The notes beneath the pieces are model-generated. The model saw only the letters and a list, made by a program, of their open reading frames with translations, was not told the origin of the DNA and did no database searches. Of a stretch of DNA of 64,000 nt, positions 1 through 64,000 are shown piece by piece. Origin of the DNA: Bryobacterales bacterium (GTDB taxonomy: Bacteria; Acidobacteriota; Terriglobia; Bryobacterales; Bryobacteraceae); contig PMTR01000101.1 in assembly GCA_003167255.1 (NCBI GenBank), positions 6,697 through 70,696 on the forward strand, in the 5' to 3' direction. Numbering within the stretch: position 1 is the stretch's first letter; the number at the start of each line of letters is the position of its first letter. The translations under genes were made by a program, and so were the position numbers.

Positions 1-2178
1 TGGATCGCGGTCAACATGGTCTTCCGTGCGCGCGGCCTCCGGCTGAGCGCGGACGCGACGACCGCACAGTTGAACGCCGCCGAAGCACTTTTCGACGTGC
101 AGGCGGCGATCGACGCCGCCGCGATCTGCAACGACTCCGTTACCAAGATGGTCGGCGCCGGCAGCGAGACGCAGTTCGCGTTCCGCGGCACGCTCCAGGA
201 AGAGAAGCCTCTGCGGGATTGGCTCCAGGAAGTCCTGATGAACTGCCTCGGCTATTACACGTTCTCGTTCGGGAAGCTCCGGATCGGCATCCGCGAGAAC
301 AGCAGCGTGGTCGAGGCGTTCACGGAGGGCAACATCCTGTTCCGCAGCCTGCAACTGGCTCCGGCCAAACCATCCTTCAATCACTTGACTGCCAACTTCG
401 CGGACCAGGACTTCGCGTTCGTGAACAACAGCGTGGCGGTGTACGACATCGACCATGCCTCCTACATCGGCGGCGCGGGTCCGATGTACCTGAAGTCGAG
501 CGTCAACCTCTCCGGCACGTCCACCAAGAGCCAGGCCGCGCGAATCATCAGCACCCGGCTGCGCGAGGAGTTGGGCGGGACCAGCGCAGCTGAGTGGAAA
601 GCCGCCCGCCAGATCGGGTTCAAGACCACGGTGCTCGCGCTCAACACCGAGCCGGGGATGGTCTGCTCGATGACGCACGCCGACATGCCCGGTGGCGCCG
701 GAGAGTTCCGTGCCGTCTCCTGGAAGCTCAACAAGGACTTCTCCATCGACGTGCAAGGCCGCACGACCACGGACTCGATGTACGACCTCGTGGCCGGTCC
801 CAAGCCCGCCGACGTGGTGCCGACGCCGGTGCCGGAGGAGATCCTGTACGACACCGGGGTGCCGGGGATGGTCGTTGGCACGACGAAGCTCTCCGACTAT
901 GGGACGTTCGTGCTGGACGAGATGGAGGTGGAACCGGACGACGCCGGGAACATGAACATCGTCTCCGCGCACGAGATCGCCATGATGCTCTATTACGTGG
1001 ACGAGTTGGCGGTCGATCTGTGGGCCAGCATCGACGCCGCAATCGACAAGGACACCGACCCGGTTACGGTGGCTTGCACGGTGAACCCGGCGACGGCGCG
1101 AGTATTCCGGGTGGGCGACTTCGTGATGCTCAACGACGAGGCGAAGAGTCCGGACGTTGGGTATCGCCGGTCGTACGAGTGCGCGCAGATCGTCGGGCCC
1201 GGTAGTGAGGGCGACGTGGTGCCGACCGGCAACTTTCAGTTGGCGAGGCGTTGGGCCGACGACACGCGCCCGGATTTCGCGTGCTTCGAAACGCTCCGGA
1301 CGCCGCACGAGAAGGGCATCCGGTTCTTCAAGCTCGACAGCAAGACGTTCACTTTCAGCGTCAAGAAGGGATTCTTCCGGACGCCCGGACTCCCGGCGCG
1401 GATCGAGGCGAAGCTCCCGACGGCCTGCGTGGTCGCGGCGGTCGTCGGCGTGGCCAACAACTTCGGGTACGGCACGTTCAGGACGTTCCCGCTGGGCCAC
1501 CACAGCGAGCCTTTCATGCCTGGTGACCGGACGTGCAACGGCGGCGCGTACACGTTCCAGATCCCCGGCGCGCTCGCGGTCGCGGACACGGTGGTGATCC
1601 CGATGCGCGTGCAGGATAGCGCGTCGATCCGGTGCATCTATGCGTACGTCCAGGTGCCCACCACGGACGGCCAGAGCGCGTACCGCGTAAAGGTGTCCCG
1701 CGACGACGGCGCGACCTGGGAGCTGCTGGAGTACATGGGCATCGCGCAGAAGCTCCCCGATGGCTACAAGAACACGTACGACTTCCTGCTGGAGGACGGG
1801 TACGGGAAGCCCGCCACGCGCCGCCTGCCGTACAACGACTTCGGCATCTTCATCATCCAGGACGTGGTGCTGGGTGTGGGCCAGCAGACCGTCAACACGG
1901 CGTCGTACGGCGCGAACAGGCTGGGCTTCGACGTGGGCGAGTTCGTCCACATCAACCTGGGCAAGGCAGACGAGGAGTATGTCCAGGTGGTCGCCGCCGA
2001 CCAGAACGCGCAGACGTTCGACGCGATCTTCGCGAAGAACCACAGCATCGGCGCCACCGTGCGTCCGACCATCTGGCCGACTCCGATCCTCAACGAGGGA
2101 GACAGCCTTGCGTTCGATATCCTGGCGGTCGCGACTCCGGACCCCGGCAGCGATCTCACCGTGGTGATCCAAACCTAA
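1..2178 (+). CDS. Phage tail protein, 5' end cut by the window edge
   Basis: The frame is open from base 1 to the TAA at 2176-2178 (725 residues visible), so the ATG at 16 is probably internal and the true start lies outside the window. The N-terminal third looks like a tail-tip or baseplate-hub protein of long-tailed phages: mixed beta-rich sequence, with a stretch near residues 180-190 (TRLREELGG) followed by a beta-rich part and a proline-rich linker around residues 265-275 (VVPTPVPEE). The rest is beta-rich with many G/D turns, as expected for virion structural proteins. The next gene starts at the base after its stop, so the genes form one operon. The tail assignment rests on this context and on sequence character, not on a catalytic motif. 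A GTA-like or domesticated tail cannot be excluded. Confidence 0.6.
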   Translation, partial: WIAVNMVFRARGLRLSADATTAQLNAAEALFDVQAAIDAAAICNDSVTKMVGAGSETQFAFRGTLQEEKPLRDWLQEVLMNCLGYYTFSFGKLRIGIRENSSVVEAFTEGNILFRSLQLAPAKPSFNHLTANFADQDFAFVNNSVAVYDIDHASYIGGAGPMYLKSSVNLSGTSTKSQAARIISTRLREELGGTSAAEWKAARQIGFKTTVLALNTEPGMVCSMTHADMPGGAGEFRAVSWKLNKDFSIDVQGRTTTDSMYDLVAGPKPADVVPTPVPEEILYDTGVPGMVVGTTKLSDYGTFVLDEMEVEPDDAGNMNIVSAHEIAMMLYYVDELAVDLWASIDAAIDKDTDPVTVACTVNPATARVFRVGDFVMLNDEAKSPDVGYRRSYECAQIVGPGSEGDVVPTGNFQLARRWADDTRPDFACFETLRTPHEKGIRFFKLDSKTFTFSVKKGFFRTPGLPARIEAKLPTACVVAAVVGVANNFGYGTFRTFPLGHHSEPFMPGDRTCNGGAYTFQIPGALAVADTVVIPMRVQDSASIRCIYAYVQVPTTDGQSAYRVKVSRDDGATWELLEYMGIAQKLPDGYKNTYDFLLEDGYGKPATRRLPYNDFGIFIIQDVVLGVGQQTVNTASYGANRLGFDVGEFVHINLGKADEEYVQVVAADQNAQTFDAIFAKNHSIGATVRPTIWPTPILNEGDSLAFDILAVATPDPGSDLTVVIQT

Positions 2179-5100
2179 ATGGCTGGCGAACCGCTTACCA
2201 TCTTCGATCCGCGCCGCAACTTCCAGACGCAGGGCTTCACTGGGCGCGGCGCGACGACCACGATCCACGATGCGTCCGCGACAGGTGTGTCGGTCTCCGG
2301 CATCTTCCAAGCCGCGGAGGACTTCGCGGTCCTGGGCTTCTACAACGCCTATGACTATTTCAACCACCTGCGCCAGAAGCACCTGCCGCGGACGGATCTC
2401 TCCGGCCTGGTGCTGGAGTTCGATATCGAGTACGACCACGCGCTCGATGGCGCGATGCGGCTGGACGCCGCCAAGTACCCGTCCGTCTCGTGGGACTCGA
2501 TGACCTTCGTCTGCGGCAAGGGCGGCGCTGGCGAGATCCACGAGGTGAAGCTCCTCTCATACGCCACGGTGGTGTCCGGAGGTGAGACGCCCGCCAGTGT
2601 GAGCGTCGAGGCGTCGGGCACGCAGCCGGAGTTGGGCGCCGACCACATCGCGGTTACGTTCCGCGACACGGTTTACGATTGCATCCCGTGGGGCAAGCTC
2701 TACCAACTGCCCAAGTCGCTCTCCTCGCCCAACGGCACCATCGACCTGTGGCCCTCCGATCTCGATCCGGCGACCGGCGAGTTGGAGTTGCAGGTCGGGG
2801 ACACGGTGTACTTCACGTACGACCCGCTCTATCCTGCTGACCCTGCGTACCAGTTGGAAGAGATCTGCCACGTCATTGCCATCGATCCTGTCTACAAGAA
2901 CCGGGTGACGTTCGACAACACGCTGCCGCACGGCGGGGAGACGATCTGCCGGTCGTACACGCCGGGACCGTTTAACATCGTGGCGGCGTCGAACGACACG
3001 TTGACGTTCATCATCGACGGCACCAGCATTTACATCGGCCTCACGGCGGGTGCGGCGCAGACCGCAGATCAGGTCGCCGCCGATATCAACACTGCAGTCG
3101 GCGCGGCGGGCCTGGACGCCACTGCGGACACCGTGGACGGGTGCGTGCGGATCACTTCCACGAAGCCCGTTGGGGCGGGCGAGCTCGTCGCGTGGGGCGG
3201 AACGGGCTTGTCCACCATTGGGTTCCCGCCCGGAACGTACGCGGGTGCCGGTCCTCAGTTACACGTCCATGCTCTCGCGACCGCTGAGTCGGCCATCAAG
3301 GATCTCGCGAATACGATCAACGGCGGCGGCAAGAACGTCGCCGTCACCGGACCCGACCAGTCCAGCGTCATTCAGGCGACTGCCTCCGGCAAGACACTCA
3401 CCATCGCGTTCAAGACCAGCCCGCCGCCCGCGACGGTGATGGGCAAGTTGGGCAACGGCGAGATCCTTACGGCCCGGTCCTGGCACGAGACGGTCCCGGT
3501 AGACGCGCGGGACGCCTCGTACGATGCGTCGAAGGACGTACAAGGCGTGACGTTTGGTGCCAACCGCAGCATCCGGTTCGCTGGCGGCGACAACGACACC
3601 AAGTACCGCATCAGCCTCCCGCTGGGCGCGTTGACCGACAAGAACAGTGAGACGGTTCCCACCGTGGACTGCCGGAAGATGTACATGGTGTTCGCACCAC
3701 GATTCGAGATCGTGGAGGAAGCGCTGGACGACGGGTGCTTCCTGACCGCCGACGTGGGACCGGGCGACACGACCTGGAGCGTAGATAGCGGCGCGGCGTT
3801 GACGGGCGGGCGGTACTTCATCGGAGACGCCACGACCGAGGAGCGCGTCCTGCTGGTGGCGGGCGGCGCGTCCAGCATCCACGTTCAGCGTGGGTACGAG
3901 TCCTCGACGCCTGCCTCCTGGCCTGCGGGCACCCGGATGAAGAAGCTCCCGCCGATCTCCGGCTTCCAGTCCGACGTGGAGTGGGGCGCGACCATCTCGA
4001 ACATCGCAGTCACGGGCGATGCAAGCCTCAAGGTGGGCGGGGATTCGGCGCGGATCGAGGAGGCCGACAAGCGGTGCCAGTACACCGGCTATTGGGGGGA
4101 TTACAAGTACGGCGCGGCGGGCTGGCCCTCGCAGTGGTGGAGCAAGGGACACGCGCGGCGCACCGGCCCGAACGATCTCGCGGACGTGCGCGCGGTCACG
4201 ATCCAGTACTCTGCCACGGAGGAGCACGAGCTCTACCTCGGCACGTTCCTGTACACGGACTGCGGCAAGGTCGGAGTCACCGTGGATGGCGTGGCGCCCG
4301 CCGAATCGCCCATCGATCTGTACCTCAACGAGTATGGCGGCACCACCGCGACCGTGAAGATCGCGTCCGCAGTCCCGGCAGGGAACCACATCGTCGTCCT
4401 AACCGCCCTGTTCGAACGCAACGCCGCCAGCACCGGGTACTACTTTTACTTCGATTACCTGTGGCCGCTCGTGCCGCAGGACGTTCCGGACCCGCAGAAG
4501 GCGTATCCGGACGTGTCGCTGGCCATCGACTTCGACACCGACCACGGCTACAAGAAGCCCCCGGCCTGGCACCTCTGGCATCTCCAGAAGCTTGGGTTCA
4601 AGGGCCACGCCGACGTGTACATGGGCGTCTTTTGGAACAATAAGCGGCGGCGCGTGGGCGCAAGCTATCCGTACGCCACCATCGAGTATGCGTTGGGCGA
4701 TGGCGTGGCCGCGCCGCAGGCTGGCGAGGTCGTCTCGATCAGCGTGTCCGGATCGACGATGAACCACACCGTCCTGGCGGGCGAGTCTTTGCAGGATATC
4801 GCCAGCGGGATGCGCGTGCTGATCAACCAATTCTCCGGCGTGTGGGCCGACGATAACTACGGGACCAGCACGGCCCTCCGCATCCAGTCCAAGGCTCCCT
4901 CCTGGTCGTTCCCCGGCCTGGCGGTGCCGGATGGCAAGGCGAGGCTCCAGAGCGCGGCGGAACCGTTCGCGATCACGGCGGGCGCCAACGACGCGCTCCA
5001 GTTCACCCTTGGCGGCGAGGGGGGCACCGTGGTGGCTGTGACGCTGACTGCTGGCGCGGCGCAGACCGCCACGCAGGTGGCGGCAGATATTCAGGCGGCG

Positions 5101-6390
5101 TTTGATGCGGCTGGCGCTTCGGGCGGCGCGCAGGCCAGTGACGGCGTGGTGCTCGTGTGGTCCACCAGGCAGATCGACACCAACGACGTGCCCACTAGCG
5201 CGTGGATCACGCTCGGCATGTACGGGACTGCGTACGCAGCCTCGATCCTGGCCACAGTGACGGACCACCTGGGCGACGTTGGCGACGAAGGCGATTGGGA
5301 ACTGATCGACTCCGTGTCGCCGGTCATGACGGAGGGCGCACGGAAGTGGATTCGCGACCTCGCCAGCCAGTTCGCGGCGGCGGCCATCCTGGCGTCGTTC
5401 GCGTTCTCGATGGAGGTCTATAATCCTCCAGCCGCGATGCGCGCCAAGTACCTGTCGCTAGCGGGCGGCGTGGTCGCTCCGGGTGCGGACGTGTTCCTGG
5501 AGGTTTCATCGCACCAGATGCACTTCGGCACGCGCGTCCGGAACTACCTCAAGCAGATGTACAAGGAGTGCGCCGACGAGATTGCGGCGGCGGGCCTTCC
5601 TGTCGTGCTCCAGTTCGGTGAGACGCAGTGGTGGTACTTCGACAACCGCTTGGCCGACGCGCAGGGCGGGATGCCGTTCTATGACCAGGAGACAATCGAT
5701 GCGTTCGCGGCGGCGAAGGGTCACCAGATTTGGCCGTTCACTTCCAACACGGATGATCCTGCTGGCGATCCGGCGCACCCGAACGAGACGGCGGATTTCC
5801 TGCGGGACCGGATCTGGTCGTATTGCCAGGACGTGATCTCGTACGTGCGCGCGTCCCATCCGGCGGCGCTGTTCGAGTGCCTGTGGCCTCTCGACGCGAA
5901 CCAGGGGAAGCCTGGCGTTGGCACCTACCGGAGGCTGCTGATGCACGTCAATCTGCCGCGCGAGTGGCAGAACTCCTCGTACGGCATCAAGTATTTCCGG
6001 TGCGAGGGTTTCGACTATGACATCTGGCAGAAGAACGCGACGTTGATGGGCCAGACCATTCGTTTCGCGGCGCAGACGCTGGGGCGGCCGGCGAGCGAGT
6101 GCATGTACCTCGCGGGACTGTACGGCCCTCCAGACCCGCCGATGGCGCAGGCGTACGGGATGTGGTTGCAGTCCCCGTTCTATTCCATGTCCTTCTGGGC
6201 GTTCGATCAGTTCTGCCTCAACAGCAGGCCGATCCCTCTGGAGGTGTGGGTGCAGTCCGTTTCGGCGGCGTACCACAAGCCGCGCGCCGCCCGTGCCGCG
6301 GAGGTCGCTCGCGTGGTGGAGATCGTGGCGCCCACCGGCGGCGCGCTCAACCGCTTCAAGTTGAACGACAGGAAGCTCAATCATGGCTAA
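2179..6390 (+). CDS. Giant phage tail structural protein with C-terminal TIM-barrel-like domain
   Basis: 1403 residues, starting directly after the previous stop. The N-terminal two thirds are beta-rich structural modules. One module type occurs twice, near residues 270-320 and 930-990; both copies carry LTAGAAQTA followed by QVAADI, as in phage and flagellar structural add-on domains. From about residue 1050 the sequence changes to an alpha/beta fold with a hydrolase-like look (motifs VLQFGETQWWYF, FECLWPLDANQG, SFWAFDQF), compatible with a TIM barrel. Proteins with this layout are annotated in some phages as non-contractile tail sheath proteins with a TIM-barrel domain; I match it to them from memory of the layout only. 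The C-terminal 30 residues are polar. It overlaps the next gene by 8 bases. A bound glycan or a cell-wall role for the barrel is conceivable, but no catalytic pair can be assigned. Confidence 0.6.
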   Translation: MAGEPLTIFDPRRNFQTQGFTGRGATTTIHDASATGVSVSGIFQAAEDFAVLGFYNAYDYFNHLRQKHLPRTDLSGLVLEFDIEYDHALDGAMRLDAAKYPSVSWDSMTFVCGKGGAGEIHEVKLLSYATVVSGGETPASVSVEASGTQPELGADHIAVTFRDTVYDCIPWGKLYQLPKSLSSPNGTIDLWPSDLDPATGELELQVGDTVYFTYDPLYPADPAYQLEEICHVIAIDPVYKNRVTFDNTLPHGGETICRSYTPGPFNIVAASNDTLTFIIDGTSIYIGLTAGAAQTADQVAADINTAVGAAGLDATADTVDGCVRITSTKPVGAGELVAWGGTGLSTIGFPPGTYAGAGPQLHVHALATAESAIKDLANTINGGGKNVAVTGPDQSSVIQATASGKTLTIAFKTSPPPATVMGKLGNGEILTARSWHETVPVDARDASYDASKDVQGVTFGANRSIRFAGGDNDTKYRISLPLGALTDKNSETVPTVDCRKMYMVFAPRFEIVEEALDDGCFLTADVGPGDTTWSVDSGAALTGGRYFIGDATTEERVLLVAGGASSIHVQRGYESSTPASWPAGTRMKKLPPISGFQSDVEWGATISNIAVTGDASLKVGGDSARIEEADKRCQYTGYWGDYKYGAAGWPSQWWSKGHARRTGPNDLADVRAVTIQYSATEEHELYLGTFLYTDCGKVGVTVDGVAPAESPIDLYLNEYGGTTATVKIASAVPAGNHIVVLTALFERNAASTGYYFYFDYLWPLVPQDVPDPQKAYPDVSLAIDFDTDHGYKKPPAWHLWHLQKLGFKGHADVYMGVFWNNKRRRVGASYPYATIEYALGDGVAAPQAGEVVSISVSGSTMNHTVLAGESLQDIASGMRVLINQFSGVWADDNYGTSTALRIQSKAPSWSFPGLAVPDGKARLQSAAEPFAITAGANDALQFTLGGEGGTVVAVTLTAGAAQTATQVAADIQAAFDAAGASGGAQASDGVVLVWSTRQIDTNDVPTSAWITLGMYGTAYAASILATVTDHLGDVGDEGDWELIDSVSPVMTEGARKWIRDLASQFAAAAILASFAFSMEVYNPPAAMRAKYLSLAGGVVAPGADVFLEVSSHQMHFGTRVRNYLKQMYKECADEIAAAGLPVVLQFGETQWWYFDNRLADAQGGMPFYDQETIDAFAAAKGHQIWPFTSNTDDPAGDPAHPNETADFLRDRIWSYCQDVISYVRASHPAALFECLWPLDANQGKPGVGTYRRLLMHVNLPREWQNSSYGIKYFRCEGFDYDIWQKNATLMGQTIRFAAQTLGRPASECMYLAGLYGPPDPPMAQAYGMWLQSPFYSMSFWAFDQFCLNSRPIPLEVWVQSVSAAYHKPRAARAAEVARVVEIVAPTGGALNRFKLNDRKLNHG

Positions 6391-8524
6391 CTATCCTGGT
6401 GCAATCGACAGCGCGGCCAGCCTGTACACGCCGGTCGATGCGTCCTCCGCGAAGCCCCTGGAGACGACGACCACGAGCGCGGTGCTGGCGGGCGACTCCG
6501 CGATCAACGTGGCGTCCACCACCGGAGGCTTTGCCGCCACGTACGGCATCCTCTCGATTGACGACGAACTGATCGTGTACACCGGCAAGACCGGGGCGCA
6601 GTTCACCGGGTGCCAACGTGGAGCGTTCGGAACAGCCGCCGTAGGCCACGGCAACGGCGTGGCGGTGAAGGCGAACATGGTCGCGGGCTTCATTACCGCG
6701 CTCCAGTCGGCGGTCCTGGCCATCGAGACGGAGTTGGGCACAGCCGCCGCGCGCAACTACATCCGGAAGGACGGCGCGGTCACAGTCAGTGGCCTCAAGA
6801 CGTTCCAGGACGGCGCGGAGTTCGGCGCGGGCACGAAGTCGAGCACCGGCCTGGTGCGCCTGCCCAACGCTGGGGCGGTCAAGTGGAGGAAGCAGGACAA
6901 CTCCGGCGACCTCGGTATCGCCTTGAACGCGAGCAACCACCTCGCGATGGACGCCATCATCGACTTCGCTGCGGGCCAGACGTTCGGCGCGAGCACCGTT
7001 CCGGACGCCACGACGCTCGCCAAGGGCGTCGTCCAGATCGACCCGGTGGGCGGCATCTCCGTCAGTGGCGGCGTCATCTCGCTGGCTGCTTCCGGCGTCG
7101 GGCCTGGCACCTACACCAAGGTGACAGTGGACTCCTGGGGCCGCGCCACGGCTGGCACGACTCTCTCGGCTGGCGACCTGCCCGCCCACACGCACACGGC
7201 CTCCGATATCGTCTCCGGCGCGCTCCCGTTCACCATCCAGAACAACGGTGCGGCGATCGGGACGCGCCGCGCGTTGAACCTGATCCAGGGGGCGAACATC
7301 GGCCTCACGTTTCTGGACGTGCCCGCCAGCGACCGTGTGAACGTCACCGTCGCGCTCGCGTCCGTCCCAGCGCACGTCCACGCGGAGGCCGACGTGACGA
7401 GCCTCACGACAGATCTGGCGGGTAAGGCCGCGCTCTCTCACACGCACAGCGAGGCGAACATCACCGGCCTGGTAGCGGACCTCGCGGCCAAAGCCGCGCT
7501 CTCGCACACGCACGCCGAGGCAGACATCACCGGCTTGGTGTCGGACCTCGCGGGCAAGGCTGCGTCCTCGCACACGCACACGTCGTCGCAGATCACCGAC
7601 GCGACCGCGAGCGCAACGGCTGGCACGCTGGTCCTCCGCGATGGCTCGGGCGGCGCCAACTTCGCGTACGCTGCCGCCAACAACCTGTGGGCGTTCCTGG
7701 ACTCGCATCTCCAGTCCGTCGAGTGCGGCGCGTTCCAGACGGTCGGCGGGCCGTACGAGAACATGCTGAAGTACTCCGAAGACTTCAGCGTCGGCACGTG
7801 GGACAAGAACGGCGGCACGTGTACGGCGACCGCCAACACGGTGGTCGCGCCCGATGGCAACCAGTCAGCCGACACGGTAACCGCGAGTGGCGGGGCTGGC
7901 CTGATCCGGCAGAACGTCGCGGGCCTCGTGGCGAACGGCCAGTACACGTTTTACGTTTGGCTCAAGGTTCCGTCCGGAACGATGACCGTCTCGCTCGGCA
8001 TCCTCGACAACGGCTGGACCACGTGGCTGGTTGGCCCCAGCGCAGTGACGCTCACGACCACGTGGCAGCGGTTCAAGGTGACCGCCACGATGACCGGGGG
8101 CGCAACGTCGCTCTGGTTGGCCATCGGCCATTACACGGATGGCTGGACCACCGGCCTCGCGTTCCATGCGTGGGGCGCGTGCCTCCAGCAGGGCAACGAT
8201 CCGAAGAAAGCGTACGCGCGCACGTGGGGATACCAGACCGCGCCGGTCGCGGCGGGAGTGGCCTGCGGTCCCGTGGTCGTCTCCGCGACCAACAACACGG
8301 ACTCGCCGTTCAAAGTGCGGGGTCCTGGCTCTCCGCTCGCGGACCACACGCTGCTCGAAGTCACGGCGGGCGGCGAACTGATCATCGCGGGCGGCACCGG
8401 CAACGGGTATCGTCTCGCGGAGATCGTGGGCGCGAATAACCCGTCCGGATGGTCCGGGTGCCTCAAGGTGAAGAATCCCGCAGGCGTGACCGCAGGGTAC
8501 ATCCTGCTCTACTCCAACCCGTAA
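6383..8524 (+). CDS. Phage tail fibre / receptor-binding protein with SHTH repeats
   Basis: 713 residues, starting inside the end of the preceding gene (8-base overlap). The middle (about residues 330-410) has a 20-residue repeat with the pattern SHTH-x-EA-x-ITGLV-x-DLA-x-KA, present three to four times. This histidine-rich repeat is typical of trimeric tail fibres, where the histidines bind metal along the shaft. An N-terminal portion (residues 20-90) with a TGCQRGAFGT element resembles tail-fibre attachment domains. After residue 460 a jelly-roll-like region follows (YSEDFS, then GQYTFYVWLKVPSG and TWQRFKVTATM), similar to carbohydrate-binding modules. Host-surface recognition is the likely role. 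The fold assignment is inference; the repeats are seen directly. Confidence 0.75.
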   Translation: MANYPGAIDSAASLYTPVDASSAKPLETTTTSAVLAGDSAINVASTTGGFAATYGILSIDDELIVYTGKTGAQFTGCQRGAFGTAAVGHGNGVAVKANMVAGFITALQSAVLAIETELGTAAARNYIRKDGAVTVSGLKTFQDGAEFGAGTKSSTGLVRLPNAGAVKWRKQDNSGDLGIALNASNHLAMDAIIDFAAGQTFGASTVPDATTLAKGVVQIDPVGGISVSGGVISLAASGVGPGTYTKVTVDSWGRATAGTTLSAGDLPAHTHTASDIVSGALPFTIQNNGAAIGTRRALNLIQGANIGLTFLDVPASDRVNVTVALASVPAHVHAEADVTSLTTDLAGKAALSHTHSEANITGLVADLAAKAALSHTHAEADITGLVSDLAGKAASSHTHTSSQITDATASATAGTLVLRDGSGGANFAYAAANNLWAFLDSHLQSVECGAFQTVGGPYENMLKYSEDFSVGTWDKNGGTCTATANTVVAPDGNQSADTVTASGGAGLIRQNVAGLVANGQYTFYVWLKVPSGTMTVSLGILDNGWTTWLVGPSAVTLTTTWQRFKVTATMTGGATSLWLAIGHYTDGWTTGLAFHAWGACLQQGNDPKKAYARTWGYQTAPVAAGVACGPVVVSATNNTDSPFKVRGPGSPLADHTLLEVTAGGELIIAGGTGNGYRLAEIVGANNPSGWSGCLKVKNPAGVTAGYILLYSNP

Positions 8525-8540
8525 ATCGAAAGGCAAACCA

Positions 8541-8933
8541 ATGAAGTTGACGCTGGACCACACCCAGCGTCTGAACCTGCACGCGCTCATGGGAGCGCAG
8601 CGGGCAGACGTGGGTTCTATTCGCGCGATCTGGAACGTCCAGGATCGCGTTGCGCTCGACGCCGACGAGGAGAAAGCCGTCGAGTTGAAGCGCGAGATGA
8701 TCGCGGGCCAGGAGCGTGTGGTGTGGAACCCCGCGCTCTCGATCCCCGCAAAGGATTTCGAGTTTACCGATCCGGAAGTCGCGCGCATCAAGGCGGCGAT
8801 CCAGACGTGGGACTCGTACGCTGCTAACACGGACCGCCGGTGGCTCGAGCCGCTTCTCGACACCCTGTTCTCGGCCGCCGCCGCGGTAGACTCGGGAGAT
8901 GGCCGCATCTGCGCGCGTCCGACTGCAACGTAA
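8541..8933 (+). CDS. Small phage-associated protein of unknown function
   Basis: 130 residues, ATG at 8541 with a GAAAGG Shine-Dalgarno sequence eight bases upstream, 16 bases after the tail-fibre stop. The sequence is mainly helical and acidic/basic mixed (DADEEKAVELKREM), has no signal peptide or membrane segment and contains one conspicuous WNP element near residue 62. Small helical proteins of this type often lie behind tail-fibre genes and may be chaperones or assembly factors, but I recognise no family. Its 3' end overlaps the next gene by 35 bases, which supports both as translated genes of the same operon. Confidence 0.6.
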   Translation: MKLTLDHTQRLNLHALMGAQRADVGSIRAIWNVQDRVALDADEEKAVELKREMIAGQERVVWNPALSIPAKDFEFTDPEVARIKAAIQTWDSYAANTDRRWLEPLLDTLFSAAAAVDSGDGRICARPTAT

Positions 8934-9354
8934 GCTCCTTCGCATCAGCGGAGCCGAGGTGGATCTTATCGAAGACCCTTACCTTCAGGTGATCACCGAA
9001 ACTGGTGCGCTATTCGCAGACACCAAAGTCCGCATCAAGCGGGGCCGCCCGCACGAGTGTCATCGGAACGCGGTGCTCTTCTGGCTCAAGGGCCAGTGCG
9101 CTGCCATCGCTATTGGCTACTACCTCGGACCTGATGATGTCTGGCGTCAGCATTCTTGGGGCGTGATGGGCGATGGCACGATCTTGGACACGCACTCAGG
9201 TGGCCGACGGTATTTCGGAGTCCGAGTGCAGTCTATGGAGGCTATCAAGTTCGCGGAAGACCACATAGGCGTGGCCGCGGTCCTGAGGTTCCTTAAGAAA
9301 ACTCCAGAGAAGTTCAAGCCGGTCATCGACGAAGCCCGCAAAGCCCTAACCTAG
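8899..9354 (+). CDS. Conserved-looking small protein with Cys-His pair, last gene of phage module
   Basis: 151 residues. The ATG at 8899 overlaps the previous gene by 35 bases in another frame. The sequence contains ECHRNA near residue 53 and QHSWG near residue 88. A cysteine followed by an invariant-looking His-Ser-Trp about 35 residues later recalls small papain-like or NlpC-like proteins, but the third residue cannot be assigned and I do not claim activity. Glycine-rich loops and an even hydrophobic pattern (AAIAIGYYLG) suggest a compact globular domain. Codon usage is less extremely GC-rich than in the tail genes. It may be a late phage gene or the first gene of the neighbouring accessory region. 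Confidence 0.6.
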   Translation: MAASARVRLQRKLLRISGAEVDLIEDPYLQVITETGALFADTKVRIKRGRPHECHRNAVLFWLKGQCAAIAIGYYLGPDDVWRQHSWGVMGDGTILDTHSGGRRYFGVRVQSMEAIKFAEDHIGVAAVLRFLKKTPEKFKPVIDEARKALT

Positions 9355-9450
9355 CCATTCTGACTCTCGGGACTGCGCGTACCTGGCCGGCAGATCGTTG
9401 CGAGTCCCAAATTCGCGTAGACTAGATGGAGTTGGACGCCGCAGGGGACG

Positions 9451-10134
9451 GTGGATATGGGTCTCGAAGCTGAGTGGATCACATTTGACTGTTTCGGCAC
9501 TTTGATCGATTGGGACAGCGGTATCCGCTCGTTTTTCCGAACTCTACCTGGCGTTCAAGGCGAGGCCATCGACCTGCTACTGACCGACTGGGAAGAGCTG
9601 CAGTTCAGCTTGATCAATGGCCCATATCTGAAATATCGCAACGTCATGCATCTCAGTCTGCAGCAGACGATGGCCAAGTATGGAGTCGTTCTCTCTGCGG
9701 CGACATTGAACGAATTCGTTGAGTCCCTACCCGCATGGCAGCCCTTCCCAGATGTCCATCCAACGCTGCGGCGACTCCAAGAATGCGGCTTTAAGCTCGG
9801 GATCATTTCCAATATCGATGAGGATCTGCTGGAACGTACCATCAAAACTCTCGCGATACGCCTCGATCTCGTGATGACCGCGGAGCGGTGCCGGGCATAC
9901 AAACCATCGGTTCGACCCTTTGAATCCGCCTTGGAACAGATGGGCTGTACCCCATCGAGCGTCGCCCATGTCGCTTTCGGTGACCGATACGACTTGGGCC
10001 CAGCCCGGCAATGCGGAATGCAAACGGTCTACGTCAATCGCCAGGGGAAGACCGCCTCCGTTCGGCCCGACCTAGAAGTTGCATCCCTCGCAGAATTGCC
10101 GGCGCTAATCCGGAGGCCACGCATCGGGAACTGA
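9451..10134 (+). CDS. HAD-superfamily hydrolase, haloacid dehalogenase type II-like
   Basis: 227 residues with all four HAD motifs: nucleophile Asp13 in FDCFGTL, Ser120-Asn121 in IISNID, Lys151 in YKPS and the acidic pair in GDRYD (Asp178, Asp181). The helical cap inserted after motif I and the overall length fit 2-haloacid dehalogenases and related HAD-IA phosphatases. Substrate is unknown; in many genomes this subfamily acts on small phosphates or 2-haloacids. I chose the GTG at 9451, with GGGGA upstream; the ATG at 9457 is an equally good start and changes only two residues. It stands alone on the + strand, convergent with the hydrolase gene that follows. The codon usage differs from the phage genes before it. 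Confidence 0.85.
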   Translation: MDMGLEAEWITFDCFGTLIDWDSGIRSFFRTLPGVQGEAIDLLLTDWEELQFSLINGPYLKYRNVMHLSLQQTMAKYGVVLSAATLNEFVESLPAWQPFPDVHPTLRRLQECGFKLGIISNIDEDLLERTIKTLAIRLDLVMTAERCRAYKPSVRPFESALEQMGCTPSSVAHVAFGDRYDLGPARQCGMQTVYVNRQGKTASVRPDLEVASLAELPALIRRPRIGN

Positions 10135-10135
10135 C

Positions 10136-10159
10136 GGTCAATCGGTCAATCGGTCAATC
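10136..10159. repeat. Three tandem copies of GGTCAATC
   Basis: The octamer GGTCAATC is repeated three times without spacer just after the HAD stop codon, in the short gap between two convergent genes. It may arise from slippage; no function is evident. Confidence 0.85.
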
Positions 10160-10189
10160 CCCGGGCCGAAGACGATCAGAGCGTCAATA

Positions 10190-10960
10190 CTATTCGAGCA
10201 GAAACTCGGCGACGACGGTGTTGAATTCGGGCGCCAGCGCCAGATGGATATTGTGGCGCCCTTGCGAAAAGACATGGAAACGCGAGCCCCGAATCTCTTG
10301 ATGAAAGACTTGGGGATGAAAATCAGGCACGATCGGGTCTAAGGCGCCGTGAAGAATGAGGGTCGGACAACAAACAATATGCAATCGGTCGCGACAGATT
10401 TGTCCCCCGGCCTGGTAGTGCGCCTGCAAACCGTCGCAGTAGCGGGACCAGATGCTCTGGAGGTCATCGCCGTAGACGTTTCCCAGAGTTTGGCGCATAC
10501 GTGTGGACCAATTCGAGAGGGATCGGACGTTCTCGATCCTGTCGATGTCATCCTTGCTGATATATGAGTTCCCGCCCCAGATTACAAGTTTTTGAACGCG
10601 TTCGGGATAAACGGATGCGAGAAGCGCTGCGCTGTTAGCTCCATCGCTCCACCCGGCCGCGACGAACGTATCGTAGCCGAGCGCGCTCATCAAATGAGCC
10701 ATGTCCTCCGCGTCTTGCAAGAAAAAGTCCGAGCAGAAGTCGCGGTCAGGAGGACGTGATCGGCCATACCCTCGGGGATCTGGCGCGACGACCCTAAAGT
10801 GGGTGGACCATGTTTCCAACTGAGGGCCGAAATCCGTCATACCCGTACCCAGAGCGCCCGGAAAACAGAGCACCGGGACACCACCACCGCGTTCCTCGAA
10901 ATACAGATCTGCTCCGTCGACAACGGCTCTCGGCATACCAAGATCCTTCCCGGCTTTCAT
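10190..10960 (-). CDS. Alpha/beta hydrolase of the valacyclovirase (BPHL) type
   Basis: 256 residues. The nucleophile elbow is GWSDG with Ser105; Asp208 lies in HGALDPIVP and His236 in GRHNIHL, giving a full Ser-Asp-His triad. An oxyanion-hole stretch (CFPGALGTG) lies near residue 35. Several segments follow human BPHL closely as I remember it: GWSDGA followed by LVIWGGN, WS-x-R-x-R, and HGALDP with the GSR-x-HV stretch before the histidine. BPHL hydrolyses alpha-amino-acid esters and homocysteine thiolactone. No signal peptide is present, so it acts in the cytoplasm. It is the last gene of a - strand group after the methyltransferase (114-base gap). Acting on an imported ester or thiolactone is inference from the transporter upstream. 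Confidence 0.85.
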   Translation of the reverse strand: MKAGKDLGMPRAVVDGADLYFEERGGGVPVLCFPGALGTGMTDFGPQLETWSTHFRVVAPDPRGYGRSRPPDRDFCSDFFLQDAEDMAHLMSALGYDTFVAAGWSDGANSAALLASVYPERVQKLVIWGGNSYISKDDIDRIENVRSLSNWSTRMRQTLGNVYGDDLQSIWSRYCDGLQAHYQAGGQICRDRLHIVCCPTLILHGALDPIVPDFHPQVFHQEIRGSRFHVFSQGRHNIHLALAPEFNTVVAEFLLE

Positions 10961-11074
10961 GCTACTCGGAACACAGCCGTGTGGATGATTACTCGCCCGG
11001 CGGAGCCTGAGCGACCAAACCCTAGGGACCTAGCAACCGAACCGAGAGACTACAGCCGAACACGGCCGTCGCTC

Positions 11075-12049
11075 TCACGACCGTTCCCCTCGAATCACCA
11101 GACCGACAACGGCGACGTGTCGACCCATCGAGTGCCGCTGCGCCGCTGCCTGGGCGTTAAATCCAATTCCTAGGTCCGCCATTGCATCCGCCAATCTCTC
11201 TAAACCCACACCTCGCTGCTCCAATTCGCGAAGCCGCTCGCGTCCCTCGGCCAAGTCATAGAACATGAACTCCAAGTCGGGTGTCTCGCGCTCGACCCTC
11301 GCATACTCGGCCAAGACCTTCTCTGCCTCAAACTGTTCGACTAAGTCGACCACCACGAAAGTCGGTTTGTAGCCGAGATCTTGGAACATCCGAATGATAA
11401 TGCTCTGGGGGATTCGAGCGCCGATGCAACTAATGATCTCACCCCCTGGTCTAAGACATTCTCGCGCCTCCCTCAGACAGCGATAGTGAAGACCCAACAT
11501 GTGCCGGCTATATTCTGGAGGGATGATCTTTCCCTGAACCTCCGAAATTGCAAAAAAGCTCGCAGATAGGGCGCCCTCCTCGACGTTTAGATCCCCTGAC
11601 GTAGCAAGATTGGGCAAGTTCTCATAGATCAAGTCCGCCTTAATCTGTTGACGGAGCAACGCTTCACATAAATCGCTGACATAGCCGTCTATTCGAGTGG
11701 CGGTCAAATCCAGGCAATTCCGACGAACGTTGTTCTTGCCAGTAGCGACCACGTCCTCATGAAGGTCCGTCAGGACAAGGTGCCCAGGCCGCAAGAGCTC
11801 GACGGCCAGAATGCCATCCAGCGCAGGCCCGCATCCGATAATGCAGACGGTTCCACGCTCAAGCCTGCCGTTCGACAAACTGGCCAAGGCTCCAAATGCG
11901 CGGCTTACCTTGGGTAGCCACCCAGTCCGAGTTTCCCCATCGGGAAAGTAGGTGTGCTCCGTCAACTGAAGAACGATCCTCTCCCGTGTGCGGTCCCTTG
12001 GGCCCATCTCATTGAAGAACGGCGTGCAATCCACTTCAGTCAAATTCAT
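11075..12049 (-). CDS. Class I SAM-dependent methyltransferase-like protein
   Basis: 324 residues. Motif I is VCIIGCGPALDG (glycine-rich SAM loop, residues 68-79), followed by an acidic residue ending beta-2 (LVLTDLHED, Asp95). The catalytic-loop position has YENLPN (residues 142-147) where HemK-type N-methyltransferases have NPPY. The sequence LRPGGEIISCIG around residue 205 is the usual beta-5 region. A helical N-terminal domain precedes the Rossmann part, and the C-terminal 60 residues are polar and helical. Lying 36 bases after the permease gene, it is probably cotranscribed with the ABC importer, so the methyl acceptor may be the imported compound or a product of it. The exact family was not recognised. 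Confidence 0.75.
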   Translation of the reverse strand: MNLTEVDCTPFFNEMGPRDRTRERIVLQLTEHTYFPDGETRTGWLPKVSRAFGALASLSNGRLERGTVCIIGCGPALDGILAVELLRPGHLVLTDLHEDVVATGKNNVRRNCLDLTATRIDGYVSDLCEALLRQQIKADLIYENLPNLATSGDLNVEEGALSASFFAISEVQGKIIPPEYSRHMLGLHYRCLREARECLRPGGEIISCIGARIPQSIIIRMFQDLGYKPTFVVVDLVEQFEAEKVLAEYARVERETPDLEFMFYDLAEGRERLRELEQRGVGLERLADAMADLGIGFNAQAAAQRHSMGRHVAVVGLVIRGERS

Positions 12050-12085
12050 CTCGCGCGACCTCCAAAGTCGGCTTGAGGGAAGGCC

Positions 12086-12934
12086 TCATGCTTTTCTGCC
12101 CCCCGTTTCGGAGTTCTGCTCTCCGGCGGGCATGCCGGTTCTTCTCGGCGAGAACCGAAACGCTAAGACTACCAGAATCGAGGTGAACAGCACAATCAAG
12201 GTTGACACCGCAGAGACCGTCGGGTCGATCTCGTATCGAATGCCATCCCACATCCTCTTCGGGAGCGTTACCGTTCTGGTGCCGGCGATGAAAAGCGCTA
12301 TAATGGGTTCATCGAACGAGGTAATGAAGGCAAAGAGACTGCCTCCCAGGATGCCCGAGCGTATTTGGGGCAGCGTAATCTTGCGAAAGGCCAAAAATGG
12401 AGTGGCTCCTAAAGATCGAGCGCACAACTCCAATGAGTGTTCAACTCCCTGAAGACTAGCCGATACGCTTAATACGACAAGCGGGATCGCAATCGCTGTG
12501 TGTGAAAGGACGAGGGCAATCCGCGTTTCAATCAAATGTACTGGCGCAAACCAAAGAAATGCAGCGACGGCTGTGACGATCGATGGAACGATCATTGGCG
12601 TCAGTGTCAATGAGAGCAGCACTTCCTTCGCCCGACTCTGAGAGCGCGCGAGCCCAACGGCGGCGGCAGTGCCGAGGAATGTGGCCAACAGCGTAACCGG
12701 TATGGCAACTTCGACGCTCGTTAACAGAGCCAGCCGCCAACTCGAATCCTCAATGAGGTTCTGGTACCACCTTAGAGAGTACCCGGGCGGTGGAAACTTC
12801 AGGTATCGGCTTGCGCTGAACGAAAGTACCGAAATGACAAGAATCGGAGCGACCAGGAAGGCCGTGACGGCGGCTACGGCCGCCTTTGTGAACAGGCCCG
12901 GCCTTGTCATCTCCTCTCTGCCTACTGTATCCAT
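12086..12934 (-). CDS. ABC transporter permease, PotC-like
   Basis: 282 residues with about six transmembrane segments. The EAA loop that contacts the ATPase is present near residue 180 (CARSLGATPF, then FRKITLPQI). Together with the second permease, a binding protein and an ATPase it forms a complete importer of the spermidine/putrescine (PotABCD) class, although members of this class also import other cationic or small organic solutes. It overlaps the upstream permease gene by 13 bases, a coupling typical of transporter operons. The N-terminus up to about residue 15 is polar and in the cytoplasm. Confidence 0.9.
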   Translation of the reverse strand: MDTVGREEMTRPGLFTKAAVAAVTAFLVAPILVISVLSFSASRYLKFPPPGYSLRWYQNLIEDSSWRLALLTSVEVAIPVTLLATFLGTAAAVGLARSQSRAKEVLLSLTLTPMIVPSIVTAVAAFLWFAPVHLIETRIALVLSHTAIAIPLVVLSVSASLQGVEHSLELCARSLGATPFLAFRKITLPQIRSGILGGSLFAFITSFDEPIIALFIAGTRTVTLPKRMWDGIRYEIDPTVSAVSTLIVLFTSILVVLAFRFSPRRTGMPAGEQNSETGGRKA

Positions 12935-13851
12935 TGGACTGATCTTTCCACTCTAACGATGCGACGCACGGCGACCACCAAGAGCATAATCACTAGCAAG
13001 AGTACAGCGGAAAGGGTTGCCCCGAATCTCCAGTCGAGTAATTGATTCATCTGGATGTCAATCAGCATGGAGAAGGTGGTCTGTTCGCGGCCACCGAGCA
13101 ACGCGGGCGTTATGAAATAACCGAACGAAAGGATGAACACTAACGAGCACCCTGCCATCACACCGCTGGCAGTGAGTGGAACGAAGATGCGATAAAACGC
13201 TCTCAGCCGCGTGGCCCCAAGACTGCGAGCCACGACAAGCAATTGCAAATCAATATTCCGCATGCTCGCATACAACACCAAGATCATGTATGGAAGCATT
13301 ATGTAGCTGATGCCGCATATCACTCCATTTAAGTTGTACACGAGTTTGAGCGGATGGTCTATCAGTTTCAGGTTCAGGAGCACCTTGTTCACAATACCCT
13401 CTCTCTGAAGAAGAACCAGCCAGGCATAGCTGCGCACGAGGATGCTTGTCCAAAACGGCAATATGACGACTCCCACCGCCACATTGACCATTCGTTCCGA
13501 GGCTGTCGACATAAAGTACGCAAATGGATAGCCCAAAACCAGACAAACCCCCGTAACGGCCAATGACATTCTCGCAGTCCTGTACATCACGTCGAGATAG
13601 ACGGACTCACGAAAGACGCGAAGGTAGTTGTCCGGCGTAAGCGCGCTTTGGAGGAGGAGAAATACAAGAGGCAGGAAGAAGAAGAGGCAAAGGTATCCGA
13701 GCGCTGGCAGAAGCAATAGCAAGCCGCCGCGAGACTTACGGGCGAACGCGACTGCCGCCGCGGTGCGACGAGACGCGTGGGGCTGAGTTTCGATTGACGG
13801 CAATCGGATCCTCTTCGAAATTAACCCAGTAGCGGCCGACCTGCACTCCAC
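12922..13851 (-). CDS. ABC transporter permease, PotB-like
   Basis: 309 residues, about six membrane segments after a basic, 40-residue cytoplasmic N-terminus. The EAA motif is clear (VARSLGATRLRAF, then FVPLTASG). The reading frame begins with GTG at 13851, nine bases after the binding-protein stop; an internal start near the first membrane segment is possible because the first 35 residues are not typical of permeases. It pairs with the PotC-like gene that overlaps it to make the membrane channel of the importer. Confidence 0.9.
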   Translation of the reverse strand: MECRSAATGLISKRIRLPSIETQPHASRRTAAAVAFARKSRGGLLLLLPALGYLCLFFFLPLVFLLLQSALTPDNYLRVFRESVYLDVMYRTARMSLAVTGVCLVLGYPFAYFMSTASERMVNVAVGVVILPFWTSILVRSYAWLVLLQREGIVNKVLLNLKLIDHPLKLVYNLNGVICGISYIMLPYMILVLYASMRNIDLQLLVVARSLGATRLRAFYRIFVPLTASGVMAGCSLVFILSFGYFITPALLGGREQTTFSMLIDIQMNQLLDWRFGATLSAVLLLVIMLLVVAVRRIVRVERSVQWIQ

Positions 13852-13860
13852 ATCATCGCG

Positions 13861-14943
13861 TCATCGTCCAACGAGCCATTTGTTCCACCGCTCGACAACT
13901 ACAGCTTCGTTGTCGGCCCACCACTGCGCGTCAAAGACGAATTGCTTGGGGCGGTTCTCCGGCGAAGTTGGGAGAATAGCCCGCGTAGCCGCATCCAGAT
14001 TAGCATAGGCTTCCGGCATCGTTGGGCCATAGTTAATGTACTTTGTGAGCCGCAACTGGACGTCAGGTCTGCACGTATACCTAACGAAGTCCATCGCCTC
14101 TTTGTAGTGCTTGGCGCCTTTTGGAATGATCCATGAATCAGTATCAAGTGCACCCTGGCTCCATTCGACTTCCAGGGGCATCTTGTCCTGCGTCGCGGCG
14201 GTCCAGATCCGACCGTTAAACGCGGAGACAAAGGCAACCTCCTTGTCGGCTAGCAGTTGTGCCGGTTGGTGGCCCGACGACCACCACACGGTAACGGAGG
14301 GAGCGAGTTTGTCGAGGCTCCGGAAGGCCCGATCGACATCAAGGGGATAGAGCTTATCCATGGCCACACCGTCAGCCAGAAGCGCAAATTCAAGAGTGGT
14401 TCGAGGGTCTTTCCTCAGCGAGCGCCCGCCGGGGAATCGCTTCGTGTTCCAGAAATCCGCCCAACTTGCGGGGTGGGGCTTCCCAACAGGGTAGGTCTGG
14501 CTGCTGTAGGCCAACACTGTTGAGTAAAAATCGAAGGCAACTGAGTAGTCGGTCAAAGCCCCGGGATAGAACTTAGCTTTGTCGATTCCCGAGTAATCGA
14601 TTGCCGCGAGGATGCCCTCCCGTGCTCCGCGAATGATGGTCGAAGACTCCGCGCCATTGACGAGGTCCCAAGCCGGCGACCCGGCATCAACCATCGCCTT
14701 TAGCTTCGCGTACTCGCCCGACCATTGCGCCTCATGGACCTTGATTCCGGTCTCTTTCTCAAACGGCTCATAGAAGGCTTTCCGCTGCGCCTCCTGGAAG
14801 GACCCGCCGTAAGAGCAAACGGTGAGTTCCCGCATCGCTGCGGTCTGGTTTTGCGGATGATTGCATGCTGCCGTGCAGCATAACAATGCAACGAGCAGAA
14901 ATAAAGCAATCTGTAGCTGAGGGCTAGACGTCTTACGGCTCAT
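13861..14943 (-). CDS. Extracellular solute-binding lipoprotein, PotD-like
   Basis: 360 residues. The N-terminus has a basic start, a hydrophobic stretch and a lipobox-like TAAC with Cys27, so the mature protein is probably a lipid-anchored periplasmic binding protein. After that come the features of spermidine/putrescine-type binding proteins: LTVCSYGG and FYEPFEKETGIKV near residues 40-70, a DLVNGAESS stretch, and WADFWN. Specificity within the family cannot be read from the sequence; polyamines, aminoethylphosphonate and other amines are all possible. The gene overlaps the ATPase gene by 11 bases and is the second gene of the transporter operon. Confidence 0.88.
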   Translation of the reverse strand: MSRKTSSPQLQIALFLLVALLCCTAACNHPQNQTAAMRELTVCSYGGSFQEAQRKAFYEPFEKETGIKVHEAQWSGEYAKLKAMVDAGSPAWDLVNGAESSTIIRGAREGILAAIDYSGIDKAKFYPGALTDYSVAFDFYSTVLAYSSQTYPVGKPHPASWADFWNTKRFPGGRSLRKDPRTTLEFALLADGVAMDKLYPLDVDRAFRSLDKLAPSVTVWWSSGHQPAQLLADKEVAFVSAFNGRIWTAATQDKMPLEVEWSQGALDTDSWIIPKGAKHYKEAMDFVRYTCRPDVQLRLTKYINYGPTMPEAYANLDAATRAILPTSPENRPKQFVFDAQWWADNEAVVVERWNKWLVGR

Positions 14944-16048
14944 TTGATGCCTCCAAGGGAGTATTGGTTGGCGTCTGTTGCGCGGCCAACACGCGCGTGT
15001 CTTCGATCCGCCAATGAAGGTGCGTTGGCGCGCCTGCCTGCACGCGGGATCTGGCAGGCGTCACGTTTGACTTCCAAACCGTGCCATCGCTCAACGAGAC
15101 GATTGTTTGGAGCGCGCTTCCTAAATACGTCGAATCAACAACGGTCCCAGGAAGATGGTTGGAACCAGCATCGGGAACTCCAACCTGAACTCTCTCTGGA
15201 CGGACCATTAGCGTAACCTGCGTCTCTGGGCGGAGGCCGTCAACAGATGGGACCCGCAATTCGACGTCACCCACTTCCACATTGAGATGGCCGTTGCGGA
15301 TCGAGGTTACCGTTCCCGTCACGAAGTTCGCGCCACCGAGAAAATGGGCCACGAACTCGTCGATCGGCGATTCGTACAACTGGACTGCCGAACCCTCTTG
15401 CGCAACCCGGCCTCGGTTGAGAACAACGATACGGTCAGCGACTTTCATCGCCTCAGACTGGTCATGAGTCACATAGATGATCGTCATGCCCAGGGTTCTG
15501 TGAATGCGCCGGATCTCCTCTTGCATGCGCTCTCGGAGTTCACGATCGAGGGCAGCCAAAGGCTCGTCAAGCAGGAGTACTTCCGGGCTGAAAACCAAGG
15601 CTCTCGCCAGCGCAACCCGCTGTTGTTGGCCCCCGCTCAACTCTGCTGGTCTCTGGCTCTCCAATCCCGCAAGTCCAGTCAGCTCAAACATTCGTACAAC
15701 GCGTTCGTGCAAATCCCGCTGTCCGCATCGATGCATCGGTGTACGCAGCGGAAACGCCACATTCTCATAAGCAGTCATATGCGGAAAGAGCGAGTAGCCC
15801 TGCATGACCAAACCGATGTTACGGCGGTGGATTGGTATGTCCGTAATATCCTTGCCTCGCACGAGCACTCGGCCCCTGGTCGGTGAAATCAAGCCCGCCA
15901 CAGCTTTCAGAACTGTGCTCTTGCCCGATCCGCTTGGCCCGAGAAGTACCTTCAGCTCACCAGGCTCGACCTCGAAGCTGACCTCGTCAAGGGCCGTCGT
16001 GGATGCGTACCGTTTTGCGAGGTTGTCGATCGTCAGGTGCGCAGTCAT
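14933..16048 (-). CDS. ABC transporter ATPase, PotA-like
   Basis: 371 residues from the ATG at 16048; an alternative upstream start at 16075 would add only nine residues that do not fit the family. Walker A is GPSGSGKST (37-45), the Q-loop Gln is Gln83, the signature is LSGGQQQ (138-144), Walker B is LLLDEP (158-163) and the switch histidine is His195. A C-terminal TOBE/OB regulatory part (residues 250-371) is present, as in PotA, FbpC and other importers of this class. It is the first gene of the transporter operon and energises uptake by the two permeases. Only the order ATPase, binding protein, permease, permease is unusual for PotABCD. Confidence 0.92.
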   Translation of the reverse strand: MTAHLTIDNLAKRYASTTALDEVSFEVEPGELKVLLGPSGSGKSTVLKAVAGLISPTRGRVLVRGKDITDIPIHRRNIGLVMQGYSLFPHMTAYENVAFPLRTPMHRCGQRDLHERVVRMFELTGLAGLESQRPAELSGGQQQRVALARALVFSPEVLLLDEPLAALDRELRERMQEEIRRIHRTLGMTIIYVTHDQSEAMKVADRIVVLNRGRVAQEGSAVQLYESPIDEFVAHFLGGANFVTGTVTSIRNGHLNVEVGDVELRVPSVDGLRPETQVTLMVRPERVQVGVPDAGSNHLPGTVVDSTYLGSALQTIVSLSDGTVWKSNVTPARSRVQAGAPTHLHWRIEDTRVLAAQQTPTNTPLEASNEP

Positions 16049-16155
16049 AGTGCAAAGCAGTTTCGGCCATCTCAAGCGCTATCGACGAAGAAGCCAACCC
16101 TCATGGTAAGCCTCTGTGCCGGATTCTCGAAGCCATCTCGAACAATGGGCCTTTG

Positions 16156-18717
16156 TCACCACCCCTCCGGTAGCACTTCGTTCCAATGGTTCGGCAATAC
16201 GTCCAAATGCGTTACGTCTTCCAATTCAGAATGGTAGGTTCGCCATGCTCCTTCCATCATCTGTTGGTCCTGACTTCGACATAGTTCACGGCACCACTTC
16301 CGGAATGAATCGGACACATCGGGGGCTGTCCCAGTGCTGACCGGAGTGTCACCCTCAAAAGCGGCGGCGACCATGAGGTAGTTTTCCCTAGATAGCTCGA
16401 ATATGGCCTCCAACGCCGCTGAGCCGAGCTCACGAACGCACTCGGCCTCTTTGAAGAGTTCCGTGGGGCCACAATTTCTCGGAAACCGCGATGAGCGTGT
16501 GCCCACAAGCATGAGACAATCCCGGAACCTTTGGTGCCGGTCTTCTTCCTGGGGAGATGACAGAGCACATTGAACTACCTCATAAAAGTCCCGGTTGTCT
16601 TCGGCGTTCCGGCTTCCCGATGCAGGGCGAGTCCTTTCGAGTCGGAGCGGGTCCGCTTCCGTAACGCACCAATCGCGCATCCATACTCCACGCTGCGTGA
16701 GGAAATGCCACCAGTGATACTTCAAGTTCGCATCGATCAGCCGTGCGTCCTCCTTGATGACCGCCTTGCCCCTCGCACACCAACGACCGCGCCATGTTTC
16801 CAGAATGTCGGCCAGGCCGGCACCGTTTTGATCGTTGTGCCATGAAATCGTGAACACACGATTCGCAACCGTCCACGCGTCGAGGTCCGTCGCGCTGGCT
16901 GCCTCATAGACGAGCACGTCAGAAAGCTTGGATACCAGTCTATGTTTCGGCAAGACTTTGCTGGGTAATGCCGTGCACGCCCAGATAAGTTCGTCGTCTA
17001 GCACCATTCGCGCCTGACGAGCCGCGTCCCCGTCTAACGTATCAACAAACCGGCCTAGTCTGTCGAGAAAATTCAATTTCTGCAAATGCTCGCTGAATCG
17101 CGGCTCGACACCTCCCTTTTCTGTTTCCGTCTCCATGACAACGGCCCAGTGAAGGAGCGTGGAGTAAGATGCAAGAAGGGCGTCCGCTTCGCTCGGCGGC
17201 AACTCTGCCCATTGCAGAAATGCGGTCCTTAATTCGTCGAGTACCCAACAGATCACTCCCTCGGCCGCCGCGAAACTGAACGCGGGCAATTTGACGACGG
17301 CCCAGCCGACAGCGGAGCAAAATCCCGGATTCCGAACTACTTCCGCACGGAGAGGCAAAGGGAGGTGGCCGGTCAACTCCAACTGGAGAAGGGGATCCGG
17401 GCAGTCGCGTATAAGGTCGATCAGCTCCTGAGGTATGTCCCTCAAATCATGCATTTCGTCATCGAGACCAATCTCACCTGCAACTGCCAGTCCGATGTCG
17501 ATTTGGGACAATGTCAACTCGAGGAGTCCCCGCGCCGCAATTCCAAGCTTGTCGGCGTCAACAACTCGCCGGATAGCGCGGACGGCTGTCTCAACGTTAT
17601 CCGCGCTCCGAAAGTGATGTCGGAGGGCCGCGACGTAAACTTCGTTCGCGACGCGACCAAACTCACCAAGCCCACGTTCGTGCATGACGTACAGGTCTTG
17701 GGACAATGCCCCCGCAACATCTCCGACGCCCAGTGCCCGATAGCCCGTTGGTCCCAGGAAAACAAGACCGGCGGCAAGCTCTAACACGTAGGCGCGAGAG
17801 ATTGCGGACAGCCTTGCTGTATGGTCGCCCCCACCCATCTGTCGTGCCGCCCAGCTCCAGTAATTCACGACGGACGCGAGAGCATCAAACTCGGGCCTAA
17901 ACAAGACCCTGGGCACTCTTGGGTCACTGGCGAAACTCGCCGGCGCAGTCGGTGCTAGGGCTGTCATCTCTGGCAGTCGGTGACCTTGCGCTACAAACTT
18001 CGCATTTCGGCGAAGAATATCATCAAGCTCTGGTCCCTCGAAGCTCCCGCCAATGGACCCGTCCTGGCGTCGGAATAACCCACGAGATAGCCTGAGAGCG
18101 GTACTGGAGCGTATGCGGCGTCCAAGGACGATTTCGGCTGCAGTAAGCAACACCGCGCGGCCCGTTATGATGACCGTGGTTCCTTCTGGCAACCGGTGCC
18201 GAAGGCTCTCTTCGTGACCTCCGTCGACATCGAAGAAAGCGCCCAGACGATTGAGACCCCTCTCATCGCTGGCGAGTTCGCGAAGCGTTACAGTTCCAAA
18301 TAGGTCATCGAGAAGAATCAAGCGTGCAGCGCTAGAATGAACCGTCTGCTCGACCTTTGAAATCGCATCATACACACTCTGCGATGGCCCGACAGCAGGG
18401 AACAGCTTTCGTGAGTCAACCCCACCGTCCCAGGCGAGCAGTGATGGCTGCTCGTCCAGAACCCGCGCAATTGCGGCAATTGCAAACCATGTTTTCCCAA
18501 TTCTTGGGTGGCCATCGATAACTATCAACCGCGTTTGTGAAGGCTGGCAGCCGATTGCCTGAATTGCCATCGGCAGATCTGCGGGGGCTACGAATGTCTC
18601 CTCAAAGTAAGCGACGGGATCAACGGCGACGGGATCACTACCTTGGCCTTCCCGGACTGGAGAAAAGAAGTCTCGGAGAAAGGCCTTGCCCCTTTCCCCT
18701 AACACGAAATTAGTCAT
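16156..18717 (-). CDS. Large STAND-type NTPase, candidate antiviral sensor
   Basis: 853 residues. An N-terminal 60 residues lead into a P-loop NTPase: Walker A GHPRIGKTW (69-77), Walker B LILLDDLFG (133-141) and a sensor stretch VIITGR (182-187). This combination, with Asp-Asp-x-Phe-Gly after Walker B, fits the novel STAND families rather than classical AAA+ or helicases. About 600 residues of mainly helical sequence follow, as in the sensor arrays of STAND proteins that recognise phage products. No obvious effector domain such as a nuclease or protease is fused, so the effector may be a partner protein. It starts in ATGA overlap with the 112-residue gene, which itself overlaps the membrane protein gene. 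STAND proteins are known in defence (Avs); this assignment to defence is inference. Confidence 0.75.
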   Translation of the reverse strand: MTNFVLGERGKAFLRDFFSPVREGQGSDPVAVDPVAYFEETFVAPADLPMAIQAIGCQPSQTRLIVIDGHPRIGKTWFAIAAIARVLDEQPSLLAWDGGVDSRKLFPAVGPSQSVYDAISKVEQTVHSSAARLILLDDLFGTVTLRELASDERGLNRLGAFFDVDGGHEESLRHRLPEGTTVIITGRAVLLTAAEIVLGRRIRSSTALRLSRGLFRRQDGSIGGSFEGPELDDILRRNAKFVAQGHRLPEMTALAPTAPASFASDPRVPRVLFRPEFDALASVVNYWSWAARQMGGGDHTARLSAISRAYVLELAAGLVFLGPTGYRALGVGDVAGALSQDLYVMHERGLGEFGRVANEVYVAALRHHFRSADNVETAVRAIRRVVDADKLGIAARGLLELTLSQIDIGLAVAGEIGLDDEMHDLRDIPQELIDLIRDCPDPLLQLELTGHLPLPLRAEVVRNPGFCSAVGWAVVKLPAFSFAAAEGVICWVLDELRTAFLQWAELPPSEADALLASYSTLLHWAVVMETETEKGGVEPRFSEHLQKLNFLDRLGRFVDTLDGDAARQARMVLDDELIWACTALPSKVLPKHRLVSKLSDVLVYEAASATDLDAWTVANRVFTISWHNDQNGAGLADILETWRGRWCARGKAVIKEDARLIDANLKYHWWHFLTQRGVWMRDWCVTEADPLRLERTRPASGSRNAEDNRDFYEVVQCALSSPQEEDRHQRFRDCLMLVGTRSSRFPRNCGPTELFKEAECVRELGSAALEAIFELSRENYLMVAAAFEGDTPVSTGTAPDVSDSFRKWCRELCRSQDQQMMEGAWRTYHSELEDVTHLDVLPNHWNEVLPEGW

Positions 18718-19052
18718 ATATATAGCACGTAGCAGATCGTCCTCAGGTCGTGATTCTGCAGTAGATTCGCTTCCGGAGTCTTCCCGCTATACCTTTCTTG
18801 CTCGGCGGTTAGTTGCCTTAGGATCTGCCTGACGCACTGGCTAGCAAATTTGTGAGCCTCCTTGCGAGACCCTGGGGGGCGCCAGATCCAGACAAACCAA
18901 AAAAACGGCTCCGGCCCTGGGCCAGGAAACGGCATCGCCGGCAGGTGCTGCTGGATTTGCGCGAATGCATTCATACGAACGACTTCAGAATCCGCATTCC
19001 ACCCGGTATCACCGACAAGAGAGCGATCAACAAAACACACGCGATGACTCAT
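18714..19052 (-). CDS. Small protein of unknown function between membrane protein and STAND NTPase
   Basis: 112 residues from the ATG at 19052; a GTG at 19058 is possible but the ATG gives a four-base ATGA overlap with the gene before it. The stop likewise overlaps the STAND start by ATGA, so three genes are translationally coupled. The sequence has a proline- and aromatic-rich centre (PFPGPGPEPFFWFVWIW) that is unlikely to span a membrane, then a basic helical segment (KFASQCVRQILRQL). I recognise no family. Coupling to both neighbours suggests that it bridges or regulates the NTPase and the membrane protein. Confidence 0.7.
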   Translation of the reverse strand: MSHRVCFVDRSLVGDTGWNADSEVVRMNAFAQIQQHLPAMPFPGPGPEPFFWFVWIWRPPGSRKEAHKFASQCVRQILRQLTAEQERYSGKTPEANLLQNHDLRTICYVLYI

Positions 19053-19699
19053 GGACACACCTTATCGTTCCAATATCCCCACCAGATGAAGCTCAAAAAC
19101 TCAATTGCAATCGCCAGAAAAAACAAGAAGGTTGCCCCCGTGAACCAATGGGCCGCGACCCGCACTCCGTCTAAGACCTTACACTCGGCGAGTGTGCTTT
19201 TTGTCAAGAGGCTAAGCGGGTCTTCGAATTCAGTCGGTGGGTGTAATGACATTCGAACGAGCATTAGGATGTCAGACTCATCCTTGACGCTATCGTCTCC
19301 GTCCAGCTTCGGATGCAGCCTCCAAAGGCCGCCTGCAAGCACAGCGATCCCGATGGCCCAACAGGTCGTGGAGACTATGGCCGCAACCCCGCCCAAGACC
19401 TTAAAATAGTCACGGAACTGAACGGCGAGTGTCGCGGCTGGCAAGAGAAAGGCCGCAGCAACGCTACCGTAGAGCTGTGACCGAAAGGAACGCACCTCCT
19501 CGCGCGTGCTGTCGAACAACGAAACGAGGGAGTCGATGGTCCACTGTGTTCCCGGCTCATGATGCCCGGCATCCGCCGGCTTGGCCTGCACCACGGCCGT
19601 CCCACTTCCACCAGGCGCGGCCGCGCGTGTGGACGGGACTTGATGGCTGGGAGCCGGATCTTCCACAGAGCCTCCTGTGTACTTTAGAGTACGCTGCAT
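19049..19699 (-). CDS. Membrane protein with three to four TM helices, first gene of STAND operon
   Basis: 216 residues from the ATG at 19699; a TTG start at 19738 could add 13 residues. The N-terminal 75 residues are soluble and polar, followed by two closely spaced hydrophobic stretches (LYGSVAAAFLLPAATLAV, then IVSTTCWAIGIAVLAGGLW), a soluble acidic loop of about 55 residues, and a last membrane segment (ATFLFFLAIAIEFLSFIWW). The layout resembles membrane-disrupting effectors of defence systems, such as 2TM-type effectors, but no specific family was matched. Being first in an operon with two ATGA junctions, it is the natural effector or anchor candidate for the STAND protein. Confidence 0.7.
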   Translation of the reverse strand: MQRTLKYTGGSVEDPAPSHQVPSTRAAAPGGSGTAVVQAKPADAGHHEPGTQWTIDSLVSLFDSTREEVRSFRSQLYGSVAAAFLLPAATLAVQFRDYFKVLGGVAAIVSTTCWAIGIAVLAGGLWRLHPKLDGDDSVKDESDILMLVRMSLHPPTEFEDPLSLLTKSTLAECKVLDGVRVAAHWFTGATFLFFLAIAIEFLSFIWWGYWNDKVCP

Positions 19700-19704
19700 T
19701 GTAT

Positions 19705-19723
19705 CACCCGTCCACACCCGTCC
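19705..19723. repeat. Direct repeat in front of the STAND operon
   Basis: On the + strand the 9-mer CACCCGTCC occurs twice with a one-base spacer (19705-19713 and 19715-19723); on the coding strand this reads GGACGGGTG twice. It ends six bases before the ATG at 19699, so it could be an operator, or part of the coding sequence if the TTG at 19738 is used. Confidence 0.6.
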
Positions 19724-19827
19724 GTGAAAGGGCAGCAAACCGCCTGATCACGGCGTGAGCTTGTTCTGTTCGCTACGAATTGCATCGAATTTCCTACCAA
19801 CCGGTTTTTCTTGCGCTGTCGTCTCGA

Positions 19828-20640
19828 TCAACTGGATTTTGTTTGCTCCACGAAGTTGATGGCTACACCGCATGCATACTCCGGCGGCACCAGCAGGGCG
19901 TTGCTCGCCGGCGTCGTGAACGGAACACCGGATTCCTTCATGGACCTGCGAGCGGACGCGATATCTTTCACGGCCAGCGTCAATACCTCTGCGCCGCACC
20001 GTGATGCCAGGTGGATCACCGCGCCACTCCCCAGTCGGATCTCTGCGGAAAGAGGTGCTCTGCGGAGGGACTCTTCGCCGAACACCGTTCGGTACGACTC
20101 GATCGCCGCTTCAAAGTTGGACAATGGTAGATTGATCGACACCAAATCAATAGTTCCATTTCGGTGCTCGCCCCAATCTGCATGCTGCAATAGTTCTGGT
20201 GTGAGATGCTGGCAAATTGCCGTCGAAGGTAAGCCCGGAGTTCGGGATCTATCCAGAAAGCAGACGCTAAACCGCGGTTGGCGGATTCCGGCTGGAGTCT
20301 CTAGATTTCGCTTCACCTCCCGAGGCGACTCCACGCCGACGCCCGCTGCCACAAGGCTGTGAAAAGTCGCATCTGCATCGTCCGTTCCGAACGCTACACC
20401 CGCGAGCCCTTCTCGCGTTCTCAAGTATTCGTCGAGGCCATGGGTGTAGCGGCTGGCGTCGACGACTCCCACTAGTTCGAGATAGCCACGTGCGAGCATG
20501 ACGCAGAAATTGCCAGTGCCCCATTCCAGGTGAGTTCCCCTGCCTGAGATCGTGAATCCTAGCCGCTGATAGGTTAGCCGTGCACCGGCCAGATCGCGGA
20601 CCGCGATGACGGGATGATCAATCCCGGTTATGCCATGCAT
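19828..20640 (-). CDS. VOC-superfamily protein (glyoxalase-like domain)
   Basis: 270 residues with the two beta-alpha-beta-beta-beta modules of the vicinal-oxygen-chelate fold. The N-terminal start (GIDHPVIAVRDL) and the central GVAFGTDDAD are typical of the glyoxalase-like family of about this length; the second module begins near residue 155 (IDLVSINLPLSNFEAAIESY). Metal ligands probably include His8 of the IDH motif and Glu from ARGYLELVGV, but the exact ligand set cannot be assigned with certainty. Function is unknown. It lies 111 bases after the PLP enzyme on the same strand and could be cotranscribed with it. Confidence 0.8.
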   Translation of the reverse strand: MHGITGIDHPVIAVRDLAGARLTYQRLGFTISGRGTHLEWGTGNFCVMLARGYLELVGVVDASRYTHGLDEYLRTREGLAGVAFGTDDADATFHSLVAAGVGVESPREVKRNLETPAGIRQPRFSVCFLDRSRTPGLPSTAICQHLTPELLQHADWGEHRNGTIDLVSINLPLSNFEAAIESYRTVFGEESLRRAPLSAEIRLGSGAVIHLASRCGAEVLTLAVKDIASARRSMKESGVPFTTPASNALLVPPEYACGVAINFVEQTKSS

Positions 20641-20751
20641 ATAGTGAAGGTCCCTAACTTACTTCCGCCCCGTTCCGAACGCGGGCAACCATGGTTGACC
20701 AGCAACGCCGCTCTCCAACCCCGCGATGCGGAGGGCGTTGGACGCGTACCG

Positions 20752-21903
20752 TCACACTTCCGCGAGGCCAGCATCGAGATCCGACCGGAGGTCCTCGACG
20801 TCTTCAAGGCCAACCGAGATCCGGATCAACTCCTCGGTGATGCCCATGTCCTGTCTCATCTCAGGTGGGAGCCATTTGTGCGTCATCGTAACGGGGTGGG
20901 CGATGAGTGATTGCACTCCGCCGAGAGACTGCGCAATAGTGAACAACTTGAGGGCACCGAGGAATCGAAAGGCTTCGTCTTGGGCACCCCGGACACGGAA
21001 TGAAAATGTCCCCCCATACCCACTCATTTGCTTGCGAGCCAAGTCGTATTGAGGATGGCTCTCAAGTCCAGGATGGAGGACCTCTGAGACCTTGGCATGT
21101 TGCTGAAGCCATTTTGCGATCGTCAAAGCGTTGCTATTGTGCTCTTCCATTCGCACCGGCAACGTCTTAATACCGCGCAGCACGAGGAAGCAGTCGAATG
21201 GCGCCGCCACAGCACCCATCGCGTTCTGAAGAAAGGCGATTCTCTTCGCGAACTCCGGATCATTTAGAACGAGTGCACCTCCAATGACATCCGAATGGCC
21301 ATTCAGGTATTTCGTTGTGGAGTGGACTACGACGTCTATCCCGTAGTCCAAAGGGCGCTGGAAGTAGGGTGACGCGAAGGTGTTATCGCACATGGTGAGT
21401 AGGCCGTGTTCTTTGGCGACTCCAGCGATCGCCTCTAAATCGACCACACGCATGCACGGGTTGGTTGGAGATTCAATCCATATCGCTTTTGTAGTGGGTC
21501 GCACCGCCGCTCTGATGGCGTCGAGGTCACTCAAATCGACAAAGTCAAACAGAATATTCTTGTTCGCTAAAACTGCGGTGAGTAAGCGGTGCGTTCCGCT
21601 GTAGAGATCGCGATGGAAGATTATATGGTCGCCCCCACCGAAAGCGGAGAGTAGGGTCGTTTCGGCGGCCATCCCAGAGGCGAATGCGAAGCCGAAACTG
21701 CCGCCCTCCAGAGCCGCCAGGCAGGACTCCAGCGCCGCTCGGGTCGGATTGCTAGTCCGGCTGTAGTCGTGCGGACCAGGTTCGTTCACGGCACGGTAGG
21801 CGAACGTGGACGTTTGATGGATCGGTTGCGCGAGCGAACCGAACTCCGTGTCAATTCCATGCGCAGCACGAACTGCTATAGTCTTAGGCCTATGTGAATT
21901 CAT
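20752..21903 (-). CDS. Cystathionine gamma-synthase / lyase family PLP enzyme
   Basis: 383 residues, the usual length. The PLP lysine is Lys198 in HSTTKYLNGHSD, and the cofactor-contacting aspartate is Asp173 (CDNTFA). The glycine-rich ASGMAA segment (residues 75-80) and YSRTSNPTR (47-55), which gives phosphate contacts from the neighbouring subunit, are intact. These motifs identify the Cys/Met metabolism family but do not separate gamma-synthase from gamma-lyase or methionine lyase. The ATG at 21903 has only a weak upstream ribosome site and lies five bases after a 65-residue frame, so translation may be coupled to it. A sulfur amino acid role together with the BPHL-like thiolactonase candidate is possible. 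Confidence 0.92.
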   Translation of the reverse strand: MNSHRPKTIAVRAAHGIDTEFGSLAQPIHQTSTFAYRAVNEPGPHDYSRTSNPTRAALESCLAALEGGSFGFAFASGMAAETTLLSAFGGGDHIIFHRDLYSGTHRLLTAVLANKNILFDFVDLSDLDAIRAAVRPTTKAIWIESPTNPCMRVVDLEAIAGVAKEHGLLTMCDNTFASPYFQRPLDYGIDVVVHSTTKYLNGHSDVIGGALVLNDPEFAKRIAFLQNAMGAVAAPFDCFLVLRGIKTLPVRMEEHNSNALTIAKWLQQHAKVSEVLHPGLESHPQYDLARKQMSGYGGTFSFRVRGAQDEAFRFLGALKLFTIAQSLGGVQSLIAHPVTMTHKWLPPEMRQDMGITEELIRISVGLEDVEDLRSDLDAGLAEV

Positions 21904-21908
21904 CGCAA

Positions 21909-22106
21909 TCAGTACCTTTGTTGGCTCTGAACATGGGCAGACGCGGGTCGCCTCACGAGTTTCGAAACCACGACGCTCCCGGCATACGATACCACAAGCA
22001 CGTCGCGCGCCGGGCCCCGTGGGCCGCCCAGCCTGTAGGCTGTTGGGACGCGGGAGTGGGGCGTCCTGCGCAGGAGTCCGACCGCCGCGAGCATCCTCGT
22101 CATCAT
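21909..22106 (-). CDS. Possible small protein or leader peptide upstream of the PLP enzyme
   Basis: A 65-residue frame starts with two ATGs at 22106/22103, preceded by an excellent Shine-Dalgarno sequence (AGGAGGT at 22111-22117 on the - strand, spacing about six). The peptide is arginine- and valine-rich and has no recognised motif. It ends five bases before the PLP-enzyme start. The strong ribosome site is the best evidence; the composition is otherwise unremarkable, so it may be a regulatory leader. Confidence 0.4.
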   Translation of the reverse strand: MMTRMLAAVGLLRRTPHSRVPTAYRLGGPRGPARDVLVVSYAGSVVVSKLVRRPASAHVQSQQRY

Positions 22107-22444
22107 TTGTACCTCCTGGCTATGATTATGGGCTGGCGTCGCCCTGTGGGGGAATTCAATCAGCGTGTTCAATGTGAACGCTGCTGGTGAACAGTCTGCT
22201 TCACACCAGCCCCCCGATAGTACGGGCCGTTCGTTCTCATCGACCATCGACCTGGTTGGGGTTTAACCGGTGTCCATGGGAACTGGCCGTCTGCCGCACT
22301 CTCTGCCTCGCACCGGAAACTTCGACACGCCATCCCTGCGGGGCGAGGAGCGCGGGGAGCAGCGCCGCCGTCCAGTCGCAGCAAAAACACGACGGCAACC
22401 GGACTGCACCGCCAGGAAAAGCACTTTGTTATGATGCTTGATCA
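22107..22444. other. Gap with no convincing gene
   Basis: This stretch separates the leftward PLP-enzyme group from the rightward CARF gene. It must hold both divergent promoters, but I found no clear -35/-10 pair, tRNA, riboswitch or long repeat in it. Short frames on either strand have no ribosome site and look like chance. Confidence 0.5.
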
Positions 22445-23845
22445 ATGATGGCGTCGACGCATATCGTTCTCACCGTCGGCTTGAGCGAAGTTCCAATTCT
22501 GGTTGCTGCGTATCGCCTATGTTTGCTCTACCTCAAACGGGACGGGGTGCTTCCTTCGTTTTCGGCACTGTGCATTCAAGACACGACCGACGAGGCGGGA
22601 CGCGTTCAGCGTCAATTGATCGCGAAGCTGACAGAGGAGGCATTGTTGCCATCGGGCTGTGTACTCCGATGGACCGCCTTCGTGGTTCCACATTCAAATC
22701 CCCCGGCTATACGCCGAGCCGTAACTAATCTGCTCCGCCTTCAGAGGCCTGGCTCTCACATCCATTTGCACTACACAGGTGGGTCCCGGGCGTTGTCCGT
22801 ACACGCCATGGAAGCGATCGTCTCCGGGGTTGATGCCGCCGGCGAGCGCTACAGCTACGAAGTCAGCTACCTCAGCTCTGGCGAGGATGTTCTGACGTGG
22901 GGGTGCGGAACGGACTTTCAGTTGGGGGATGAGCGGCCAAACTGGTCGCTCGGGATTGCCGAGTTGGCCTCACTCAACGGTTTCACGCCAACCTTTTATT
23001 CGAGCTACTCCCATCAGCACTTCGGCGTTTCCGACCCGGATGAGGATGTGGTGGTGGCGGGAGCGGCGATGGTCCCACTGCTGATCCCTTCTGAGAACCG
23101 CAGGGCCTACGGCAGGTGGCTCGCCGCTACTTGGGATGCATGTTGGAAAACTGGTTCGGATGACAGAGGCTGGCTCCGCTGGCCGCAGCCACCGCCCCGT
23201 GATAACTGGCCGCAGAAAGATCTGCCTTGGATCATGCTCTCTCCGGACGTCGAGTGGAGGGAAATCACCTCGAACCTGGCGCATTGCTTCGGTGGCGATC
23301 CAGTGTGGCGGGTATCCGAAACGGGCATGGCCCTCCGAATTGCGAATCTCAACGAGCAGACCCTACCTAAGCTTCACCAGTTCCTTCACTACCAGTGTCT
23401 GGAGTTGCTCGCCTTCGGCGCTTTGAAAGGGTCGCTCATAGACCTCGGGTATCCCGATTGGGTAGTCCACCAATCTGTGCATTTCGCTCGGCAGGGGGCG
23501 CGCGGCATCCAGCGCCGGGACTTTGAACTAGACGTGGTTGCCGTTCTCGGATACCAGATGCTTGCCGTGTCGTGCTCGCTATCGTCCGACCAACCGTCTC
23601 TGAAGCGCAAGGCTTTCGAAGTTCTTCACCGAGCCAAGCAGATAGGAGGGGATGGCGCGCGGACGCTGCTCATCTGTTCGCTCTCTCCCAGGGACGCGGA
23701 GGGACTCATGCAAGATGTTGAGGAGGACACTGGCCCACGTGAAAGGAACCTCGAGATTTGGGGGGTCGATTCACTGAACTGCCTCGCTGAGCGCTTCCGG
23801 TATTATTTACAAAACAGTCTGGCTGTGCACCCTCGTCTCCCGTAG
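22445..23845 (+). CDS. CARF-domain protein with PD-(D/E)xK nuclease-like C-terminus (Card1/Can2-like)
   Basis: 466 residues. The N-terminal Rossmann-like part begins with LTVGLSEVP, and HLHYTGGSRALSVHAMEAI lies around residues 107-125; the TGGSR (111-115) is at the position of the TGGTK signature of CARF domains that bind cyclic oligoadenylate. The C-terminal part carries Glu320, FELDVVAV (360-367) and AVSCS (374-378), followed by KRKAFEVLHRAKQIGG, the layout of the restriction-like nuclease domain of Card1/Can2 proteins. The usual ECK lysine is replaced by serine at residue 378, so the site may be degenerate or use a nearby lysine. No Cas gene or CRISPR array is in the window. The ribosome site is weak; the second ATG at 22448 is equally possible. 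Confidence 0.75.
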   Translation: MMASTHIVLTVGLSEVPILVAAYRLCLLYLKRDGVLPSFSALCIQDTTDEAGRVQRQLIAKLTEEALLPSGCVLRWTAFVVPHSNPPAIRRAVTNLLRLQRPGSHIHLHYTGGSRALSVHAMEAIVSGVDAAGERYSYEVSYLSSGEDVLTWGCGTDFQLGDERPNWSLGIAELASLNGFTPTFYSSYSHQHFGVSDPDEDVVVAGAAMVPLLIPSENRRAYGRWLAATWDACWKTGSDDRGWLRWPQPPPRDNWPQKDLPWIMLSPDVEWREITSNLAHCFGGDPVWRVSETGMALRIANLNEQTLPKLHQFLHYQCLELLAFGALKGSLIDLGYPDWVVHQSVHFARQGARGIQRRDFELDVVAVLGYQMLAVSCSLSSDQPSLKRKAFEVLHRAKQIGGDGARTLLICSLSPRDAEGLMQDVEEDTGPRERNLEIWGVDSLNCLAERFRYYLQNSLAVHPRLP

Positions 23846-23993
23846 CGCTTCTCCGGGCACCTCGCTACCTTTTTTGGGGCTGCGGGAGGCGTGCCTCCTT
23901 AGACCTCCCTGCATGCGCGTTCGGCGGTCAACGGTTCGGCCAGTTGGCTTCTTCGAGCCGGCCAACGTTCCTTCTGTCGGCGGGCGTCGCGCG

Positions 23994-24548
23994 TCAGCCC
24001 GGAGTTTGTCCGTGAGGTTTGGCGTCTCGGGGCCGTCGCAGGGCTACGCGCTTGGGAATCGCTTGCTGTTGCAGCCAATACCTAAGCATGGCGCAGTGCC
24101 GGATGACGTCGTCGAGTTCAGCGATAGTCGCCTGCGCCTCCTTCTCTTCCACAATTCCGTCTTCAAGCGTGGCGCAGAGGCTGCCGATGGCCTCAGCAAC
24201 TTCTTTCATGAGGCGATTAACATTGACGGCGCCAGTGCGGTCCGTTGGCTCCGGTTCGGGAATGGGAAACGCCAGCCGCCCCGCCTGTCGTTCGAGGTGG
24301 TCCAGGGCTTCGTAGTTGTTGAGCAACCGACATAGCGGCACAATAAACTCGCTGGGGAAGCGCCGGTCAGCGTTGCCGCCGATCCAGTACATCAGGGAGC
24401 GATAGCCGACTCCCAGATCTCTAGCCAGGAGCCTAAGGTCGGTTTTGCGCTCCGGATCCTCAACAACTCGTCGAATGACGTCTTGTAGGTTGTCCACGAA
24501 TTCTCCCGATATAAGCTCACCGCCCCACGAACGAGCATCGACAATCAT
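23994..24548 (-). CDS. Phage CII-like regulatory protein
   Basis: 184 residues. The segment DLRLLARDLGVGYRSLMYWIGG (about residues 37-58) is a lambda-repressor-type helix-turn-helix, followed by FPSEFIVPLCRLLNNYEALDHLERQAGR, the layout of the phage CII-like (CP76) regulator family. The C-terminal half is an amphipathic helical tail likely to mediate oligomerisation. It is convergent with the CARF gene across a 148-base gap rich in hairpins. Its presence suggests that this part of the island has a prophage origin. Confidence 0.65.
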   Translation of the reverse strand: MIVDARSWGGELISGEFVDNLQDVIRRVVEDPERKTDLRLLARDLGVGYRSLMYWIGGNADRRFPSEFIVPLCRLLNNYEALDHLERQAGRLAFPIPEPEPTDRTGAVNVNRLMKEVAEAIGSLCATLEDGIVEEKEAQATIAELDDVIRHCAMLRYWLQQQAIPKRVALRRPRDAKPHGQTPG

Positions 24549-24635
24549 ACACCGGACAGGTCCCTCCGGAATCGGCCCCTTTCCTTCGGCGGCGCACAGC
24601 GCCCTCTACTCGCGGTGTCGACCATTCCGCCGACC

Positions 24636-25130
24636 TCAACGCTTACAGGAAGACCTGTAACCAGAGACCATGGACGCGAGTTGACTGATCTCGCCATATG
24701 CCCCAGCCAACTCCGAACTCAACTCCATGATGACTTCCATGAGAGTCGATTCGCGAGCACCGATCCTCCGCCTGCTCGTCAAGGACCCCGGGGGCAATCC
24801 CTCTAGGATGCCGGTGAGCGCTCTGAGTTCCGCTTCGATCTCGGTGATGAGCGTTTCCTTCGGCGTCCCGCCACCGCTGTGGTCGGACGAAAAGGCTGGA
24901 GATTGCCCCAGCGTGCTTGAGCTACAAGCAGCGATTGTCACAAATACCGACTCAGATAGGCGCCGGAGAATGTCGCGAATACTCGGCAGGGAAACCGTGG
25001 GGGAGCGCCAATCAACTTCCTCCTGGCTCAGGGGCTCAACGCAAGCCTTGATCTTGGGCCAGTAGCGATTCAAGAGCGAATCGCTCGATACCCTTATGAA
25101 ATCCCTTCCAACTGGCGAAGCCGGGTCCAT
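24636..25130 (-). CDS. DinB / DUF1572-like protein, partly diverged
   Basis: 164 residues from the ATG at 25130; a longer frame to 25241 adds a cysteine- and arginine-rich stretch that does not look like coding sequence. The helical pattern, LLNRYWPKIKACVEPLSQEEVDWRSP followed by SIRDILRRLSESVF, matches the four-helix DinB-like family (LSEEELWWRP in the DUF1572 consensus as remembered). The usual metal-ligand histidines of DinB are not seen at the expected places, so it may be inactive or divergent. It is isolated, 88 bases from the CII-like gene. Confidence 0.55.
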   Translation of the reverse strand: MDPASPVGRDFIRVSSDSLLNRYWPKIKACVEPLSQEEVDWRSPTVSLPSIRDILRRLSESVFVTIAACSSSTLGQSPAFSSDHSGGGTPKETLITEIEAELRALTGILEGLPPGSLTSRRRIGARESTLMEVIMELSSELAGAYGEISQLASMVSGYRSSCKR

Positions 25131-25307
25131 GCACAAGAATCTAGCACATGCGCGAATGGAGGTGTTCACGCGTGGTGATCTGGTTGAACGGAGAGATCGC
25201 ACGACGCAGATGAATCGACATTGCTGTGCGATTGGCGTCAAATGCTTACTGGGAGGATTAAGGGCCGGAAGTTGAATCCGGGCAACAGACGGACGAGCAC
25301 ATGAGGC

Positions 25308-25336
25308 TTGTCTGGGATAACGCCTTGGAATACAAT
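25308..25336 (+). promoter_or_regulatory. Sigma70-like promoter of the tubulin-like operon
   Basis: TTGTCT at 25308-25313 and TACAAT at 25331-25336 are separated by 17 bases. Transcription would begin near 25343, giving a leader of about 18 bases to the ATG at 25361. This supports that ATG over the ATG at 25301, which would lie upstream of the promoter. Confidence 0.6.
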
Positions 25337-25360
25337 CAGTTTCCGGCCCGAAAGACGATT

Positions 25361-25807
25361 ATGCATGCCAAGGATCGAGCGGTCGCGATCGTCGGAGTCT
25401 TCGTAGCGTTCGCGGCCCTGGTGGGTTGCGACCGGATCGGCGGCAGAACAATTACCGTCGAATTTCGAAATGCCGAAGGTGTTCGCGGTGGCGAGGCTGT
25501 TTACATCGCCGGCGTAAAGGTCGGCCGTGTAACCGACGAGCCTTCCTTGGTGAACGGTCGGGCGCGCGTCTCGGTGCTGATCAGCCGGAAGAACAAGCAC
25601 GGCGTGCCGGCAGGGACCGTATTCCTGCTCAAAGCTGATCCGAGTGAACCAAGCAAGCAGTGCCTGGTTGCGTACTCGTTAGGTTCTGGCCCCGCGCCCC
25701 CGGAAGGCTCCGAAGCGTCCTATGTTGGCGTCAGTAGCCGCGCCGAATTGCTCTTCATGATGAGTGCAGAGAAGGCAACCAAGTTCTGGGAGGGACTGAC
25801 GAAATGA
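25361..25807 (+). CDS. MCE/MlaD-domain lipoprotein, first gene of the tubulin-like operon
   Basis: 148 residues. From the ATG at 25361 the N-terminus is basic, hydrophobic and ends in LVGC, a lipobox-like site, so the mature protein is probably lipid-anchored. The rest carries the single MCE/MlaD pattern: ITVEFRNAEGVRGGEAVYIAGVKVGRV, then an extended strand region and GVPAGTVFLLKADP. MCE proteins bind lipid and form rings that shuttle phospholipids between membranes; this one lacks the long C-terminal helix of the transporters. The gene overlaps the vWA gene by ATGA. Confidence 0.72.
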   Translation: MHAKDRAVAIVGVFVAFAALVGCDRIGGRTITVEFRNAEGVRGGEAVYIAGVKVGRVTDEPSLVNGRARVSVLISRKNKHGVPAGTVFLLKADPSEPSKQCLVAYSLGSGPAPPEGSEASYVGVSSRAELLFMMSAEKATKFWEGLTK

Positions 25808-27117
25808 CCGGCTTCCAGGGAATACAGCAGCGGGCTCTCCTCATCGCTTTGCTTATCATTTGGGTGTGCATAGGCCTGGTGCCGGCCGCCGCGCAAAGTT
25901 CTCCGGCAGAGCCGCCGAAAACGCCCATCGACCTCATCCTCATCGTCGACACGTCGGCGACTATGGTCGGGAAGGCCGGGGGCCAGAACATCTTCCCTGA
26001 TGTGAAAAGGGCGCTTAAAGAGCTCGTGGAGGCGTGCGGACCGGGCGACAACGTTATCCTCATCCCGTACGACGCCGACGTGCGAGCCCGGGCCGCGGCA
26101 GTAATCTACGACAAGCAAGACAAAGCTGCGATGCGCGCAGAGATCGACGCCTTGACCGCGCCCGGACTTTGGACGTACACTGCGGCGGCGATTCAGAAGG
26201 GTCTCGAAGAAGCCAGACGACTTGATGAAGCGCAGGGCGCTGGCAAACACCCGAAAGTCGTCGTCCTGTTGACGGACGGTCTAAATGAGCCACCTCCAGC
26301 GGTTCGAGGGTCGGCCGCCGAGGTTCATCTGGACGACGTCGCCCGCCGGTTTCAAGGCATGCCGTGGTTCGTGTGGCAGGTTCAACTCGGCCCGAAGATT
26401 GACGTCGGGGTAGACGAAGCCTTCCGGGCGGCAGGGTTTCCGAATTACCGACCAGTACGGACGGCGGCCGCGGACCTGAATAAGGTTCGGGCCGACATCT
26501 TGAGTGAAGCCGAGGCCGAAAAGGCGCGCCAAGCTGCGGAGCGAGCGGCCGCGGAGAAGCGGAAGATGGCCGCGCAGCCCGACGAGAACGCACAGAGGAC
26601 AGCGGCAGAAGCGCAGATGCGCCGGCAGGAGGAGGGGAAAAGACGTGCCCAGGCTGCCGCGAAGGAAATGGAGGCTCTCCGACTGCAAGAGGAAGCTTCT
26701 CGCCGCGCGGCACGAGAAAGACAGATTATCGGGGCGGCGGTGCTCGCCGGTTTGGCTGTCGTTGCCGTCGTCATCGTCCTATTACGTCGACGGCCCCAAC
26801 CACACGGAACTCTACAATACTGGAGACCCGGCGAGCCTCCTCGCACATTCGATATCACGTCCGCAGGGAAGAGGCGGCTCCGTGTGGGCCCAACTGCTGG
26901 TGACTTGGTGCTGGCAGGGCTAGGGGACCGGGGGCTAACGCTTAGAGCCGCTCGGGTTGAGGGCCAGGTCCTCTGTGTGATTGAGGCTGACGACGGGGTC
27001 GGCCTTACGTTTCGGGGGAAGCCGGTGAACCGGCTTGAGCTTTATGATCGGGACCAGTTTCAACTGGGCGATCACAGTCTGCAATACGAGGGAGAAGTAG
27101 GTTCGCGAACCGAATGA
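25804..27117 (+). CDS. Secreted/membrane vWA protein with coiled coil, TM and FHA-like C-terminus
   Basis: 437 residues. A signal-like segment (8-30) precedes a von Willebrand A domain with MIDAS residues Asp49, Ser51 and Thr53 (DTSAT), and LLTDG with Asp158. A long alanine/arginine/glutamate-rich coiled coil spans about residues 233-308, then a membrane segment (309-327) with an RRR stop. The last 100 residues are beta-rich (RRLRVGPTAGDLVLAG, LYDRDQFQLGDHSLQYEG), compatible with a cytoplasmic FHA or FHA-like domain; the Arg/Ser phosphothreonine site is not clear. The topology would place the vWA domain outside and the FHA-like domain inside. ATGA overlap with the MCE gene; 37 bases before the tubulin gene. 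Confidence 0.78.
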   Translation: MTGFQGIQQRALLIALLIIWVCIGLVPAAAQSSPAEPPKTPIDLILIVDTSATMVGKAGGQNIFPDVKRALKELVEACGPGDNVILIPYDADVRARAAAVIYDKQDKAAMRAEIDALTAPGLWTYTAAAIQKGLEEARRLDEAQGAGKHPKVVVLLTDGLNEPPPAVRGSAAEVHLDDVARRFQGMPWFVWQVQLGPKIDVGVDEAFRAAGFPNYRPVRTAAADLNKVRADILSEAEAEKARQAAERAAAEKRKMAAQPDENAQRTAAEAQMRRQEEGKRRAQAAAKEMEALRLQEEASRRAARERQIIGAAVLAGLAVVAVVIVLLRRRPQPHGTLQYWRPGEPPRTFDITSAGKRRLRVGPTAGDLVLAGLGDRGLTLRAARVEGQVLCVIEADDGVGLTFRGKPVNRLELYDRDQFQLGDHSLQYEGEVGSRTE

Positions 27118-27154
27118 AGATGGCCGCAACCCGGCCAGAAGAGAGAGACGCGCC

Positions 27155-30100
27155 ATGACGGAAACCACGCAAGGATCTGAAGCAGCGAACATCGACTTGA
27201 CTGAAGGGCTGGAACAGCCGGACGATATCGGGCTCACCGTAGACGTGGACCCTACGAAGTCGGCGACCAAGGCCGGCGATGTCACCGGAGTCCAGTTCCG
27301 GCCCGCAGTGTTGGTCGGCCTTGGCGGCACCGGAGTCGGGTGCGTCCGCCGTGCCAAGCAGAAGATCCTGAACCGAGTCGGGAAACTTCCCACCGTGGCC
27401 TACGTCTGCGTTGACGCGGACGAAGCTTCATTCCTTAATGCTCCGGGCATGGCGACTGTCGAACAGAACGAACGGTGTTTCATCGGCGGTGATCAACTCC
27501 AACCTCTGCTTGACCAGCCAGAAGCCCATCGCTGGCTGCTCGACCAAATTCCCGGCAAACTAGCGGCTGGGCACTACGAAAAGGCTGTGAAAGGGGATGG
27601 TTGCGGCCAGGTGCGCACGGTTGGACGCGTAGCCCTCCTGGCTTCGATGTTGAATGTCAAGACGGCGTTCACTACCGCTTTGAACCGCGTCGAACGCCTG
27701 GTCTCCGGTTTGAGTACAAAACTGAAGGCCGCCGGTCAGACGGCGACCGTGGTAGCCGACCCAGTCGTCTATATCGTCTGTTCGCTCGCCGGCGGAACCG
27801 GCAGCGGAGCCTATCTGGACGCCGCCCTCCTAGCTCGAACTCTGACCAAGCACCGCGCCAAGATGGTGGGGATTTTCGTGCTGCCGGACGCATTCGACGA
27901 AAAGGTCCAGGGCGACGAGTCGCAGCTGAGGATTATGCGCGCTAATGCGTACGCGGCGTTGATGGAACTGCAGGCGCTTCAGGATATGCGTGATGACCTC
28001 GGTCTCGAAGCAGTGATCAGTGCCGATGGGGAAACGCTGTCGCTCCCAGCGGGCCGCCAGCTTTTCGACCTCTGCTACCTGATTGATTACAAGAACGAAA
28101 GCCACAAGACCTTCTCCCAAACCGAGGATGTCTATGAACTGGTGGCGCGCTTGCTGCTTCACGAGAATGCCACTCAGTTCAGCGTCAATGCCCACAGTGT
28201 CGAACGTAACCTGAACACCCTGAGGGGTGTCGCTCGTTGCCCAGAAACAGGGTTGCCCAGAAACTTCAGCACGTTTGCCAATACTCGACTGGGTTTTCCC
28301 ATCGAGGCGGTTACGCGCTTTTGCGCGTGGTCAACTCTCCGTGAGTTGGTTGAGAACGACCTCCTTAAGACCACTTTGTCCCCTGCGAAGCGAGCCGAAG
28401 AGGCGCAGACTTTCCTGACAACGCACGAACTGGACGAGCAGGGACCTACCGATCAGGTGCTGAATCGCTTGCTGCAGCATCCTCAAAAACGGACGCCGAT
28501 GAGTGAGGGTACTGAGGGTGTCGGCCGGACCTTCGGAAAGGACAAATCGCCGCGTGAATTCGTGACGCTGATCGGGCAAAAGCTTGACACATTCAAGAAG
28601 AGTCTGCCGGTTGCGGAGTCGATCGTCACGGACAACTTGGCCTTCTATCTCGGCAAGCCGACCGGCACGGAGTACCCGGTTAGGAATTGGCTCGACAGTT
28701 ACTTGAACGATTGCATCGCGAAGCTGGGAACGCGCGGCGCGGCTGCGGTACTGGAAGAACTGGTCGTACGGACGACTGCTCTCAGAGGCGAGATGATCAG
28801 CGAGAATCGGCTCTGGGCGGATACGGAAAGCAAGGCCCGAACCGGCGCCATGGATAGAGCCCTGAGCGCCTTGTCTGGGATGAGCCGAGTCAAGGCTATG
28901 GTTAGCAGTAAGGACGACACGCTAAAGGGAGAGGCGATCGGAGCCTTCCAGGCCATCGTTCGCGACGAACTGCGGACCGTCGCACGCAACGCAGCAATAA
29001 AAGTGTTCGACGGGCTGATTTCTCTCGCGAGCTCTCGGAAGCAAACCGTGGATACCTTCGTTTCTACGTGTGAGACGTTGAGCAGAACTGTCAACAGCAG
29101 CTTGAATACGCTCCGAGTGGAACGGCGGCGGGAGACGGCGAACTTCGTTGTCGAAATGGACGTCACCGACCGGGGCTTCTTGGAGGAGTACTATCAAGCG
29201 AACCGCGTCGCCCCTTCGCGGCTACTGAAGGCGGCCAAAGACGCTGCTGGCAGCGACGCGCCTTACTATATGCGGCTGCTGCCCATGAAAACGGAGGGCC
29301 TAGTCAAGGAGTTCGGCCAAAGGGCTGCTGATCTTTACTTCCCGAAGATCAAGAGCCTCAGCGTCGTAGAGCACATTTCCTCCAGAGCCGACGAGCGCGG
29401 CTCCTTGGCGGTGAAACTGGGCGAACTGTTTGACATGTGCCAGCCGTTCTGGAACACCAGGCTGCCGCAGGTCAATATGCAATACGACCAGTTCATTGCA
29501 CTAGGCTGTGTGCCGCAAGCATCTGATACGGGTGGTGCTGGCGGTTTTCCCCAGGAGGTGCGTCAGTGGGCACAGCGTTACACGAAAGCCATCCGAGGCG
29601 GTGTGGCCGCGCCGGCAAACCTCGTCGCGACGACGGCTCCATACGAGATCGAATTGGTCCGCTACACGCATGGCGCCCGTGCGTGGTATCTGAGCGACGC
29701 AGCGGACTGGAAAGAGAAGTTCGAGCAGACAGTGAAACAGAAGGCCTTCCCGTTGCTCTTGAGCAAGGGGTTGTCCGATATCCCCGATCTTTTCCCCGAC
29801 AAGAAGAAGATCTCGCGGCAGTCCTTTGCTCTCGCCATGGCGTTCGGCTTCGTCGCGAAGCGTGGGGACTACTATTATATGAACCTGGATGGCGGCCAAG
29901 CCGAGGTCGATGGCGCCTATCAGGTGCCTATGGATACGGAATGGCAGACAGTTTTTGGTCCACCCACCGATCGGAAGATCTCTGACGATACGGGCCCCAT
30001 CACCTTCCTGTTCAAGAAGAGAAAGCCGAAGGAGTCACTCTTGCTCGCCCAAGGTCGTACCCAAGCGTGTTCGAAGCTCGGTCAGGATCCGAAGAAGGTC

Positions 30101-30274
30101 GAAGCCATCCTTACCGCCCTGTCCGAATACGTCAAGGCCGTCGGCTCGGCTGCGGTCAAGGCGCAACTCTCCGCGTATGAGGCATTCCTCGATGATTTCG
30201 AGGCCGACAAGCTGCGCGATCAGATCGAACTGGAACGCGATTCCATCAAGGACTACCGGAAGAACCTCGAGTAA
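27155..30274 (+). CDS. Tubulin/FtsZ-like GTPase family protein (Tubulin_2-type)
   Basis: 1039 residues. The N-terminal GTPase part has VLVGLGGTGVG (53-62) and CSLAGGTGSGAY (209-220); the latter corresponds to the tubulin/FtsZ nucleotide loop GGGTG-[ST]-G. This arrangement, at this length, marks the large tubulin-like family (Tubulin_2) that is distinct from FtsZ. After about residue 400 the chain is helical, with repeated charged helices that may mediate filament contacts. No membrane segment or signal was seen, so the protein is cytoplasmic. It has an AGAGAGA ribosome site. Polymerisation is likely by family but cannot be shown from sequence alone. Confidence 0.82.
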   Translation: MTETTQGSEAANIDLTEGLEQPDDIGLTVDVDPTKSATKAGDVTGVQFRPAVLVGLGGTGVGCVRRAKQKILNRVGKLPTVAYVCVDADEASFLNAPGMATVEQNERCFIGGDQLQPLLDQPEAHRWLLDQIPGKLAAGHYEKAVKGDGCGQVRTVGRVALLASMLNVKTAFTTALNRVERLVSGLSTKLKAAGQTATVVADPVVYIVCSLAGGTGSGAYLDAALLARTLTKHRAKMVGIFVLPDAFDEKVQGDESQLRIMRANAYAALMELQALQDMRDDLGLEAVISADGETLSLPAGRQLFDLCYLIDYKNESHKTFSQTEDVYELVARLLLHENATQFSVNAHSVERNLNTLRGVARCPETGLPRNFSTFANTRLGFPIEAVTRFCAWSTLRELVENDLLKTTLSPAKRAEEAQTFLTTHELDEQGPTDQVLNRLLQHPQKRTPMSEGTEGVGRTFGKDKSPREFVTLIGQKLDTFKKSLPVAESIVTDNLAFYLGKPTGTEYPVRNWLDSYLNDCIAKLGTRGAAAVLEELVVRTTALRGEMISENRLWADTESKARTGAMDRALSALSGMSRVKAMVSSKDDTLKGEAIGAFQAIVRDELRTVARNAAIKVFDGLISLASSRKQTVDTFVSTCETLSRTVNSSLNTLRVERRRETANFVVEMDVTDRGFLEEYYQANRVAPSRLLKAAKDAAGSDAPYYMRLLPMKTEGLVKEFGQRAADLYFPKIKSLSVVEHISSRADERGSLAVKLGELFDMCQPFWNTRLPQVNMQYDQFIALGCVPQASDTGGAGGFPQEVRQWAQRYTKAIRGGVAAPANLVATTAPYEIELVRYTHGARAWYLSDAADWKEKFEQTVKQKAFPLLLSKGLSDIPDLFPDKKKISRQSFALAMAFGFVAKRGDYYYMNLDGGQAEVDGAYQVPMDTEWQTVFGPPTDRKISDDTGPITFLFKKRKPKESLLLAQGRTQACSKLGQDPKKVEAILTALSEYVKAVGSAAVKAQLSAYEAFLDDFEADKLRDQIELERDSIKDYRKNLE

Positions 30275-30298
30275 CGGGTCGCCGGAGGGGAACTTCAA

Positions 30299-32389
30299 AT
30301 GATCGGTGCTGATGACTTATCATCACCTCCCTCAGCACGTGTGGCCAATCTCACGCTTGCGGTGGGGATCGGTGCGCTGGGCGAACAGGTGATCGCTGAA
30401 CTCAGAAAGCTCTTGGTGACCTCGGAAGATGGCCACCGATGGGCGGTAGCCTCCTGGTGTAGCGCGGACCAAGGGACCCACGCAGCTGAGGCGGCGGCCC
30501 TGCTACTCTCAAACAGAAACCTGGACACCCTCGAACAGGCAGGCTATCAGGTGCCGGGCAGGGACGTCGGCCAACCTCCACGTCTGAGCGTGGCATACAT
30601 CGTGGACCTGAATGACCAAGGGTCGAGCCAATCCGTGGATACGGTCCGCAAGGATTTGGAGTCGGTGTGTGTGCCCACTACGCAATCGATCATAGCCGCC
30701 GGCGCGGGTCAGATCGCCGAGATCCTTGCCAGTGACACCGTTGCTAGGTACAAGTGGGATTTTGTGGTGCCGATTTCCTCGCAGGACCGGGTCGCTGGTG
30801 CGAGGGCACAGATCGACATTGTTGCGACGGTCGCGAGGATTGTCTTTGTTTTCTCAGTTGCCGATCAACCTCACTTCGGCTCGAGGGTGTTGGGGCGGAC
30901 CGCTACGCCAGCAGTGCCGGGCACACCTGTTGTGAGAATCGGCGGTGCCTTCTTGGATAGTGGGCGCGGCGAATTGCTAATGTCCCTTTCGGGGTTCGTG
31001 GCCTGCGGACTGCTGGGGCGGCAATTTGAGAACCTAGCAAGTTTTCAGCCGGCTGGCGCTTTCGACGATCAGCGGCGAACCAAACTTCTGGACCTCGTCG
31101 GTGCCGAGGTGTTAGGGCGTCGGCTGTTGGGCGATACTCCATTCGAGCTCCGTATCGACGATGGCGGAGTCTGGCATGTCGAACTACCCCGTGGGATTGT
31201 GGCCGCAGAACTCCATCGCGTACCGCGACGTCGTTGGATAGCCGTCCTCCAGAAGCTCCGTGACCTGTTCGATTTCACCAAAGCCCGACGATGGGCGGAG
31301 TCTGTCGAGCGCTCAGAGGCCGCAATGCTGTCCTCTATTCAAGAAGCGATCACGGAGGACATACGGCAGTTGCACCACTACGAACGTGGGCCTGACAGGC
31401 TGCTCTCCTGGGCGTCTGCGGCCCGAGATCTGCTCGAAGTGCAACCTGAGATCGTGCGGCCCGCGAATGCTGACATCGACGCCGCCATTGGGAGACTCCG
31501 CGCGGAGGTTCTAAGGTCTCCCAATTCGATAGCAGTCTGGGTCCGCGTGGTGCTTCTGGGCTGTATTGGCGCAGAGGGAATCAGGCATATCTTCCGAGCC
31601 CTGTTCGGGGACATGATCGGGTGGCTAGGATTCACATCCACGCTGATAGTCGCGGCAATCTTAGGCTTCCGTTTACTCGAGCGCGCGCACCAGGATCTCC
31701 ATTCGGCTCTCAAAACTGCCCAGGAAGCGCTCATCCGTCGATATGAGGCTCAAATGAGGGAGAATCTGAGTCTCGTGCTGACCCGGGTGCGAAGTCGGCT
31801 CATGGCCCTCCTCGACAATGAGATCAGCAAGGTCCAGAACCAGGTGCAGTGCGCCTCAGACATCACCGGATCGATGATCGGAGAGTTTGGGGGCACGACC
31901 GCTACCGACTTGGTCAACGTGGAGTGGATCGTTCCAGCGGAATCCAGACAGAGGTTGCTGGAGTCCCTCAACCTGCCATGGTCGACATTGCAGCGCCAGG
32001 CGGCAGCTAACGGAGTGTTCGTGCCTGATCCTCCTGAGGGCACAGAATGCATAAGGCAAACGGTCGCCGCGGCAGTTGACTTCTCTATGCAGTACCTTCA
32101 GTCGCGATTAGACGATTTCGGGCTCCAGGGATTGATGGAGTTCCGATGCAACGAAGACCTCGGATTCGAGGACAGAATCGTCCGGGACCTTGATCGCAGA
32201 TCGACCGCGCTCGCTGGCCGGGCTCCACTCCGGACATCCTGGCACGGCCCAGCCGATGTTCTCACTCAACTTCACGACAAGATCGTTACGCTCGATCCGG
32301 ATGCGGTAGAGCAGCCATCTGTTTCCGGAATGGTGGCTTGCCTCAAAGTGGGCGGAAGCGTCACCGTTCTGCCAGGAGACCCCAAATGA
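30299..32389 (+). CDS. Membrane-anchored tubulin-like partner protein
   Basis: 696 residues with a GGAGGGG ribosome site. The N-terminus (VANLTLAVGIGALGEQVI) aligns in position with the VGLGGTG region of the neighbouring tubulin-like GTPase, but GGTG is changed to GALG and the GGTGSG loop is not evident, so nucleotide binding is doubtful. Two hydrophobic stretches lie around residues 409-460 (AVWVRVVLLGCIGAEGI and ITS-like STLIVAAILGF), followed by a helical, coiled-coil-like region to about 530. It could be a membrane anchor or a non-hydrolysing subunit for the preceding filament protein. The stop overlaps the next start by ATGA. The homology to the tubulin-like protein is inferred from the N-terminal motif and operon position. 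Confidence 0.68.
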   Translation: MIGADDLSSPPSARVANLTLAVGIGALGEQVIAELRKLLVTSEDGHRWAVASWCSADQGTHAAEAAALLLSNRNLDTLEQAGYQVPGRDVGQPPRLSVAYIVDLNDQGSSQSVDTVRKDLESVCVPTTQSIIAAGAGQIAEILASDTVARYKWDFVVPISSQDRVAGARAQIDIVATVARIVFVFSVADQPHFGSRVLGRTATPAVPGTPVVRIGGAFLDSGRGELLMSLSGFVACGLLGRQFENLASFQPAGAFDDQRRTKLLDLVGAEVLGRRLLGDTPFELRIDDGGVWHVELPRGIVAAELHRVPRRRWIAVLQKLRDLFDFTKARRWAESVERSEAAMLSSIQEAITEDIRQLHHYERGPDRLLSWASAARDLLEVQPEIVRPANADIDAAIGRLRAEVLRSPNSIAVWVRVVLLGCIGAEGIRHIFRALFGDMIGWLGFTSTLIVAAILGFRLLERAHQDLHSALKTAQEALIRRYEAQMRENLSLVLTRVRSRLMALLDNEISKVQNQVQCASDITGSMIGEFGGTTATDLVNVEWIVPAESRQRLLESLNLPWSTLQRQAAANGVFVPDPPEGTECIRQTVAAAVDFSMQYLQSRLDDFGLQGLMEFRCNEDLGFEDRIVRDLDRRSTALAGRAPLRTSWHGPADVLTQLHDKIVTLDPDAVEQPSVSGMVACLKVGGSVTVLPGDPK

Positions 32390-33570
32390 GATTCGCCCGT
32401 GTCTCGGCAGCGTTTATACTCCTCTGTGCAATCCTTAGTCCGGCGAAGCACTTGGTTCGCTATCTTGGTGGAGCGCCCGGAACAGAAGCCGGCGTTTTCG
32501 AATCTCTACTCCGCGGGTTGCTTTACTTGGCGCTGTTGCTCATTCTCTATTCAGTGCTGACCGTTGTTTTTTGGTTAGTCCGCCGTCTACTGGTATTTGC
32601 TGACGAATGGGAGAGTGTCGGTTTCGCAGATCTTGATGTTGGGGTGCACGGGCTGTGGCCTTACCAGTGGTTCCTGGTGGCTGGAATCATACTGCTGATA
32701 GGTGCGGCATTTGACAGTCACGGGCAATGGACAAGTTCAATCGTGGAGGCACTTGGGGCGGCCGTCGCGATTCTGGCGGGACTCCTGGGTCCGCCGCCGG
32801 GCCCAAATCCTATTGATGACTACGACCCGCTTCCGCTCCCGATGCCTGCTCCACCAAAACCAGTCCCAGAGCCGTCACCAGGGCCCGAGCCACCCTCGCC
32901 ATCAGATGTCATTCCGTTGACCATGTCGTGGTTCTTCCGAAAGGAACCTGGAACTCTTGATGCGCCAGCGATGAGCTACGAAGTGTCCATCGACGCCTCG
33001 AAATCCAGGTACGAAACGCTTCTGGCCAAGGAGCACGGCGTCAGAGCTGTCGGTGACTATGGACGATTTGTTCGAGATGGCCTTACACCAGAAGTCTGCG
33101 AAACGGCTTCCCAGATAAGGAGGATATCCGAGAAGGATCGACTTGGCACAATCTTGGAAATCAATAATGTACTCGCGTTCGCCCAGCGATTCAGCTATGC
33201 CCTCGACAGTGAGGACAAGGGCGTGCCCGAATACCCAAAATATCCCCTGGAGACAATGGTCGAAGACCGCGGCGACTGCGAAGATCACGCAATCGTTGCA
33301 GCAGCGTGTCTGGTGCGGCTAGGCTACGATGTGCGTCTGGTTTCACTGGAGTACGGCTCGGGACCTGGTCACATGGCGCTCGCCGTCGCCGGCGCAGAGG
33401 AACTACCGGATGCATTCGCACTTCGCGACCCAGTGTCCGGTCGGAAATTCTACTATTGCGAAGCGACTACCGATGCCGGCTCGCGCAATCCGAATGCTGC
33501 GGCATTCCGGATGGGTGAGGTTCCTGATCGCGATCGCAGTGCCAAAATGGAGCTCGTTTCGGTCGTCTGA
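32386..33570 (+). CDS. Membrane protein with transglutaminase-like domain
   Basis: 394 residues from the ATG at 32386 (overlapping the previous stop). An N-terminal signal or membrane segment is followed by two or three further hydrophobic segments (LLYLALLLILYSVLTVVFWLV; WFLVAGIILLIGAAF; ALGAAVAILAGLLG), then a proline-rich linker (residues 140-170, PLPLPMPAPP and similar). The C-terminal 200 residues are transglutaminase-like: Cys298 in GDCEDH, His329 in GPGHMALAV and Glu359 in YYCEAT. Such domains act as proteases or cross-linking enzymes in the periplasm. It is the last gene of the operon and presumably the enzyme of the system. Confidence 0.8.
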   Translation: MRFARVSAAFILLCAILSPAKHLVRYLGGAPGTEAGVFESLLRGLLYLALLLILYSVLTVVFWLVRRLLVFADEWESVGFADLDVGVHGLWPYQWFLVAGIILLIGAAFDSHGQWTSSIVEALGAAVAILAGLLGPPPGPNPIDDYDPLPLPMPAPPKPVPEPSPGPEPPSPSDVIPLTMSWFFRKEPGTLDAPAMSYEVSIDASKSRYETLLAKEHGVRAVGDYGRFVRDGLTPEVCETASQIRRISEKDRLGTILEINNVLAFAQRFSYALDSEDKGVPEYPKYPLETMVEDRGDCEDHAIVAAACLVRLGYDVRLVSLEYGSGPGHMALAVAGAEELPDAFALRDPVSGRKFYYCEATTDAGSRNPNAAAFRMGEVPDRDRSAKMELVSVV

Positions 33571-34078
33571 TCATGCCGAGTTTCACCGGAAGCTAGTAGC
33601 TCCCGAATTTCCCCGCTTGGTTAACATCACGGAGAATGTAGCGCCGTTCGGGTTCTCCAAACGCGTGTTCGGAAGAGGGTTGCACTTGAGGACCTGGACA
33701 ACGAGCAGCGTGCATCCCGCATCCAGGCAAGTCTTTCATGGAGAATTACTTGCGACGGTTCGCGCCCATGCCGCAGCAAACGTTGACCCAGGAGAGGTCG
33801 TTTTATACCGGGTTTTGTGGGGAGCCAAATAATCCGGCGACGAACTCTTTGTCCTTCTGGGTTAACCCAAGTTCGTCACGGAACCGGCCGAAACGGACTT
33901 AAGTGGTTCAGAGTCAGTTCAGGCGATGTCCGAGTCTACACTACATTTGCGGTTGAGTGCGAGGTGTTCAGGGAGGCTGATGCCGAGTTGCTGGAGGAGG
34001 GATTTCTGCTCGGGCGTGGGTTCCGTGATTGCGCGACAAATTGCGCGTCACGAACTTCTCACATTGCCGCGACATCTG
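33571..34078. other. Gap without a convincing gene
   Basis: About 500 bases between the tubulin-like operon and VapBC. A palindrome GGGTTAACCC lies near 33867. A 54-codon frame at 33738-33902 has no ribosome site and is not called. No tRNA, insertion-sequence end or long repeat was recognised. Confidence 0.5.
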
Positions 34079-34109
34079 CATCAATCATCATCTAAGCTGA
34101 TGCTTGATG
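34079..34109. promoter_or_regulatory. Inverted repeat upstream of vapB, candidate operator
   Basis: CATCAATCATC (34079-34089) and GATGCTTGATG (34099-34109) are inverted copies of one another with one mismatch, nine bases apart. The site lies 15 bases before the antitoxin start. VapBC complexes usually repress their own promoter through such palindromes, so this is a likely operator. Confidence 0.6.
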
Positions 34110-34124
34110 TGCTAGGCTGATCGT

Positions 34125-34349
34125 ATGCGGACGACCCTGGAACTCGACGACGATCTCGTCACCACCGCCAAGCAGTTGGCCCGGCAACAAGGGGTGACGC
34201 TCGGGCGGGTCATCTCGGAACTGGCCCGGAAGTCGCTCGAGGCCAAGGCACGCCCCAGGGTGCGCAATGGGGTTCCACTTTTCGAACCAATTCCTGGCGC
34301 TCCCAGAGCTGATCTTGAGCTGGTAAACCGATTGCGAGACGAGGATTGA
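34125..34349 (+). CDS. VapB-like antitoxin with ribbon-helix-helix start
   Basis: 74 residues. The first 45 residues (MRTTLELDDDLVTTAKQLA, then GVTLGRVISELARKSL) are the strand-helix-helix of MetJ/Arc-type antitoxins. The C-terminal tail (PLFEPIPGAPRADLELVNRLRDED) is the usual extended toxin-neutralising segment. The next gene starts in a TTGA overlap, the normal arrangement of antitoxin then toxin, and a palindrome lies upstream. Confidence 0.88.
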   Translation: MRTTLELDDDLVTTAKQLARQQGVTLGRVISELARKSLEAKARPRVRNGVPLFEPIPGAPRADLELVNRLRDED

Positions 34350-34789
34350 GTATCGCCCTTTTGGACGTGAATGTCCTGATAGCTCTCTTCGATCCTGGCC
34401 ACATCAATTACGAAGAGGCACACCACTGGTTGGGCCGGAACCGAAAACACGGTTGGGCGACATGCCCGATGACGATCAACGGTTGTATCCGCATCCTGAG
34501 TAGTCCCGCCTATCACGCGGTGGAAGCGACTCCTTCCGAAGCGGCCGACCATCTGCGCAGATTTTGCTCCGTCACGGACCATCATTTCTGGGAGGATTCC
34601 GTGTTTCTCCTGGATGAGTCGTTATTCCGGCTGTCGATGATCCGCGGACACAAGCTTCTCACGGATGCGTATCTGCTTGGCCTGGCAGTTCGGAATCACG
34701 GACGGCTCGTCACGTTCGACCGGTCCATTCCTTTGAAGGCAGTGCACGGCGCCGGTCCCGGAAGTCTCGTCTTGATCGGAAGCGTGTGA
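34346..34789 (+). CDS. VapC-like PIN-domain ribonuclease toxin
   Basis: 147 residues beginning at the TTG in TTGA overlap with the antitoxin stop. The PIN domain motifs are present: LLDVNVLIALFD (Asp7), an internal acidic position, and LLTDAYLLGLAV followed by RLVTFDRS at the C-terminal end, giving the acidic metal site of VapC. VapC enzymes cut RNA, often tRNA, when antitoxin is lost. Together with its antitoxin it may stabilise the adjacent island. Confidence 0.9.
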   Translation: MSIALLDVNVLIALFDPGHINYEEAHHWLGRNRKHGWATCPMTINGCIRILSSPAYHAVEATPSEAADHLRRFCSVTDHHFWEDSVFLLDESLFRLSMIRGHKLLTDAYLLGLAVRNHGRLVTFDRSIPLKAVHGAGPGSLVLIGSV

Positions 34790-34939
34790 GCGTCGGGCGA
34801 CAGAGTCTTACGCCTCGTTCCGGGGCTCGCGGACTCAGGATTCGTTCCACACGGCTTACGCCGTGGGCTATCCTCTCTCGCCCTTGCGGGCTTGCCGGGC
34901 TGCGCCCGGCGCGACAGGCCAGGAGGCCTGTCCTACCGG
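34790..34939. repeat. Intergenic cluster of short hairpins
   Basis: Three short palindromes follow VapC: ACGGCTTACGCCGT (34851-34864), GCCGGGC/GCCCGGC with a TGC loop (34894-34910) and GACAGGCC/GGCCTGTC with a four-base loop (34913-34932). The last one uses the same GACAGGCC stem as copies near 63021. They lie between convergent genes, so some may act as terminators, but they look like the REP-type family seen elsewhere in this window. Confidence 0.7.
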
Positions 34940-37900
34940 TCACCGCAGTGCCGCCGACAACCGTACCACCTGGGTTGCTTCCACGGTAACCGGGCCCAAC
35001 AATCCCGAGGGCATCAACGGAGAATCCGCCGTGAACTTGGTGATATTGGTGCGCGTCAGACGCTGCTCCGCGGGCAAGCGCTGGTCGCCGATCAGCCGGT
35101 TCGGCCACAGATTCGTCACGGCGACCTCCAACTCGTTCCATCCCGGCCGGGCGGCGTTTCCCAGGGCCACCCGGAACGGCTTCTTCCACAGAATCCCCAG
35201 GTCCGTGCCATTGAGGCGGACTTCGGCGATCTCCCGCACTTCGCCCAGGTCCAGGTACCACGGATGGGCCGCATCCAGCTTGTCTGCGGGAAGGGAGAAG
35301 CGAGCCCGATACCGCGCCGTTCCCGAGTAATAGCGGATTCCCGGATCGGCGTTTTCGGTCCATGACGCCAACCGGTCCAGGCTGACGCTTGCAGGCGCTC
35401 CCCAGCCAGGCGTGAAGCCCAAAGTCCATGGGCCGCCGACCACGACCGGCGCTACCGCTGCGGCGACATCCGCCGACAGGGTCTGCCCGCCGGACAGTGT
35501 TACGCTGTAGTGCCCGGCCGCGCGCGTTTCCACATCGACGGCGCCATCGGGATTCCACCGGGGGACCACCGCCGAAATGCTTCCATTCCACAACACCTTG
35601 GAGATGTGCGGACCAGCCGGCTGCCGCAGCACCACGAACACGCTGCCGTTGGGCTCGAGCCATAGAGGCATGCGCGTGCGGCCGTCCGCCGTGGCATTGT
35701 AGACCGGTTGCGGCGCGACGCCGCCGCCATCGGCTTGCCACAGTTCCGGGGCCTTGCCGGCGGAACGCAATGTGACCTCGGCGAATAGAGGTTCCGGCCG
35801 CGTGTTGCGAATGAAGTAGATGTCCGCGCCGCCGGCCTGCCGGTGCACGTAGTCGAGCTGATTGCCGCCTTCCAGATCCGGCTCGACGCCCATCGCCGCC
35901 AGCACTTCGCGCGTAGTCTGCCCGCAGTACACGGAGCCTTTCCCGAAATGCCGCTGCTTGACGCCCGCCTGGCCGCAGTTGTCCCATACCTCGGCGGCAA
36001 TCGCGCGGACTTCCATATCGCCCGTCAGACCGATGGCTTCGACCGGCTTTGGACCCAGCACCGAGGCTCCATCGGCCACCAGTTTCCGCACCGCGCGGAT
36101 GGCGTCCAACGAAATCGCCGTGCGCCGAGGCAGCACCAGCAGCCGGTACGTCATCCCTTCGGGGAGCGCGATGCGCCCATCGCGCGCCGTCATGCGATGG
36201 GTCAGCACGTTCTCATCGGTGACGTCATAGTCGTATCCGGGAAGCACCTTGGCCGGGTCCGAACTCTTCAGCCGTACGAAGTTGGGGACCTGGTTGCCGT
36301 AGTAGTAGACTACGTCGGCCACCGGCTGGCCCTGCTGGAGCAGGAAGTCGCTGCGGTTGATATAGCCGATGAAGGCGGAGGCCTGGTTCCACCAGGTGAC
36401 GTTGGGGTTGAGGTGAGTTCCGGCGAAGTACTCCTGCCCCGGCAGCCCCATCTCCTTGGGAGACGACGTGAACGTGTGCCAGATCAGGCGGTTGAGGCCT
36501 TCGCAAAGAGCCTGGTCAAAGGTCTGCTTCAGGCCGGTCCCGGGCGCTTCCTCCCATTGCGGCCCGATGCTGGTCATACCCTCCGCGGCCGCAATCGTTT
36601 TCCCGTAAATGTGCGCGGCGCTCGACCCTTCCTTCATGAAAAAGCGCTCGTCATCGCGCGTGCGGTGTTCCGCCGAGGGCGCCCAGAATTCGGTCTGCGG
36701 AAAGGCGCCCACTCCCAGCGTCTCCAGGCCGTCTATCGGCGCCCCATGGGGTCCGCCCGATTCCGGATGGATCTCAAGCCCCGACTGCGCTGCCAGTTCC
36801 GCGAAGGCCACGTAGTGCTCGCTGATGATGAGGTCGCCCACCGTCCGCCGAAAGTCATTCAGAAACCGGTTGCTGGTCTGGCGATCACCGAGTATCCGGC
36901 CGGCGATCACGGGCAGGTAGGGCAGCAAGTCGTAGCCGCGGCGCTGGCGGAACTGCACGCGGAATTTGCCGGTCCAGTTCAGGCCGCCCAGTTCCCAACT
37001 GTCCGTCACCAGGTAGCGCAGGCTGCGGCCGATGTAGGGGCGGGCGTCGTCCAGCAGCGGAGCCACCACCTGCCGCCAGTAATTCTCCAGCTCACGGCGG
37101 TCCAGATAGTCGATGGCCAGGCCCTGCCAGGTGTTGCTCGACGTGGAGACCTTCGCGCCGGAAGCGGCATACCCCATGCGCAGGATCTCCCAGTTTCCAG
37201 CCGGCACTTGCCACCGGAATTCTCCATCCGGCGCGAGGCCGGAGGTCACGTCGCGGACATCGGCCGGCGACGCGTCTTGTTCGCCCTCGACCGCCGGGTA
37301 GTCTTCCAGCAGCGGCTCGGTCGGCGGCATCGACATGCCGAATTCCTGCGCTGCGCGTTTGATGGCGAGTTGCCGTATGGGCCTCCGCTCGCCCGGGAGC
37401 GCCGCGCCGTGGCGCAGCGGATAGGCCAGCACGGCGATATCGTGATACGCGCCGTTGGGAGCATCCGGTGGGCGCAGGGAACGCCGCAGGTCCGCCGGCC
37501 CCTCCACGCTGACGCGCGACCACACCAGCAGCTTGGCCCCCTGTTCCGGCGTCACCATGGGGCCGCCCAGGTTCCATCCGCTCAGGATATTGAGGCTCAA
37601 CTCCAGATTCAGCCGGCTGGCCTCGCGCAGGGCGTGTTTATAGAGCGTGCGCCATGGCGGGCTGCCGAATTCGGGGCCCGCCGGCGCGGGGCGGTTGTGC
37701 TGCTGCGCGCTTCCGTCGGCATCCACCAGCATGGCGCCCCCGTAGCCCTTGGCCTTCATCTCTTCCAGATCTCTGGTGATGGCCGCTTCGGTGGTGTTCC
37801 CGTTCAGCCACCACCAGTAACAACGCATGCGGGCCTCCGGCGGCGGATGGAGGAAGCCTTCCCGCAACGCGTCGCGGTTAGGCGCGCTCAAAATGGGGAC

Positions 37901-37969
37901 GGCCAGCGCCGCCACCAGGACCAGGCCGCCTGCATAGCGCAGGCGGCAGTCAGGTTTTGGCTGGTTCAT
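34940..37969 (-). CDS. Secreted glycoside hydrolase, family GH106 (alpha-L-rhamnosidase-like)
   Basis: 1009 residues from the ATG at 37969, which is followed by a basic N-terminus and a signal-like hydrophobic stretch (AGGLVLVAALAVPILSA). The N-terminal domain has MRCYWWWLNGNTTEAAI followed by DLEEMKAKGYGG, the pattern of GH106 enzymes, then WNLGGP and a large central (alpha/beta) region with DSWELGGLNW. The C-terminal 150 residues resemble a jelly roll (YLDLGEVREIAEVRLNGTDLG), as in the family's accessory domain. GH106 enzymes are alpha-L-rhamnosidases acting on rhamnogalacturonan or plant glycosides. It lies 19 bases downstream of the TonB receptor gene and is probably cotranscribed. Confidence 0.82.
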   Translation of the reverse strand: MNQPKPDCRLRYAGGLVLVAALAVPILSAPNRDALREGFLHPPPEARMRCYWWWLNGNTTEAAITRDLEEMKAKGYGGAMLVDADGSAQQHNRPAPAGPEFGSPPWRTLYKHALREASRLNLELSLNILSGWNLGGPMVTPEQGAKLLVWSRVSVEGPADLRRSLRPPDAPNGAYHDIAVLAYPLRHGAALPGERRPIRQLAIKRAAQEFGMSMPPTEPLLEDYPAVEGEQDASPADVRDVTSGLAPDGEFRWQVPAGNWEILRMGYAASGAKVSTSSNTWQGLAIDYLDRRELENYWRQVVAPLLDDARPYIGRSLRYLVTDSWELGGLNWTGKFRVQFRQRRGYDLLPYLPVIAGRILGDRQTSNRFLNDFRRTVGDLIISEHYVAFAELAAQSGLEIHPESGGPHGAPIDGLETLGVGAFPQTEFWAPSAEHRTRDDERFFMKEGSSAAHIYGKTIAAAEGMTSIGPQWEEAPGTGLKQTFDQALCEGLNRLIWHTFTSSPKEMGLPGQEYFAGTHLNPNVTWWNQASAFIGYINRSDFLLQQGQPVADVVYYYGNQVPNFVRLKSSDPAKVLPGYDYDVTDENVLTHRMTARDGRIALPEGMTYRLLVLPRRTAISLDAIRAVRKLVADGASVLGPKPVEAIGLTGDMEVRAIAAEVWDNCGQAGVKQRHFGKGSVYCGQTTREVLAAMGVEPDLEGGNQLDYVHRQAGGADIYFIRNTRPEPLFAEVTLRSAGKAPELWQADGGGVAPQPVYNATADGRTRMPLWLEPNGSVFVVLRQPAGPHISKVLWNGSISAVVPRWNPDGAVDVETRAAGHYSVTLSGGQTLSADVAAAVAPVVVGGPWTLGFTPGWGAPASVSLDRLASWTENADPGIRYYSGTARYRARFSLPADKLDAAHPWYLDLGEVREIAEVRLNGTDLGILWKKPFRVALGNAARPGWNELEVAVTNLWPNRLIGDQRLPAEQRLTRTNITKFTADSPLMPSGLLGPVTVEATQVVRLSAALR

Positions 37970-37988
37970 GGGAGCTTGCCCGGAAGCG

Positions 37989-40900
37989 TCAGAAGTTGAG
38001 CTTGAGCGCAAGCTCTACTATACGCGGATCGTTGACCTGCCCGATGCCGATCACACCGGACGTGGTGTTCGGACCACCGAAAATCGGCGTGTTCGCCAGG
38101 TTATAGGCGTTGGCTCGGAACTGCAGTTTGGCCTTCTCGTGGAACTGGAACGTCTTGAACAACGACAAGTCCATGGTGGTGGGAACTTCGGTGCGGACGC
38201 CGGGCAGCACAGTGCTCAACGTGCGCAGCGTGTACAGCGGTGTCTGGATGAAAGCCACCGGCTGGTTGGCGTCGATGCAGTTTTGCCGCGCGCCCGTGGT
38301 GCTCACAGTGCAGGTGTCAAACCACTGCTGATACGTCGGGTTGGCCAGCTTTGGGTTGATACCGGTGGAAAATACGCCACCCGGCGCGCTCACCAGGGAC
38401 CCGTTGAGATACCGGATAATGCCATTGGCTTCCCAGCCGCCCAGCACGTTGTGCAGGAGGCCCTTGCTGTTCGCGAGAATCGGCAGCATGTAAGTCATGC
38501 TCAAGGTGAGGACCTTGCTCGGCTCGCCGGCCTGGACGCGGGCCAACATCGTCCAATCGTCCTGGTCGTTCAGGTATCCGGTCGACTGCATGATCTTATC
38601 CCAGGTGTAGCTGAGCCGTCCCTGCAGGCCACCCGCGAAGCGCTTCTCCACCGAAACTTGCAGCGAGTTGTAAAGACTCGCCCCAATGGGGTGCGTGGAT
38701 TCGGTGACGCCGCCGAATTCGGGGAACGGAATCTGCAGGCTCTGGTAGGCGACAGTGGCGTTGTTCAGGCTGGATCCGGGGATCTTGCCGGCCATGGGAT
38801 TCGGCACCTGCCCCACCAGCGTCGTGCTGGGTACCGGAGGGGTGCCGCCGGGCAGCACATAGAACGAGCGCGGCAGGAAATTGATAGCCTTGGAGACCGA
38901 CAACTGCGTGGCATCGTTGCCCGCGAAGGCCACTTCCAACAGGGTATGCCCGGGCAGTTGCTGCTGCACGGCCAAGGAGTAGTTGTAGACCTTAGGAATC
39001 GTGCGGTTGGGATCGGCGAACGAGAACCCCTGTCCGAGCTGCGTAGCCAGGCCCAGGGTGCTGCCGGTGGGCGCAAGGATCCCGCCCGGGAACGGAGTGG
39101 TCAGGCCGTTGGCCGGAGTCAGGCCGGCGTCGTTGGAGGTTACGTAGCCGGTGTTGGCGCTGAAGCCGGTGTTCCCGCCGGTCTGGAACGTGACGGAATA
39201 ATTCGTGCCGAAACCGCCGCGCAGCACCGTATCCTTAAACAGCCGGTACGACGCGCCGACGCGGGGTCCAAAGTTGTTCAGGTCCCGTTTGAACGGCAGA
39301 CGCTGGCTGCTGCTGGTGAACAGCAGGCCGCCTTTCAGTGTGAGGCCGGGTACTTGCGACTGCAGCGGGTTTGTGGCATTGATGTCGAACCCCGCGTTCT
39401 GGCGGTTATAGCGTTCGCTCATGGGCGATTCGTATTCCCAGCGGAGCCCCAGGTTGAGGGTCAGCTTGGGGGTGACGCGCCAGTCGTCCTGCACGAAGAA
39501 CCCTTCATAGATCTGCTGGAATGCCGACGCGATCGTAGCGCTGTATTGGCCGCCCGAAGGCCAGCCCAGCAGCAGCGAAGCGAACGGGTTGCCGGCGGTG
39601 GCGCTGCTGGTTAGCGCATTCTGCTGCGTGAACCCGGCGCTGAAGCTGAAGGGATTGATGCTGGATACGGGAGTGTTGTTGTTGGCCTTCATCACGTACA
39701 ACTCGCCGCCCATCTTCAAACTGTGTTTGCCGATGGTCTTGTTGACGGTTCCGGAAAGCGAATGGTCGAGGGTGGTGGTGTACTGGCTGGTGGTGGGGGT
39801 GCCGGTGCCGGCATTGCCGATTGTCCCCGTGTAGCCGCCCGAGATGTTCAGGCCGGGGTAGTTCACGTGCGACACCTGCGAGATGAACTGCGGCGTAAAT
39901 CCCAGCTTGCTGATGTCGTAGTTGTCGCCGTAGAGCCCGACCTGGAAGGGATGGAAGATGAACCCGTATTTCACGTCCAGAACGGTGTTGGGCGAGAGAG
40001 TATTGGTCCAGTCGATGCTGCCTCCGTGGTTGTTGCGAAAGTGCAGGTAGCCGGGGCTGGCGGCGGGGTTCGCCCATCCATAATCGGGAAAGAGCTGGTG
40101 TCGCACGTTGGAGAATCCCATCATGGTCAGCCGGTTTGTGGTGTTGATCTGGTGGTCCACGCGGGAGGAGATCGAGTGATACTTGTCCTGCTGCGAGTTC
40201 GGGCTGACCACGTAATTGTTGAACCCGCCGAGGGTCCCCGCAAGGTTGGGCAACGGATAATCGTTGATCAGGGCCTGACCGATCTTGTTGATGCTGGTAC
40301 TCGGAATTTTGTTGTTCGGGAACGGCTGCCGGATGTACTGGCCGTTAGTGAGGGTGTAGCTCGAGGGGTCGTAGATGAGGACTGGCGTGCCGCTGGCGTT
40401 GACTAGGCCCGAAAAGTCGCCTGTGCGCTCTGCCGCCGTCGGGTACGACGCGGTATAGGGCAGCGGACTGGCGTTGCGGATCCACTCCATGTTGAACATG
40501 AAGAAAGTCTTATCCTTGCCGTTATAGATCTTCGGAATGCGCACCGGCCCGTCGATCACGAATCCCGGCTGGTTCCAGCGCATCACGCCGCGCGCGTTCC
40601 TGGCCGCGTTGCCGGCGAAACTGTTGGCGTTCAGTTTGTCGTTGCGGAAAAACTCGTACAAAGAGCCGTGCAGCGTGTTGGTTCCACCCTTCAGGACGGC
40701 ATTGACCACCGTGCCGCTGCTGTGGCCGTATTGCGCATCATACATGTGGGTCTGCACCGTGACTTCCTCGACGGAGTCGGGCGAAGGCACAAAGCCGACG
40801 TAGATGGCCGCCGAAGCCCGCTCCTCCGGCGCGTTGGGGATGCCGTTCAGCATGATCTGGTATTGGCTGCCGATGCCTTCCGACGACATCTGCGCCGACG

Positions 40901-41459
40901 CGCCGTCGAACGGGCGGCCGAATCCACTCGCCGTCGATGTGGTGTTCAGCGCCGTATACATTCCCGTGGCCAGGTCGGCCAGCATGTACGTGTTGCGGCC
41001 CATGATGGGCAGGTCTCTGGCCTCGATGGTGTTGATGGTCTGGCCCATGGAGGCAGTAGCGGTTCTGAGCTGTTCCGTTTCCGCCGTGACGTTCACGCTC
41101 TCGGTGATGGCGCCCACCTCCAGCTTGAGGTCCATTTGGACTTTATCGCCGGCGTGCACTTCGATGTGCTCGTGCACCGCCTGCTTGAAGCCGGTAACCG
41201 TCGCCTTTATTGTGTAGGTGCCGGGCAGCAGGAATGGAACGGTATAAACCCCGGCGTCGTTCGTGCGGGCCGTGGTAGCTGCGGACGTATCGATGTTGCG
41301 GACCTCGATCTCGGCTCTTGGCACCGCGGCGCCGGAAACGTCAACTACCGTACCTGTGATGGTTCCGCGAAACTCCTGTCCCAGCAGCGGGACAGCCAAT
41401 AGTAAACCCGTTGCGAGGGCGGCTTGCAGTGCACTCTTGAACGTTGTCAACAGGGACAT
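37989..41459 (-). CDS. TonB-dependent receptor with carboxypeptidase-regulatory-like N-terminal domain
   Basis: 1156 residues from the ATG at 41459, preceded by GGAGGAAAG. A signal peptide is followed by an Ig-like carboxypeptidase-regulatory domain (about residues 30-120; FRGTITGTVVDVSG, then GVYTVPFLLPGTYTI), a plug-like segment (residues 130-240) and a long beta-barrel ending in ELALKLNF with a terminal phenylalanine. Such Oar-like receptors import large substrates or carry adhesive functions and are very numerous in Acidobacteria. With the GH106 enzyme after it, glycan uptake is likely. A TonB box cannot be placed with confidence. Confidence 0.92.
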   Translation of the reverse strand: MSLLTTFKSALQAALATGLLLAVPLLGQEFRGTITGTVVDVSGAAVPRAEIEVRNIDTSAATTARTNDAGVYTVPFLLPGTYTIKATVTGFKQAVHEHIEVHAGDKVQMDLKLEVGAITESVNVTAETEQLRTATASMGQTINTIEARDLPIMGRNTYMLADLATGMYTALNTTSTASGFGRPFDGASAQMSSEGIGSQYQIMLNGIPNAPEERASAAIYVGFVPSPDSVEEVTVQTHMYDAQYGHSSGTVVNAVLKGGTNTLHGSLYEFFRNDKLNANSFAGNAARNARGVMRWNQPGFVIDGPVRIPKIYNGKDKTFFMFNMEWIRNASPLPYTASYPTAAERTGDFSGLVNASGTPVLIYDPSSYTLTNGQYIRQPFPNNKIPSTSINKIGQALINDYPLPNLAGTLGGFNNYVVSPNSQQDKYHSISSRVDHQINTTNRLTMMGFSNVRHQLFPDYGWANPAASPGYLHFRNNHGGSIDWTNTLSPNTVLDVKYGFIFHPFQVGLYGDNYDISKLGFTPQFISQVSHVNYPGLNISGGYTGTIGNAGTGTPTTSQYTTTLDHSLSGTVNKTIGKHSLKMGGELYVMKANNNTPVSSINPFSFSAGFTQQNALTSSATAGNPFASLLLGWPSGGQYSATIASAFQQIYEGFFVQDDWRVTPKLTLNLGLRWEYESPMSERYNRQNAGFDINATNPLQSQVPGLTLKGGLLFTSSSQRLPFKRDLNNFGPRVGASYRLFKDTVLRGGFGTNYSVTFQTGGNTGFSANTGYVTSNDAGLTPANGLTTPFPGGILAPTGSTLGLATQLGQGFSFADPNRTIPKVYNYSLAVQQQLPGHTLLEVAFAGNDATQLSVSKAINFLPRSFYVLPGGTPPVPSTTLVGQVPNPMAGKIPGSSLNNATVAYQSLQIPFPEFGGVTESTHPIGASLYNSLQVSVEKRFAGGLQGRLSYTWDKIMQSTGYLNDQDDWTMLARVQAGEPSKVLTLSMTYMLPILANSKGLLHNVLGGWEANGIIRYLNGSLVSAPGGVFSTGINPKLANPTYQQWFDTCTVSTTGARQNCIDANQPVAFIQTPLYTLRTLSTVLPGVRTEVPTTMDLSLFKTFQFHEKAKLQFRANAYNLANTPIFGGPNTTSGVIGIGQVNDPRIVELALKLNF

Positions 41460-41548
41460 CACTTTCCTCCATTGCGAGAAACTGGTAAGAGATACCCTTT
41501 GATACATCCGCACCTCCGCTGGGGGAAGTGTTTCTCCTGTTTCCTAAC

Positions 41549-41577
41549 GTTTGCAAACTGTTCGAAAGCGGTATAAT
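41549..41577 (+). promoter_or_regulatory. Promoter with overlapping palindrome for the divergent regulator
   Basis: A -10 TATAAT at 41572-41577 lies 15 bases after TTGCAA (41551-41556). The perfect palindrome GTTTGCAAAC (41549-41558) covers the -35 region and could be an operator. Transcription would begin near 41584, so the ATG at 41593 would have a leader of about nine bases without a Shine-Dalgarno sequence, which is almost leaderless. The TonB receptor promoter must lie in the same 133-base gap. Confidence 0.55.
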
Positions 41578-41592
41578 TTACTCGTAATTTCA

Positions 41593-42870
41593 ATGCTTAC
41601 TTCGGAACCTCCGGTTTCGGAAAATGAAAAGCGGGACGCCCTGGATGCGGCCCTGAACAGCCACACCTTCGCCCGTTCGGCACAGCTTCGGGCACTGTTA
41701 CGCTACATCTGCGAGCGGGAGATGGCCGGCCATTCAGACAACTTGACCGAATACGAGATCGCCGTCGATGTCCTGGGCCGCCGCAAGGACTTTAGTCTCA
41801 CCGAAGATTCCTCGGTCCGCAACCGGGCCTACGAATTGCGCCAGCGTTTGGAAAAGTACTACTCCAGCGAGCAGTCTCAGACGGCCTTGCGGATTCAGAT
41901 TCCCCGCGGCGGCTATGTGCCGTACTATACACGCGCCGTGCCCGCGGCAGTCCCGGAAACTAAACCGGCTTTGGAACTCCACGAAAGAACCAGGCGCTTC
42001 CCGCTCGGGGCACTGGCCGCGGTTGCCGTAATTGCCTCGGTTCTGGGCTATGCCGGAGGCTGGCTCCTGACTCGCCAGCGTCCCCCTCAAGTCCTGAAAG
42101 AGGCCTGGGGGCCCCTGTCCGAACCCGGCGACCAACTGCTCATCTCCATCGCTACCAATTTCCACATGATGGTGCGGCCGCACATCCAGCCGCACCCATG
42201 GCGCTTCCCGGCGCCCGAGCAACTGTATTCGATTTACGGTTCGAACCGCCCGCTCCAGCCAGGCACCCCCATATACATGGAGCCGGCGCAACTGTCCGTC
42301 CCCCTGGCGGAACTTGCCGCCGCCGCCACCTTGAGCAACATGCGGACGGCTTTTGGAGGGACCTACCAGATTCTCCCCGAATCCGAATCCCCTGCGGCCG
42401 CCTTGCGCGGACGCAATTCGTTCCTGATCGGCTCCGGCACCAACAGCCGAGCCGCCTCCATGCTGCTGCGAAATCTGGCCCTGACCATCGATTACACCGA
42501 CACCGAGCAGTTTGGAGTCATCGACCAGCGAAAGCCGGCTGGGCAGAATATATTGTTCGTCTCACAACCGACTGGAGACCCGGTGGCTTCGGTCCAGTAC
42601 GGGTTGTTTTCCGTGATCACCGCCGCGGACTCCTCGGGGAGGGCCAGGCGCACTGTGGTCTTATCCGGATCCGGCTCGGCCGGCGTTCAGGCCGCGGTGG
42701 AGTTCTTTTGCTCGCCGGCCCGCATGCGGGAACTGCGGGGCCGCCTCCAGGCAGCCGGTCTGCCCGGTTTTCCGCCCACATACCAGGTGGTCGTCCGGTG
42801 CGAGACATCCGGCACACGCCTGATTTCCTACGAGTATGCCACTCACGTAGTGAGCCAGCCCGCGCGCTAA
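41593..42870 (+). CDS. Membrane-anchored winged-helix transcriptional regulator
   Basis: 425 residues from the ATG at 41593; a GTG/ATG at 41551 would start inside the promoter. The N-terminal part is a winged-helix-type DNA-binding region seen in many acidobacterial proteins: FARSAQLRALLRYICE, then DVLGRRKDF, SSVRNRAYELRQRLEKYY and IQIPRGGYVPYY (residues 25-115). A single membrane segment (about residues 136-160; LGALAAVAVIASVLGYAGGWLL) is followed by a 265-residue extracytoplasmic part of unknown fold. It is divergent from the TonB receptor/GH106 operon and probably senses substrate outside and controls that operon. Confidence 0.82.
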   Translation: MLTSEPPVSENEKRDALDAALNSHTFARSAQLRALLRYICEREMAGHSDNLTEYEIAVDVLGRRKDFSLTEDSSVRNRAYELRQRLEKYYSSEQSQTALRIQIPRGGYVPYYTRAVPAAVPETKPALELHERTRRFPLGALAAVAVIASVLGYAGGWLLTRQRPPQVLKEAWGPLSEPGDQLLISIATNFHMMVRPHIQPHPWRFPAPEQLYSIYGSNRPLQPGTPIYMEPAQLSVPLAELAAAATLSNMRTAFGGTYQILPESESPAAALRGRNSFLIGSGTNSRAASMLLRNLALTIDYTDTEQFGVIDQRKPAGQNILFVSQPTGDPVASVQYGLFSVITAADSSGRARRTVVLSGSGSAGVQAAVEFFCSPARMRELRGRLQAAGLPGFPPTYQVVVRCETSGTRLISYEYATHVVSQPAR

Positions 42871-42898
42871 GGGCTCGTTCCGAAACAACCATTCCAAA

Positions 42899-42955
42899 CG
42901 CTCCCTCACGGTCGCGGCTCCGATGGGCATTCAGAGCCGCGACCGTAAGGGAGCG
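42899..42955. repeat. Inverted pair of the GAGCCGCGACCGT repeat
   Basis: Two 22-base arms face each other: 42899-42920 (reads CGCTCCCT then ACGGTCGCGGCTC) and 42934-42955 (GAGCCGCGACCGT then AGGGAGCG), with one mismatch and a 13-base loop. Further copies occur at 43062-43083, in the hemW gene at 45487-45508 and at 55056-55077. This is a repeat family of REP type. Confidence 0.85.
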
Positions 42956-43061
42956 ATCGCGGGCCACTGAATCGGTTATTTCCTGACAAGTACTAAGTCC
43001 GTGGTTTCAGAAGTTCGTTCACGTATCCAAAACCGCTTGCTGACGCGCGCAGCTCGTATGC

Positions 43062-43083
43062 GAGCCGCGACCGTGAGGGAGCG
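43062..43083. repeat. Single copy of the GAGCCGCGACCGT repeat
   Basis: A single 22-base unit (GAGCCGCGACCGT, one variable base, GAGGGAGCG-like end) lies about 37 bases before the stop codon of the histidine phosphatase gene (43120). The surrounding 120 bases contain no gene. Confidence 0.8.
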
Positions 43084-43119
43084 GTCTTCGAGGCCAGGAG
43101 GCAGGTCCCGTGGCTGCCC

Positions 43120-43680
43120 CTACTTCTTCTTGGGGACCATCATAGGCTGCTTGCGCATCGCCGGATCACCCGCCGCGGACGCGGCGCCATAGTGCAGCCG
43201 TAACAGCGAGACGTTCTTCCCGGAAATCGTCAGGACAAACAGGGAATCGTATTCGCTGTCTTCGATCTTCACGGCGGGGCCGCCGAGCGCGGCGATAATC
43301 TCCGGCACCGTATTGCTGTGACCCACCACCAGCACGACGCCGTCTTTGTGCCGGCGGATGGCGGCCACCAGATCCGGCGTTTTCTTGGCGTCGATGCGCT
43401 GCGGAGTCAGATGCAGCAGTGACGCCAGTGGTTCGGCGGTCTGCTGGGTGCGAAGGTAATCGGTCACGTAGATCGACGTCACGCCGGAGGCTGACAACAT
43501 CGCCGCCAGCGCTTCCGCCCGCTGGCGGCCCTCGGCGGTGAGCGGTGGATCTTCGGCCGGACTCGCGGCCTTTTCGGCATGGCGCACCAGGATCACGGTC
43601 TCCGCGCAGGGAGCGGGCAACACTAGCAGCAGGCCGGCCAGGACAAGGCCGGCCCATCGGAGAGTGGTTCTCGAGTTCAT
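43120..43680 (-). CDS. Secreted histidine phosphatase (SixA/phosphoglycerate mutase-like)
   Basis: 186 residues. A signal-like N-terminus (LVLAGLLLVLPAPCA) is followed by VILVRHAEK with the phospho-accepting His34 and Arg33, and VVGHSNTVPE carrying the second histidine. The short length (SixA-like core) and the signal suggest a periplasmic or lipid-side phosphatase. The gene starts seven bases after the SHOCT-like gene, so it is the third gene of that operon. Its substrate is not known. Confidence 0.85.
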   Translation of the reverse strand: MNSRTTLRWAGLVLAGLLLVLPAPCAETVILVRHAEKAASPAEDPPLTAEGRQRAEALAAMLSASGVTSIYVTDYLRTQQTAEPLASLLHLTPQRIDAKKTPDLVAAIRRHKDGVVLVVGHSNTVPEIIAALGGPAVKIEDSEYDSLFVLTISGKNVSLLRLHYGAASAAGDPAMRKQPMMVPKKK

Positions 43681-43687
43681 GGCGCGG

Positions 43688-44122
43688 TTACTCGCAGAAG
43701 AGGCGGACCTTGGTCTTGCCCTTGTCGTCGATATCCACAGTGAGATCGTCGAGGTGGCCGATCACTTCATCCAGGTTGTCGGAAGTGATCTGGCCCAAAT
43801 CGAAGGGCACGCCGTCCTGCCGCAGCGCCGCGTTCACGCGCTCGCGCGCCTGCTTGGGAATCAGGCCGGTCAACTTCACCCCGGCTCGCAGCATCCCCAA
43901 AGGCACGCGGAAGTCCACGTTGACCGGGTCTCCATGCTTGTTGTGATCGGTCACCACCACGCGAACGTACTTCGGCTTGGCCTTGGACGCCTGCTCGGCC
44001 GCGCCCGGCGCACCCGCTGGCGGCGCCTCGTTCTCCAAAGCCGCGATCAGGCGCTCAGCCTCATTGGCGGTGATCTGCCCCTGCGCCAGCATGTTCAATA
44101 TCTTCATTCGATTCTCGTTCAT
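43688..44122 (-). CDS. SHOCT-like domain protein
   Basis: 144 residues from the ATG at 44122, with GGAG about eight bases upstream; a longer frame to 44236 overlaps the previous gene and is unlikely. The N-terminus (MKILNMLAQGQITANEAERLIAALE) is the short helical domain found at the ends of many bacterial envelope-stress and LiaF/YvlB-type proteins. An alanine/proline linker and a beta-rich C-terminal domain (RVPLGMLRAGVKLTG, DLTVDIDDKGKTKVRLFCE) follow. Ten bases after the DUF2089 gene. Confidence 0.72.
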   Translation of the reverse strand: MNENRMKILNMLAQGQITANEAERLIAALENEAPPAGAPGAAEQASKAKPKYVRVVVTDHNKHGDPVNVDFRVPLGMLRAGVKLTGLIPKQARERVNAALRQDGVPFDLGQITSDNLDEVIGHLDDLTVDIDDKGKTKVRLFCE

Positions 44123-44132
44123 GGTATATCTC

Positions 44133-44498
44133 CTATCTCGACTCCAGTTCCTTGATGGCATCCTGCGCGCTGATCTCGCCGCGCTGCAGACGGTCCAGAA
44201 CATCCGTCCTTGACGGCTTCGGATTCGTTTCCACAAACTCCAGGCTGTTGGCGATGCGCGTCAGCCGCGATTTGATGGTGGGGTAACTGACGCCGAAGAC
44301 CTGTTCCATCTCCTTGATGGAGCCATGGGAGCGCACGAAGGCCGTGATGAAGACCTGGTCTTCCATGTTCAACCGGGCCAGTTGCGGCAGTTCGAAGCAT
44401 CCTTCGATGGCGATATCCTTCTCCGTCAGCCGAACCCGTTCCACCACGATGGGCTGCCCTCCGGTCAATTTCGTCAGTTCCTGCCAGTCGGTAGCCAT
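44133..44498 (-). CDS. DUF2089-family protein, likely regulator
   Basis: 121 residues from the ATG at 44498; a start at 44507 adds three residues. The C-terminal part, IKEMEQVFGVSYPTIKSRLTRIANSL, is a clear helix-turn-helix and the whole sequence follows the short DUF2089 pattern (DIAIEGCFELPQLARLNMEDQVFITAFVRSHGS). Many members carry an N-terminal zinc ribbon, which is absent here. It is the first gene of a three-gene operon under a strong AT-rich promoter and probably autoregulates it. Confidence 0.82.
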   Translation of the reverse strand: MATDWQELTKLTGGQPIVVERVRLTEKDIAIEGCFELPQLARLNMEDQVFITAFVRSHGSIKEMEQVFGVSYPTIKSRLTRIANSLEFVETNPKPSRTDVLDRLQRGEISAQDAIKELESR

Positions 44499-44528
44499 GA
44501 TCGTCATCGCAAAATCCAATATAATCAA

Positions 44529-44557
44529 TTTATATATTAATTTACTAAAGTTTTCAA
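44529..44557 (-). promoter_or_regulatory. Strong sigma70-like promoter of the DUF2089 operon
   Basis: On the - strand TTGAAA (44552-44557) and TATAAA (44529-44534) are separated by exactly 17 bases inside an AT-rich island, which is unusual in this GC-rich region. Transcription would start about 20 bases upstream of the gene. Confidence 0.72.
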
Positions 44558-44632
44558 GACAAAAAGATTAATTTTTATGGATCGACGGCTCGCCTATCGC
44601 GGTGCGCGCCGCTGCCCGCTACAATCAATAAG

Positions 44633-45718
44633 GTGGCGGGAGTCTACGTCTCATATCCGTTCTGCGCGCAGAAGTGCACCTACTGCAACTTCGCATCGGG
44701 GGTCTTCCCGGCAGCCCTCCAGGAGCGCTATCTGGTTGCGCTGGCAGATGAAATTCGCGCGCACGTCTGGGAGTGGACGCCCCAGACGGTTTACTTCGGC
44801 GGCGGCACGCCCAGCACTCTGGCCGCGGAGGAATTGGCTTCGTTCCTGCAACTGATCCCGGGACGGCCGTGGCTGGAGGCTACCATTGAGGCGGCGCCCG
44901 GCACCATCACCGCCGAAAAAGCGCGATCGTGGGCCGAGGCCGGTATCAATCGCGTCAGCCTCGGGGTGCAATCCTTCATCGAAAAAGAGATCCGGCGCAC
45001 GGGCCGCAAGCACACGGCCGCGACCGTCGACAGGGAGATCCGCCTGTTGAGCGATGCAGGCATCCGCAACTGCAATATCGATTTGATTGCCGGGCTCTCC
45101 GGCCAGACGGAGGCCAGTTGGCGCGAGTCGCTGGATTGGATTGAACGGCTTGCCCCGGCGCACGTCTCGGTCTATATGCTGGAGGTGGATGAAAACAGCC
45201 GCCTCGGAAAAGAGAAGATGCTCGGCGGGGTGCGCTACGGCGCGGGCGACACACCCAGCGACGACGAAACCGCCACCTTCTATGAGACGGCGGTGGAGCG
45301 CCTCGCGGCGATGGGGATGGCGCGTTACGAGATTTCCAATTTCGCGCGGCCGGGCTTTGAATCGCGGCACAACCTGAAGTACTGGAAGCTGGAGCCCTAT
45401 GCAGGCTTCGGCGCCGACGCGCATTCCTTCGACGGACGCGTGCGCACGCAAAACCCGGAATCCATCGAGGAGTACCTGAATCCAGCGAGCCGCGACCGTC
45501 AGGAAGCGGAGGCCGCGCTCGCGGATGAGCGTTTCTTTGTCGGCCTGCGCCTGATGGCCGGCATTCAGCCCTCGGCCGACGAGTGGCTTCGCTTCGAACG
45601 GCCCATCCAACGCTTTGTGGATGCCGGTTTGCTCGAAACCGAGGATGGGGTTCTGCGCCTCACGAAACGCGGCGTCATGCTTTCCAACGAAGTGTTCCAG
45701 GAGTTTTTGACCACATGA
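44633..45718 (+). CDS. hemW: HemW-like radical SAM protein
   Basis: 361 residues, GTG start. The radical SAM cluster is [10 protein letters not shown] (Cys11, Cys15, Cys18). After that come [10 protein letters not shown] and GVQSF, the motifs shared by HemN/HemW, and [19 protein letters not shown], the segment typical of HemW. The length and lack of an N-terminal extension favour HemW, a heme chaperone, over true oxygen-independent coproporphyrinogen oxidase. It overlaps the threonine aldolase gene by ATGA. The segment ASRDRQEA near residues 285-292 is encoded by a sequence that matches the intergenic GAGCCGCGACCGT repeat. Confidence 0.88.
45487..45508. repeat. Copy of the GAGCCGCGACCGT repeat inside hemW
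   Basis: GAGCCGCGACCGT, one variable base and AGGAAGCG match the intergenic family with one mismatch. Here it is in frame and encodes SRDRQEA. Confidence 0.7.
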
Positions 45719-46755
45719 AAACGATCGATTTGCGCAGCGATACGGTCACCAAGCCGACGCCCGAAATGCGGCGCGCCATGATGGAAGCCGAAGTTGGCGA
45801 TGACGTTTACGGCGAAGATCCAACGGTAAACCGCCTGGAAGAGCAGGCCGCGGAAGTGACCGGCAAGCAGGCGGCGCTGTTCGTCCCCACCGGCACGATG
45901 GGGAACACCATCGCGGTGAAGTTGCTCACCGAACACGGGCAGGAAGTGATCTGCGATTCCCGCGCGCACCTGCTGGATTACGAGATGTCGATGGTGGCGT
46001 GGTTTTCCGGCTGCGTGGTCCGCGCCATCCCGACCAGCGACGGCATCCTCTCCTGGGAGGAAGTGAAGCGGCTCATCAAGCCGGTGAATCCGTATTCGGC
46101 GCCCACCGGTCTCGTCGCGATCGAGAACACCCACAACATGTGGGGCGGCACGGTCTACCCCATCGACACCATTTACGAAATCTGCGACGGCGCACACGAG
46201 CAGGGGTTGAAGGTGCACATGGACGGCGCCCGTATCTTCAACGCGGCTGAGGCCACGGGGATGCCGGTGCGCGAGATCTGCGCGCCGGCCGACACCGTGA
46301 TGTTCTGTCTATCGAAGGGGCTGGGCGCGCCGGCGGGGTCGATTCTGGCGGGGCCGAAGCACCTGATTTCGAAAGGCCGTCTCTACCGCAAGCGGTTGGG
46401 CGGCGGCATGCGGCAAGTGGGAGTGCTGGCGGCTGCGTGCCTGGTGGCGCTTGAAGACTCTCCCAAAAAGCTGGCCGGCGATCACGCCAATGCCCGATTC
46501 CTGGCCGAAGGACTGGCGCGCATTCCGGGCGTCGAGCCGCGCGCCGTCTCGACCAACATCGTGGTCTTCGACGTCACCGGAACGGGCGTTTCGCCAGCGG
46601 CCCTCAGCGTGCAACTGAAACGGCGCGGCATACTGATGAACGCGATTAATGATCGACAGGTGCGCGCGGTGACGCACTATGACGCCACCCGTGAAGATTG
46701 CGCACAGGCGCTGGGCGCGGTGGCGGAAGCGGTAGCTGAGGCGGTCACGCGGTAA
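45715..46755 (+). CDS. ltaE: Low-specificity threonine aldolase
   Basis: 346 residues from the ATG at 45715, in ATGA overlap with hemW. All family motifs are present: [11 protein letters not shown] at the start, [15 protein letters not shown], and the PLP lysine Lys201 in CLSKGLGAP, with [10 protein letters not shown] giving the cofactor aspartate. The enzyme splits threonine or allo-threonine to glycine and acetaldehyde in the cytoplasm. Pairing with hemW has no obvious metabolic reason. Confidence 0.94.
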
Positions 46756-46841
46756 ATGCGGCTTCCCCGTTCCTGTAGCGCTTCGAAACGTCTTACTATG
46801 GTTATTCATCTTTCATTCACCCTGTCAGGACTGGACGTGTA

Positions 46842-49670
46842 ATGTCGAAACCGTTTGCAAAGCTGTGTTGGATCTCGCTGATGGCGGCGAGCCAGGTGGC
46901 GCTGGCCCAGCAGTACTCGATTTCGACCGTCGCCGGCGGAGCGCCGCCGCCCACACCGGCAGCGGCGGCGAGCACCTCGATCGGGCAGCCGAACCGGGTG
47001 ATGGTGGATGGGTCGGGAAACGTCTATTTCAGCAGCTTGAATTGTGTGTTCAAGATGGACGGCGGCGGGAACCTGACGCTAATCGCGGGCAACTCGCGGC
47101 CGGGCTTCTCGGGCGACGGCGGGCCGGCTACCCGGGCCCAGTTGAATGAGCCGCAGGGCCTGGCGCTGGACAAAGCCGGCAACCTGTACATCGCCGATTC
47201 GAAGAACAACCGCGTCCGCATTGTGAGCGCGGCGGGCATCATCAACACCTTCGCGGGAACCGGGCTGACCAGTCCCGGCGGGGCCGGCACTTATAACGAC
47301 GGCGGCCTGGCTACCAACGCGCTGCTGCGCCTGCCGGGGGGCGTGGCTGCGGATACCAACGGCAACGTGTATATCGCCGACACCGGCGACAACCTGATCC
47401 GCAAGGTCACTACCGATGGCCTCATCAACTCCATCGCGGGCGATAGCTACGGCAGCTACAAAGGCGATGCCGGCCCGGCGATCACAGCGGAATTACACAC
47501 GCCCGAAGACGTAGCCGTGGATACCAGCGGCAACGTTTATATCGCGGACTCCGCCAATGCCGTGATTCGCAAGATCACCACCGACGGCAACATCAACTAC
47601 ATCGCAGGCAACGTCAGCACCACTACGGGGCCTACCATCGGCTACTCCGGTGACGGCGCCGCGGCCAATCTCGCGGGTCTGGTGACGCCCTTCGCCCTGG
47701 CGCTCGATTCCAGTGGGGACATCTTCTTCGCCGAAAACGGCGACAGCCGCATCCGCAAGATCGATTCCAAGGGAAACATCAGCACCATCGCCGGCACTGG
47801 CACGGCCGGATTCGGCGGAGACGGATCGGCGGGCTCGAAAGCCCTGCTCGGCTTCCCGACGGGCGTTGCGGTGGACTCTTCGGGAAACGCCTATATCGCC
47901 GATTCGCTCAACCTGCGCATCCGCAAGCTGGCTTCGGGCGGCAACATCAGCACGGTGGCGGGCAACGGGAACTACAGCTATTCGGGCGACAGCGGCCAGG
48001 CAACTTCGGCACAGCTCAACACGCCGCAGGCCGTGGCTGTGGATTCCTCCGCCAACCTGTATATCGCCGACACCGTCAATAACGTGGTGCGCAAGGTGAC
48101 GGCAGGCGGCGTCATCTCGACCATCGCGGGCAACGGCACGGCCGGCTCGGCCGGCGATGGCAGCGCAGCCATCGGCGCACAACTAAACCATCCGCAAGGA
48201 ATCGCGGTGGACGCGAACGGCGGCGTCTACATCTCCGACACGCAGAACGCGCGCGTGCGCAAAATCACTAACGGCACCATCAACACGGTGGCCGGCAGCG
48301 GCACGGCAGGTTTGGGCGGCGATGGCGGCGCGGCCACCAGCGCCCAACTGAACATCCCGGCGGGCCTGGCGGTGGATGGCGCGGGCAACCTCTATATCGC
48401 CGACTTCAGCAACAACCGCATCCGCAAAGTCACCTCCGGCGGCACCATCACGACACTTGCCGGCAATGGCCTCGCGGGATACACAGGCGATGGCGGCGCG
48501 GCCGCCAATGCGCAGCTCACCACGCCCGTGGCCCTGGCCACCGATGCCGGCGGCAACGTGTACATCGCGGACAAGGGAAACAACGCGGTCCGCGTGGTGA
48601 ATTCGAGCGGCATCATCTCGACGGTCGCCGGAAACGGCCTGGCCGGTTACTCGGGCGACGGCGGGCCGGCTGTTTCGGCCATGGTGGGCAATCCCACCGG
48701 CGTGGCGGTGGACGCTTCGGGCAACCTCTATATTTCAGATGGCAGCGTGCGCGTGCGCAAGGTCTACTCTTCCGGCTTCATCAATACGATCGCGGGCAAC
48801 GGCACGCGAGGCTACTCGGGCGATGGCGGCGTGGGAGTGTTCGCCAGCATGAATGACCCTGCGGGCATCACGCTGGCGTCGAACGGCAACCTTTACATTG
48901 CCGACTCCGGCAATAGCGCCGTCCGCGAGTTGCTGCTGGGCGGATTCCAAATCAAAATCGCCGCGGTGGCCAACGCCGCCAGCAACCTGGCGGGCCCGGT
49001 CTCGGGCGGCGAGATTGTGGCGCTCTACGGCACCGGCTTGGGCCCGGCCGGCGGGGTGCAGTATACACCGGGAACCAATGGGCAGGTGCCGGCGAGCCTG
49101 GCCGGCATCACCGTTTATTTTGGTAACTACGCCGCGCCACTGCTCTACGCCTCCGCCAACCAGATTTCGGCGATCGTGCCGTACGAAGTTTCCGGATCGC
49201 AGGTGCAGGTCTTCGTGAAATCGAACGGCGATCTTTCCGGAACCTTCCCGGTGTCGCTGGCGACAGCCGTGCCGGCTCTCTTCACGGCCGATCTTTCCGG
49301 CAAGGGCCAGGCGGCGGCCATCAACATTCAGAACGGCGCTTACACATACAACAACGCCGCGCATCCCCTCAACGTGGGAGACTACGTGGAGCTGTTCCTC
49401 ACCGGAACGGGCCAGACCAAGCCGCCGGGCGTGGACGGCCAACTGACTCCAGACGCCAATGAACTGGTGGCGGCATCCGTGACGGTGACCATCGGCGGCA
49501 AGACCTTGACGGCGCAATACGCCGGTGGCGCGCCGGGAATCGTGGCCGGGCTGACCCAGGTCAACGTGCAGATTCCCAGCGGCCTGACGGCTGGGGCGGT
49601 TCCGGTGTCGGTCCAGGTGGGCAGTGTTTCGACGCAGCCCGGCGTGACCATTGCGGTTTCCGGCAAATAA
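46842..49670 (+). CDS. Secreted NHL-repeat beta-propeller protein with Solibacter-type C-terminal domain
   Basis: 942 residues with a short signal sequence ending near AQQ (residue 24). About a dozen repeats of some 52 residues follow, each with the NHL core pattern (GNLYIADSxNNRIRKV, then a GNG-x-x-G-x-SGDGG turn). This suggests two beta-propellers. The last 240 residues (IAAVANAASNLAGPVSGGEIVALYG to the end) match the C-terminal domain described for Solibacter (TIGR03437 as I remember). The role is probably surface or extracellular binding; no catalytic site was seen. Confidence 0.9.
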   Translation: MSKPFAKLCWISLMAASQVALAQQYSISTVAGGAPPPTPAAAASTSIGQPNRVMVDGSGNVYFSSLNCVFKMDGGGNLTLIAGNSRPGFSGDGGPATRAQLNEPQGLALDKAGNLYIADSKNNRVRIVSAAGIINTFAGTGLTSPGGAGTYNDGGLATNALLRLPGGVAADTNGNVYIADTGDNLIRKVTTDGLINSIAGDSYGSYKGDAGPAITAELHTPEDVAVDTSGNVYIADSANAVIRKITTDGNINYIAGNVSTTTGPTIGYSGDGAAANLAGLVTPFALALDSSGDIFFAENGDSRIRKIDSKGNISTIAGTGTAGFGGDGSAGSKALLGFPTGVAVDSSGNAYIADSLNLRIRKLASGGNISTVAGNGNYSYSGDSGQATSAQLNTPQAVAVDSSANLYIADTVNNVVRKVTAGGVISTIAGNGTAGSAGDGSAAIGAQLNHPQGIAVDANGGVYISDTQNARVRKITNGTINTVAGSGTAGLGGDGGAATSAQLNIPAGLAVDGAGNLYIADFSNNRIRKVTSGGTITTLAGNGLAGYTGDGGAAANAQLTTPVALATDAGGNVYIADKGNNAVRVVNSSGIISTVAGNGLAGYSGDGGPAVSAMVGNPTGVAVDASGNLYISDGSVRVRKVYSSGFINTIAGNGTRGYSGDGGVGVFASMNDPAGITLASNGNLYIADSGNSAVRELLLGGFQIKIAAVANAASNLAGPVSGGEIVALYGTGLGPAGGVQYTPGTNGQVPASLAGITVYFGNYAAPLLYASANQISAIVPYEVSGSQVQVFVKSNGDLSGTFPVSLATAVPALFTADLSGKGQAAAINIQNGAYTYNNAAHPLNVGDYVELFLTGTGQTKPPGVDGQLTPDANELVAASVTVTIGGKTLTAQYAGGAPGIVAGLTQVNVQIPSGLTAGAVPVSVQVGSVSTQPGVTIAVSGK

Positions 49671-49722
49671 CCGCCGGCCGCCGGACCAGCCCGACGAAAA
49701 CCGATTGGGCCGGCGAAAAACG

Positions 49723-50457
49723 ATGGACGAGATTAAACCAATCCATCTCACGCAGGCGTTCGCTGTGGGCGTGGGTCTCGCCTTGCTGGTGACGCTCGCC
49801 GCCGGAGTTTATCGGACGCAGGCGAACAAGAACCGCAAGGTCATCATCGGGACCAGAGACGAAGTGGACTATACCGGCTACGCCACCGAAGCGGATGCCA
49901 GAATGCTCGGCCAGGCGCTTGCGGCGAGCGGTTTCTTCAGTAATCAGGGCGTGAGCGTCCTGCTGTCAAAAGGGCCTGGCGGCGCGTCGGTTTCGTTCGT
50001 CGTGAAAGAGGGCGCATGGAATCACCCGGACACTATTGCCAGCTATGAGGTGATCGGGCGGCGGATCGCCCCTGCGATTGGCGGATTTCCGATCACGGTG
50101 CGGCTGCTCGACTCGGCGGGCCATATCAAGAAACTGACCGTTGGCAGGGTCCTCGTCGGGACCAGGGACGAGGTCTACTACTTCGGCTCCGCAACCGAAG
50201 AAGATGCCCAAAGCCTGGGCCGGGTGCTCAAGGGCATCGGGTTCTTTGCGGACATCGGCGCCAGCGTGGTCGTTTCCAAAGGCGACGGCACGGCGATCTG
50301 GTTCGTTACCAATGAGGGGTTCTGGGACAAACCGGAAGCCCTCGCCGGCTTTGAGCGCGTAGCGCGGCAGGCGGCCGCATCGGTCGGCGGCCTTCCGATC
50401 CAGGTCCGCCTGCTGAATTCCGAAATGGAAACCAAGAAGGAGATGACGATCCAATGA
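49723..50457 (+). CDS. Membrane-anchored protein with two copies of one domain
   Basis: 244 residues from the ATG at 49723, with a single N-terminal membrane segment (residues 10-29). The remainder has two homologous halves: VIIGTRDEVDYTGYATEADARMLGQAL followed by VLLSKGPGG, and VLVGTRDEVYYFGSATEEDAQSLGRVL followed by VVVSKGDGT. Each half ends in an IxVRLLxS strand. This is an internal duplication of an alpha/beta unit. I recognise no family. It follows the NHL gene by 52 bases. Confidence 0.75.
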   Translation: MDEIKPIHLTQAFAVGVGLALLVTLAAGVYRTQANKNRKVIIGTRDEVDYTGYATEADARMLGQALAASGFFSNQGVSVLLSKGPGGASVSFVVKEGAWNHPDTIASYEVIGRRIAPAIGGFPITVRLLDSAGHIKKLTVGRVLVGTRDEVYYFGSATEEDAQSLGRVLKGIGFFADIGASVVVSKGDGTAIWFVTNEGFWDKPEALAGFERVARQAAASVGGLPIQVRLLNSEMETKKEMTIQ

Positions 50458-50469
50458 TCGGCAGCCCAG

Positions 50470-50587
50470 TGGGGCGGACCCCCTGGTCCGCGGTCGGCCC
50501 CCTGGCCGACCTGCTTCGCGCTTGAATTGAGTTCACTGCGGGAATGCGGGTCCAGGGGGACCCGCGCAGACCAGGGGGTCTGCCCCA
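50470..50587. repeat. Nested inverted repeat, 118 bases
   Basis: The outer arms 50470-50488 and 50569-50587 are inverted copies with one mismatch. Inside them lie two smaller palindromes, GGTCGGC/GCCGACC-like around 50492-50512 and GCGGGTC/GACCCGC around 50547-50566. Such nesting could fold into a cruciform. It occupies the gap before the amidohydrolase gene and resembles other repeats in this window. Confidence 0.75.
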
Positions 50588-50627
50588 CCCCGGTGACACC
50601 CCCGGGACCATATATAATTGATCCCTG

Positions 50628-52037
50628 ATGAAGCCGCTCAGCTTTTTGCTTTTTTCCGCCCTCGCCATGGGGCAGGGCCGTTTGACGCCGGGCACGGCGC
50701 CCTTTGTCACGGTGAATGCGCCGGTCGTCGAGCTCCAGCACGTCCGCGTCATCGACGGCACGGGCGCGGCGCCGCTCGAAAACCAGACCATCGTCATCGA
50801 GCACGGCAAGATCGCAACCGTGGGACCGGCCGCCTCCACACCCGCGCCGCAAGGCGCGCAGGTGATGGACCTCACGGGCCACACCGTGATTCCCGGAATC
50901 GTGGGAATGCACGAGCACCTCTTTTACCCGTCGGGCGGCGGCGTACCGCTGTATACCGAGCAGGCTTTCAGTTTTCCGCGCCTGTATCTCGCCAGCGGCG
51001 TCACCACGGCGCGCACGGCCGGAAGTCTCGAACCTTATACCGATCTCAACGTCAAAAAGCTGATCGACACGGGGCGCATGCCCGGTCCCAAAATGTGGAT
51101 CACCGGACCGTATCTCGAAGGCCCGCGCAGTATCGGTCCGCAGATGCGCGAGTTGACCGGGCCGGACGACGCCGTCCGCACGGTGGAGTATTGGGTGGCC
51201 GAGGGCGTGACCTCGTTCAAAGCCTACATGAACATCACTCACGCCGAGCTGCAGTCGGCCGTCGACGCAGCCCACAAGCACGGCATCAAAGTCACCGGGC
51301 ACCTGTGCTCCATCGGTTTCCGCGAAGCCGCCGCCATCGGGATCGATAACCTGGAGCATGGCTTGCTGGTCGACACCGAATTCCACGCGGGCAAGCAGCC
51401 CGACGTCTGCCCCAACATGAACCGCGCCGAGATCGCGCAGCTCGACTTGTCGAGCGGCCCGGTGCGCGACATGATTGCCGACCTGGTGGCGCACAACGTG
51501 GCGATCACCTCGACGCTCGCGGTCTTCGAAGCCTTCGATGGCGATCGCCCGCCCGTCGAGCAGCGCTTTCTGGACGCGGTCACCCAAGAGGCCGCCATCG
51601 GCTACCTGGGCTCGCGCGCCCGGGCGCGCGGCGGAGCGGATGCGCCGGCGCTGGCGGAGCTGCGCAAGGAGCTGCAATTCGAATACGCCTTTGTGAAGGC
51701 CGGCGGGCTGCTGATCGCGGGCGCGGATCCCACCGGCAACGGCGGAGCCCTGGCCGGTTTCGCCGACCAGCGCAATATCGAGCTGCTGGTGGAAGGCGGC
51801 TTCACGCCCGTGGAGGCCATCCGCATCGCCACCTATAACGGGGCGAAGTACCTGGGAGAGACGGACCGCATCGGCAGCATCGCCGCCGGCAAGCAGGCCG
51901 ATCTGATAGTGATTGACGGCAACCCGGCCGCGCGCATCGCGGATATCCGCAAGGTGACCCTGGTCTTCAAAGACGGCGCGGGGTATGACCCGGCCAAGCT
52001 CCTCGACTCAGTGAAAGGCGCCGCGGGATTGCACTAG
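50628..52037 (+). CDS. Secreted amidohydrolase-family enzyme
   Basis: 469 residues. A short signal-like segment (residues 4-16) is followed by the metal-dependent hydrolase layout: an N-terminal beta sandwich (VRVIDGTGAAPLENQTIVIEHGKIATVG), then HTVIPGIVGMHEH with His95 and His97, FKAYMNIT near residue 200, and the C-terminal HGIKVTGHLC and AGADPTGNGG segments. The HxH pair and the later histidine and aspartate support a mono- or dinuclear site. Substrate is unknown; peptides and cyclic amides are usual for this family. Confidence 0.88.
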   Translation: MKPLSFLLFSALAMGQGRLTPGTAPFVTVNAPVVELQHVRVIDGTGAAPLENQTIVIEHGKIATVGPAASTPAPQGAQVMDLTGHTVIPGIVGMHEHLFYPSGGGVPLYTEQAFSFPRLYLASGVTTARTAGSLEPYTDLNVKKLIDTGRMPGPKMWITGPYLEGPRSIGPQMRELTGPDDAVRTVEYWVAEGVTSFKAYMNITHAELQSAVDAAHKHGIKVTGHLCSIGFREAAAIGIDNLEHGLLVDTEFHAGKQPDVCPNMNRAEIAQLDLSSGPVRDMIADLVAHNVAITSTLAVFEAFDGDRPPVEQRFLDAVTQEAAIGYLGSRARARGGADAPALAELRKELQFEYAFVKAGGLLIAGADPTGNGGALAGFADQRNIELLVEGGFTPVEAIRIATYNGAKYLGETDRIGSIAAGKQADLIVIDGNPAARIADIRKVTLVFKDGAGYDPAKLLDSVKGAAGLH

Positions 52038-52039
52038 CG

Positions 52040-52081
52040 GATGTGGGACAGACGATCGCTTTTTGTCGTCTGTCAAGCAGC
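52040..52081. repeat. GTGGGACAG-type hairpin
   Basis: GACAGACGA (52047-52055) and TCGTCTGTC (52066-52074) form a nine-base stem preceded by GTGG. The same GTGGGACAG start is found at 54969 and 63017. The hairpin lies directly after the amidohydrolase stop and may terminate it. Confidence 0.8.
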
Positions 52082-52173
52082 CCGGGCTTGACTATCGCCC
52101 CCCACGCGTGGAGTTGTCTGAAAGCCGTAGTCGACTTCCTCAAGTAACTGCGGACCGGGCCGATAAGTTCGCT

Positions 52174-52413
52174 ATGGACATTCTGTCAATCGCGCAACGA
52201 GGCTTGAGCCGGGCCCAGGGAGAGCTGGAAAAATCGGCTCAAAGCATCGCCGGCGCCGCATTGCCGCAAGCCCAGCCGCCACCCGAGGATTCGCTCAACT
52301 TGAGCGATCGAATGGTCTCCCTGTTGCAGGCCAGGAGCGATGTCGAAGCCAGTCTGAAGCTGGCCCACGTGGGCGACGAACTCTCGAGAAAGACCCTCAG
52401 TCTGTTGGCGTGA
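52174..52413 (+). CDS. Small protein resembling a flagellar rod/hook C-terminal domain
   Basis: 79 residues from the ATG at 52174; a longer frame from 52063 runs through the hairpin and is unlikely. The sequence, MDILSIAQRGLSRAQGELEKSAQSIA, then DSLNLSDRMVSLLQARSDVEASLKLAHVGDELSRKTL, has the layout of the short helical family related to FlgB/FlgC C-terminal parts: an N-terminal SIA-x-x-GL helix and a C-terminal LSDxMVxLLQAR helix. No other flagellar gene is in the window. Confidence 0.6.
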   Translation: MDILSIAQRGLSRAQGELEKSAQSIAGAALPQAQPPPEDSLNLSDRMVSLLQARSDVEASLKLAHVGDELSRKTLSLLA

Positions 52414-52422
52414 AAGCGCCGG

Positions 52423-54861
52423 CTATTGCTCCAACACGTCGTGCCAGTAATTGATGAGAACCCGCTTCGGCTGCTTCGGCAGGGTCACATTGAGACTGTC
52501 CACGGTGGTATTGCCGGCCATCTTCACGCGTCCCAGTTGCACCACCTGGCCGCCGAAATCGAGATAAATGGGCACTTGCATCACGAAATTCGCCGGCACC
52601 TCGCTTTGCGTCAGGCGGCCCTTCAATAGCCACTTGCCATCTTCGGCCGGGGTCACGGTGTAGTCGAACTTGTAGCGCGGCACGGCCGTGCCGTAAACCC
52701 ATTCGGAGAAAAACCAGTCCATCTTGCGATTCCCGGCGACGTCCATCAACGGGCTCATGTGCTGTTCGACCACGCGCTGGAAGCTCTCCGTGGATGCGTT
52801 GCCGTTCATGTGGCGTGCCACGAAATCGTGCATCATGTCGATGAACGGTTTATCGCCGAGCTTGGAATCGTACATCAACTGCCGCAGCATGTGCAGCACG
52901 TAGGCGCCTTTGCGGTAAACCACGTGGGAATAGCCATTCGCATTTTTCATACTGGCGAGGCGCAGGCCCATCCAGACGGGGCCGGCGTCATTGGCGCGGC
53001 GCCCGAAGGCGTTCTTCTCCAGGAGGCGCTGCCGGGCGTTCTCCCAATACTTCAGACATTTGTCGGGGCTCTTTTCGGTGAGCTGCAAATACAACCCGGC
53101 GGAAAAAGTGGCAAAGCCCTCCGAGAGCCACTGGTCATGGAAGGTGCTCCACCCCACCATGTGCCCCCACCATTGGTGCGAAACCTCGTGAGGCGTCACT
53201 TCGTCGATGAACTCCGTGAAGCGGTTCTGCAGGCCCATCAGTTGCCAGCGCTGCGTGGAATCCAAATAGGCGCTGAGCGGCAGGTAGACCAAAGTAGGCC
53301 ATGACTGGCCGAAATTAAACTCGGGCTGCTGCGTGATGGCGATGCGCGAGAAGGCCGACTTGCCGAACCAGGCGTTGTAAATCCGCATGGCGTTTTCGGT
53401 TTCCACCAGAGTCCCGCCGATCAGCCGCGCCGGGGTCATCACGCCGGTAGCTCCGCCCTCGGCGCCCTTCAGGTAGTCGGGCACTTCGCTTGTGGCGTAG
53501 CCCTCAATGGCGAAGCCCGGCAATTCCGGGTCCGTCACATCCTTTCTGGTGAAAGCGCCGTAGTTAAAACCGGCCACCGCCAAAGGAACATCCGAGGACC
53601 ACTCGCTGCACGCCAGGTCCTGCTCCTGCCACTGGCGGTCGAGCTTGCCGACGCTCACCAGCGTGTACTGTTTGGGGACTTTGAAAACCAGGTGGTAGAG
53701 CGCGTGATCGCGAAATGAATTGACGCTGGGATACCAGCTCTGGCGCGCGCCCACGCTGAAGTTGCCGCCGCCGGCCTTGTGGACCACCTTGTCGCCCTGG
53801 TATTCGATGACCAACTGGTGACTGCTCGCCCGCGGCATCGGCTGCGGCAGAATCACGTAGAAGCTGCCATCCTCCTTGCGGTCCTCCTGCACGAACGCGA
53901 CGTCCTGGCCGCCCGAGGTGACGCGCGTGACGCGTAAGCTGGGCAGCAGTGCGAACTTGACCACCCGGTCGCCATCGGTGACGGCGCGGAAATCGAGGGC
54001 GGTGCGGGCGGCGAAGTGATCGTTCTTGCCGATAGCCGTCTCCACGCGATAGCTGGCGGCTTCCACGGTCCGGTTGTCCTCTTCCGAGCTGGCCGTGTGC
54101 TTCTCGATCTCCTCGCCGCGGTGGGAGAGATACCAGATGCCTTCCTGGGCATCTCCCGGATCGACGTTGATTAGCGCCACTTCTTCCGGCGCGGACAATT
54201 GGGTGAATGCACCGCGTGGTTTCAGGTGAAAGCGCAGGTCGGAATGTTTGTGGCCGTGCAGGTAAGCGCTGAAGAAACCGGCGTGGGCTGGATTGTAGAG
54301 GTCCGTCAGGAGGTCGGCTTCCACGTTGTCCATGTCTTCGGATGCGAGCAGCGCTTCCAACAGCGAGCGAGGCGTTTCGGTCCGCGTTCGCAAATGCTTG
54401 CGGAATTCGTGGAGCGTCTCCGCCAGTTTCGGATCGGCCGGACGCGCCTTGGCATCGCGGCGGATCTCCTTCCCGGTATCGTCGGTGAAGCAGAACAAGG
54501 CGCGGTCGAACACTTCTTTTACGGAGTCCTGATCGGTGAGGCTCTTGAGGTAATCCTTCTCGATGGAGGAGGCCGGGGTGAGCGCGAACTCGCCTTCACC
54601 GACGAAGACGGCCACGGTATCGCGGCCCGCGGCCGGCGGCGTGAATCCGATCATGCCGCTCTTAAGAGTGATGACGCCGGCGTCGCGGCGCAGCACGATG
54701 TTTTCAACCGGCAGGGCCTCGACGATGCCGGAATCCCGCAGCGCGCGGTATACCGCTTCACTATTGGGCTTGAGGCCGGAATCCTGGGGGTTTGCGAACG
54801 GAGCCAGAGCGCAGGCGATGGCGAGCCAAGCGGCCCGCAAGCCTGCACGCGATAAGCGCAT
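52423..54861 (-). CDS. Secreted M1-family aminopeptidase
   Basis: 812 residues from the ATG at 54861, followed by a basic, hydrophobic signal-like N-terminus (LRAAWLAIACALAPFANPQ). The gluzincin zinc site is HEVSHQWWG (about residue 555), with the third ligand glutamate in WLSEGFATF. The first half is the beta-rich N-terminal domain of M1 enzymes; the family exopeptidase GAMEN motif is not clearly conserved (EYQGDKV and similar sequences replace it), so an endopeptidase or altered specificity is possible. It is convergent with the 79-residue gene, nine bases away. Confidence 0.88.
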   Translation of the reverse strand: MRLSRAGLRAAWLAIACALAPFANPQDSGLKPNSEAVYRALRDSGIVEALPVENIVLRRDAGVITLKSGMIGFTPPAAGRDTVAVFVGEGEFALTPASSIEKDYLKSLTDQDSVKEVFDRALFCFTDDTGKEIRRDAKARPADPKLAETLHEFRKHLRTRTETPRSLLEALLASEDMDNVEADLLTDLYNPAHAGFFSAYLHGHKHSDLRFHLKPRGAFTQLSAPEEVALINVDPGDAQEGIWYLSHRGEEIEKHTASSEEDNRTVEAASYRVETAIGKNDHFAARTALDFRAVTDGDRVVKFALLPSLRVTRVTSGGQDVAFVQEDRKEDGSFYVILPQPMPRASSHQLVIEYQGDKVVHKAGGGNFSVGARQSWYPSVNSFRDHALYHLVFKVPKQYTLVSVGKLDRQWQEQDLACSEWSSDVPLAVAGFNYGAFTRKDVTDPELPGFAIEGYATSEVPDYLKGAEGGATGVMTPARLIGGTLVETENAMRIYNAWFGKSAFSRIAITQQPEFNFGQSWPTLVYLPLSAYLDSTQRWQLMGLQNRFTEFIDEVTPHEVSHQWWGHMVGWSTFHDQWLSEGFATFSAGLYLQLTEKSPDKCLKYWENARQRLLEKNAFGRRANDAGPVWMGLRLASMKNANGYSHVVYRKGAYVLHMLRQLMYDSKLGDKPFIDMMHDFVARHMNGNASTESFQRVVEQHMSPLMDVAGNRKMDWFFSEWVYGTAVPRYKFDYTVTPAEDGKWLLKGRLTQSEVPANFVMQVPIYLDFGGQVVQLGRVKMAGNTTVDSLNVTLPKQPKRVLINYWHDVLEQ

Positions 54862-54918
54862 GATTTGAGTTTGTACTATGCCGCCGCCGTTCGCCACCGG
54901 GCGGCGGTTGGCACGGTT

Positions 54919-55077
54919 GGCAGGCGAAAGCGCCTGCCCCACCAAAACGCAAGCCCTTGCGCACCAAAGTGGGACAGACGCTTTCGTCTGTCAACCCTGC
55001 GGTCGAAGCGATTTTTTCACAGGTTCTCAGGGAGCGGTGCCCGTCCGGCGAACTCCGCTCCCTGACGGTCGCGGCTC
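54919..55077. repeat. Cluster of hairpins and repeat copies in a convergent gap
   Basis: Three elements lie here: GGCAGGCG/CGCCTGCC (54919-54938), a GTGGGACAG-type hairpin (GACAGACG/CGTCTGTC, 54973-54992) and TCAGGGAGCGG/CCGCTCCCTGA (55027-55065). The last one overlaps an inverted copy of the GAGCCGCGACCGT repeat at 55056-55077. The gap lies upstream of the aminopeptidase gene and behind the next gene's stop codon. Confidence 0.8.
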
Positions 55078-55079
55078 GG

Positions 55080-57428
55080 TTACTGCACCGGCAGCAGCAG
55101 CGTGTTGCTGTTCACGCCGTTGACCACCAGTTGGAAGCTGGCGTTCGCGCCTGAGGGCACGGTGCTGTCCAGGCGGAACTGCACGGCATCGACTCCGATA
55201 CTTCCCGGAAGCGCGTAGGCGCTTTCCACCGTCAGCGTGCTTGCGCCCACCTGCGCCGAAACCGGATCCACTACCAGGTAAGGCGGCGTTGCCGGCACGG
55301 GGAAGCCGAAAAGCCGCGTGTGGTCGGTGGGTCCGAAGCCGGTTCCGTAGACCGTCAGCAGTTCGCCTTTGATGGCCGGGGAGTCGGGCGTGACCAGAGT
55401 TCCGTCCGCGTGCAGCGCCAGGGCGTAGGACTGGCCGCCCAGATTCATGGAGAACAGCCCCGGAGCGTTGCGCGCAATGAGGAAGTTCGCGCTCACATCC
55501 GGCATGCCTTGCGGGCTCACGGTAATGGTCTGCTGGCCCGGCGCCAGATCCGGCGGCACTTGCAGATTGATTTGCGCCGGCGAAGCGAAATACAGCGGCA
55601 GATAATTGGCGCCGATATGCACCGTCGCCCCGGCCAACGTCTGCACCAGCGGGCTGGCCGGTCCGATGGCCGCGGTGGAAGCCAGGTTAACGCCGAAGAT
55701 GGAAGCCACCGAGCCGGCCGCCACGGCCTGTTGCGGCGTGACGCCAACGGCGTTGTTCAGGGCCGGCGACGAGATGTACGGCACGGGGTTGAGTTGCGCC
55801 ACCACGTTGCGCGGAACGGTCATGTTCAGCGTGCCGGATGGCGTTGTTCCCGCCAGGTCGCCGCTCCAGTTCGCGAATTTATAGCCGGGCCGCGGCGTCA
55901 CTGCCACGCTCACTTGTGTCTGCGAATCGTAGAAGCCGTCGAGCGAACCGGGCAGGATGCTCCATTGCCCGCCGGCGGCCGGGTTGGCCGTCGCCGTGAA
56001 ACGGTTCATCAAATGATATGTCGCATTGATCGTGGCGGTGGCATTGTTTAGCGCGGCCACCCAATCGCCAGGAGCCGGGGAACCTCCGTTGATGGACCAG
56101 CCCAGGAAATCCTGGCGCGATGCATCCCCCTGCGGAACCGATGCGGGGGCGCTCACATCCACCTGCGTGCCCAGCGGGCGCAACAGACTGCAAGGCGTTG
56201 TGCAGGGGGCGCCATTCACCGTCACCGCCAACCCGGCTACCGTGCTGTTCACCGTCAGGCGCGATTGCCCGCTGTACATGGCTATGAAGCCGAGGCCCAT
56301 TACCTGCGACCCCGCGGGCATCGTCAGGCTGCGGCTGGCCGAGGTAGTGCCATCGTCCCACTTGGAGAATGACCAGACGCCGCCCTGCGCGTCCGTCTGT
56401 TGCATGGGCGCTTGTATCGTGTGAGTAGTTCCGATTCCCCACATGAAGTCATAAGGTGGCGGCAGCGTCAGGCCGTCGACGGTGAGATTCAATCCCCCCG
56501 GCATCGTCGTGAAACTGGCGCGCGCGCCGGGCGTGTAGTTGGCCGTAACGGTTTCGGGATACGGATTAAGGCCCACCGTGTAGGCATGGCTCAACGCTCC
56601 CCCGTCGCTCCACGACGTGAAGACCCAAGGCTGAAATAAGTTGTCGTTTTGGGCCGCAAATGCCGCAATACTATGGACGGTGGTTTCACCCCATTGCACG
56701 CTGGTCGGGGTTTCGAGCAGGACGCCGTCCGCATACACTTTCAAGTTCGCCGGATTAGTCGAGAAGTTGATGGTCTTGGCCGGAACAAAGATGGGATAGA
56801 CCGTCATGGGGGCGTTCAGCGTGATCGTATCCTGAAACCCGACGATCGCCTGGTTTGGGCCCGCCCGCCATCCGGCGAATATCCAACCGGAGTTGGGAAA
56901 GGCTTGCAGAGTGATGGTGGCGCCCGGTATTTGCCAGGAACTCGTGTCGGATGAAATGGGCGTACCGTTCATCAGAATGATGCCGGGGGACGCCGCGCAG
57001 GAGGCGGGATCGCTGCAATAGAAATATTGGATGCCGAATTTGTATAGGGTGGTGAAAGAGGCCAGGTATTGCTGGATGCTGGGGTCGGCCGTGACCGTTA
57101 TGGTGTTTAATGCGGACGTCCCCGGCTCAATCGAGCCCGGCCCCGTCCATGACCAGCCCGCGAAGGTGTACTGTATCGAAAGACCCGCGTTGTAAGATAT
57201 GCCGCCGTATCCCTGCGGGATGGTCAGAACGTGTTTGCTGCCAATCGGCCAGAACGCGCTCATGGCGTGGCCATACGCGCCGCCGTCCACGATGAACTGG
57301 GGGCCATCCGGCGAACAAAACACTTGAGACAAAGTGGTCGGGACCTGCGCCTGATTGGGGGGCGCCATCGCCGCCAGGAACACAATCAATAGGGTAACGG
57401 GTACGAGTTTCGACAAAGAATTCTTCAT
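55080..57428 (-). CDS. Secreted multidomain protein with Solibacter-type C-terminal domain
   Basis: 782 residues from the ATG at 57428, followed by a signal sequence (LVPVTLLIVFLAAMAPPNQA). The middle consists of repeated beta modules of about 75 residues with the pattern FAGWxxGP, FTSWSDGGALSHAYTV and FSKWDDGTTSASRSLTM, that is, repeated bacterial Ig-like or InlB B-repeat-like units. The last 240 residues (ISSPALNNAVGVTPQQAVAAGS to the end) are the Solibacter-type C-terminal domain. Cysteines (CSDPAS, APCTTPCS) could form disulfides. No catalytic site was seen; adhesion or surface anchoring is plausible. Confidence 0.82.
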   Translation of the reverse strand: MKNSLSKLVPVTLLIVFLAAMAPPNQAQVPTTLSQVFCSPDGPQFIVDGGAYGHAMSAFWPIGSKHVLTIPQGYGGISYNAGLSIQYTFAGWSWTGPGSIEPGTSALNTITVTADPSIQQYLASFTTLYKFGIQYFYCSDPASCAASPGIILMNGTPISSDTSSWQIPGATITLQAFPNSGWIFAGWRAGPNQAIVGFQDTITLNAPMTVYPIFVPAKTINFSTNPANLKVYADGVLLETPTSVQWGETTVHSIAAFAAQNDNLFQPWVFTSWSDGGALSHAYTVGLNPYPETVTANYTPGARASFTTMPGGLNLTVDGLTLPPPYDFMWGIGTTHTIQAPMQQTDAQGGVWSFSKWDDGTTSASRSLTMPAGSQVMGLGFIAMYSGQSRLTVNSTVAGLAVTVNGAPCTTPCSLLRPLGTQVDVSAPASVPQGDASRQDFLGWSINGGSPAPGDWVAALNNATATINATYHLMNRFTATANPAAGGQWSILPGSLDGFYDSQTQVSVAVTPRPGYKFANWSGDLAGTTPSGTLNMTVPRNVVAQLNPVPYISSPALNNAVGVTPQQAVAAGSVASIFGVNLASTAAIGPASPLVQTLAGATVHIGANYLPLYFASPAQINLQVPPDLAPGQQTITVSPQGMPDVSANFLIARNAPGLFSMNLGGQSYALALHADGTLVTPDSPAIKGELLTVYGTGFGPTDHTRLFGFPVPATPPYLVVDPVSAQVGASTLTVESAYALPGSIGVDAVQFRLDSTVPSGANASFQLVVNGVNSNTLLLPVQ

Positions 57429-57619
57429 GGCCAAAGGCTCCGGAAGGGCGCGGAAGCGGTCGTCGGAAACCGCGGCTTTCCTATTTCCCACGCGTGAAGT
57501 ATAGGCATAAATTCGCGGAAATACACGACTAACTTTGGTAATGCACTGGTTATTAGCTATTTCGATCATTGATTACGGGGAACCGCGGGCATTTAATCAA
57601 ATCGTTTGAAGCCACTCTT

Positions 57620-60600
57620 ATGCGCTGCAACGGATTCCCAATTCTAATCGCGCTCGCTACACTGGCGAGTGCCACCATGCCCTGTGCCGCCGCCGGTTTC
57701 GGAACGGTGGCGGCCATTGGCGGGCAGGCCGCTGATATCGCCCTGGACCAGGGCCGTGGTGTGCTCTACATCGCCAACTTCACGGCTAACCGCATCGATG
57801 TTCTTTCGACCGCGGACAATACCGTCCACACGTCGATCAACGTCTCGCCCCATCCCGGCTCGCTGGCGCTGTCACCCGATGCTCAGTACTTGCTGATCGC
57901 GCATTTCGGCAACACCACCCCCCCGGACCCCAGCCAGAACCTGCTGACCCTGATCCATCTGACCGACAACTCGCGCCAAACCTTCATCACGGGAGATCCG
58001 CCTCTGGGCGTGGCGTTTTACGGTGGCATACCCACCGGGCCGGGCAGGGCCCTGGTGGTGACCACCACCGGCTTCTTTACGATGGATCCGACCAACGGCG
58101 TGTTGAGCGCGGTGACCACTTTTGCCAATCTCGCGCTGACCTTGCCGGTGCCTGCGCCCACTTTCCCGGGCCAGATTCTGCAGACCGCGCTGACCACGTC
58201 GGGCGACCACCAGACCATTTGGGGCGTCGCGGGCGCCGGCACCGGGAATCAGGTGATCTATCAATTCAGCGCGCGCACCGGAGTCCTCAACGCCACGATC
58301 GACGTTTCTTCGCCGCCCCTGCTCAACCGCGTCAGTGTAGCCAACGACGGCTCTTACGCGATGATCGGTTGGGCCATGTTCGCGGGTGGCGCTCTTGTGG
58401 CCCGGTACCCTAACGTGGTCACTTCCACCAACGTCACCGGACACGCCATCGATCAAACGAACAATCTGATCTACGCTCAAATCCCCGATGTAACCCAGCC
58501 ACTTGGCCCACCATATACCTCCACGACCACGTCGGCAGGCACGACGCCCTCCGCCAGCCTGCCGACACTTCTCCTCATGGACGCGGATAATCTTACGGTG
58601 CGCGACCGCATTCTGATCCCCGAAGACATGGTGGGACGTGCGGTGCTGAATGCCGCGGCGACCATTCTCTATGCCGTTTCCGATAGCGGCGTGATGGTGC
58701 TGCCGGTGGGATCCCTGAACAGCTATCACCGCCTGGCTTCCTCACAGGAAGACGTGCTGATCCAAACCACTTTCTGCAACCGCACCACCGTGGCCCAGAC
58801 CTTGACGATTACCGATCCGGGCGGCGGCCACACCGATTTCACCATTACTCCCAGCCAGAGCGGCGTGACCGTTACGCCTTCCTCGGGCACCACCCCCGCC
58901 ACCGTGCAGGTGATGATAGATCCCAACGTTTTCCAGACCAAGGGCACCACCGTGGTCTCGCTCGCGCTCAGTTCGCTCTCCGCCATCAACGTGCCCAAAC
59001 CCGTCCGGCTGCTGGTGAACAACCCCGACCAGAATCAACGGGGCACCGTCGTGGACGTTCCCGGCGTGCTCAGCGACATCCTGCCCGATACGGCCCGCAA
59101 CCGCTTCTATATCCTGCGCCAGGACCTCAATCAGTTATTGGTCTACGATGGCGCGACTAATCAGCGGATCGTGGCGCTCCGCACCGCGACCACCCCGACC
59201 GGAATGTCGTTGAGCAACGACCAGAAGTATTTGTTGGTGACCCACAACGACTCCCAACTGGTGACCGTATACGACCTCGGCACGCTGCTGCCGGTGTCGC
59301 CGATCGTGCTGCCCGGCGGCCACTACGGCCGCTCTGTGGCGCAGTCCAACGCCGAGACGCTGGTATTGGTGCGTGATGAGGGCACGGGCACGGGTGCCAT
59401 CGACGCCATCGATCTCACAAACCGGACCTCCGCCAAACTCGCCAGCCTGGGCGTCTTCACCAATGCCGTCTCTGCCACCGGAGTGCTAGCTTCCGCGCCC
59501 AATGGCCGGACCATCCTGATGGCCGCGCCGGATGGCAGCGTAATGCTCTATTCCGCCGACGCCAACACGTTCACCGTCGCGCGCAAAGATTTCACATCGC
59601 TCTCGGGCGCGTACGCAGCGTCCTCCTACGATAGCTACGTGGTCGGCAATAACGTGCTCAACGCGTCCGCGGTGCCGCAAGGGACCATGAGTTCGTCGCT
59701 CGGCACCACCTCGGGCTTCGCCTTCACCGGCCAGGGCGGCTATCAAGTGGAAGCCACGGCCACCGCGAGCGCGGGCGTCATCCAAAACCTGCCGACGCCG
59801 CTCGCCGGCACGGTGAACCCCATCCCGATGACGGAAGCGCCAATTCTTCCCACTACCACTGTTACCTTCACGCGCACCGTGGCGCCGATGACGTCGGCCG
59901 GGACCGTAATCGCCCTGACGGTGTCCGGCTTTACGGTGCTCTCCGCCAATTACGCGGCCGCGACCGCGCCTCCGGTCATCAGTAGAGTGGTTAGCGCCGC
60001 CGATGGCTCCGCCGCGGTGGCCGCGGGCGGCCTCATCAGCGTGTACGGCTCGCTGATGAGCCCGGTGAATATCGCCACCTCCCAGATTCCGCTGCCGACG
60101 GCGCTCGGCGAATCCTGCCTGACCGTCAACGGGACACCCATTCCGCTGCTGTTCGTTTCCAGCGGCCAGGTGAACGCGCAGTTGCCGTTCAACGTGGCGG
60201 GCAGCGCCACCATGTCGATCCACACGCCGGCCGGCATCAGCAACAACTTCAACTTCACCAGCCAGGGCGCCGCCCCCAGCATCTTCATGTCGGGTACCGC
60301 GGGTCCGGAAACTGGCCTCGCCACCGTCATCCGGGCCGACGACGGTCAACTGGTGACGCCCACGAATCCCATTCACTATGGCGACACCCTGGTGATCTAT
60401 CTCACCGGCATGGGCACCATCTCCCCGGCCGTGAATGCCGGACTGGCCGCCCCCATGAGCCCGCTCTCGTACGTCACTGATGCGCCCACCCTCACTTTGG
60501 GTGGAAGCCCGCTTACGCTTCTGTATGCCGGCCTCGTGCCCGGCTACATCTCGGGGCTCTACCAGATCAATGCCACCGTCCCCAGCGGGGTGACGCAGGG

Positions 60601-60670
60601 GCTGAGTATTCCCCTGGTCATCAACCAGGGCGGCGGCTCAACCACGCTGTATGTGCGCGTCGTCAATTAA
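57620..60670 (+). CDS. Secreted beta-propeller protein with Solibacter-type C-terminal domain
   Basis: 1016 residues from the ATG at 57620, with a signal sequence ending near CAAAG (residue 25). The first 330 residues resemble YncE-like seven-bladed propellers (VLYIANFTANRIDVLSTADNTV, LALSPDAQYLLIAHFG). A second propeller-like stretch follows an Ig-like insertion (residues 390-470). The last 240 residues (ISRVVSAADGSAAVAAGGLISVYG to YVRV) are the Solibacter-type C-terminal domain. It is divergent from the 782-residue protein and 12 bases before the outer-membrane protein. Confidence 0.82.
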   Translation: MRCNGFPILIALATLASATMPCAAAGFGTVAAIGGQAADIALDQGRGVLYIANFTANRIDVLSTADNTVHTSINVSPHPGSLALSPDAQYLLIAHFGNTTPPDPSQNLLTLIHLTDNSRQTFITGDPPLGVAFYGGIPTGPGRALVVTTTGFFTMDPTNGVLSAVTTFANLALTLPVPAPTFPGQILQTALTTSGDHQTIWGVAGAGTGNQVIYQFSARTGVLNATIDVSSPPLLNRVSVANDGSYAMIGWAMFAGGALVARYPNVVTSTNVTGHAIDQTNNLIYAQIPDVTQPLGPPYTSTTTSAGTTPSASLPTLLLMDADNLTVRDRILIPEDMVGRAVLNAAATILYAVSDSGVMVLPVGSLNSYHRLASSQEDVLIQTTFCNRTTVAQTLTITDPGGGHTDFTITPSQSGVTVTPSSGTTPATVQVMIDPNVFQTKGTTVVSLALSSLSAINVPKPVRLLVNNPDQNQRGTVVDVPGVLSDILPDTARNRFYILRQDLNQLLVYDGATNQRIVALRTATTPTGMSLSNDQKYLLVTHNDSQLVTVYDLGTLLPVSPIVLPGGHYGRSVAQSNAETLVLVRDEGTGTGAIDAIDLTNRTSAKLASLGVFTNAVSATGVLASAPNGRTILMAAPDGSVMLYSADANTFTVARKDFTSLSGAYAASSYDSYVVGNNVLNASAVPQGTMSSSLGTTSGFAFTGQGGYQVEATATASAGVIQNLPTPLAGTVNPIPMTEAPILPTTTVTFTRTVAPMTSAGTVIALTVSGFTVLSANYAAATAPPVISRVVSAADGSAAVAAGGLISVYGSLMSPVNIATSQIPLPTALGESCLTVNGTPIPLLFVSSGQVNAQLPFNVAGSATMSIHTPAGISNNFNFTSQGAAPSIFMSGTAGPETGLATVIRADDGQLVTPTNPIHYGDTLVIYLTGMGTISPAVNAGLAAPMSPLSYVTDAPTLTLGGSPLTLLYAGLVPGYISGLYQINATVPSGVTQGLSIPLVINQGGGSTTLYVRVVN

Positions 60671-60682
60671 CAGGAGAAACCA

Positions 60683-61321
60683 ATGAGAACATTTGGCGTA
60701 TCGATTTTGTTGTTGGCGGCGGCGAGCGCCTGCTGCTTTGGACAGCAGTGGGAATTCGGAGGGTTGGGCGGCGCCGGCTTCCTGAGCAACGTCAACGTGT
60801 CGAGCCCGTACGGCTCAGCCACTACCGGCTTCCAGACCGGCCTCGCTGCCGGCGCATTCGTCGGACAAAACCTTTACCCCCACATCAGCGGCGAATTGCA
60901 CTACGCCTACCTGCAGAACGACCTGCACATTAAGAGCGGCGGCCAGGAGGCCACCTTCTCGGGCAACGCCCACGTGTTGCATTACGACATCATCCTGCAC
61001 ACCAACAAGAAGGGGTCCCGCACCCAGTTGTTCGTGGCGATGGGCGCCGGCATGAAGATCTTCCGCGGCACCGGAGCCGAGGCAGCCTACCAACCGCTCA
61101 GCCAGTTCGGCTATCTTACCAAGACCCAGCAACTGAAGCCGATGGCCAGCGTCGGCGCCGGTGTGCGGTTCACCTTGGCCCACCGGTTCTACCTGCGGAC
61201 CGAATTCCGCGATTTCATCACCCCCTTTCCCACGCACGTGATCGCTCCGGCGCCGGGCACGAAATTCGGCAGCATCCTGCAGGATTTCGTGCCCATGGTG
61301 GCCCTCAGTTACGAGTTCTAA
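60683..61321 (+). CDS. Outer-membrane beta-barrel protein
   Basis: 212 residues with an AGGAGA ribosome site and a signal sequence ending at FGQQ (residue 21). The rest alternates hydrophobic and polar residues, as in an eight-stranded OmpA/OmpX-like barrel (HISGELHYAYLQNDLHI, FYLRTEFRDFITPF), and ends in ALSYEF with a C-terminal phenylalanine, the usual signal for barrel assembly. It follows the propeller gene by 12 bases and probably forms an operon with it. Confidence 0.85.
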   Translation: MRTFGVSILLLAAASACCFGQQWEFGGLGGAGFLSNVNVSSPYGSATTGFQTGLAAGAFVGQNLYPHISGELHYAYLQNDLHIKSGGQEATFSGNAHVLHYDIILHTNKKGSRTQLFVAMGAGMKIFRGTGAEAAYQPLSQFGYLTKTQQLKPMASVGAGVRFTLAHRFYLRTEFRDFITPFPTHVIAPAPGTKFGSILQDFVPMVALSYEF

Positions 61322-61353
61322 CTACGGTCCCGTATCTTTGAATCTTCCCACCA

Positions 61354-61383
61354 GGCCGCGGCTCCCCCGCCGCGGCCTTTTTT
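61354..61383 (+). terminator. Rho-independent terminator
   Basis: A perfect nine-base stem GGCCGCGGC/GCCGCGGCC (61354-61362, 61369-61377) with a six-base loop is followed by six Ts (61378-61383). It lies 33 bases after the outer-membrane protein stop and is the clearest terminator in the window. Confidence 0.9.
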
Positions 61384-61452
61384 CTTTGTATTACTATCCA
61401 TGCATTTGTTCGCAGGCCGCGACGGTTTTTCTTCGGGAACCCTTGCCACAAG

Positions 61453-61492
61453 GTGGGGCGGGCAATTCTGCCCGCAGCCGGCTTTAGCCGGC
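61453..61492. repeat. REP-type pair of hairpins
   Basis: GCGGGCA/TGCCCGC (61458-61475) is followed immediately by GCCGGC/GCCGGC (61477-61492). The same two-hairpin arrangement, with compensating base changes (GCGGCC/GGCCGC and GCCGGCTTCAGCCGGC), occurs at 63089-63123. Compensating changes suggest that the stems are maintained. Confidence 0.8.
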
Positions 61493-61702
61493 GTCCCCCC
61501 AAGCCCCGATCAAATCCCAGCCATTCGCAACGCTCGCAACCATCCTCAGAGAGCCTTCCCAGCCACCCGGGCAAGCCGAAAAATCACCCAGGTTATTTCG
61601 GGGCCTGTCCCCGCATTACCCCTCGCTCACTTCGCCAGCCCGAACTCGCGCACGTAGGCGCTTCGCAGAGCCAATATCTTGTTTTGGGGCCGGGACGTTA
61701 GG

Positions 61703-61840
61703 AGGCTGCTGAAAAAGTCAGAGAAAGGCATTTTGAGCCGCCGATTAACGCCGATGAACACGGATAAACCAAGTCTTTTCAATCTGCGTTTATCGGCGTT
61801 CATCGGCGGCTAGTGTTGATTCGGCTTTTTTCAGCACCCT
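61703..61840. mobile_element. MITE-like element with terminal and internal inverted repeats
   Basis: The ends are inverted: AGGCTGCTGAAAAAG at 61703 and, inverted, AGGGTGCTGAAAAAAG ending at 61840. Inside, GCCGCCGATTAACGCC and its near-inverse in the ATCGGCGTTCATCGGCGGC stretch form a long imperfect stem. Left and right flanks both contain GTTAG (61697-61701 and 61841-61845), a possible target-site duplication. No coding capacity. Confidence 0.65.
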
Positions 61841-61881
61841 GTTAGAGAGGACGTCCCAAACTCCGCGTCGAATCGCATCCG

Positions 61882-62907
61882 TTAGCGGGGATTCAAAACG
61901 ATGTCGTAGCGGTTGCCGGAGACGCCGTTTTCGGACGTGATTTCGGCGAACTGGAACGGGCCGAGCGGCGTGGGAGTGGCGCGGCTGCTTCCGAAACGGA
62001 GGTGTTCCATGTCGAGGTCGCGGCCCAGATCCACGTGGAGATCGTAAACGCCAATCCCGATGGAATGGATAGTCGCGCTGGAGTTCGGTGCGATATACAC
62101 GGCGCGCACGGTGGTGCGGTTGCGGCTGACCAGCTTGACGATGGCTTCGAGATCGCTGTGATTGGAGAGACGCAACTCCCCGGCTCCGCCGCGCCCCGCG
62201 GGAAGCAGGTCGGTGCCGCTCGCGGGCGGCGGGGTGGCCGTTTCCTGCGCCTGGGGCTCGGCCGGCGGCTTGCGCTGTGGGCGAATGTGCGAAGCGGGGT
62301 CGGACGCGACGCGCGCCTCAGGCGCACTCGTGCCGGCCGGTTTCCAAAGATCGATCAGGTCGCCGTTCGCCCATTCGGTGAGCATATCGGCGGCGCTGCG
62401 GACATCGCTCGAGGGGTCGATGACACGCGAGGGCGCGAGGATGCGCGGCTGGAGGGCGCGCGACGCGAGCAGATCCATATCGAGCACCGGAACCCGCAGC
62501 AGCGGGAGGATCTTGAAGGCGGCGAAGAAGGGCGCGGCCACCAGAGCCGCAACCAGCGCCGTCTGGGCGAGCGAATCCGGCCGCCGTGGCTTGCGGAAGG
62601 CGGGCGGTGGAGCCCCTGCCGGTTCCGGTGGCGCGCCTGGCGGCTCTTCCACCGCCGTGGCCGTCGCGGTGCCTGCGGTGCGCGCGGCGCCTGCGGCGGC
62701 TGGAGCCGGGCGGCAGTTCTTCAGCTTGGTGTAGGCCCGGGTGACATCTTGGAAATGCTTCTCGGCGATTCGCCGCAGGTGCTCATCCGATTGAAACCGG
62801 TCGGGGTGCCAGACGCGGGCTAAGTCGAGATAGGCTTGTCGGATGGCCTCGGGGCCGGCATCCGCGGGTACGCCCAGGATCCGCCGGCACTCTTCCGGGT
62901 TCATCAT
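61882..62907 (-). CDS. J-domain (DnaJ-like) membrane protein
   Basis: 341 residues. The N-terminus is a J-domain with the HPD motif (34-36) in VWHPDRF and the helical pattern of DnaJ proteins through about residue 65. A proline- and alanine-rich linker precedes a membrane segment near residues 130-150 (TALVAALVAAPFFAAFKILPLL), and the C-terminal 90 residues form a small beta-rich domain of unknown function (LSNHSDLEAIVKLVSRNRTTVRAVYI). It probably recruits Hsp70 to the membrane. Confidence 0.82.
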   Translation of the reverse strand: MMNPEECRRILGVPADAGPEAIRQAYLDLARVWHPDRFQSDEHLRRIAEKHFQDVTRAYTKLKNCRPAPAAAGAARTAGTATATAVEEPPGAPPEPAGAPPPAFRKPRRPDSLAQTALVAALVAAPFFAAFKILPLLRVPVLDMDLLASRALQPRILAPSRVIDPSSDVRSAADMLTEWANGDLIDLWKPAGTSAPEARVASDPASHIRPQRKPPAEPQAQETATPPPASGTDLLPAGRGGAGELRLSNHSDLEAIVKLVSRNRTTVRAVYIAPNSSATIHSIGIGVYDLHVDLGRDLDMEHLRFGSSRATPTPLGPFQFAEITSENGVSGNRYDIVLNPR

Positions 62908-62992
62908 CGCTCGCTCTTCCGTTTGGTGTCTTTGATCACTGTATGGGATCGCCCATCCTGGAACAAGTTGACCAACGTTAACTAACTACGGT

Positions 62993-63236
62993 CTAGCCCC
63001 AATACTGTTCAGTTAAGTGGGACAGGCCATCGCCTTTTGTGGCCTGTCAGGGCGCTTGACAGGGTCGAAAAAGCGCCGGCCGAGTGGGGCGGCCAATTCT
63101 GGCCGCCGCCGGCTTCAGCCGGCCTTCCGGTGCTGCCCAGCCCGCCCGGCGGCATCCAGGCTCCCCCCACTTTTTCATGAAATTTCGCGGGCCGAAGACC
63201 CTCGACGTCGGCTTAAGTGAACAGTATTGGGTCTAG
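62993..63236. mobile_element. MITE-like element with 25-base terminal inverted repeats
   Basis: Arms 62993-63017 and 63212-63236 match in inverted orientation at 23 of 25 positions; both begin with CTAG-type ends and contain GAACAGTATTGGG. The 194 bases between them carry a GACAGGCC hairpin (63021-63048) and the two-hairpin REP-type unit (63089-63123). No transposase is encoded, so it would need help in trans. Confidence 0.7.
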
Positions 63237-63400
63237 CCCGCATATCTCATACAGCCCGCGCACGTGCAGTTGACGACACCGCCGAGGATGTTTTTGGGGG
63301 AGTCGCTGCGCGTGGGTCGTATAGAGCCATCGGGGGCTCGGCGCGCGCGTGAAGAGCAGGGGGGGGGCGGACGTTCAAATTGCGTTATCGTAGCGGTAGC

Positions 63401-64000
63401 ATGCCCGAGCCCCTCATTCGCGCGCGCGATCTCTCGAAAGTCTACCGCTCCGGCGACGCCGACCTGGTGATTTTCTCCGGCCTTTCGCTGGATGTCGAGC
63501 GCGGCGAAATGCTTTGTCTGGTGGGAGAATCCGGCGCCGGCAAGTCCACTCTTTTGCATCTGTTGGGCGGTCTGGACAGGCCTTCCAGCGGTACGATATA
63601 CTACGGAAGTACAGAGATTTCAGGTCTCGCAGACTCGGCTCAAGCGGATTTTCGTAATCGTGAAATCGGTTTTGTCTGGCAGATTCACTACCTCCTGCCG
63701 GAGTTCACGGCGCAGGAAAATGTGATGATGCCGTTGCTGATTCGGGGCTGGACGCATGCGCGGGCCGCCTCGGAATCGCTGGCGAGGTTGGATGAAACGG
63801 GTTTGGGCGCGCGGGCGTCGCATCGCGCGGGTGAGTTGTCGGGTGGAGAACAGCAGCGCGTCGTATTGGCCCGGGCGCTGGTGGGAAACCCGTCCGTGCT
63901 GCTGGCCGACGAGCCTACGGGGAATCTGGATTTCCGGACCGGGGAGATGATCTTCGAACTCTTGGCGGGTCTGCACCGCTCGCATCGGCTCACCTCGGTT
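63401..64000 (+). CDS. lolD: LolD-like ABC transporter ATPase, 3' end cut by the window edge
   Basis: 200 residues visible, open to the right edge. Walker A GESGAGKST (42-50), Q-loop Gln94 in FVWQIHYLLPEFTAQENV, signature LSGGEQQ (146-152) and Walker B LLADEP (167-172). The LLPEFTAQENV segment strongly resembles LolD, the ATPase of lipoprotein release, with related MacB-type ATPases as alternatives. No Lol permease gene is within the window; one may follow. The ATG is preceded by a weak ribosome site. Confidence 0.85.
   Translation, partial: MPEPLIRARDLSKVYRSGDADLVIFSGLSLDVERGEMLCLVGESGAGKSTLLHLLGGLDRPSSGTIYYGSTEISGLADSAQADFRNREIGFVWQIHYLLPEFTAQENVMMPLLIRGWTHARAASESLARLDETGLGARASHRAGELSGGEQQRVVLARALVGNPSVLLADEPTGNLDFRTGEMIFELLAGLHRSHRLTSV

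What the first reader, a model, noticed from the sequence alone, without database searches (positions are those of the whole stretch)
22445..23845. CARF-nuclease-like protein without any CRISPR system in the window
The TGGSR motif and the C-terminal ELDV-SCS-GG layout match Card1/Can2-type effectors, normally activated by cyclic oligoadenylate from type III CRISPR. No cas gene or array lies within 20 kb on either side. It may use a signal from another sensor, for example in the adjacent STAND or tubulin-like systems, or act in trans with a distant locus.
Basis: partly seen in the sequence, partly recalled or inferred. Interest (0 to 1): 0.72.

Follow-up and report, generated by a model that had tools for sequence, protein, structure and literature searches.

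The report
Stray CRISPR-type nuclease with altered sensor
A bacterial gene for a signal-activated DNA/RNA-cutting enzyme, which in its known relatives sits right beside the CRISPR gene that makes its alarm signal, here stands alone far from any CRISPR gene, with its cutting part intact but its signal-sensing pocket changed, so it probably either answers a CRISPR system elsewhere in the genome or has taken up a new signal.

Summary
Window 22445-23845 encodes a full-length CARF plus PD-(D/E)xK nuclease of the Can2/Card1 (DUF1887) kind: PADLOC Csx1/CARF4-PDDEXK E 3e-37; AlphaFold model closest to Can2 of Thermoanaerobacter brockii, Z 29.5. Its whole 76.9-kb contig shows no RAMP, Cas10 or Cas1 match and no array. 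But the genome carries two type III loci on other contigs: an effector-less III-A locus with an intact GGDD Cas10 (C28), and a III-D-like locus with a GGDE Cas10, CorA, a DHH protein and RT-Cas1 (C38). In all 70 relatives that could be judged, the CARF gene lies directly upstream of a cas10 gene (-61 to +69 bp). The window gene is the lone exception. It is also the outlier in the ligand pocket: 6 of 7 otherwise conserved positions are changed (at most 2 in any of 70 complete relatives), while all 11 nuclease positions examined are intact. Best reading: a displaced Can2-type effector, probably activated in trans by the III-A Cas10, with a retuned pocket. Rivals: a 'cast adrift' sensor like VC1899, or a different ligand such as SAM-AMP. 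Nothing supports a link with the neighbouring STAND or tubulin genes. Activity and ligand are untested.

The parts
22445..23845 (+). CARF - PD-(D/E)xK nuclease gene (Can2/Card1, DUF1887 kind), 466 aa; the relatives' start corresponds to residue 2 or 3
22445..22912 (+). CARF domain, about residues 1-156 (Rossmann order: strand 5-11, helix 15-33, strand 38-44, helix 48-64, strands 76-81, 105-109, 137-144)
   Evidence: AlphaFold model; CARF-only matches end at about residue 156
22478..22495 (+). first ligand-loop motif GLSEVP (residues 12-17); relatives read GxNPLP (N14 in 70 of 70 rows with a letter there)
22574..22579 (+). residues I44-Q45 at the end of strand 2, where relatives have T or S (70 of 70) and SthCan2 has cA4-contacting Thr42; exact register uncertain
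   Evidence: Thr42 from PMC7969007 passages
22772..22789 (+). second ligand motif YTGGSR (residues 110-115); relatives read YTGGTK (K in 67 of 71, N in 4, R in none); equals Lys99 of SthCan2 and Arg96 of VC1899
22865..22876 (+). SYLS (residues 141-144): Tyr142 kept (71 of 71), D144 of relatives (68 of 71) changed to S
23375..23815 (+). PD-(D/E)xK nuclease domain, residues 311-457
23525..23533 (+). catalytic E361-L-D363 (E341 of T. brockii Can2, named in PDB titles as the E341A mutant; Glu276/Asp278 of SthCan2)
23570..23653 (+). S376-C377, K387, K389, E392, Q399, GGD 401-403: family-conserved nuclease residues, all intact

Best explanation
The gene encodes a Can2/Card1-type effector. Its N-terminal CARF domain binds a nucleotide second messenger as a dimer, and binding opens the C-terminal PD-(D/E)xK nuclease cleft, so that DNA and RNA are cut non-specifically in a phage-infected cell. 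The gene comes from a lineage in which it is the first gene of a carf-cas10 pair in type III-D-like loci. Here it has been separated from cas10 and stands alone. The most likely source of its signal is a Cas10 encoded elsewhere in the same genome, above all the III-A complex on contig C28. That complex has an intact GGDD cyclase motif, no detectable HD domain and no linked effector, so the window gene would be its missing effector in trans. The pocket has been rebuilt (N14S, P15E, T/S44I, T114S, K115R, D144S against the family), so affinity or ligand preference has probably shifted within the cyclic oligoadenylates. SHOWN here by sequence or model: the fold, the intact nuclease residues, the missing linkage, the type III loci, the pocket changes. 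INFERRED from characterised relatives: dimerisation, activation by cOA, nuclease activity. NOT SHOWN: the partner and the ligand.
For: Family and fold. Operon ancestry: a cas10 gene directly downstream on the same strand in 70 of 70 distinct relatives that could be judged, and also in L091-L093. The window protein is sister (SH-aLRT 97) to Poribacteria/Latescibacterota proteins that are themselves cas10-linked. Genome: two Cas10 palm domains, C28 and C38. C28 is III-A (TIGR02578 above its cut-off; Csm2/3/4/5) with YCGGDDF, no HD match in Pfam and no effector gene recognised by eye among the listed ORFs within about 11 kb downstream and 15 kb upstream. The same effector-less III-A locus recurs in two same-family genomes. 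Genomes with RAMPs: 49 of 50 relatives' genomes searched and all 6 CARF-positive genomes of the phylum sample, against 61 of 347 overall. Precedent: PMC11229360 section 23 reports 133 cyclase-positive, nuclease-deficient type III loci without effectors and an excess of multi-locus genomes among such cases, suggesting effectors in trans. Nuclease: 11 of 11 examined positions intact.
Against: Six of seven pocket-motif positions differ from the family, the worst of any complete row. No CRISPR array was found near C28, C38 or C146, so a supply of crRNA is not shown; arrays may sit in unassembled parts. The two same-family genomes keep the III-A locus but lack this gene, so III-A does not depend on it there. 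Other effectors were not searched exhaustively: Csx1_HEPN absent, the Csm6_HEPN search uninformative, NucC, Cam1 and others not searched.
Confidence: 0.45

Rival explanations
1. Cast-adrift sensor, like VC1899 of Vibrio cholerae: the gene lost its Cas10 partner, the pocket decayed and cOA no longer regulates it; the nuclease is inert, weakly constitutive, or kept for an unrelated role.
For: VC1899 is described as an orphan CARF protein of the same fold with intact nuclease residues, replaced pocket residues (including the equivalent Lys-to-Arg change) and weak RNase activity not controlled by cA4 (PMC7969007 passages). The model matches 1xmx at Z 26.2. 13 of 24 conserved CARF columns kept against 19 of 21 in the nuclease.
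Against: Simple decay should not spare the nuclease so cleanly (11 of 11). Unlike VC1899 (Val115) the window keeps Tyr142, and Lys-to-Arg keeps the charge. Unlike the reported V. cholerae case, type III Cas10 genes are present in this genome. Card1 and SthCan2 respond to cA4, and Card1 does so without the GxNPLP loop (alignment), so that loop alone is no proof of a dead pocket.
Confidence: 0.27
2. Signal switch: the pocket was re-made for a different nucleotide signal, either SAM-AMP made by the CorA-linked GGDE Cas10 on C38, or a non-CRISPR signal such as RNA ends.
For: C38 carries CorA directly 5' of its Cas10, in the slot that the CARF gene takes in relatives, and a DHH protein matching PADLOC DHH_CorA; CorA with NrN is the SAM-AMP module (PMC10600005 and PMC11229360 passages). 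Coordinated change of six pocket positions with a preserved output domain. Two C38 RAMPs are homologous to those of the carf-cas10 loci.
Against: No CARF domain that reads SAM-AMP turned up in the passages read. The C38 Cas10 is a very long branch outside the carf-linked Cas10s, so C38 is not simply the old partner with its effector replaced. The SAM-AMP product of C38 is itself an inference. A CARF-containing regulator of RNA repair (RtcR) is known to me only from a search listing.
Confidence: 0.2
3. The nuclease belongs to an adjacent system in the window (STAND NTPase, or the MlaD/vWA/tubulin-like/transglutaminase cluster).
For: Proximity only.
Against: The gene stands alone between genes on the other strand; only chance-level defence hits among the nine neighbours tested; the constant partner in relatives is cas10.
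Confidence: 0.03

Closest known systems
Can2 of Thermoanaerobacter brockii (PDB 8q3y-8q44)
   Same: Whole-length fold (Z 29.5, 374 residues aligned, 20% identity), ELD...K..K...QIGGD nuclease motifs
   Different: 8q3y has GTNPLP and TGGTK in the CARF pocket; the window has GLSEVP and TGGSR and extra segments (about residues 60-80 and 240-310 against its sister clade)
SthCan2 (7bdv) / Card1 (6wxw, 6xl1), cA4-activated type III effectors
   Same: CARF plus PD-(D/E)xK architecture, catalytic Glu/Asp, Tyr118 equivalent (Z 24.2 and 22.3-24.8)
   Different: Lys99 is Arg115 and Thr42 is Ile44 or Gln45 in the window; gene not linked to type III genes
VC1899 (1xmx), orphan DUF1887 protein of Vibrio cholerae
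   Same: Orphan, same fold (Z 26.2), nuclease residues kept, Lys-to-Arg in the same pocket position
   Different: The window keeps the Tyr (VC1899 Val115), lies in a genome with two Cas10 genes, and is nearest to a cas10-linked clade
CARF-PD-(D/E)xK of Poribacteria/Latescibacterota (L021-L025)
   Same: Sister clade, 30-34% identity
   Different: All five are 19-22 bp upstream of a GGDD cas10 and have the family pocket (P15A in two of five)

Membership tests
Can2/Card1 (DUF1887) effectors | N-terminal CARF fold fused to C-terminal PD-(D/E)xK nuclease | tested here: met
Can2/Card1 (DUF1887) effectors | Catalytic Glu/Asp and Lys of the nuclease present | tested here: met
   E361, D363, K387, K389 and 7 further positions, 11 of 11
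Can2/Card1 (DUF1887) effectors | Four cA4 contacts shared by Can1 and Can2 (Ser19, Thr42, Lys99, Tyr118 of SthCan2) | tested here: inconclusive
   Tyr kept, Lys to Arg, Thr to Ile/Gln; Ser19 could not be aligned
Can2/Card1 (DUF1887) effectors | Gene linked to a type III CRISPR locus | tested here: not met
   None on the 76.9-kb contig, against 70 of 70 relatives beside cas10; type III present elsewhere in the genome. So it is a homologue of Can2, not shown to be a type III effector
Can2/Card1 (DUF1887) effectors | Nuclease switched on by cA4 | not testable with these tools
   Needs protein and cOA
Pfam Card1_endonuc PF09002 | Match to the Pfam model | tested here: not met
   No match in the genome; the control rang in 1 of 14 genomes, below the cut-off
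VC1899-like orphan CARF proteins | No type III system to work with, and a pocket unable to take cA4 | tested here: not met
   Two Cas10 genes in the genome; pocket changed, Tyr142 and a basic residue kept; binding itself not tested
CBASS effector | CD-NTase partner | tested here: not met
   No SMODS match in the genome; other CD-NTase models not searched

The most novel reading that the evidence does not exclude
A CARF nuclease that left its cas10 operon and had its sensor rebuilt to read a signal other than the usual cyclic oligoadenylate, for instance SAM-AMP from the CorA-linked Cas10 in the same genome or a non-CRISPR alarm signal, while keeping its DNA/RNA-cutting output.
Probability: 0.18. 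Interest if true: 0.75.

Novelty: new variant of a known kind. Interest (0 to 1): 0.45.

Why it matters
Many type III loci make a signal but have no effector beside them, and it has been proposed, on statistical grounds, that they use effectors encoded elsewhere (PMC11229360 section 23). Here is a concrete, testable pair: an effector-less III-A Cas10 and a lone Can2-type nuclease in one genome. The same protein is a natural experiment on CARF specificity: six pocket positions changed at once on an intact nuclease, in a family whose other members keep them. Either answer, in-trans cOA effector or re-tuned sensor, would be informative.

Tried and rejected
Partner in the adjacent STAND/tubulin cluster: no profile or association support. 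CBASS partner: no SMODS. Phage or plasmid origin: no tblastn match in 50,697 phage records, no relative in viral contigs with the window protein, four weak matches in 72,556 plasmids, all cyanobacterial; no PHROG match. Effector swap in an orthologous C38 locus: tempting because CorA takes the CARF slot, but the C38 Cas10 sits on a very long branch, so not claimed. Cas6 neighbourhood (L117) and contig C38 20-40 kb (L118): no array. Own genome and two same-family genomes for other effectors: Csx1_HEPN none; Csm6_HEPN uninformative, as nothing rang in the controls. dN/dS was not possible: the gene is in one genome of its class in the sample. A careful Cas10 tree did not finish; the quick one was used. 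My early reading of residue 45 as the Thr42 equivalent was replaced by '44 or 45' because two alignments disagree.

Full report
1. What is there. ORF 22445-23845 (+) is intact. PADLOC's Csx1 model PDLC01512 matches residues 4-449 at 3e-37, with several CARF4--CARF_PDDEXK models. Pfam, NCBIfam and PHROGs give nothing. A phmmer search of the PDB finds only Can2 (8q3y group, 1.2e-17, nuclease half); a profile with five relatives reaches Can2 8q3y (1.8e-65), SthCan2 7bdv, Card1 6wxw and VC1899 1xmx. AlphaFold2 on 30 sequences gives pLDDT 79.3, pTM 0.79, with a low-confidence middle (about residues 187-261). Foldseek's best match is T. brockii Can2 (1.1e-26); VIA Z 29.5 for 8q3y and 26.2 for VC1899.

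2. The surroundings. The gene has no co-directional partner that looks real: a CII-like regulator (23994-24548) and 24636-25241 lie on the other strand downstream, a Cys/Met-metabolism-type enzyme on the other strand upstream (that name is my reading of the sequence). The whole contig (76,932 bases) was scanned with six Cas profiles built here and for regular repeats: nothing. Rfam and tRNA scans of the window are empty.

3. The genome is not CRISPR-free. RAMPs lie on C28 and C38, Cas10 palm domains on the same two contigs only, Cas6 on C146. C28: III-A, Cas10 485 aa with YCGGDDF, TIGR02578 above its cut-off, Csm2-Csm5, no HD domain in Pfam, a short Argonaute pair next to it, no effector recognised. 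C38: Cas10 with LLWGGDEL, TIGR03986 and double RAMPs, RT-Cas1, CorA directly 5' of cas10, and a DHH protein matching DHH_CorA. CorA with NrN is the SAM-AMP module in the literature (PMC10600005, passages; PMC11229360, passages); GGDE is listed in the latter among motifs of likely active cyclases. No array was seen around any of them. SMODS: none.

4. The relatives. One genome-contig scan found 73 loci (pattern from the nuclease motif, confirmation E 1e-3 to the window, so more distant or motif-less orphans would be missed). With the genome-search loci and after removing duplicates there are 72 relatives. A cas10 gene lies directly downstream on the same strand in 70 of 72; the other two end at a contig edge. 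Gaps are -61 to +69 bp. By a simple expression 65 of the 70 Cas10 carry GGDD. L091-L093 also have cas10 beside the match. RAMPs occur in 49 of 50 of the relatives' genomes searched (50 of 71 handles) and in 61 of 347 genomes of the phylum sample, among them all 6 with a CARF homologue. A more sensitive profile finds the family in 7 of 396 genomes of the phylum; the two same-family genomes have none.

5. The pocket. SthCan2 contacts cA4 with Ser19, Thr42, Lys99 and Tyr118; [quoted passage not shown] In the family alignment I took seven positions (N14, P15, T/S44, T114, K115, Y142, D144). They were picked after seeing the alignment, so the count is descriptive. The window differs at six; of 70 complete relatives 57 differ at none, 12 at one and 1 at two. 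Chosen by a rule instead (85% or more conserved in 69 relatives), the window keeps 13 of 24 CARF columns and 19 of 21 nuclease columns; the next lowest complete CARF row keeps 18, and one row cut at its N-terminus 12. Against over-reading: in the alignment Card1, a cA4 effector, reads SEQTIP in the first loop, four cyanobacterial relatives have N at 115 while still beside cas10, and Arg keeps the charge. So the pocket is different, not proven dead.

6. Descent. The quick tree places the window as sister to L021-L025 with SH-aLRT 97, on a long end branch (1.17). Those five are 19-22 bp from a GGDD cas10. The C38 Cas10 is far outside the carf-linked Cas10s, so C38 is not shown to be the former partner. 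The III-A locus without a linked effector recurs in both same-family genomes (L098, L099), which lack the CARF gene.

7. Mechanism. Best: Can2-like dimer, cOA in trans from the C28 Cas10, cleft opening, DNA/RNA cleavage. PMC11229360 section 23 describes just this class of effector-less, cyclase-positive, nuclease-deficient loci and proposes effectors in trans. Steps shown: fold, residues, lack of linkage, presence of Cas10. Steps inferred: dimer, ligand, activity, partner. Rivals: cast adrift (0.27), signal switch (0.20), neighbour system (0.03).

8. Known or new. The fold and architecture are known; orphan DUF1887 proteins have a precedent (VC1899). New here: a member displaced from an otherwise constant carf-cas10 pair, with a changed pocket and intact nuclease, in a genome that holds a candidate signal source. 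I searched the held open-access library six times and read passages of three papers; I make no claim that such cases are absent from print.

Noticed in passing
window 25301-33570 (+): Cluster of MlaD-domain protein, vWA protein, Tubulin_2 (PF13809, 2.9e-50), an unnamed 696-aa protein and a transglutaminase-like membrane protein.
   Followed up: no
window 16156-19738 (-): nSTAND3-like NTPase (PF20720, 0.0014, below cut-off) near a 229-aa membrane-type protein with a very weak PycTM hit (E 0.033).
   Followed up: no
window 16-8524 (+): Phage-tail-like proteins (PHROG tail and baseplate matches for 2179-6390 and 6383-8524).
   Followed up: no
window 23994-24548 (-): CII-like regulator (PF06892, phrog_101) facing the CARF gene.
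   Followed up: no
L012 6619-9407 (contig C28): Short prokaryotic Argonaute with a REase-APAZ partner immediately beside the III-A locus; none was seen by eye at the III-A loci of the two same-family genomes.
   Followed up: partly
L014 9010-13953 (contig C38): CorA directly 5' of a GGDE Cas10, in the gene slot that CARF nucleases occupy beside cas10 in the relatives.
   Followed up: partly
L100 12112-14495 (G291, contig C113): A Cas10 32% identical to that of C38, also GGDE, has a different, 310-aa apparently membrane-spanning protein in the same 5' slot: perhaps a membrane-effector clade.
   Followed up: no
L069, L070, L073, L075: Four cyanobacterial relatives have TGGTN instead of TGGTK while still beside cas10.
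   Followed up: no
relatives: The catalytic Glu (E361) is Gln in 10, Asp in 5 and Asn in 1 of 71 relatives, though all keep the Asp (D363) and K387.
   Followed up: no

Follow-up and report, generated by a model that had tools for sequence, protein, structure and literature searches.

A five-gene cassette joining an FtsZl1-type tubulin-like GTPase, a degenerate membrane partner and envelope proteins in Acidobacteriota: a candidate defense module

Organization and conservation of the cassette

What kind of system is formed when a tubulin-like GTPase is encoded among envelope proteins, is it an undescribed one, and what could it do for the cell? These questions are raised by positions 25361–33570 of the window (the whole stretch of 64,000 nucleotides analyzed, from a soil bacterium), in which five ORFs on the forward strand form a cassette encoding an MCE lipoprotein, a vWA protein, an FtsZl1 GTPase, its partner and a transglutaminase-like protein (Table 1). 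The preliminary description of this DNA reported five genes on one strand with two ATGA overlaps and short gaps, and this arrangement was confirmed: the overlaps join the MCE and vWA genes (at 25804) and the partner and transglutaminase-like genes (at 32386), and the gaps are of 37 bp (vWA–tubulin) and 24 bp (tubulin–partner).

Conservation of the genes together, which had been suggested as a check, was also found, since the five genes are collinear in two further species, with amino acid identities of 57–86%. Because of this collinearity and of pN/pS values of 0.12–0.37, the gene set is more than a chance assembly; all five are genuine genes that stay together and evolve under purifying selection. 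The full cassette is present in three acidobacterial species of two families (3 of the 399 genomes of the class). No further full cassette was found in 237 genomes of the family, 396 of the phylum, a GTDB contig scan or viral contigs, and in phages and plasmids FtsZl1 had partial matches only, below 31% identity. The three loci amount to about two independent observations, as the window and genome G396 share a syntenic block of ~22 kb. A promoter scan, made alongside a terminator scan, was no better than on shuffled sequence, and a search for tRNAs or repeats flanking the cassette found none.

Table 1. Features of the cassette and its upstream neighborhood in the window
Feature	Position	Strand	Evidence
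CARF4-PD-(D/E)XK nuclease (Csx1/Card1-like), 466 aa	22445–23845	+	PADLOC Csx1 3e-37, CARF4--CARF_PDDEXK 3e-32
Phage CII-like (CP76) regulator, between CARF gene and cassette	23994–24548	−	Pfam PF06892 1.8e-7; blastn/tblastx synteny, kept in G396
Small ORF	24636–25241	−	Kept in G396 (synteny); Pfam DinB_2 0.33, not significant
MCE/MlaD-domain lipoprotein, 148 aa	25361–25807	+	Pfam MlaD 8.2e-9; lipobox; pN/pS 0.23–0.31
vWA protein, 437 aa	25804–27117	+	Pfam VWA 1.7e-11; hydropathy; orthologue alignment
FtsZl1/Tubulin_2 GTPase, 1039 aa	27155–30274	+	PF13809 3e-50; motifs; AlphaFold2
Membrane-anchored degenerate FtsZl1-like partner, 696 aa	30299–32389	+	hhalign; shuffle control; hydropathy
Membrane transglutaminase-like protein, 394 aa from ATG 32386	32386–33570	+	Weak Transglut_core and Peptidase_C93; motifs; ATGA overlap

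The FtsZl1 GTPase

The third gene had been described as encoding a tubulin-like GTPase, and the profile search agrees, with a match to Tubulin_2 (PF13809) at 171.9 bits against a curated cut-off of 27. The loops T1 (GLGGTG, residues 55–60) and T4 (GGTGSG, 213–218) are intact and nearly invariant across 44 sequences, and the protein is predicted to be an active-type tubulin GTPase. Its AlphaFold2 model (residues 48–881, pLDDT 79, pTM 0.71) matches CetZ1 with a Z-score of 26.8 over 311 of 330 residues, and complete CetZ, FtsZ and tubulin structures give Z-scores of 23–27, with FtsZ and tubulin at ~23. A tubulin fold had been expected at residues 50–400; the model predicts a complete tubulin/FtsZ fold spanning residues 49–861, the C-terminal domain of which is divided by a helical insertion of ~370 residues (~404–775). 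Such a complete predicted fold makes head-to-tail polymerization plausible. A canonical FtsZ is encoded elsewhere in the genome, so that the cassette FtsZl1 is not the division protein. The vWA gene immediately upstream is an expected member of an FtsZl1 operon.

The degenerate membrane partner

The partner, without any Pfam match, aligned with FtsZl1 in hhalign with a P-value of 3.5e-10 over residues ~188–541 and of 7e-5 at the T1 loop, and a second alignment pair gave 6.6e-8. Its T1 loop is degraded to GIGALG (GLGGTG in FtsZl1), the glycines of T4 are lost, and hydropathy indicates a transmembrane hairpin at ~410–457. The protein is probably a degenerate relative of the FtsZl1 family that gained a membrane hairpin, and the loss of the GTP-binding motifs makes GTPase activity unlikely. 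The earlier proposal of a membrane-anchored tubulin-like partner thus keeps its anchor and its family, by the hairpin and the profile match, and probably loses the GTPase activity.

That the partner is no tubulin relative, and that the profile match reflects a shared helical composition, is very improbable: the matched region is largely helical, overall identity to FtsZl1 is ~10% and an AlphaFold2 model from eight aligned sequences was poor (pLDDT 40) and was set aside, but the T1 region aligns in the correct order, the non-helical S6–S7 region matches in single sequences, the profile score of 93 compares with at most 22 in 20 column-shuffled controls, and among the genes near FtsZl1 the best scores fall almost entirely on those immediately downstream. 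In ~30 further loci, with examples in Chloroflexota, Armatimonadota and other Acidobacteriota, FtsZl1 is likewise followed directly by a degenerate partner. In these partners T4 is lost as well, and most of those from Chloroflexota carry a transmembrane hairpin in the middle of the protein. Being conserved, this membrane protein is a natural target for co-expression with FtsZl1.

The MCE, vWA and transglutaminase-like proteins

The first gene was correctly described as encoding an MCE-domain lipoprotein. Besides the MlaD match, it has a lipobox (LVGC, residues 20–23) followed by Asp at position +2, and the CD(R) sequence is kept in all three species. Asp at +2 after the lipobox Cys is an inner-membrane retention signal in enteric bacteria. 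MCE proteins usually serve in lipid transport, a housekeeping function.

The vWA protein presents a signal peptide (residues 11–29) and a vWA domain with the MIDAS motif DTSAT (49–53), predicted to be extracytoplasmic; its C-terminal half has a coiled coil (~230–305), a transmembrane segment (308–326) and a soluble tail of ~105 residues. These elements fit the layout suggested before, from the cytoplasm to the outside. An FHA-like tail had also been proposed and is not supported: Pfam gave no FHA match for it, and hhalign did not align it with the C-terminal ends of adaptors encoded in Armatimonadota. Matches of the iterated vWA profile in Chloroflexota reflected the shared vWA domain only and were excluded as orthologues.

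The last protein has about four N-terminal transmembrane helices and then a Pro-rich linker, and belongs to the cysteine-protease fold class. Its Transglut_core match (0.0017) is below the Pfam threshold; a Cys/His/Glu set (GDCED, GHMAL and YCEAT) is conserved in the three orthologues and in a distant homologue at locus L025.

Horizontal movement and defense-gene neighborhood

The cassette has moved horizontally between bacterial families. Compared with the window genome, FtsZ is more similar in G207 (70%) than in G396 (58%), as is HemW (67% versus 50%), whereas for the cassette region these identities are reversed, being 77% in G207 versus 86% in G396 for the tubulin, 57% versus 69% for the partner and 49% versus 74% for the CARF nuclease. 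The block shared by the window and G396 also holds a STAND-like gene, an ABC transporter and genes of cystathionine-synthase type.

Full-length relatives of the CARF nuclease (at least 49% identity) occur in exactly the three cassette genomes (3/399), and this exact co-occurrence also holds among the 237 family genomes. The CARF gene lies ~2–19 kb from the cassette, the largest distance being that in G207. There a complete DISARM set (drmD-drmMI-drmA-drmB-drmC) adjoins the cassette, with drmC ending 87 bp from its last gene. Flanking ORFs matched PADLOC defense models at ≤1e-20 in 9 of 61 cases, against none of 92 control ORFs, an ABC-ATPase artefact being left out of both counts. This artefact concerned candidate mad2/mad3 (MADS) genes of the window, rejected as the mad3 candidate is an ABC-transporter ATPase that matches in the control region too. 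The five cassette genes themselves had no PADLOC match, apart from a marginal one to LeoBC (0.041).

Compact Cas10-like genes, with RAMP neighbors recognized by eye only, are found on other contigs of the window genome and G207, and G396 yielded none; the Cas10 palm model is unspecific, as it also matches in E. coli. A search for a single common CRISPR-repeat motif found none. Other FtsZl1 loci have ordinary neighbors (vWA and metabolic genes) and no obvious defense genes, which indicates that the linkage to defense is a trait of this variant and of L025 and not of FtsZl1 loci in general.

Possible function

From parts recognized by sequence or prediction, we infer a function for the cassette. 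It may be an FtsZl1-type machine built from two tubulin-like proteins and anchored in the membrane, acting as a mobile defense (conflict) module against envelope attack, and we give this proposal about an even chance. It is favored over ordinary envelope maintenance; the cassette is patchy (3/399) and mobile, with a CARF gene at all three loci and DISARM at one, and two predicted outward-facing binding domains are combined with membrane anchors. Some observations count against defense: the three loci weigh as about two independent observations, other FtsZl1 loci have ordinary neighbors, and the partner gave no confident structural model; the CARF gene has a position of its own, with genes separating it from the cassette; DISARM and CARF could merely share a mobile island with it; none of the five genes matches a PADLOC model, and MCE proteins are usually housekeeping ones.

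The main competitor, possible and yet less probable, is that a filament organizes lipid and envelope through the MCE and vWA proteins, in membrane maintenance or remodeling unrelated to phages. The MCE/MlaD domain, the lipobox, the vWA domain and the transmembrane segments would fit such a role, as would the wider FtsZl1 family with its vWA neighbors and no obvious defense genes, and membrane remodeling was proposed for FtsZl1 in 2010 (PMC2875224). Against it stand the rarity and mobility of the cassette and its linkage to CARF and DISARM. A search of the cassette genes revealed no MCE permease, and the cassette's own MCE profile detected no MCE gene beside other FtsZl1 genes. It is improbable that the cassette, CARF and DISARM are unrelated passengers of one mobile island, in which case their co-occurrence would say nothing on function. 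The other genes of the shared block and the 19 kb between CARF and cassette in G207 agree with this explanation, but the remainder of the block was not observed next to the G207 cassette, and G207 still has a 49%-identical CARF gene, and the co-occurrence is exact in both genome sets.

As a defense module, the cassette could work as follows. The MCE and vWA proteins would sense damaged or phage-perturbed membrane, and the signal would reach the GTPase through the transmembrane helix and cytoplasmic tail of the vWA protein. GTP-bound FtsZl1 would then assemble at the inner membrane, where the partner would serve as its fixed anchor and as a capping or co-assembly subunit. This assembly might reshape or seal the membrane, or kill the infected cell. 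The transglutaminase-like protein might be a protease processing some component of the pathway, and the CARF nuclease is perhaps a separate second-line effector.

More tentative, and rather doubtful, is the generalization that FtsZl1 systems consist of a live GTPase and a nucleotide-free, membrane-inserted pseudo-tubulin anchor, and that the acidobacterial version senses the envelope, acts against phages and is coupled to a CARF nuclease. If true, it would represent a cytoskeletal arm of bacterial immunity; should the link to defense be borne out, the means of phage resistance in bacteria would come to include the cell envelope and a tubulin-type filament. FtsZl1 is widespread, and its predicted fold and degenerate partner make the family testable.

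Comparison with known systems

The CARF gene matches the models of CARF-PD-(D/E)XK effectors of type III CRISPR systems (Csx1/Card1/Can2-like) and, unlike these, has no recognized adjoining cas genes. The cassette MCE protein shares with MlaD/MCE lipid-transport proteins one MCE domain behind a lipobox, but is a single short domain, and none of the five genes matched an MlaE-type permease or MlaF-type ATPase in Pfam and NCBIfam. Alpha/beta-tubulin, BtubA/B and archaeal FtsZ1/FtsZ2 are also paired proteins of the tubulin superfamily, a likeness by analogy only; in contrast to them, the second protein of the cassette lacks both nucleotide loops and has a transmembrane hairpin.

Sets of tubulin and vWA genes were described by Kaur et al. 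in 2020 as GAP1-N2 GTPase-centric conflict systems (PMC7159879), in which Firmicutes versions carry two tubulin genes and the proteins are predicted to assemble close to the membrane during conflict. Coiled-coil tubulin-domain proteins and an extracellular vWA protein with a transmembrane segment are common to both. No GAP1-N2 TRAFAC GTPase was found among the five genes (Pfam, NCBIfam, PADLOC), and the cassette was not filed there; no FNIII protein was recognized among them either. Unlike those systems, the cassette has MCE and transglutaminase-like genes, and its second tubulin is degenerate and membrane-anchored.

The closest precedent is the FtsZl1 family with its vWA/FtsZl1 operons, described in 2010 by Makarova and Koonin (PMC2875224), with which the cassette shares the GTPase family, the long helical region, the adjacent vWA gene and membrane proteins in the operon. 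That paper reports no similarity of FtsZl1 to the C-terminal domains of FtsZ; here a complete fold, interrupted by the helical insertion, is predicted. No MCE, transglutaminase-like or degenerate tubulin-like protein was found in its main text, and our literature search found no paper joining tubulin-like, MCE and transglutaminase-like genes. The claim of an undescribed system must therefore be narrowed, since the core was published in 2010 and 2020. What is new is the variant, which combines an MCE lipoprotein, a transglutaminase-like protein and a pseudo-tubulin partner with FtsZl1 and vWA.

Organization and recurrence of the cassette

The acidobacterial source has a genome of 7.35 Mb. The five-gene set placed on one strand by the preliminary description was recovered as five plus-strand ORFs, and its two ATGA overlaps correspond to the junctions of genes 1/2 and 4/5. 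The FHA-like label given to the tail of the vWA protein was dropped, since an FHA domain has no support. In the transglutaminase-like protein, the motifs GDCED, GHMAL and YCEAT are kept in all orthologues and slightly altered in one distant homologue.

Features of the cassette, its surroundings and related loci (window positions, unless a contig or locus is named)
Feature	Position	Strand	Annotation
MCE lipoprotein	25361-25807	+	MlaD clear (Pfam)
vWA protein	25804-27117	+	VWA clear (Pfam)
Tubulin-like GTPase (FtsZl1), 1039 aa	27155-30274	+	Tubulin_2 clear (Pfam)
Partner, 696 aa	30299-32389	+	No significant match (Pfam, NCBIfam)
Transglutaminase-like membrane protein	32386 (better start, ATG)-33570	+	Transglutaminase core weak (Pfam)
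Phage-tail-like module, two genes	2179-8524		Non-contractile tail sheath TIM barrel (6.7e-7); phage tail repeat (4.6e-15)
Relative of tail-like module	G000:C19 (L016:3-6219)		84% over half
ABC transporter cassette	12086-16075		Polyamine-uptake-like by eye
Large protein	16156-18717; L114:987-3440		nSTAND3 weak
PIN-domain protein	34346-34789		PIN (2.3e-6)
Second, distant FtsZl1 of the window genome	G000:C19:18728-19780 (L016)		
Run of large genes, G207	L112:1848-10896		
Compact Cas10-like proteins (~480 aa)	G000:C28 (L133:1153-2610); G207:C57 (L134:811-2235)		

All five genes are collinear in two further genomes, with 57-86% amino-acid identity: G396 (locus L031), an uncultured member of the Acidobacteriaceae, a family different from that of the window genome, and G207 (L032), a Ca. 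Sulfopaludibacter of the same family. Searches of 237 family genomes, of a phylum sample (n=396) and of the best 80 loci from about 85,000 scanned species revealed no other complete cassette. The pN/pS of the cassette genes ranges from 0.12 to 0.37. In a looser relative from another genome (L025, G299), FtsZl1 is accompanied by a partner of 719 aa that has two TM segments, a transglutaminase-like protein 33% identical to that of the cassette and, after these, a NACHT/TPR (STAND) protein.

The canonical FtsZ of the window genome is 70% identical to that of G207 and 58% to that of G396, and HemW 67% and 50%, in agreement with taxonomy. This order is reversed for the cassette tubulin (77% to G207 versus 86% to G396) and partner (57% versus 69%), and the CARF gene presents 49% versus 74%. 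The window and G396 have a ~22-kb block in common, and horizontal transfer of the cassette between families is the simplest reading. The large protein with the nSTAND3 match is kept in this block; the ABC transporter cassette, whose ATPase yields false mad3 defence matches, is also common to G396.

The GTPase and its degenerate partner

The AlphaFold2 model of the GTPase, built on 44 sequences from the window and fetched loci, presented a mean pLDDT of 79 and a pTM of 0.71. In VIA-align it matched CetZ1 with Z 26.8 (311/330 residues) and FtsZ and tubulin with Z of about 23, the matches covering residues 48-881; Foldseek was concordant on the family. In our reading, the C-terminal tubulin domain is present but split. 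From the order of elements, S7 (371-380) and H9 (383-403) would precede a helical insertion (~404-775), followed by putative S8 (778-785), H10 (800-812) and S9/S10 (822-841).

A partner profile of three orthologues and five Armatimonadota counterparts was compared with 88 FtsZl1 sequences and matched over residues 188-541 (P 3.5e-10), with a separate T1-region match in the right order (P 7e-5); P 6.6e-8 was obtained from a second pair of alignments. The score was 93, versus at most 22 in 20 column-shuffled controls; because shuffling loses helix periodicity, the helical half of this match carries less weight than its T1 and S6-S7 portions. On these profile comparisons, the partner is a homologue of FtsZl1. 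Its T1 loop is reduced to GIGALG, the T4 glycines are gone and a TM hairpin is located inside the helical region.

In about 30 further loci, from Chloroflexota, Armatimonadota and Acidobacteriota, the gene directly 3' of FtsZl1 matches the FtsZl1 profile (P<1e-4); many of the Chloroflexota loci belong to one family, and independent cases are therefore fewer. The tested loci of Cyanobacteria and Ignavibacteria showed no such gene. Chloroflexota partners likewise lack T4; in those examined, a hydrophobic hairpin or single TM segment lies in the middle of the protein. In the Armatimonadota loci L034-L040 the set comprises three genes, for a secreted Ig-like/TM adaptor of ~410 aa, FtsZl1 and a degenerate partner of ~690 aa; vWA, MCE and transglutaminase-like genes are missing.

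A vWA-like protein precedes the second FtsZl1 of the window genome and a radical-SAM-like gene follows it; directly upstream of this locus lies the relative of the tail-like module. Full copies of the module in this genome were found only in the window and on C19, and another relative is on G207:C172. Two IMG/VR contigs classed as viral (L118, L119) carry FtsZl1 relatives with 25-37% identity.

Linkage to defence genes

The cassette is preceded, at a distance of 1.5 kb, by a gene for a CARF-PD-(D/E)XK nuclease. Its full-length relatives occur in 3 of the 399 class genomes, exactly the three with the cassette, and in 2 of the 237 family genomes, again exactly those with it; the chance of the latter is about 1 in 28,000 if both acquisitions were independent. 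In G207, a DISARM system (drmD-drmMI-drmA-drmB-drmC) adjoins the cassette with its drmC gene. The opposite flank holds, within about 25 kb, the CARF nuclease, an RtcR-CARF gene and weaker E1-type matches. PADLOC matches at 1e-20 or better were obtained for 9 of 61 flanking ORFs, which are clustered and not independent, versus 0 of 92 ORFs from hand-picked arbitrary regions of the cassette genomes, with ABC-type mad3 left out of both sets.

The run of large genes between the G207 cassette and the CARF nuclease is mostly without PADLOC match, except for the RtcR-type CARF-AAA-HTH regulator; two genes also lack a Pfam match. The Cas10-like proteins, one adjoined in G207 by a RAMP-like gene and not found in G396, may supply the CARF nuclease with a cyclic nucleotide signal. 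The PIN-domain protein downstream of the cassette, for which an antitoxin was not identified, is possibly a toxin.

Proposed function and relation to known systems

We consider the chances of a defence role to be about even. The outward vWA and MCE domains would act as sensors, the signal would pass via the TM helix to a filament that the partner anchors on the membrane, and the outcome may be membrane repair or cell death. FtsZl1 loci generally have vWA and ordinary neighbours and no defence genes; that the cassette serves envelope maintenance is a distinctly less probable alternative. A passenger or some other role is less probable still.

No description of the MCE, transglutaminase-like and degenerate-partner components was found in the open-access full texts searched; further associated families are listed in the supplements of PMC2875224, outside this scope. 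That 2010 work reported vWA, protein kinases, a P-loop GTPase and OmpA proteins together with FtsZl1. A 2023 study excluded Tubulin_2 as too divergent (PMC9871819). Tubulin with vWA and GAP1-N2 GTPase has been described as conflict systems, including Firmicutes with two tubulin genes (PMC7159879).
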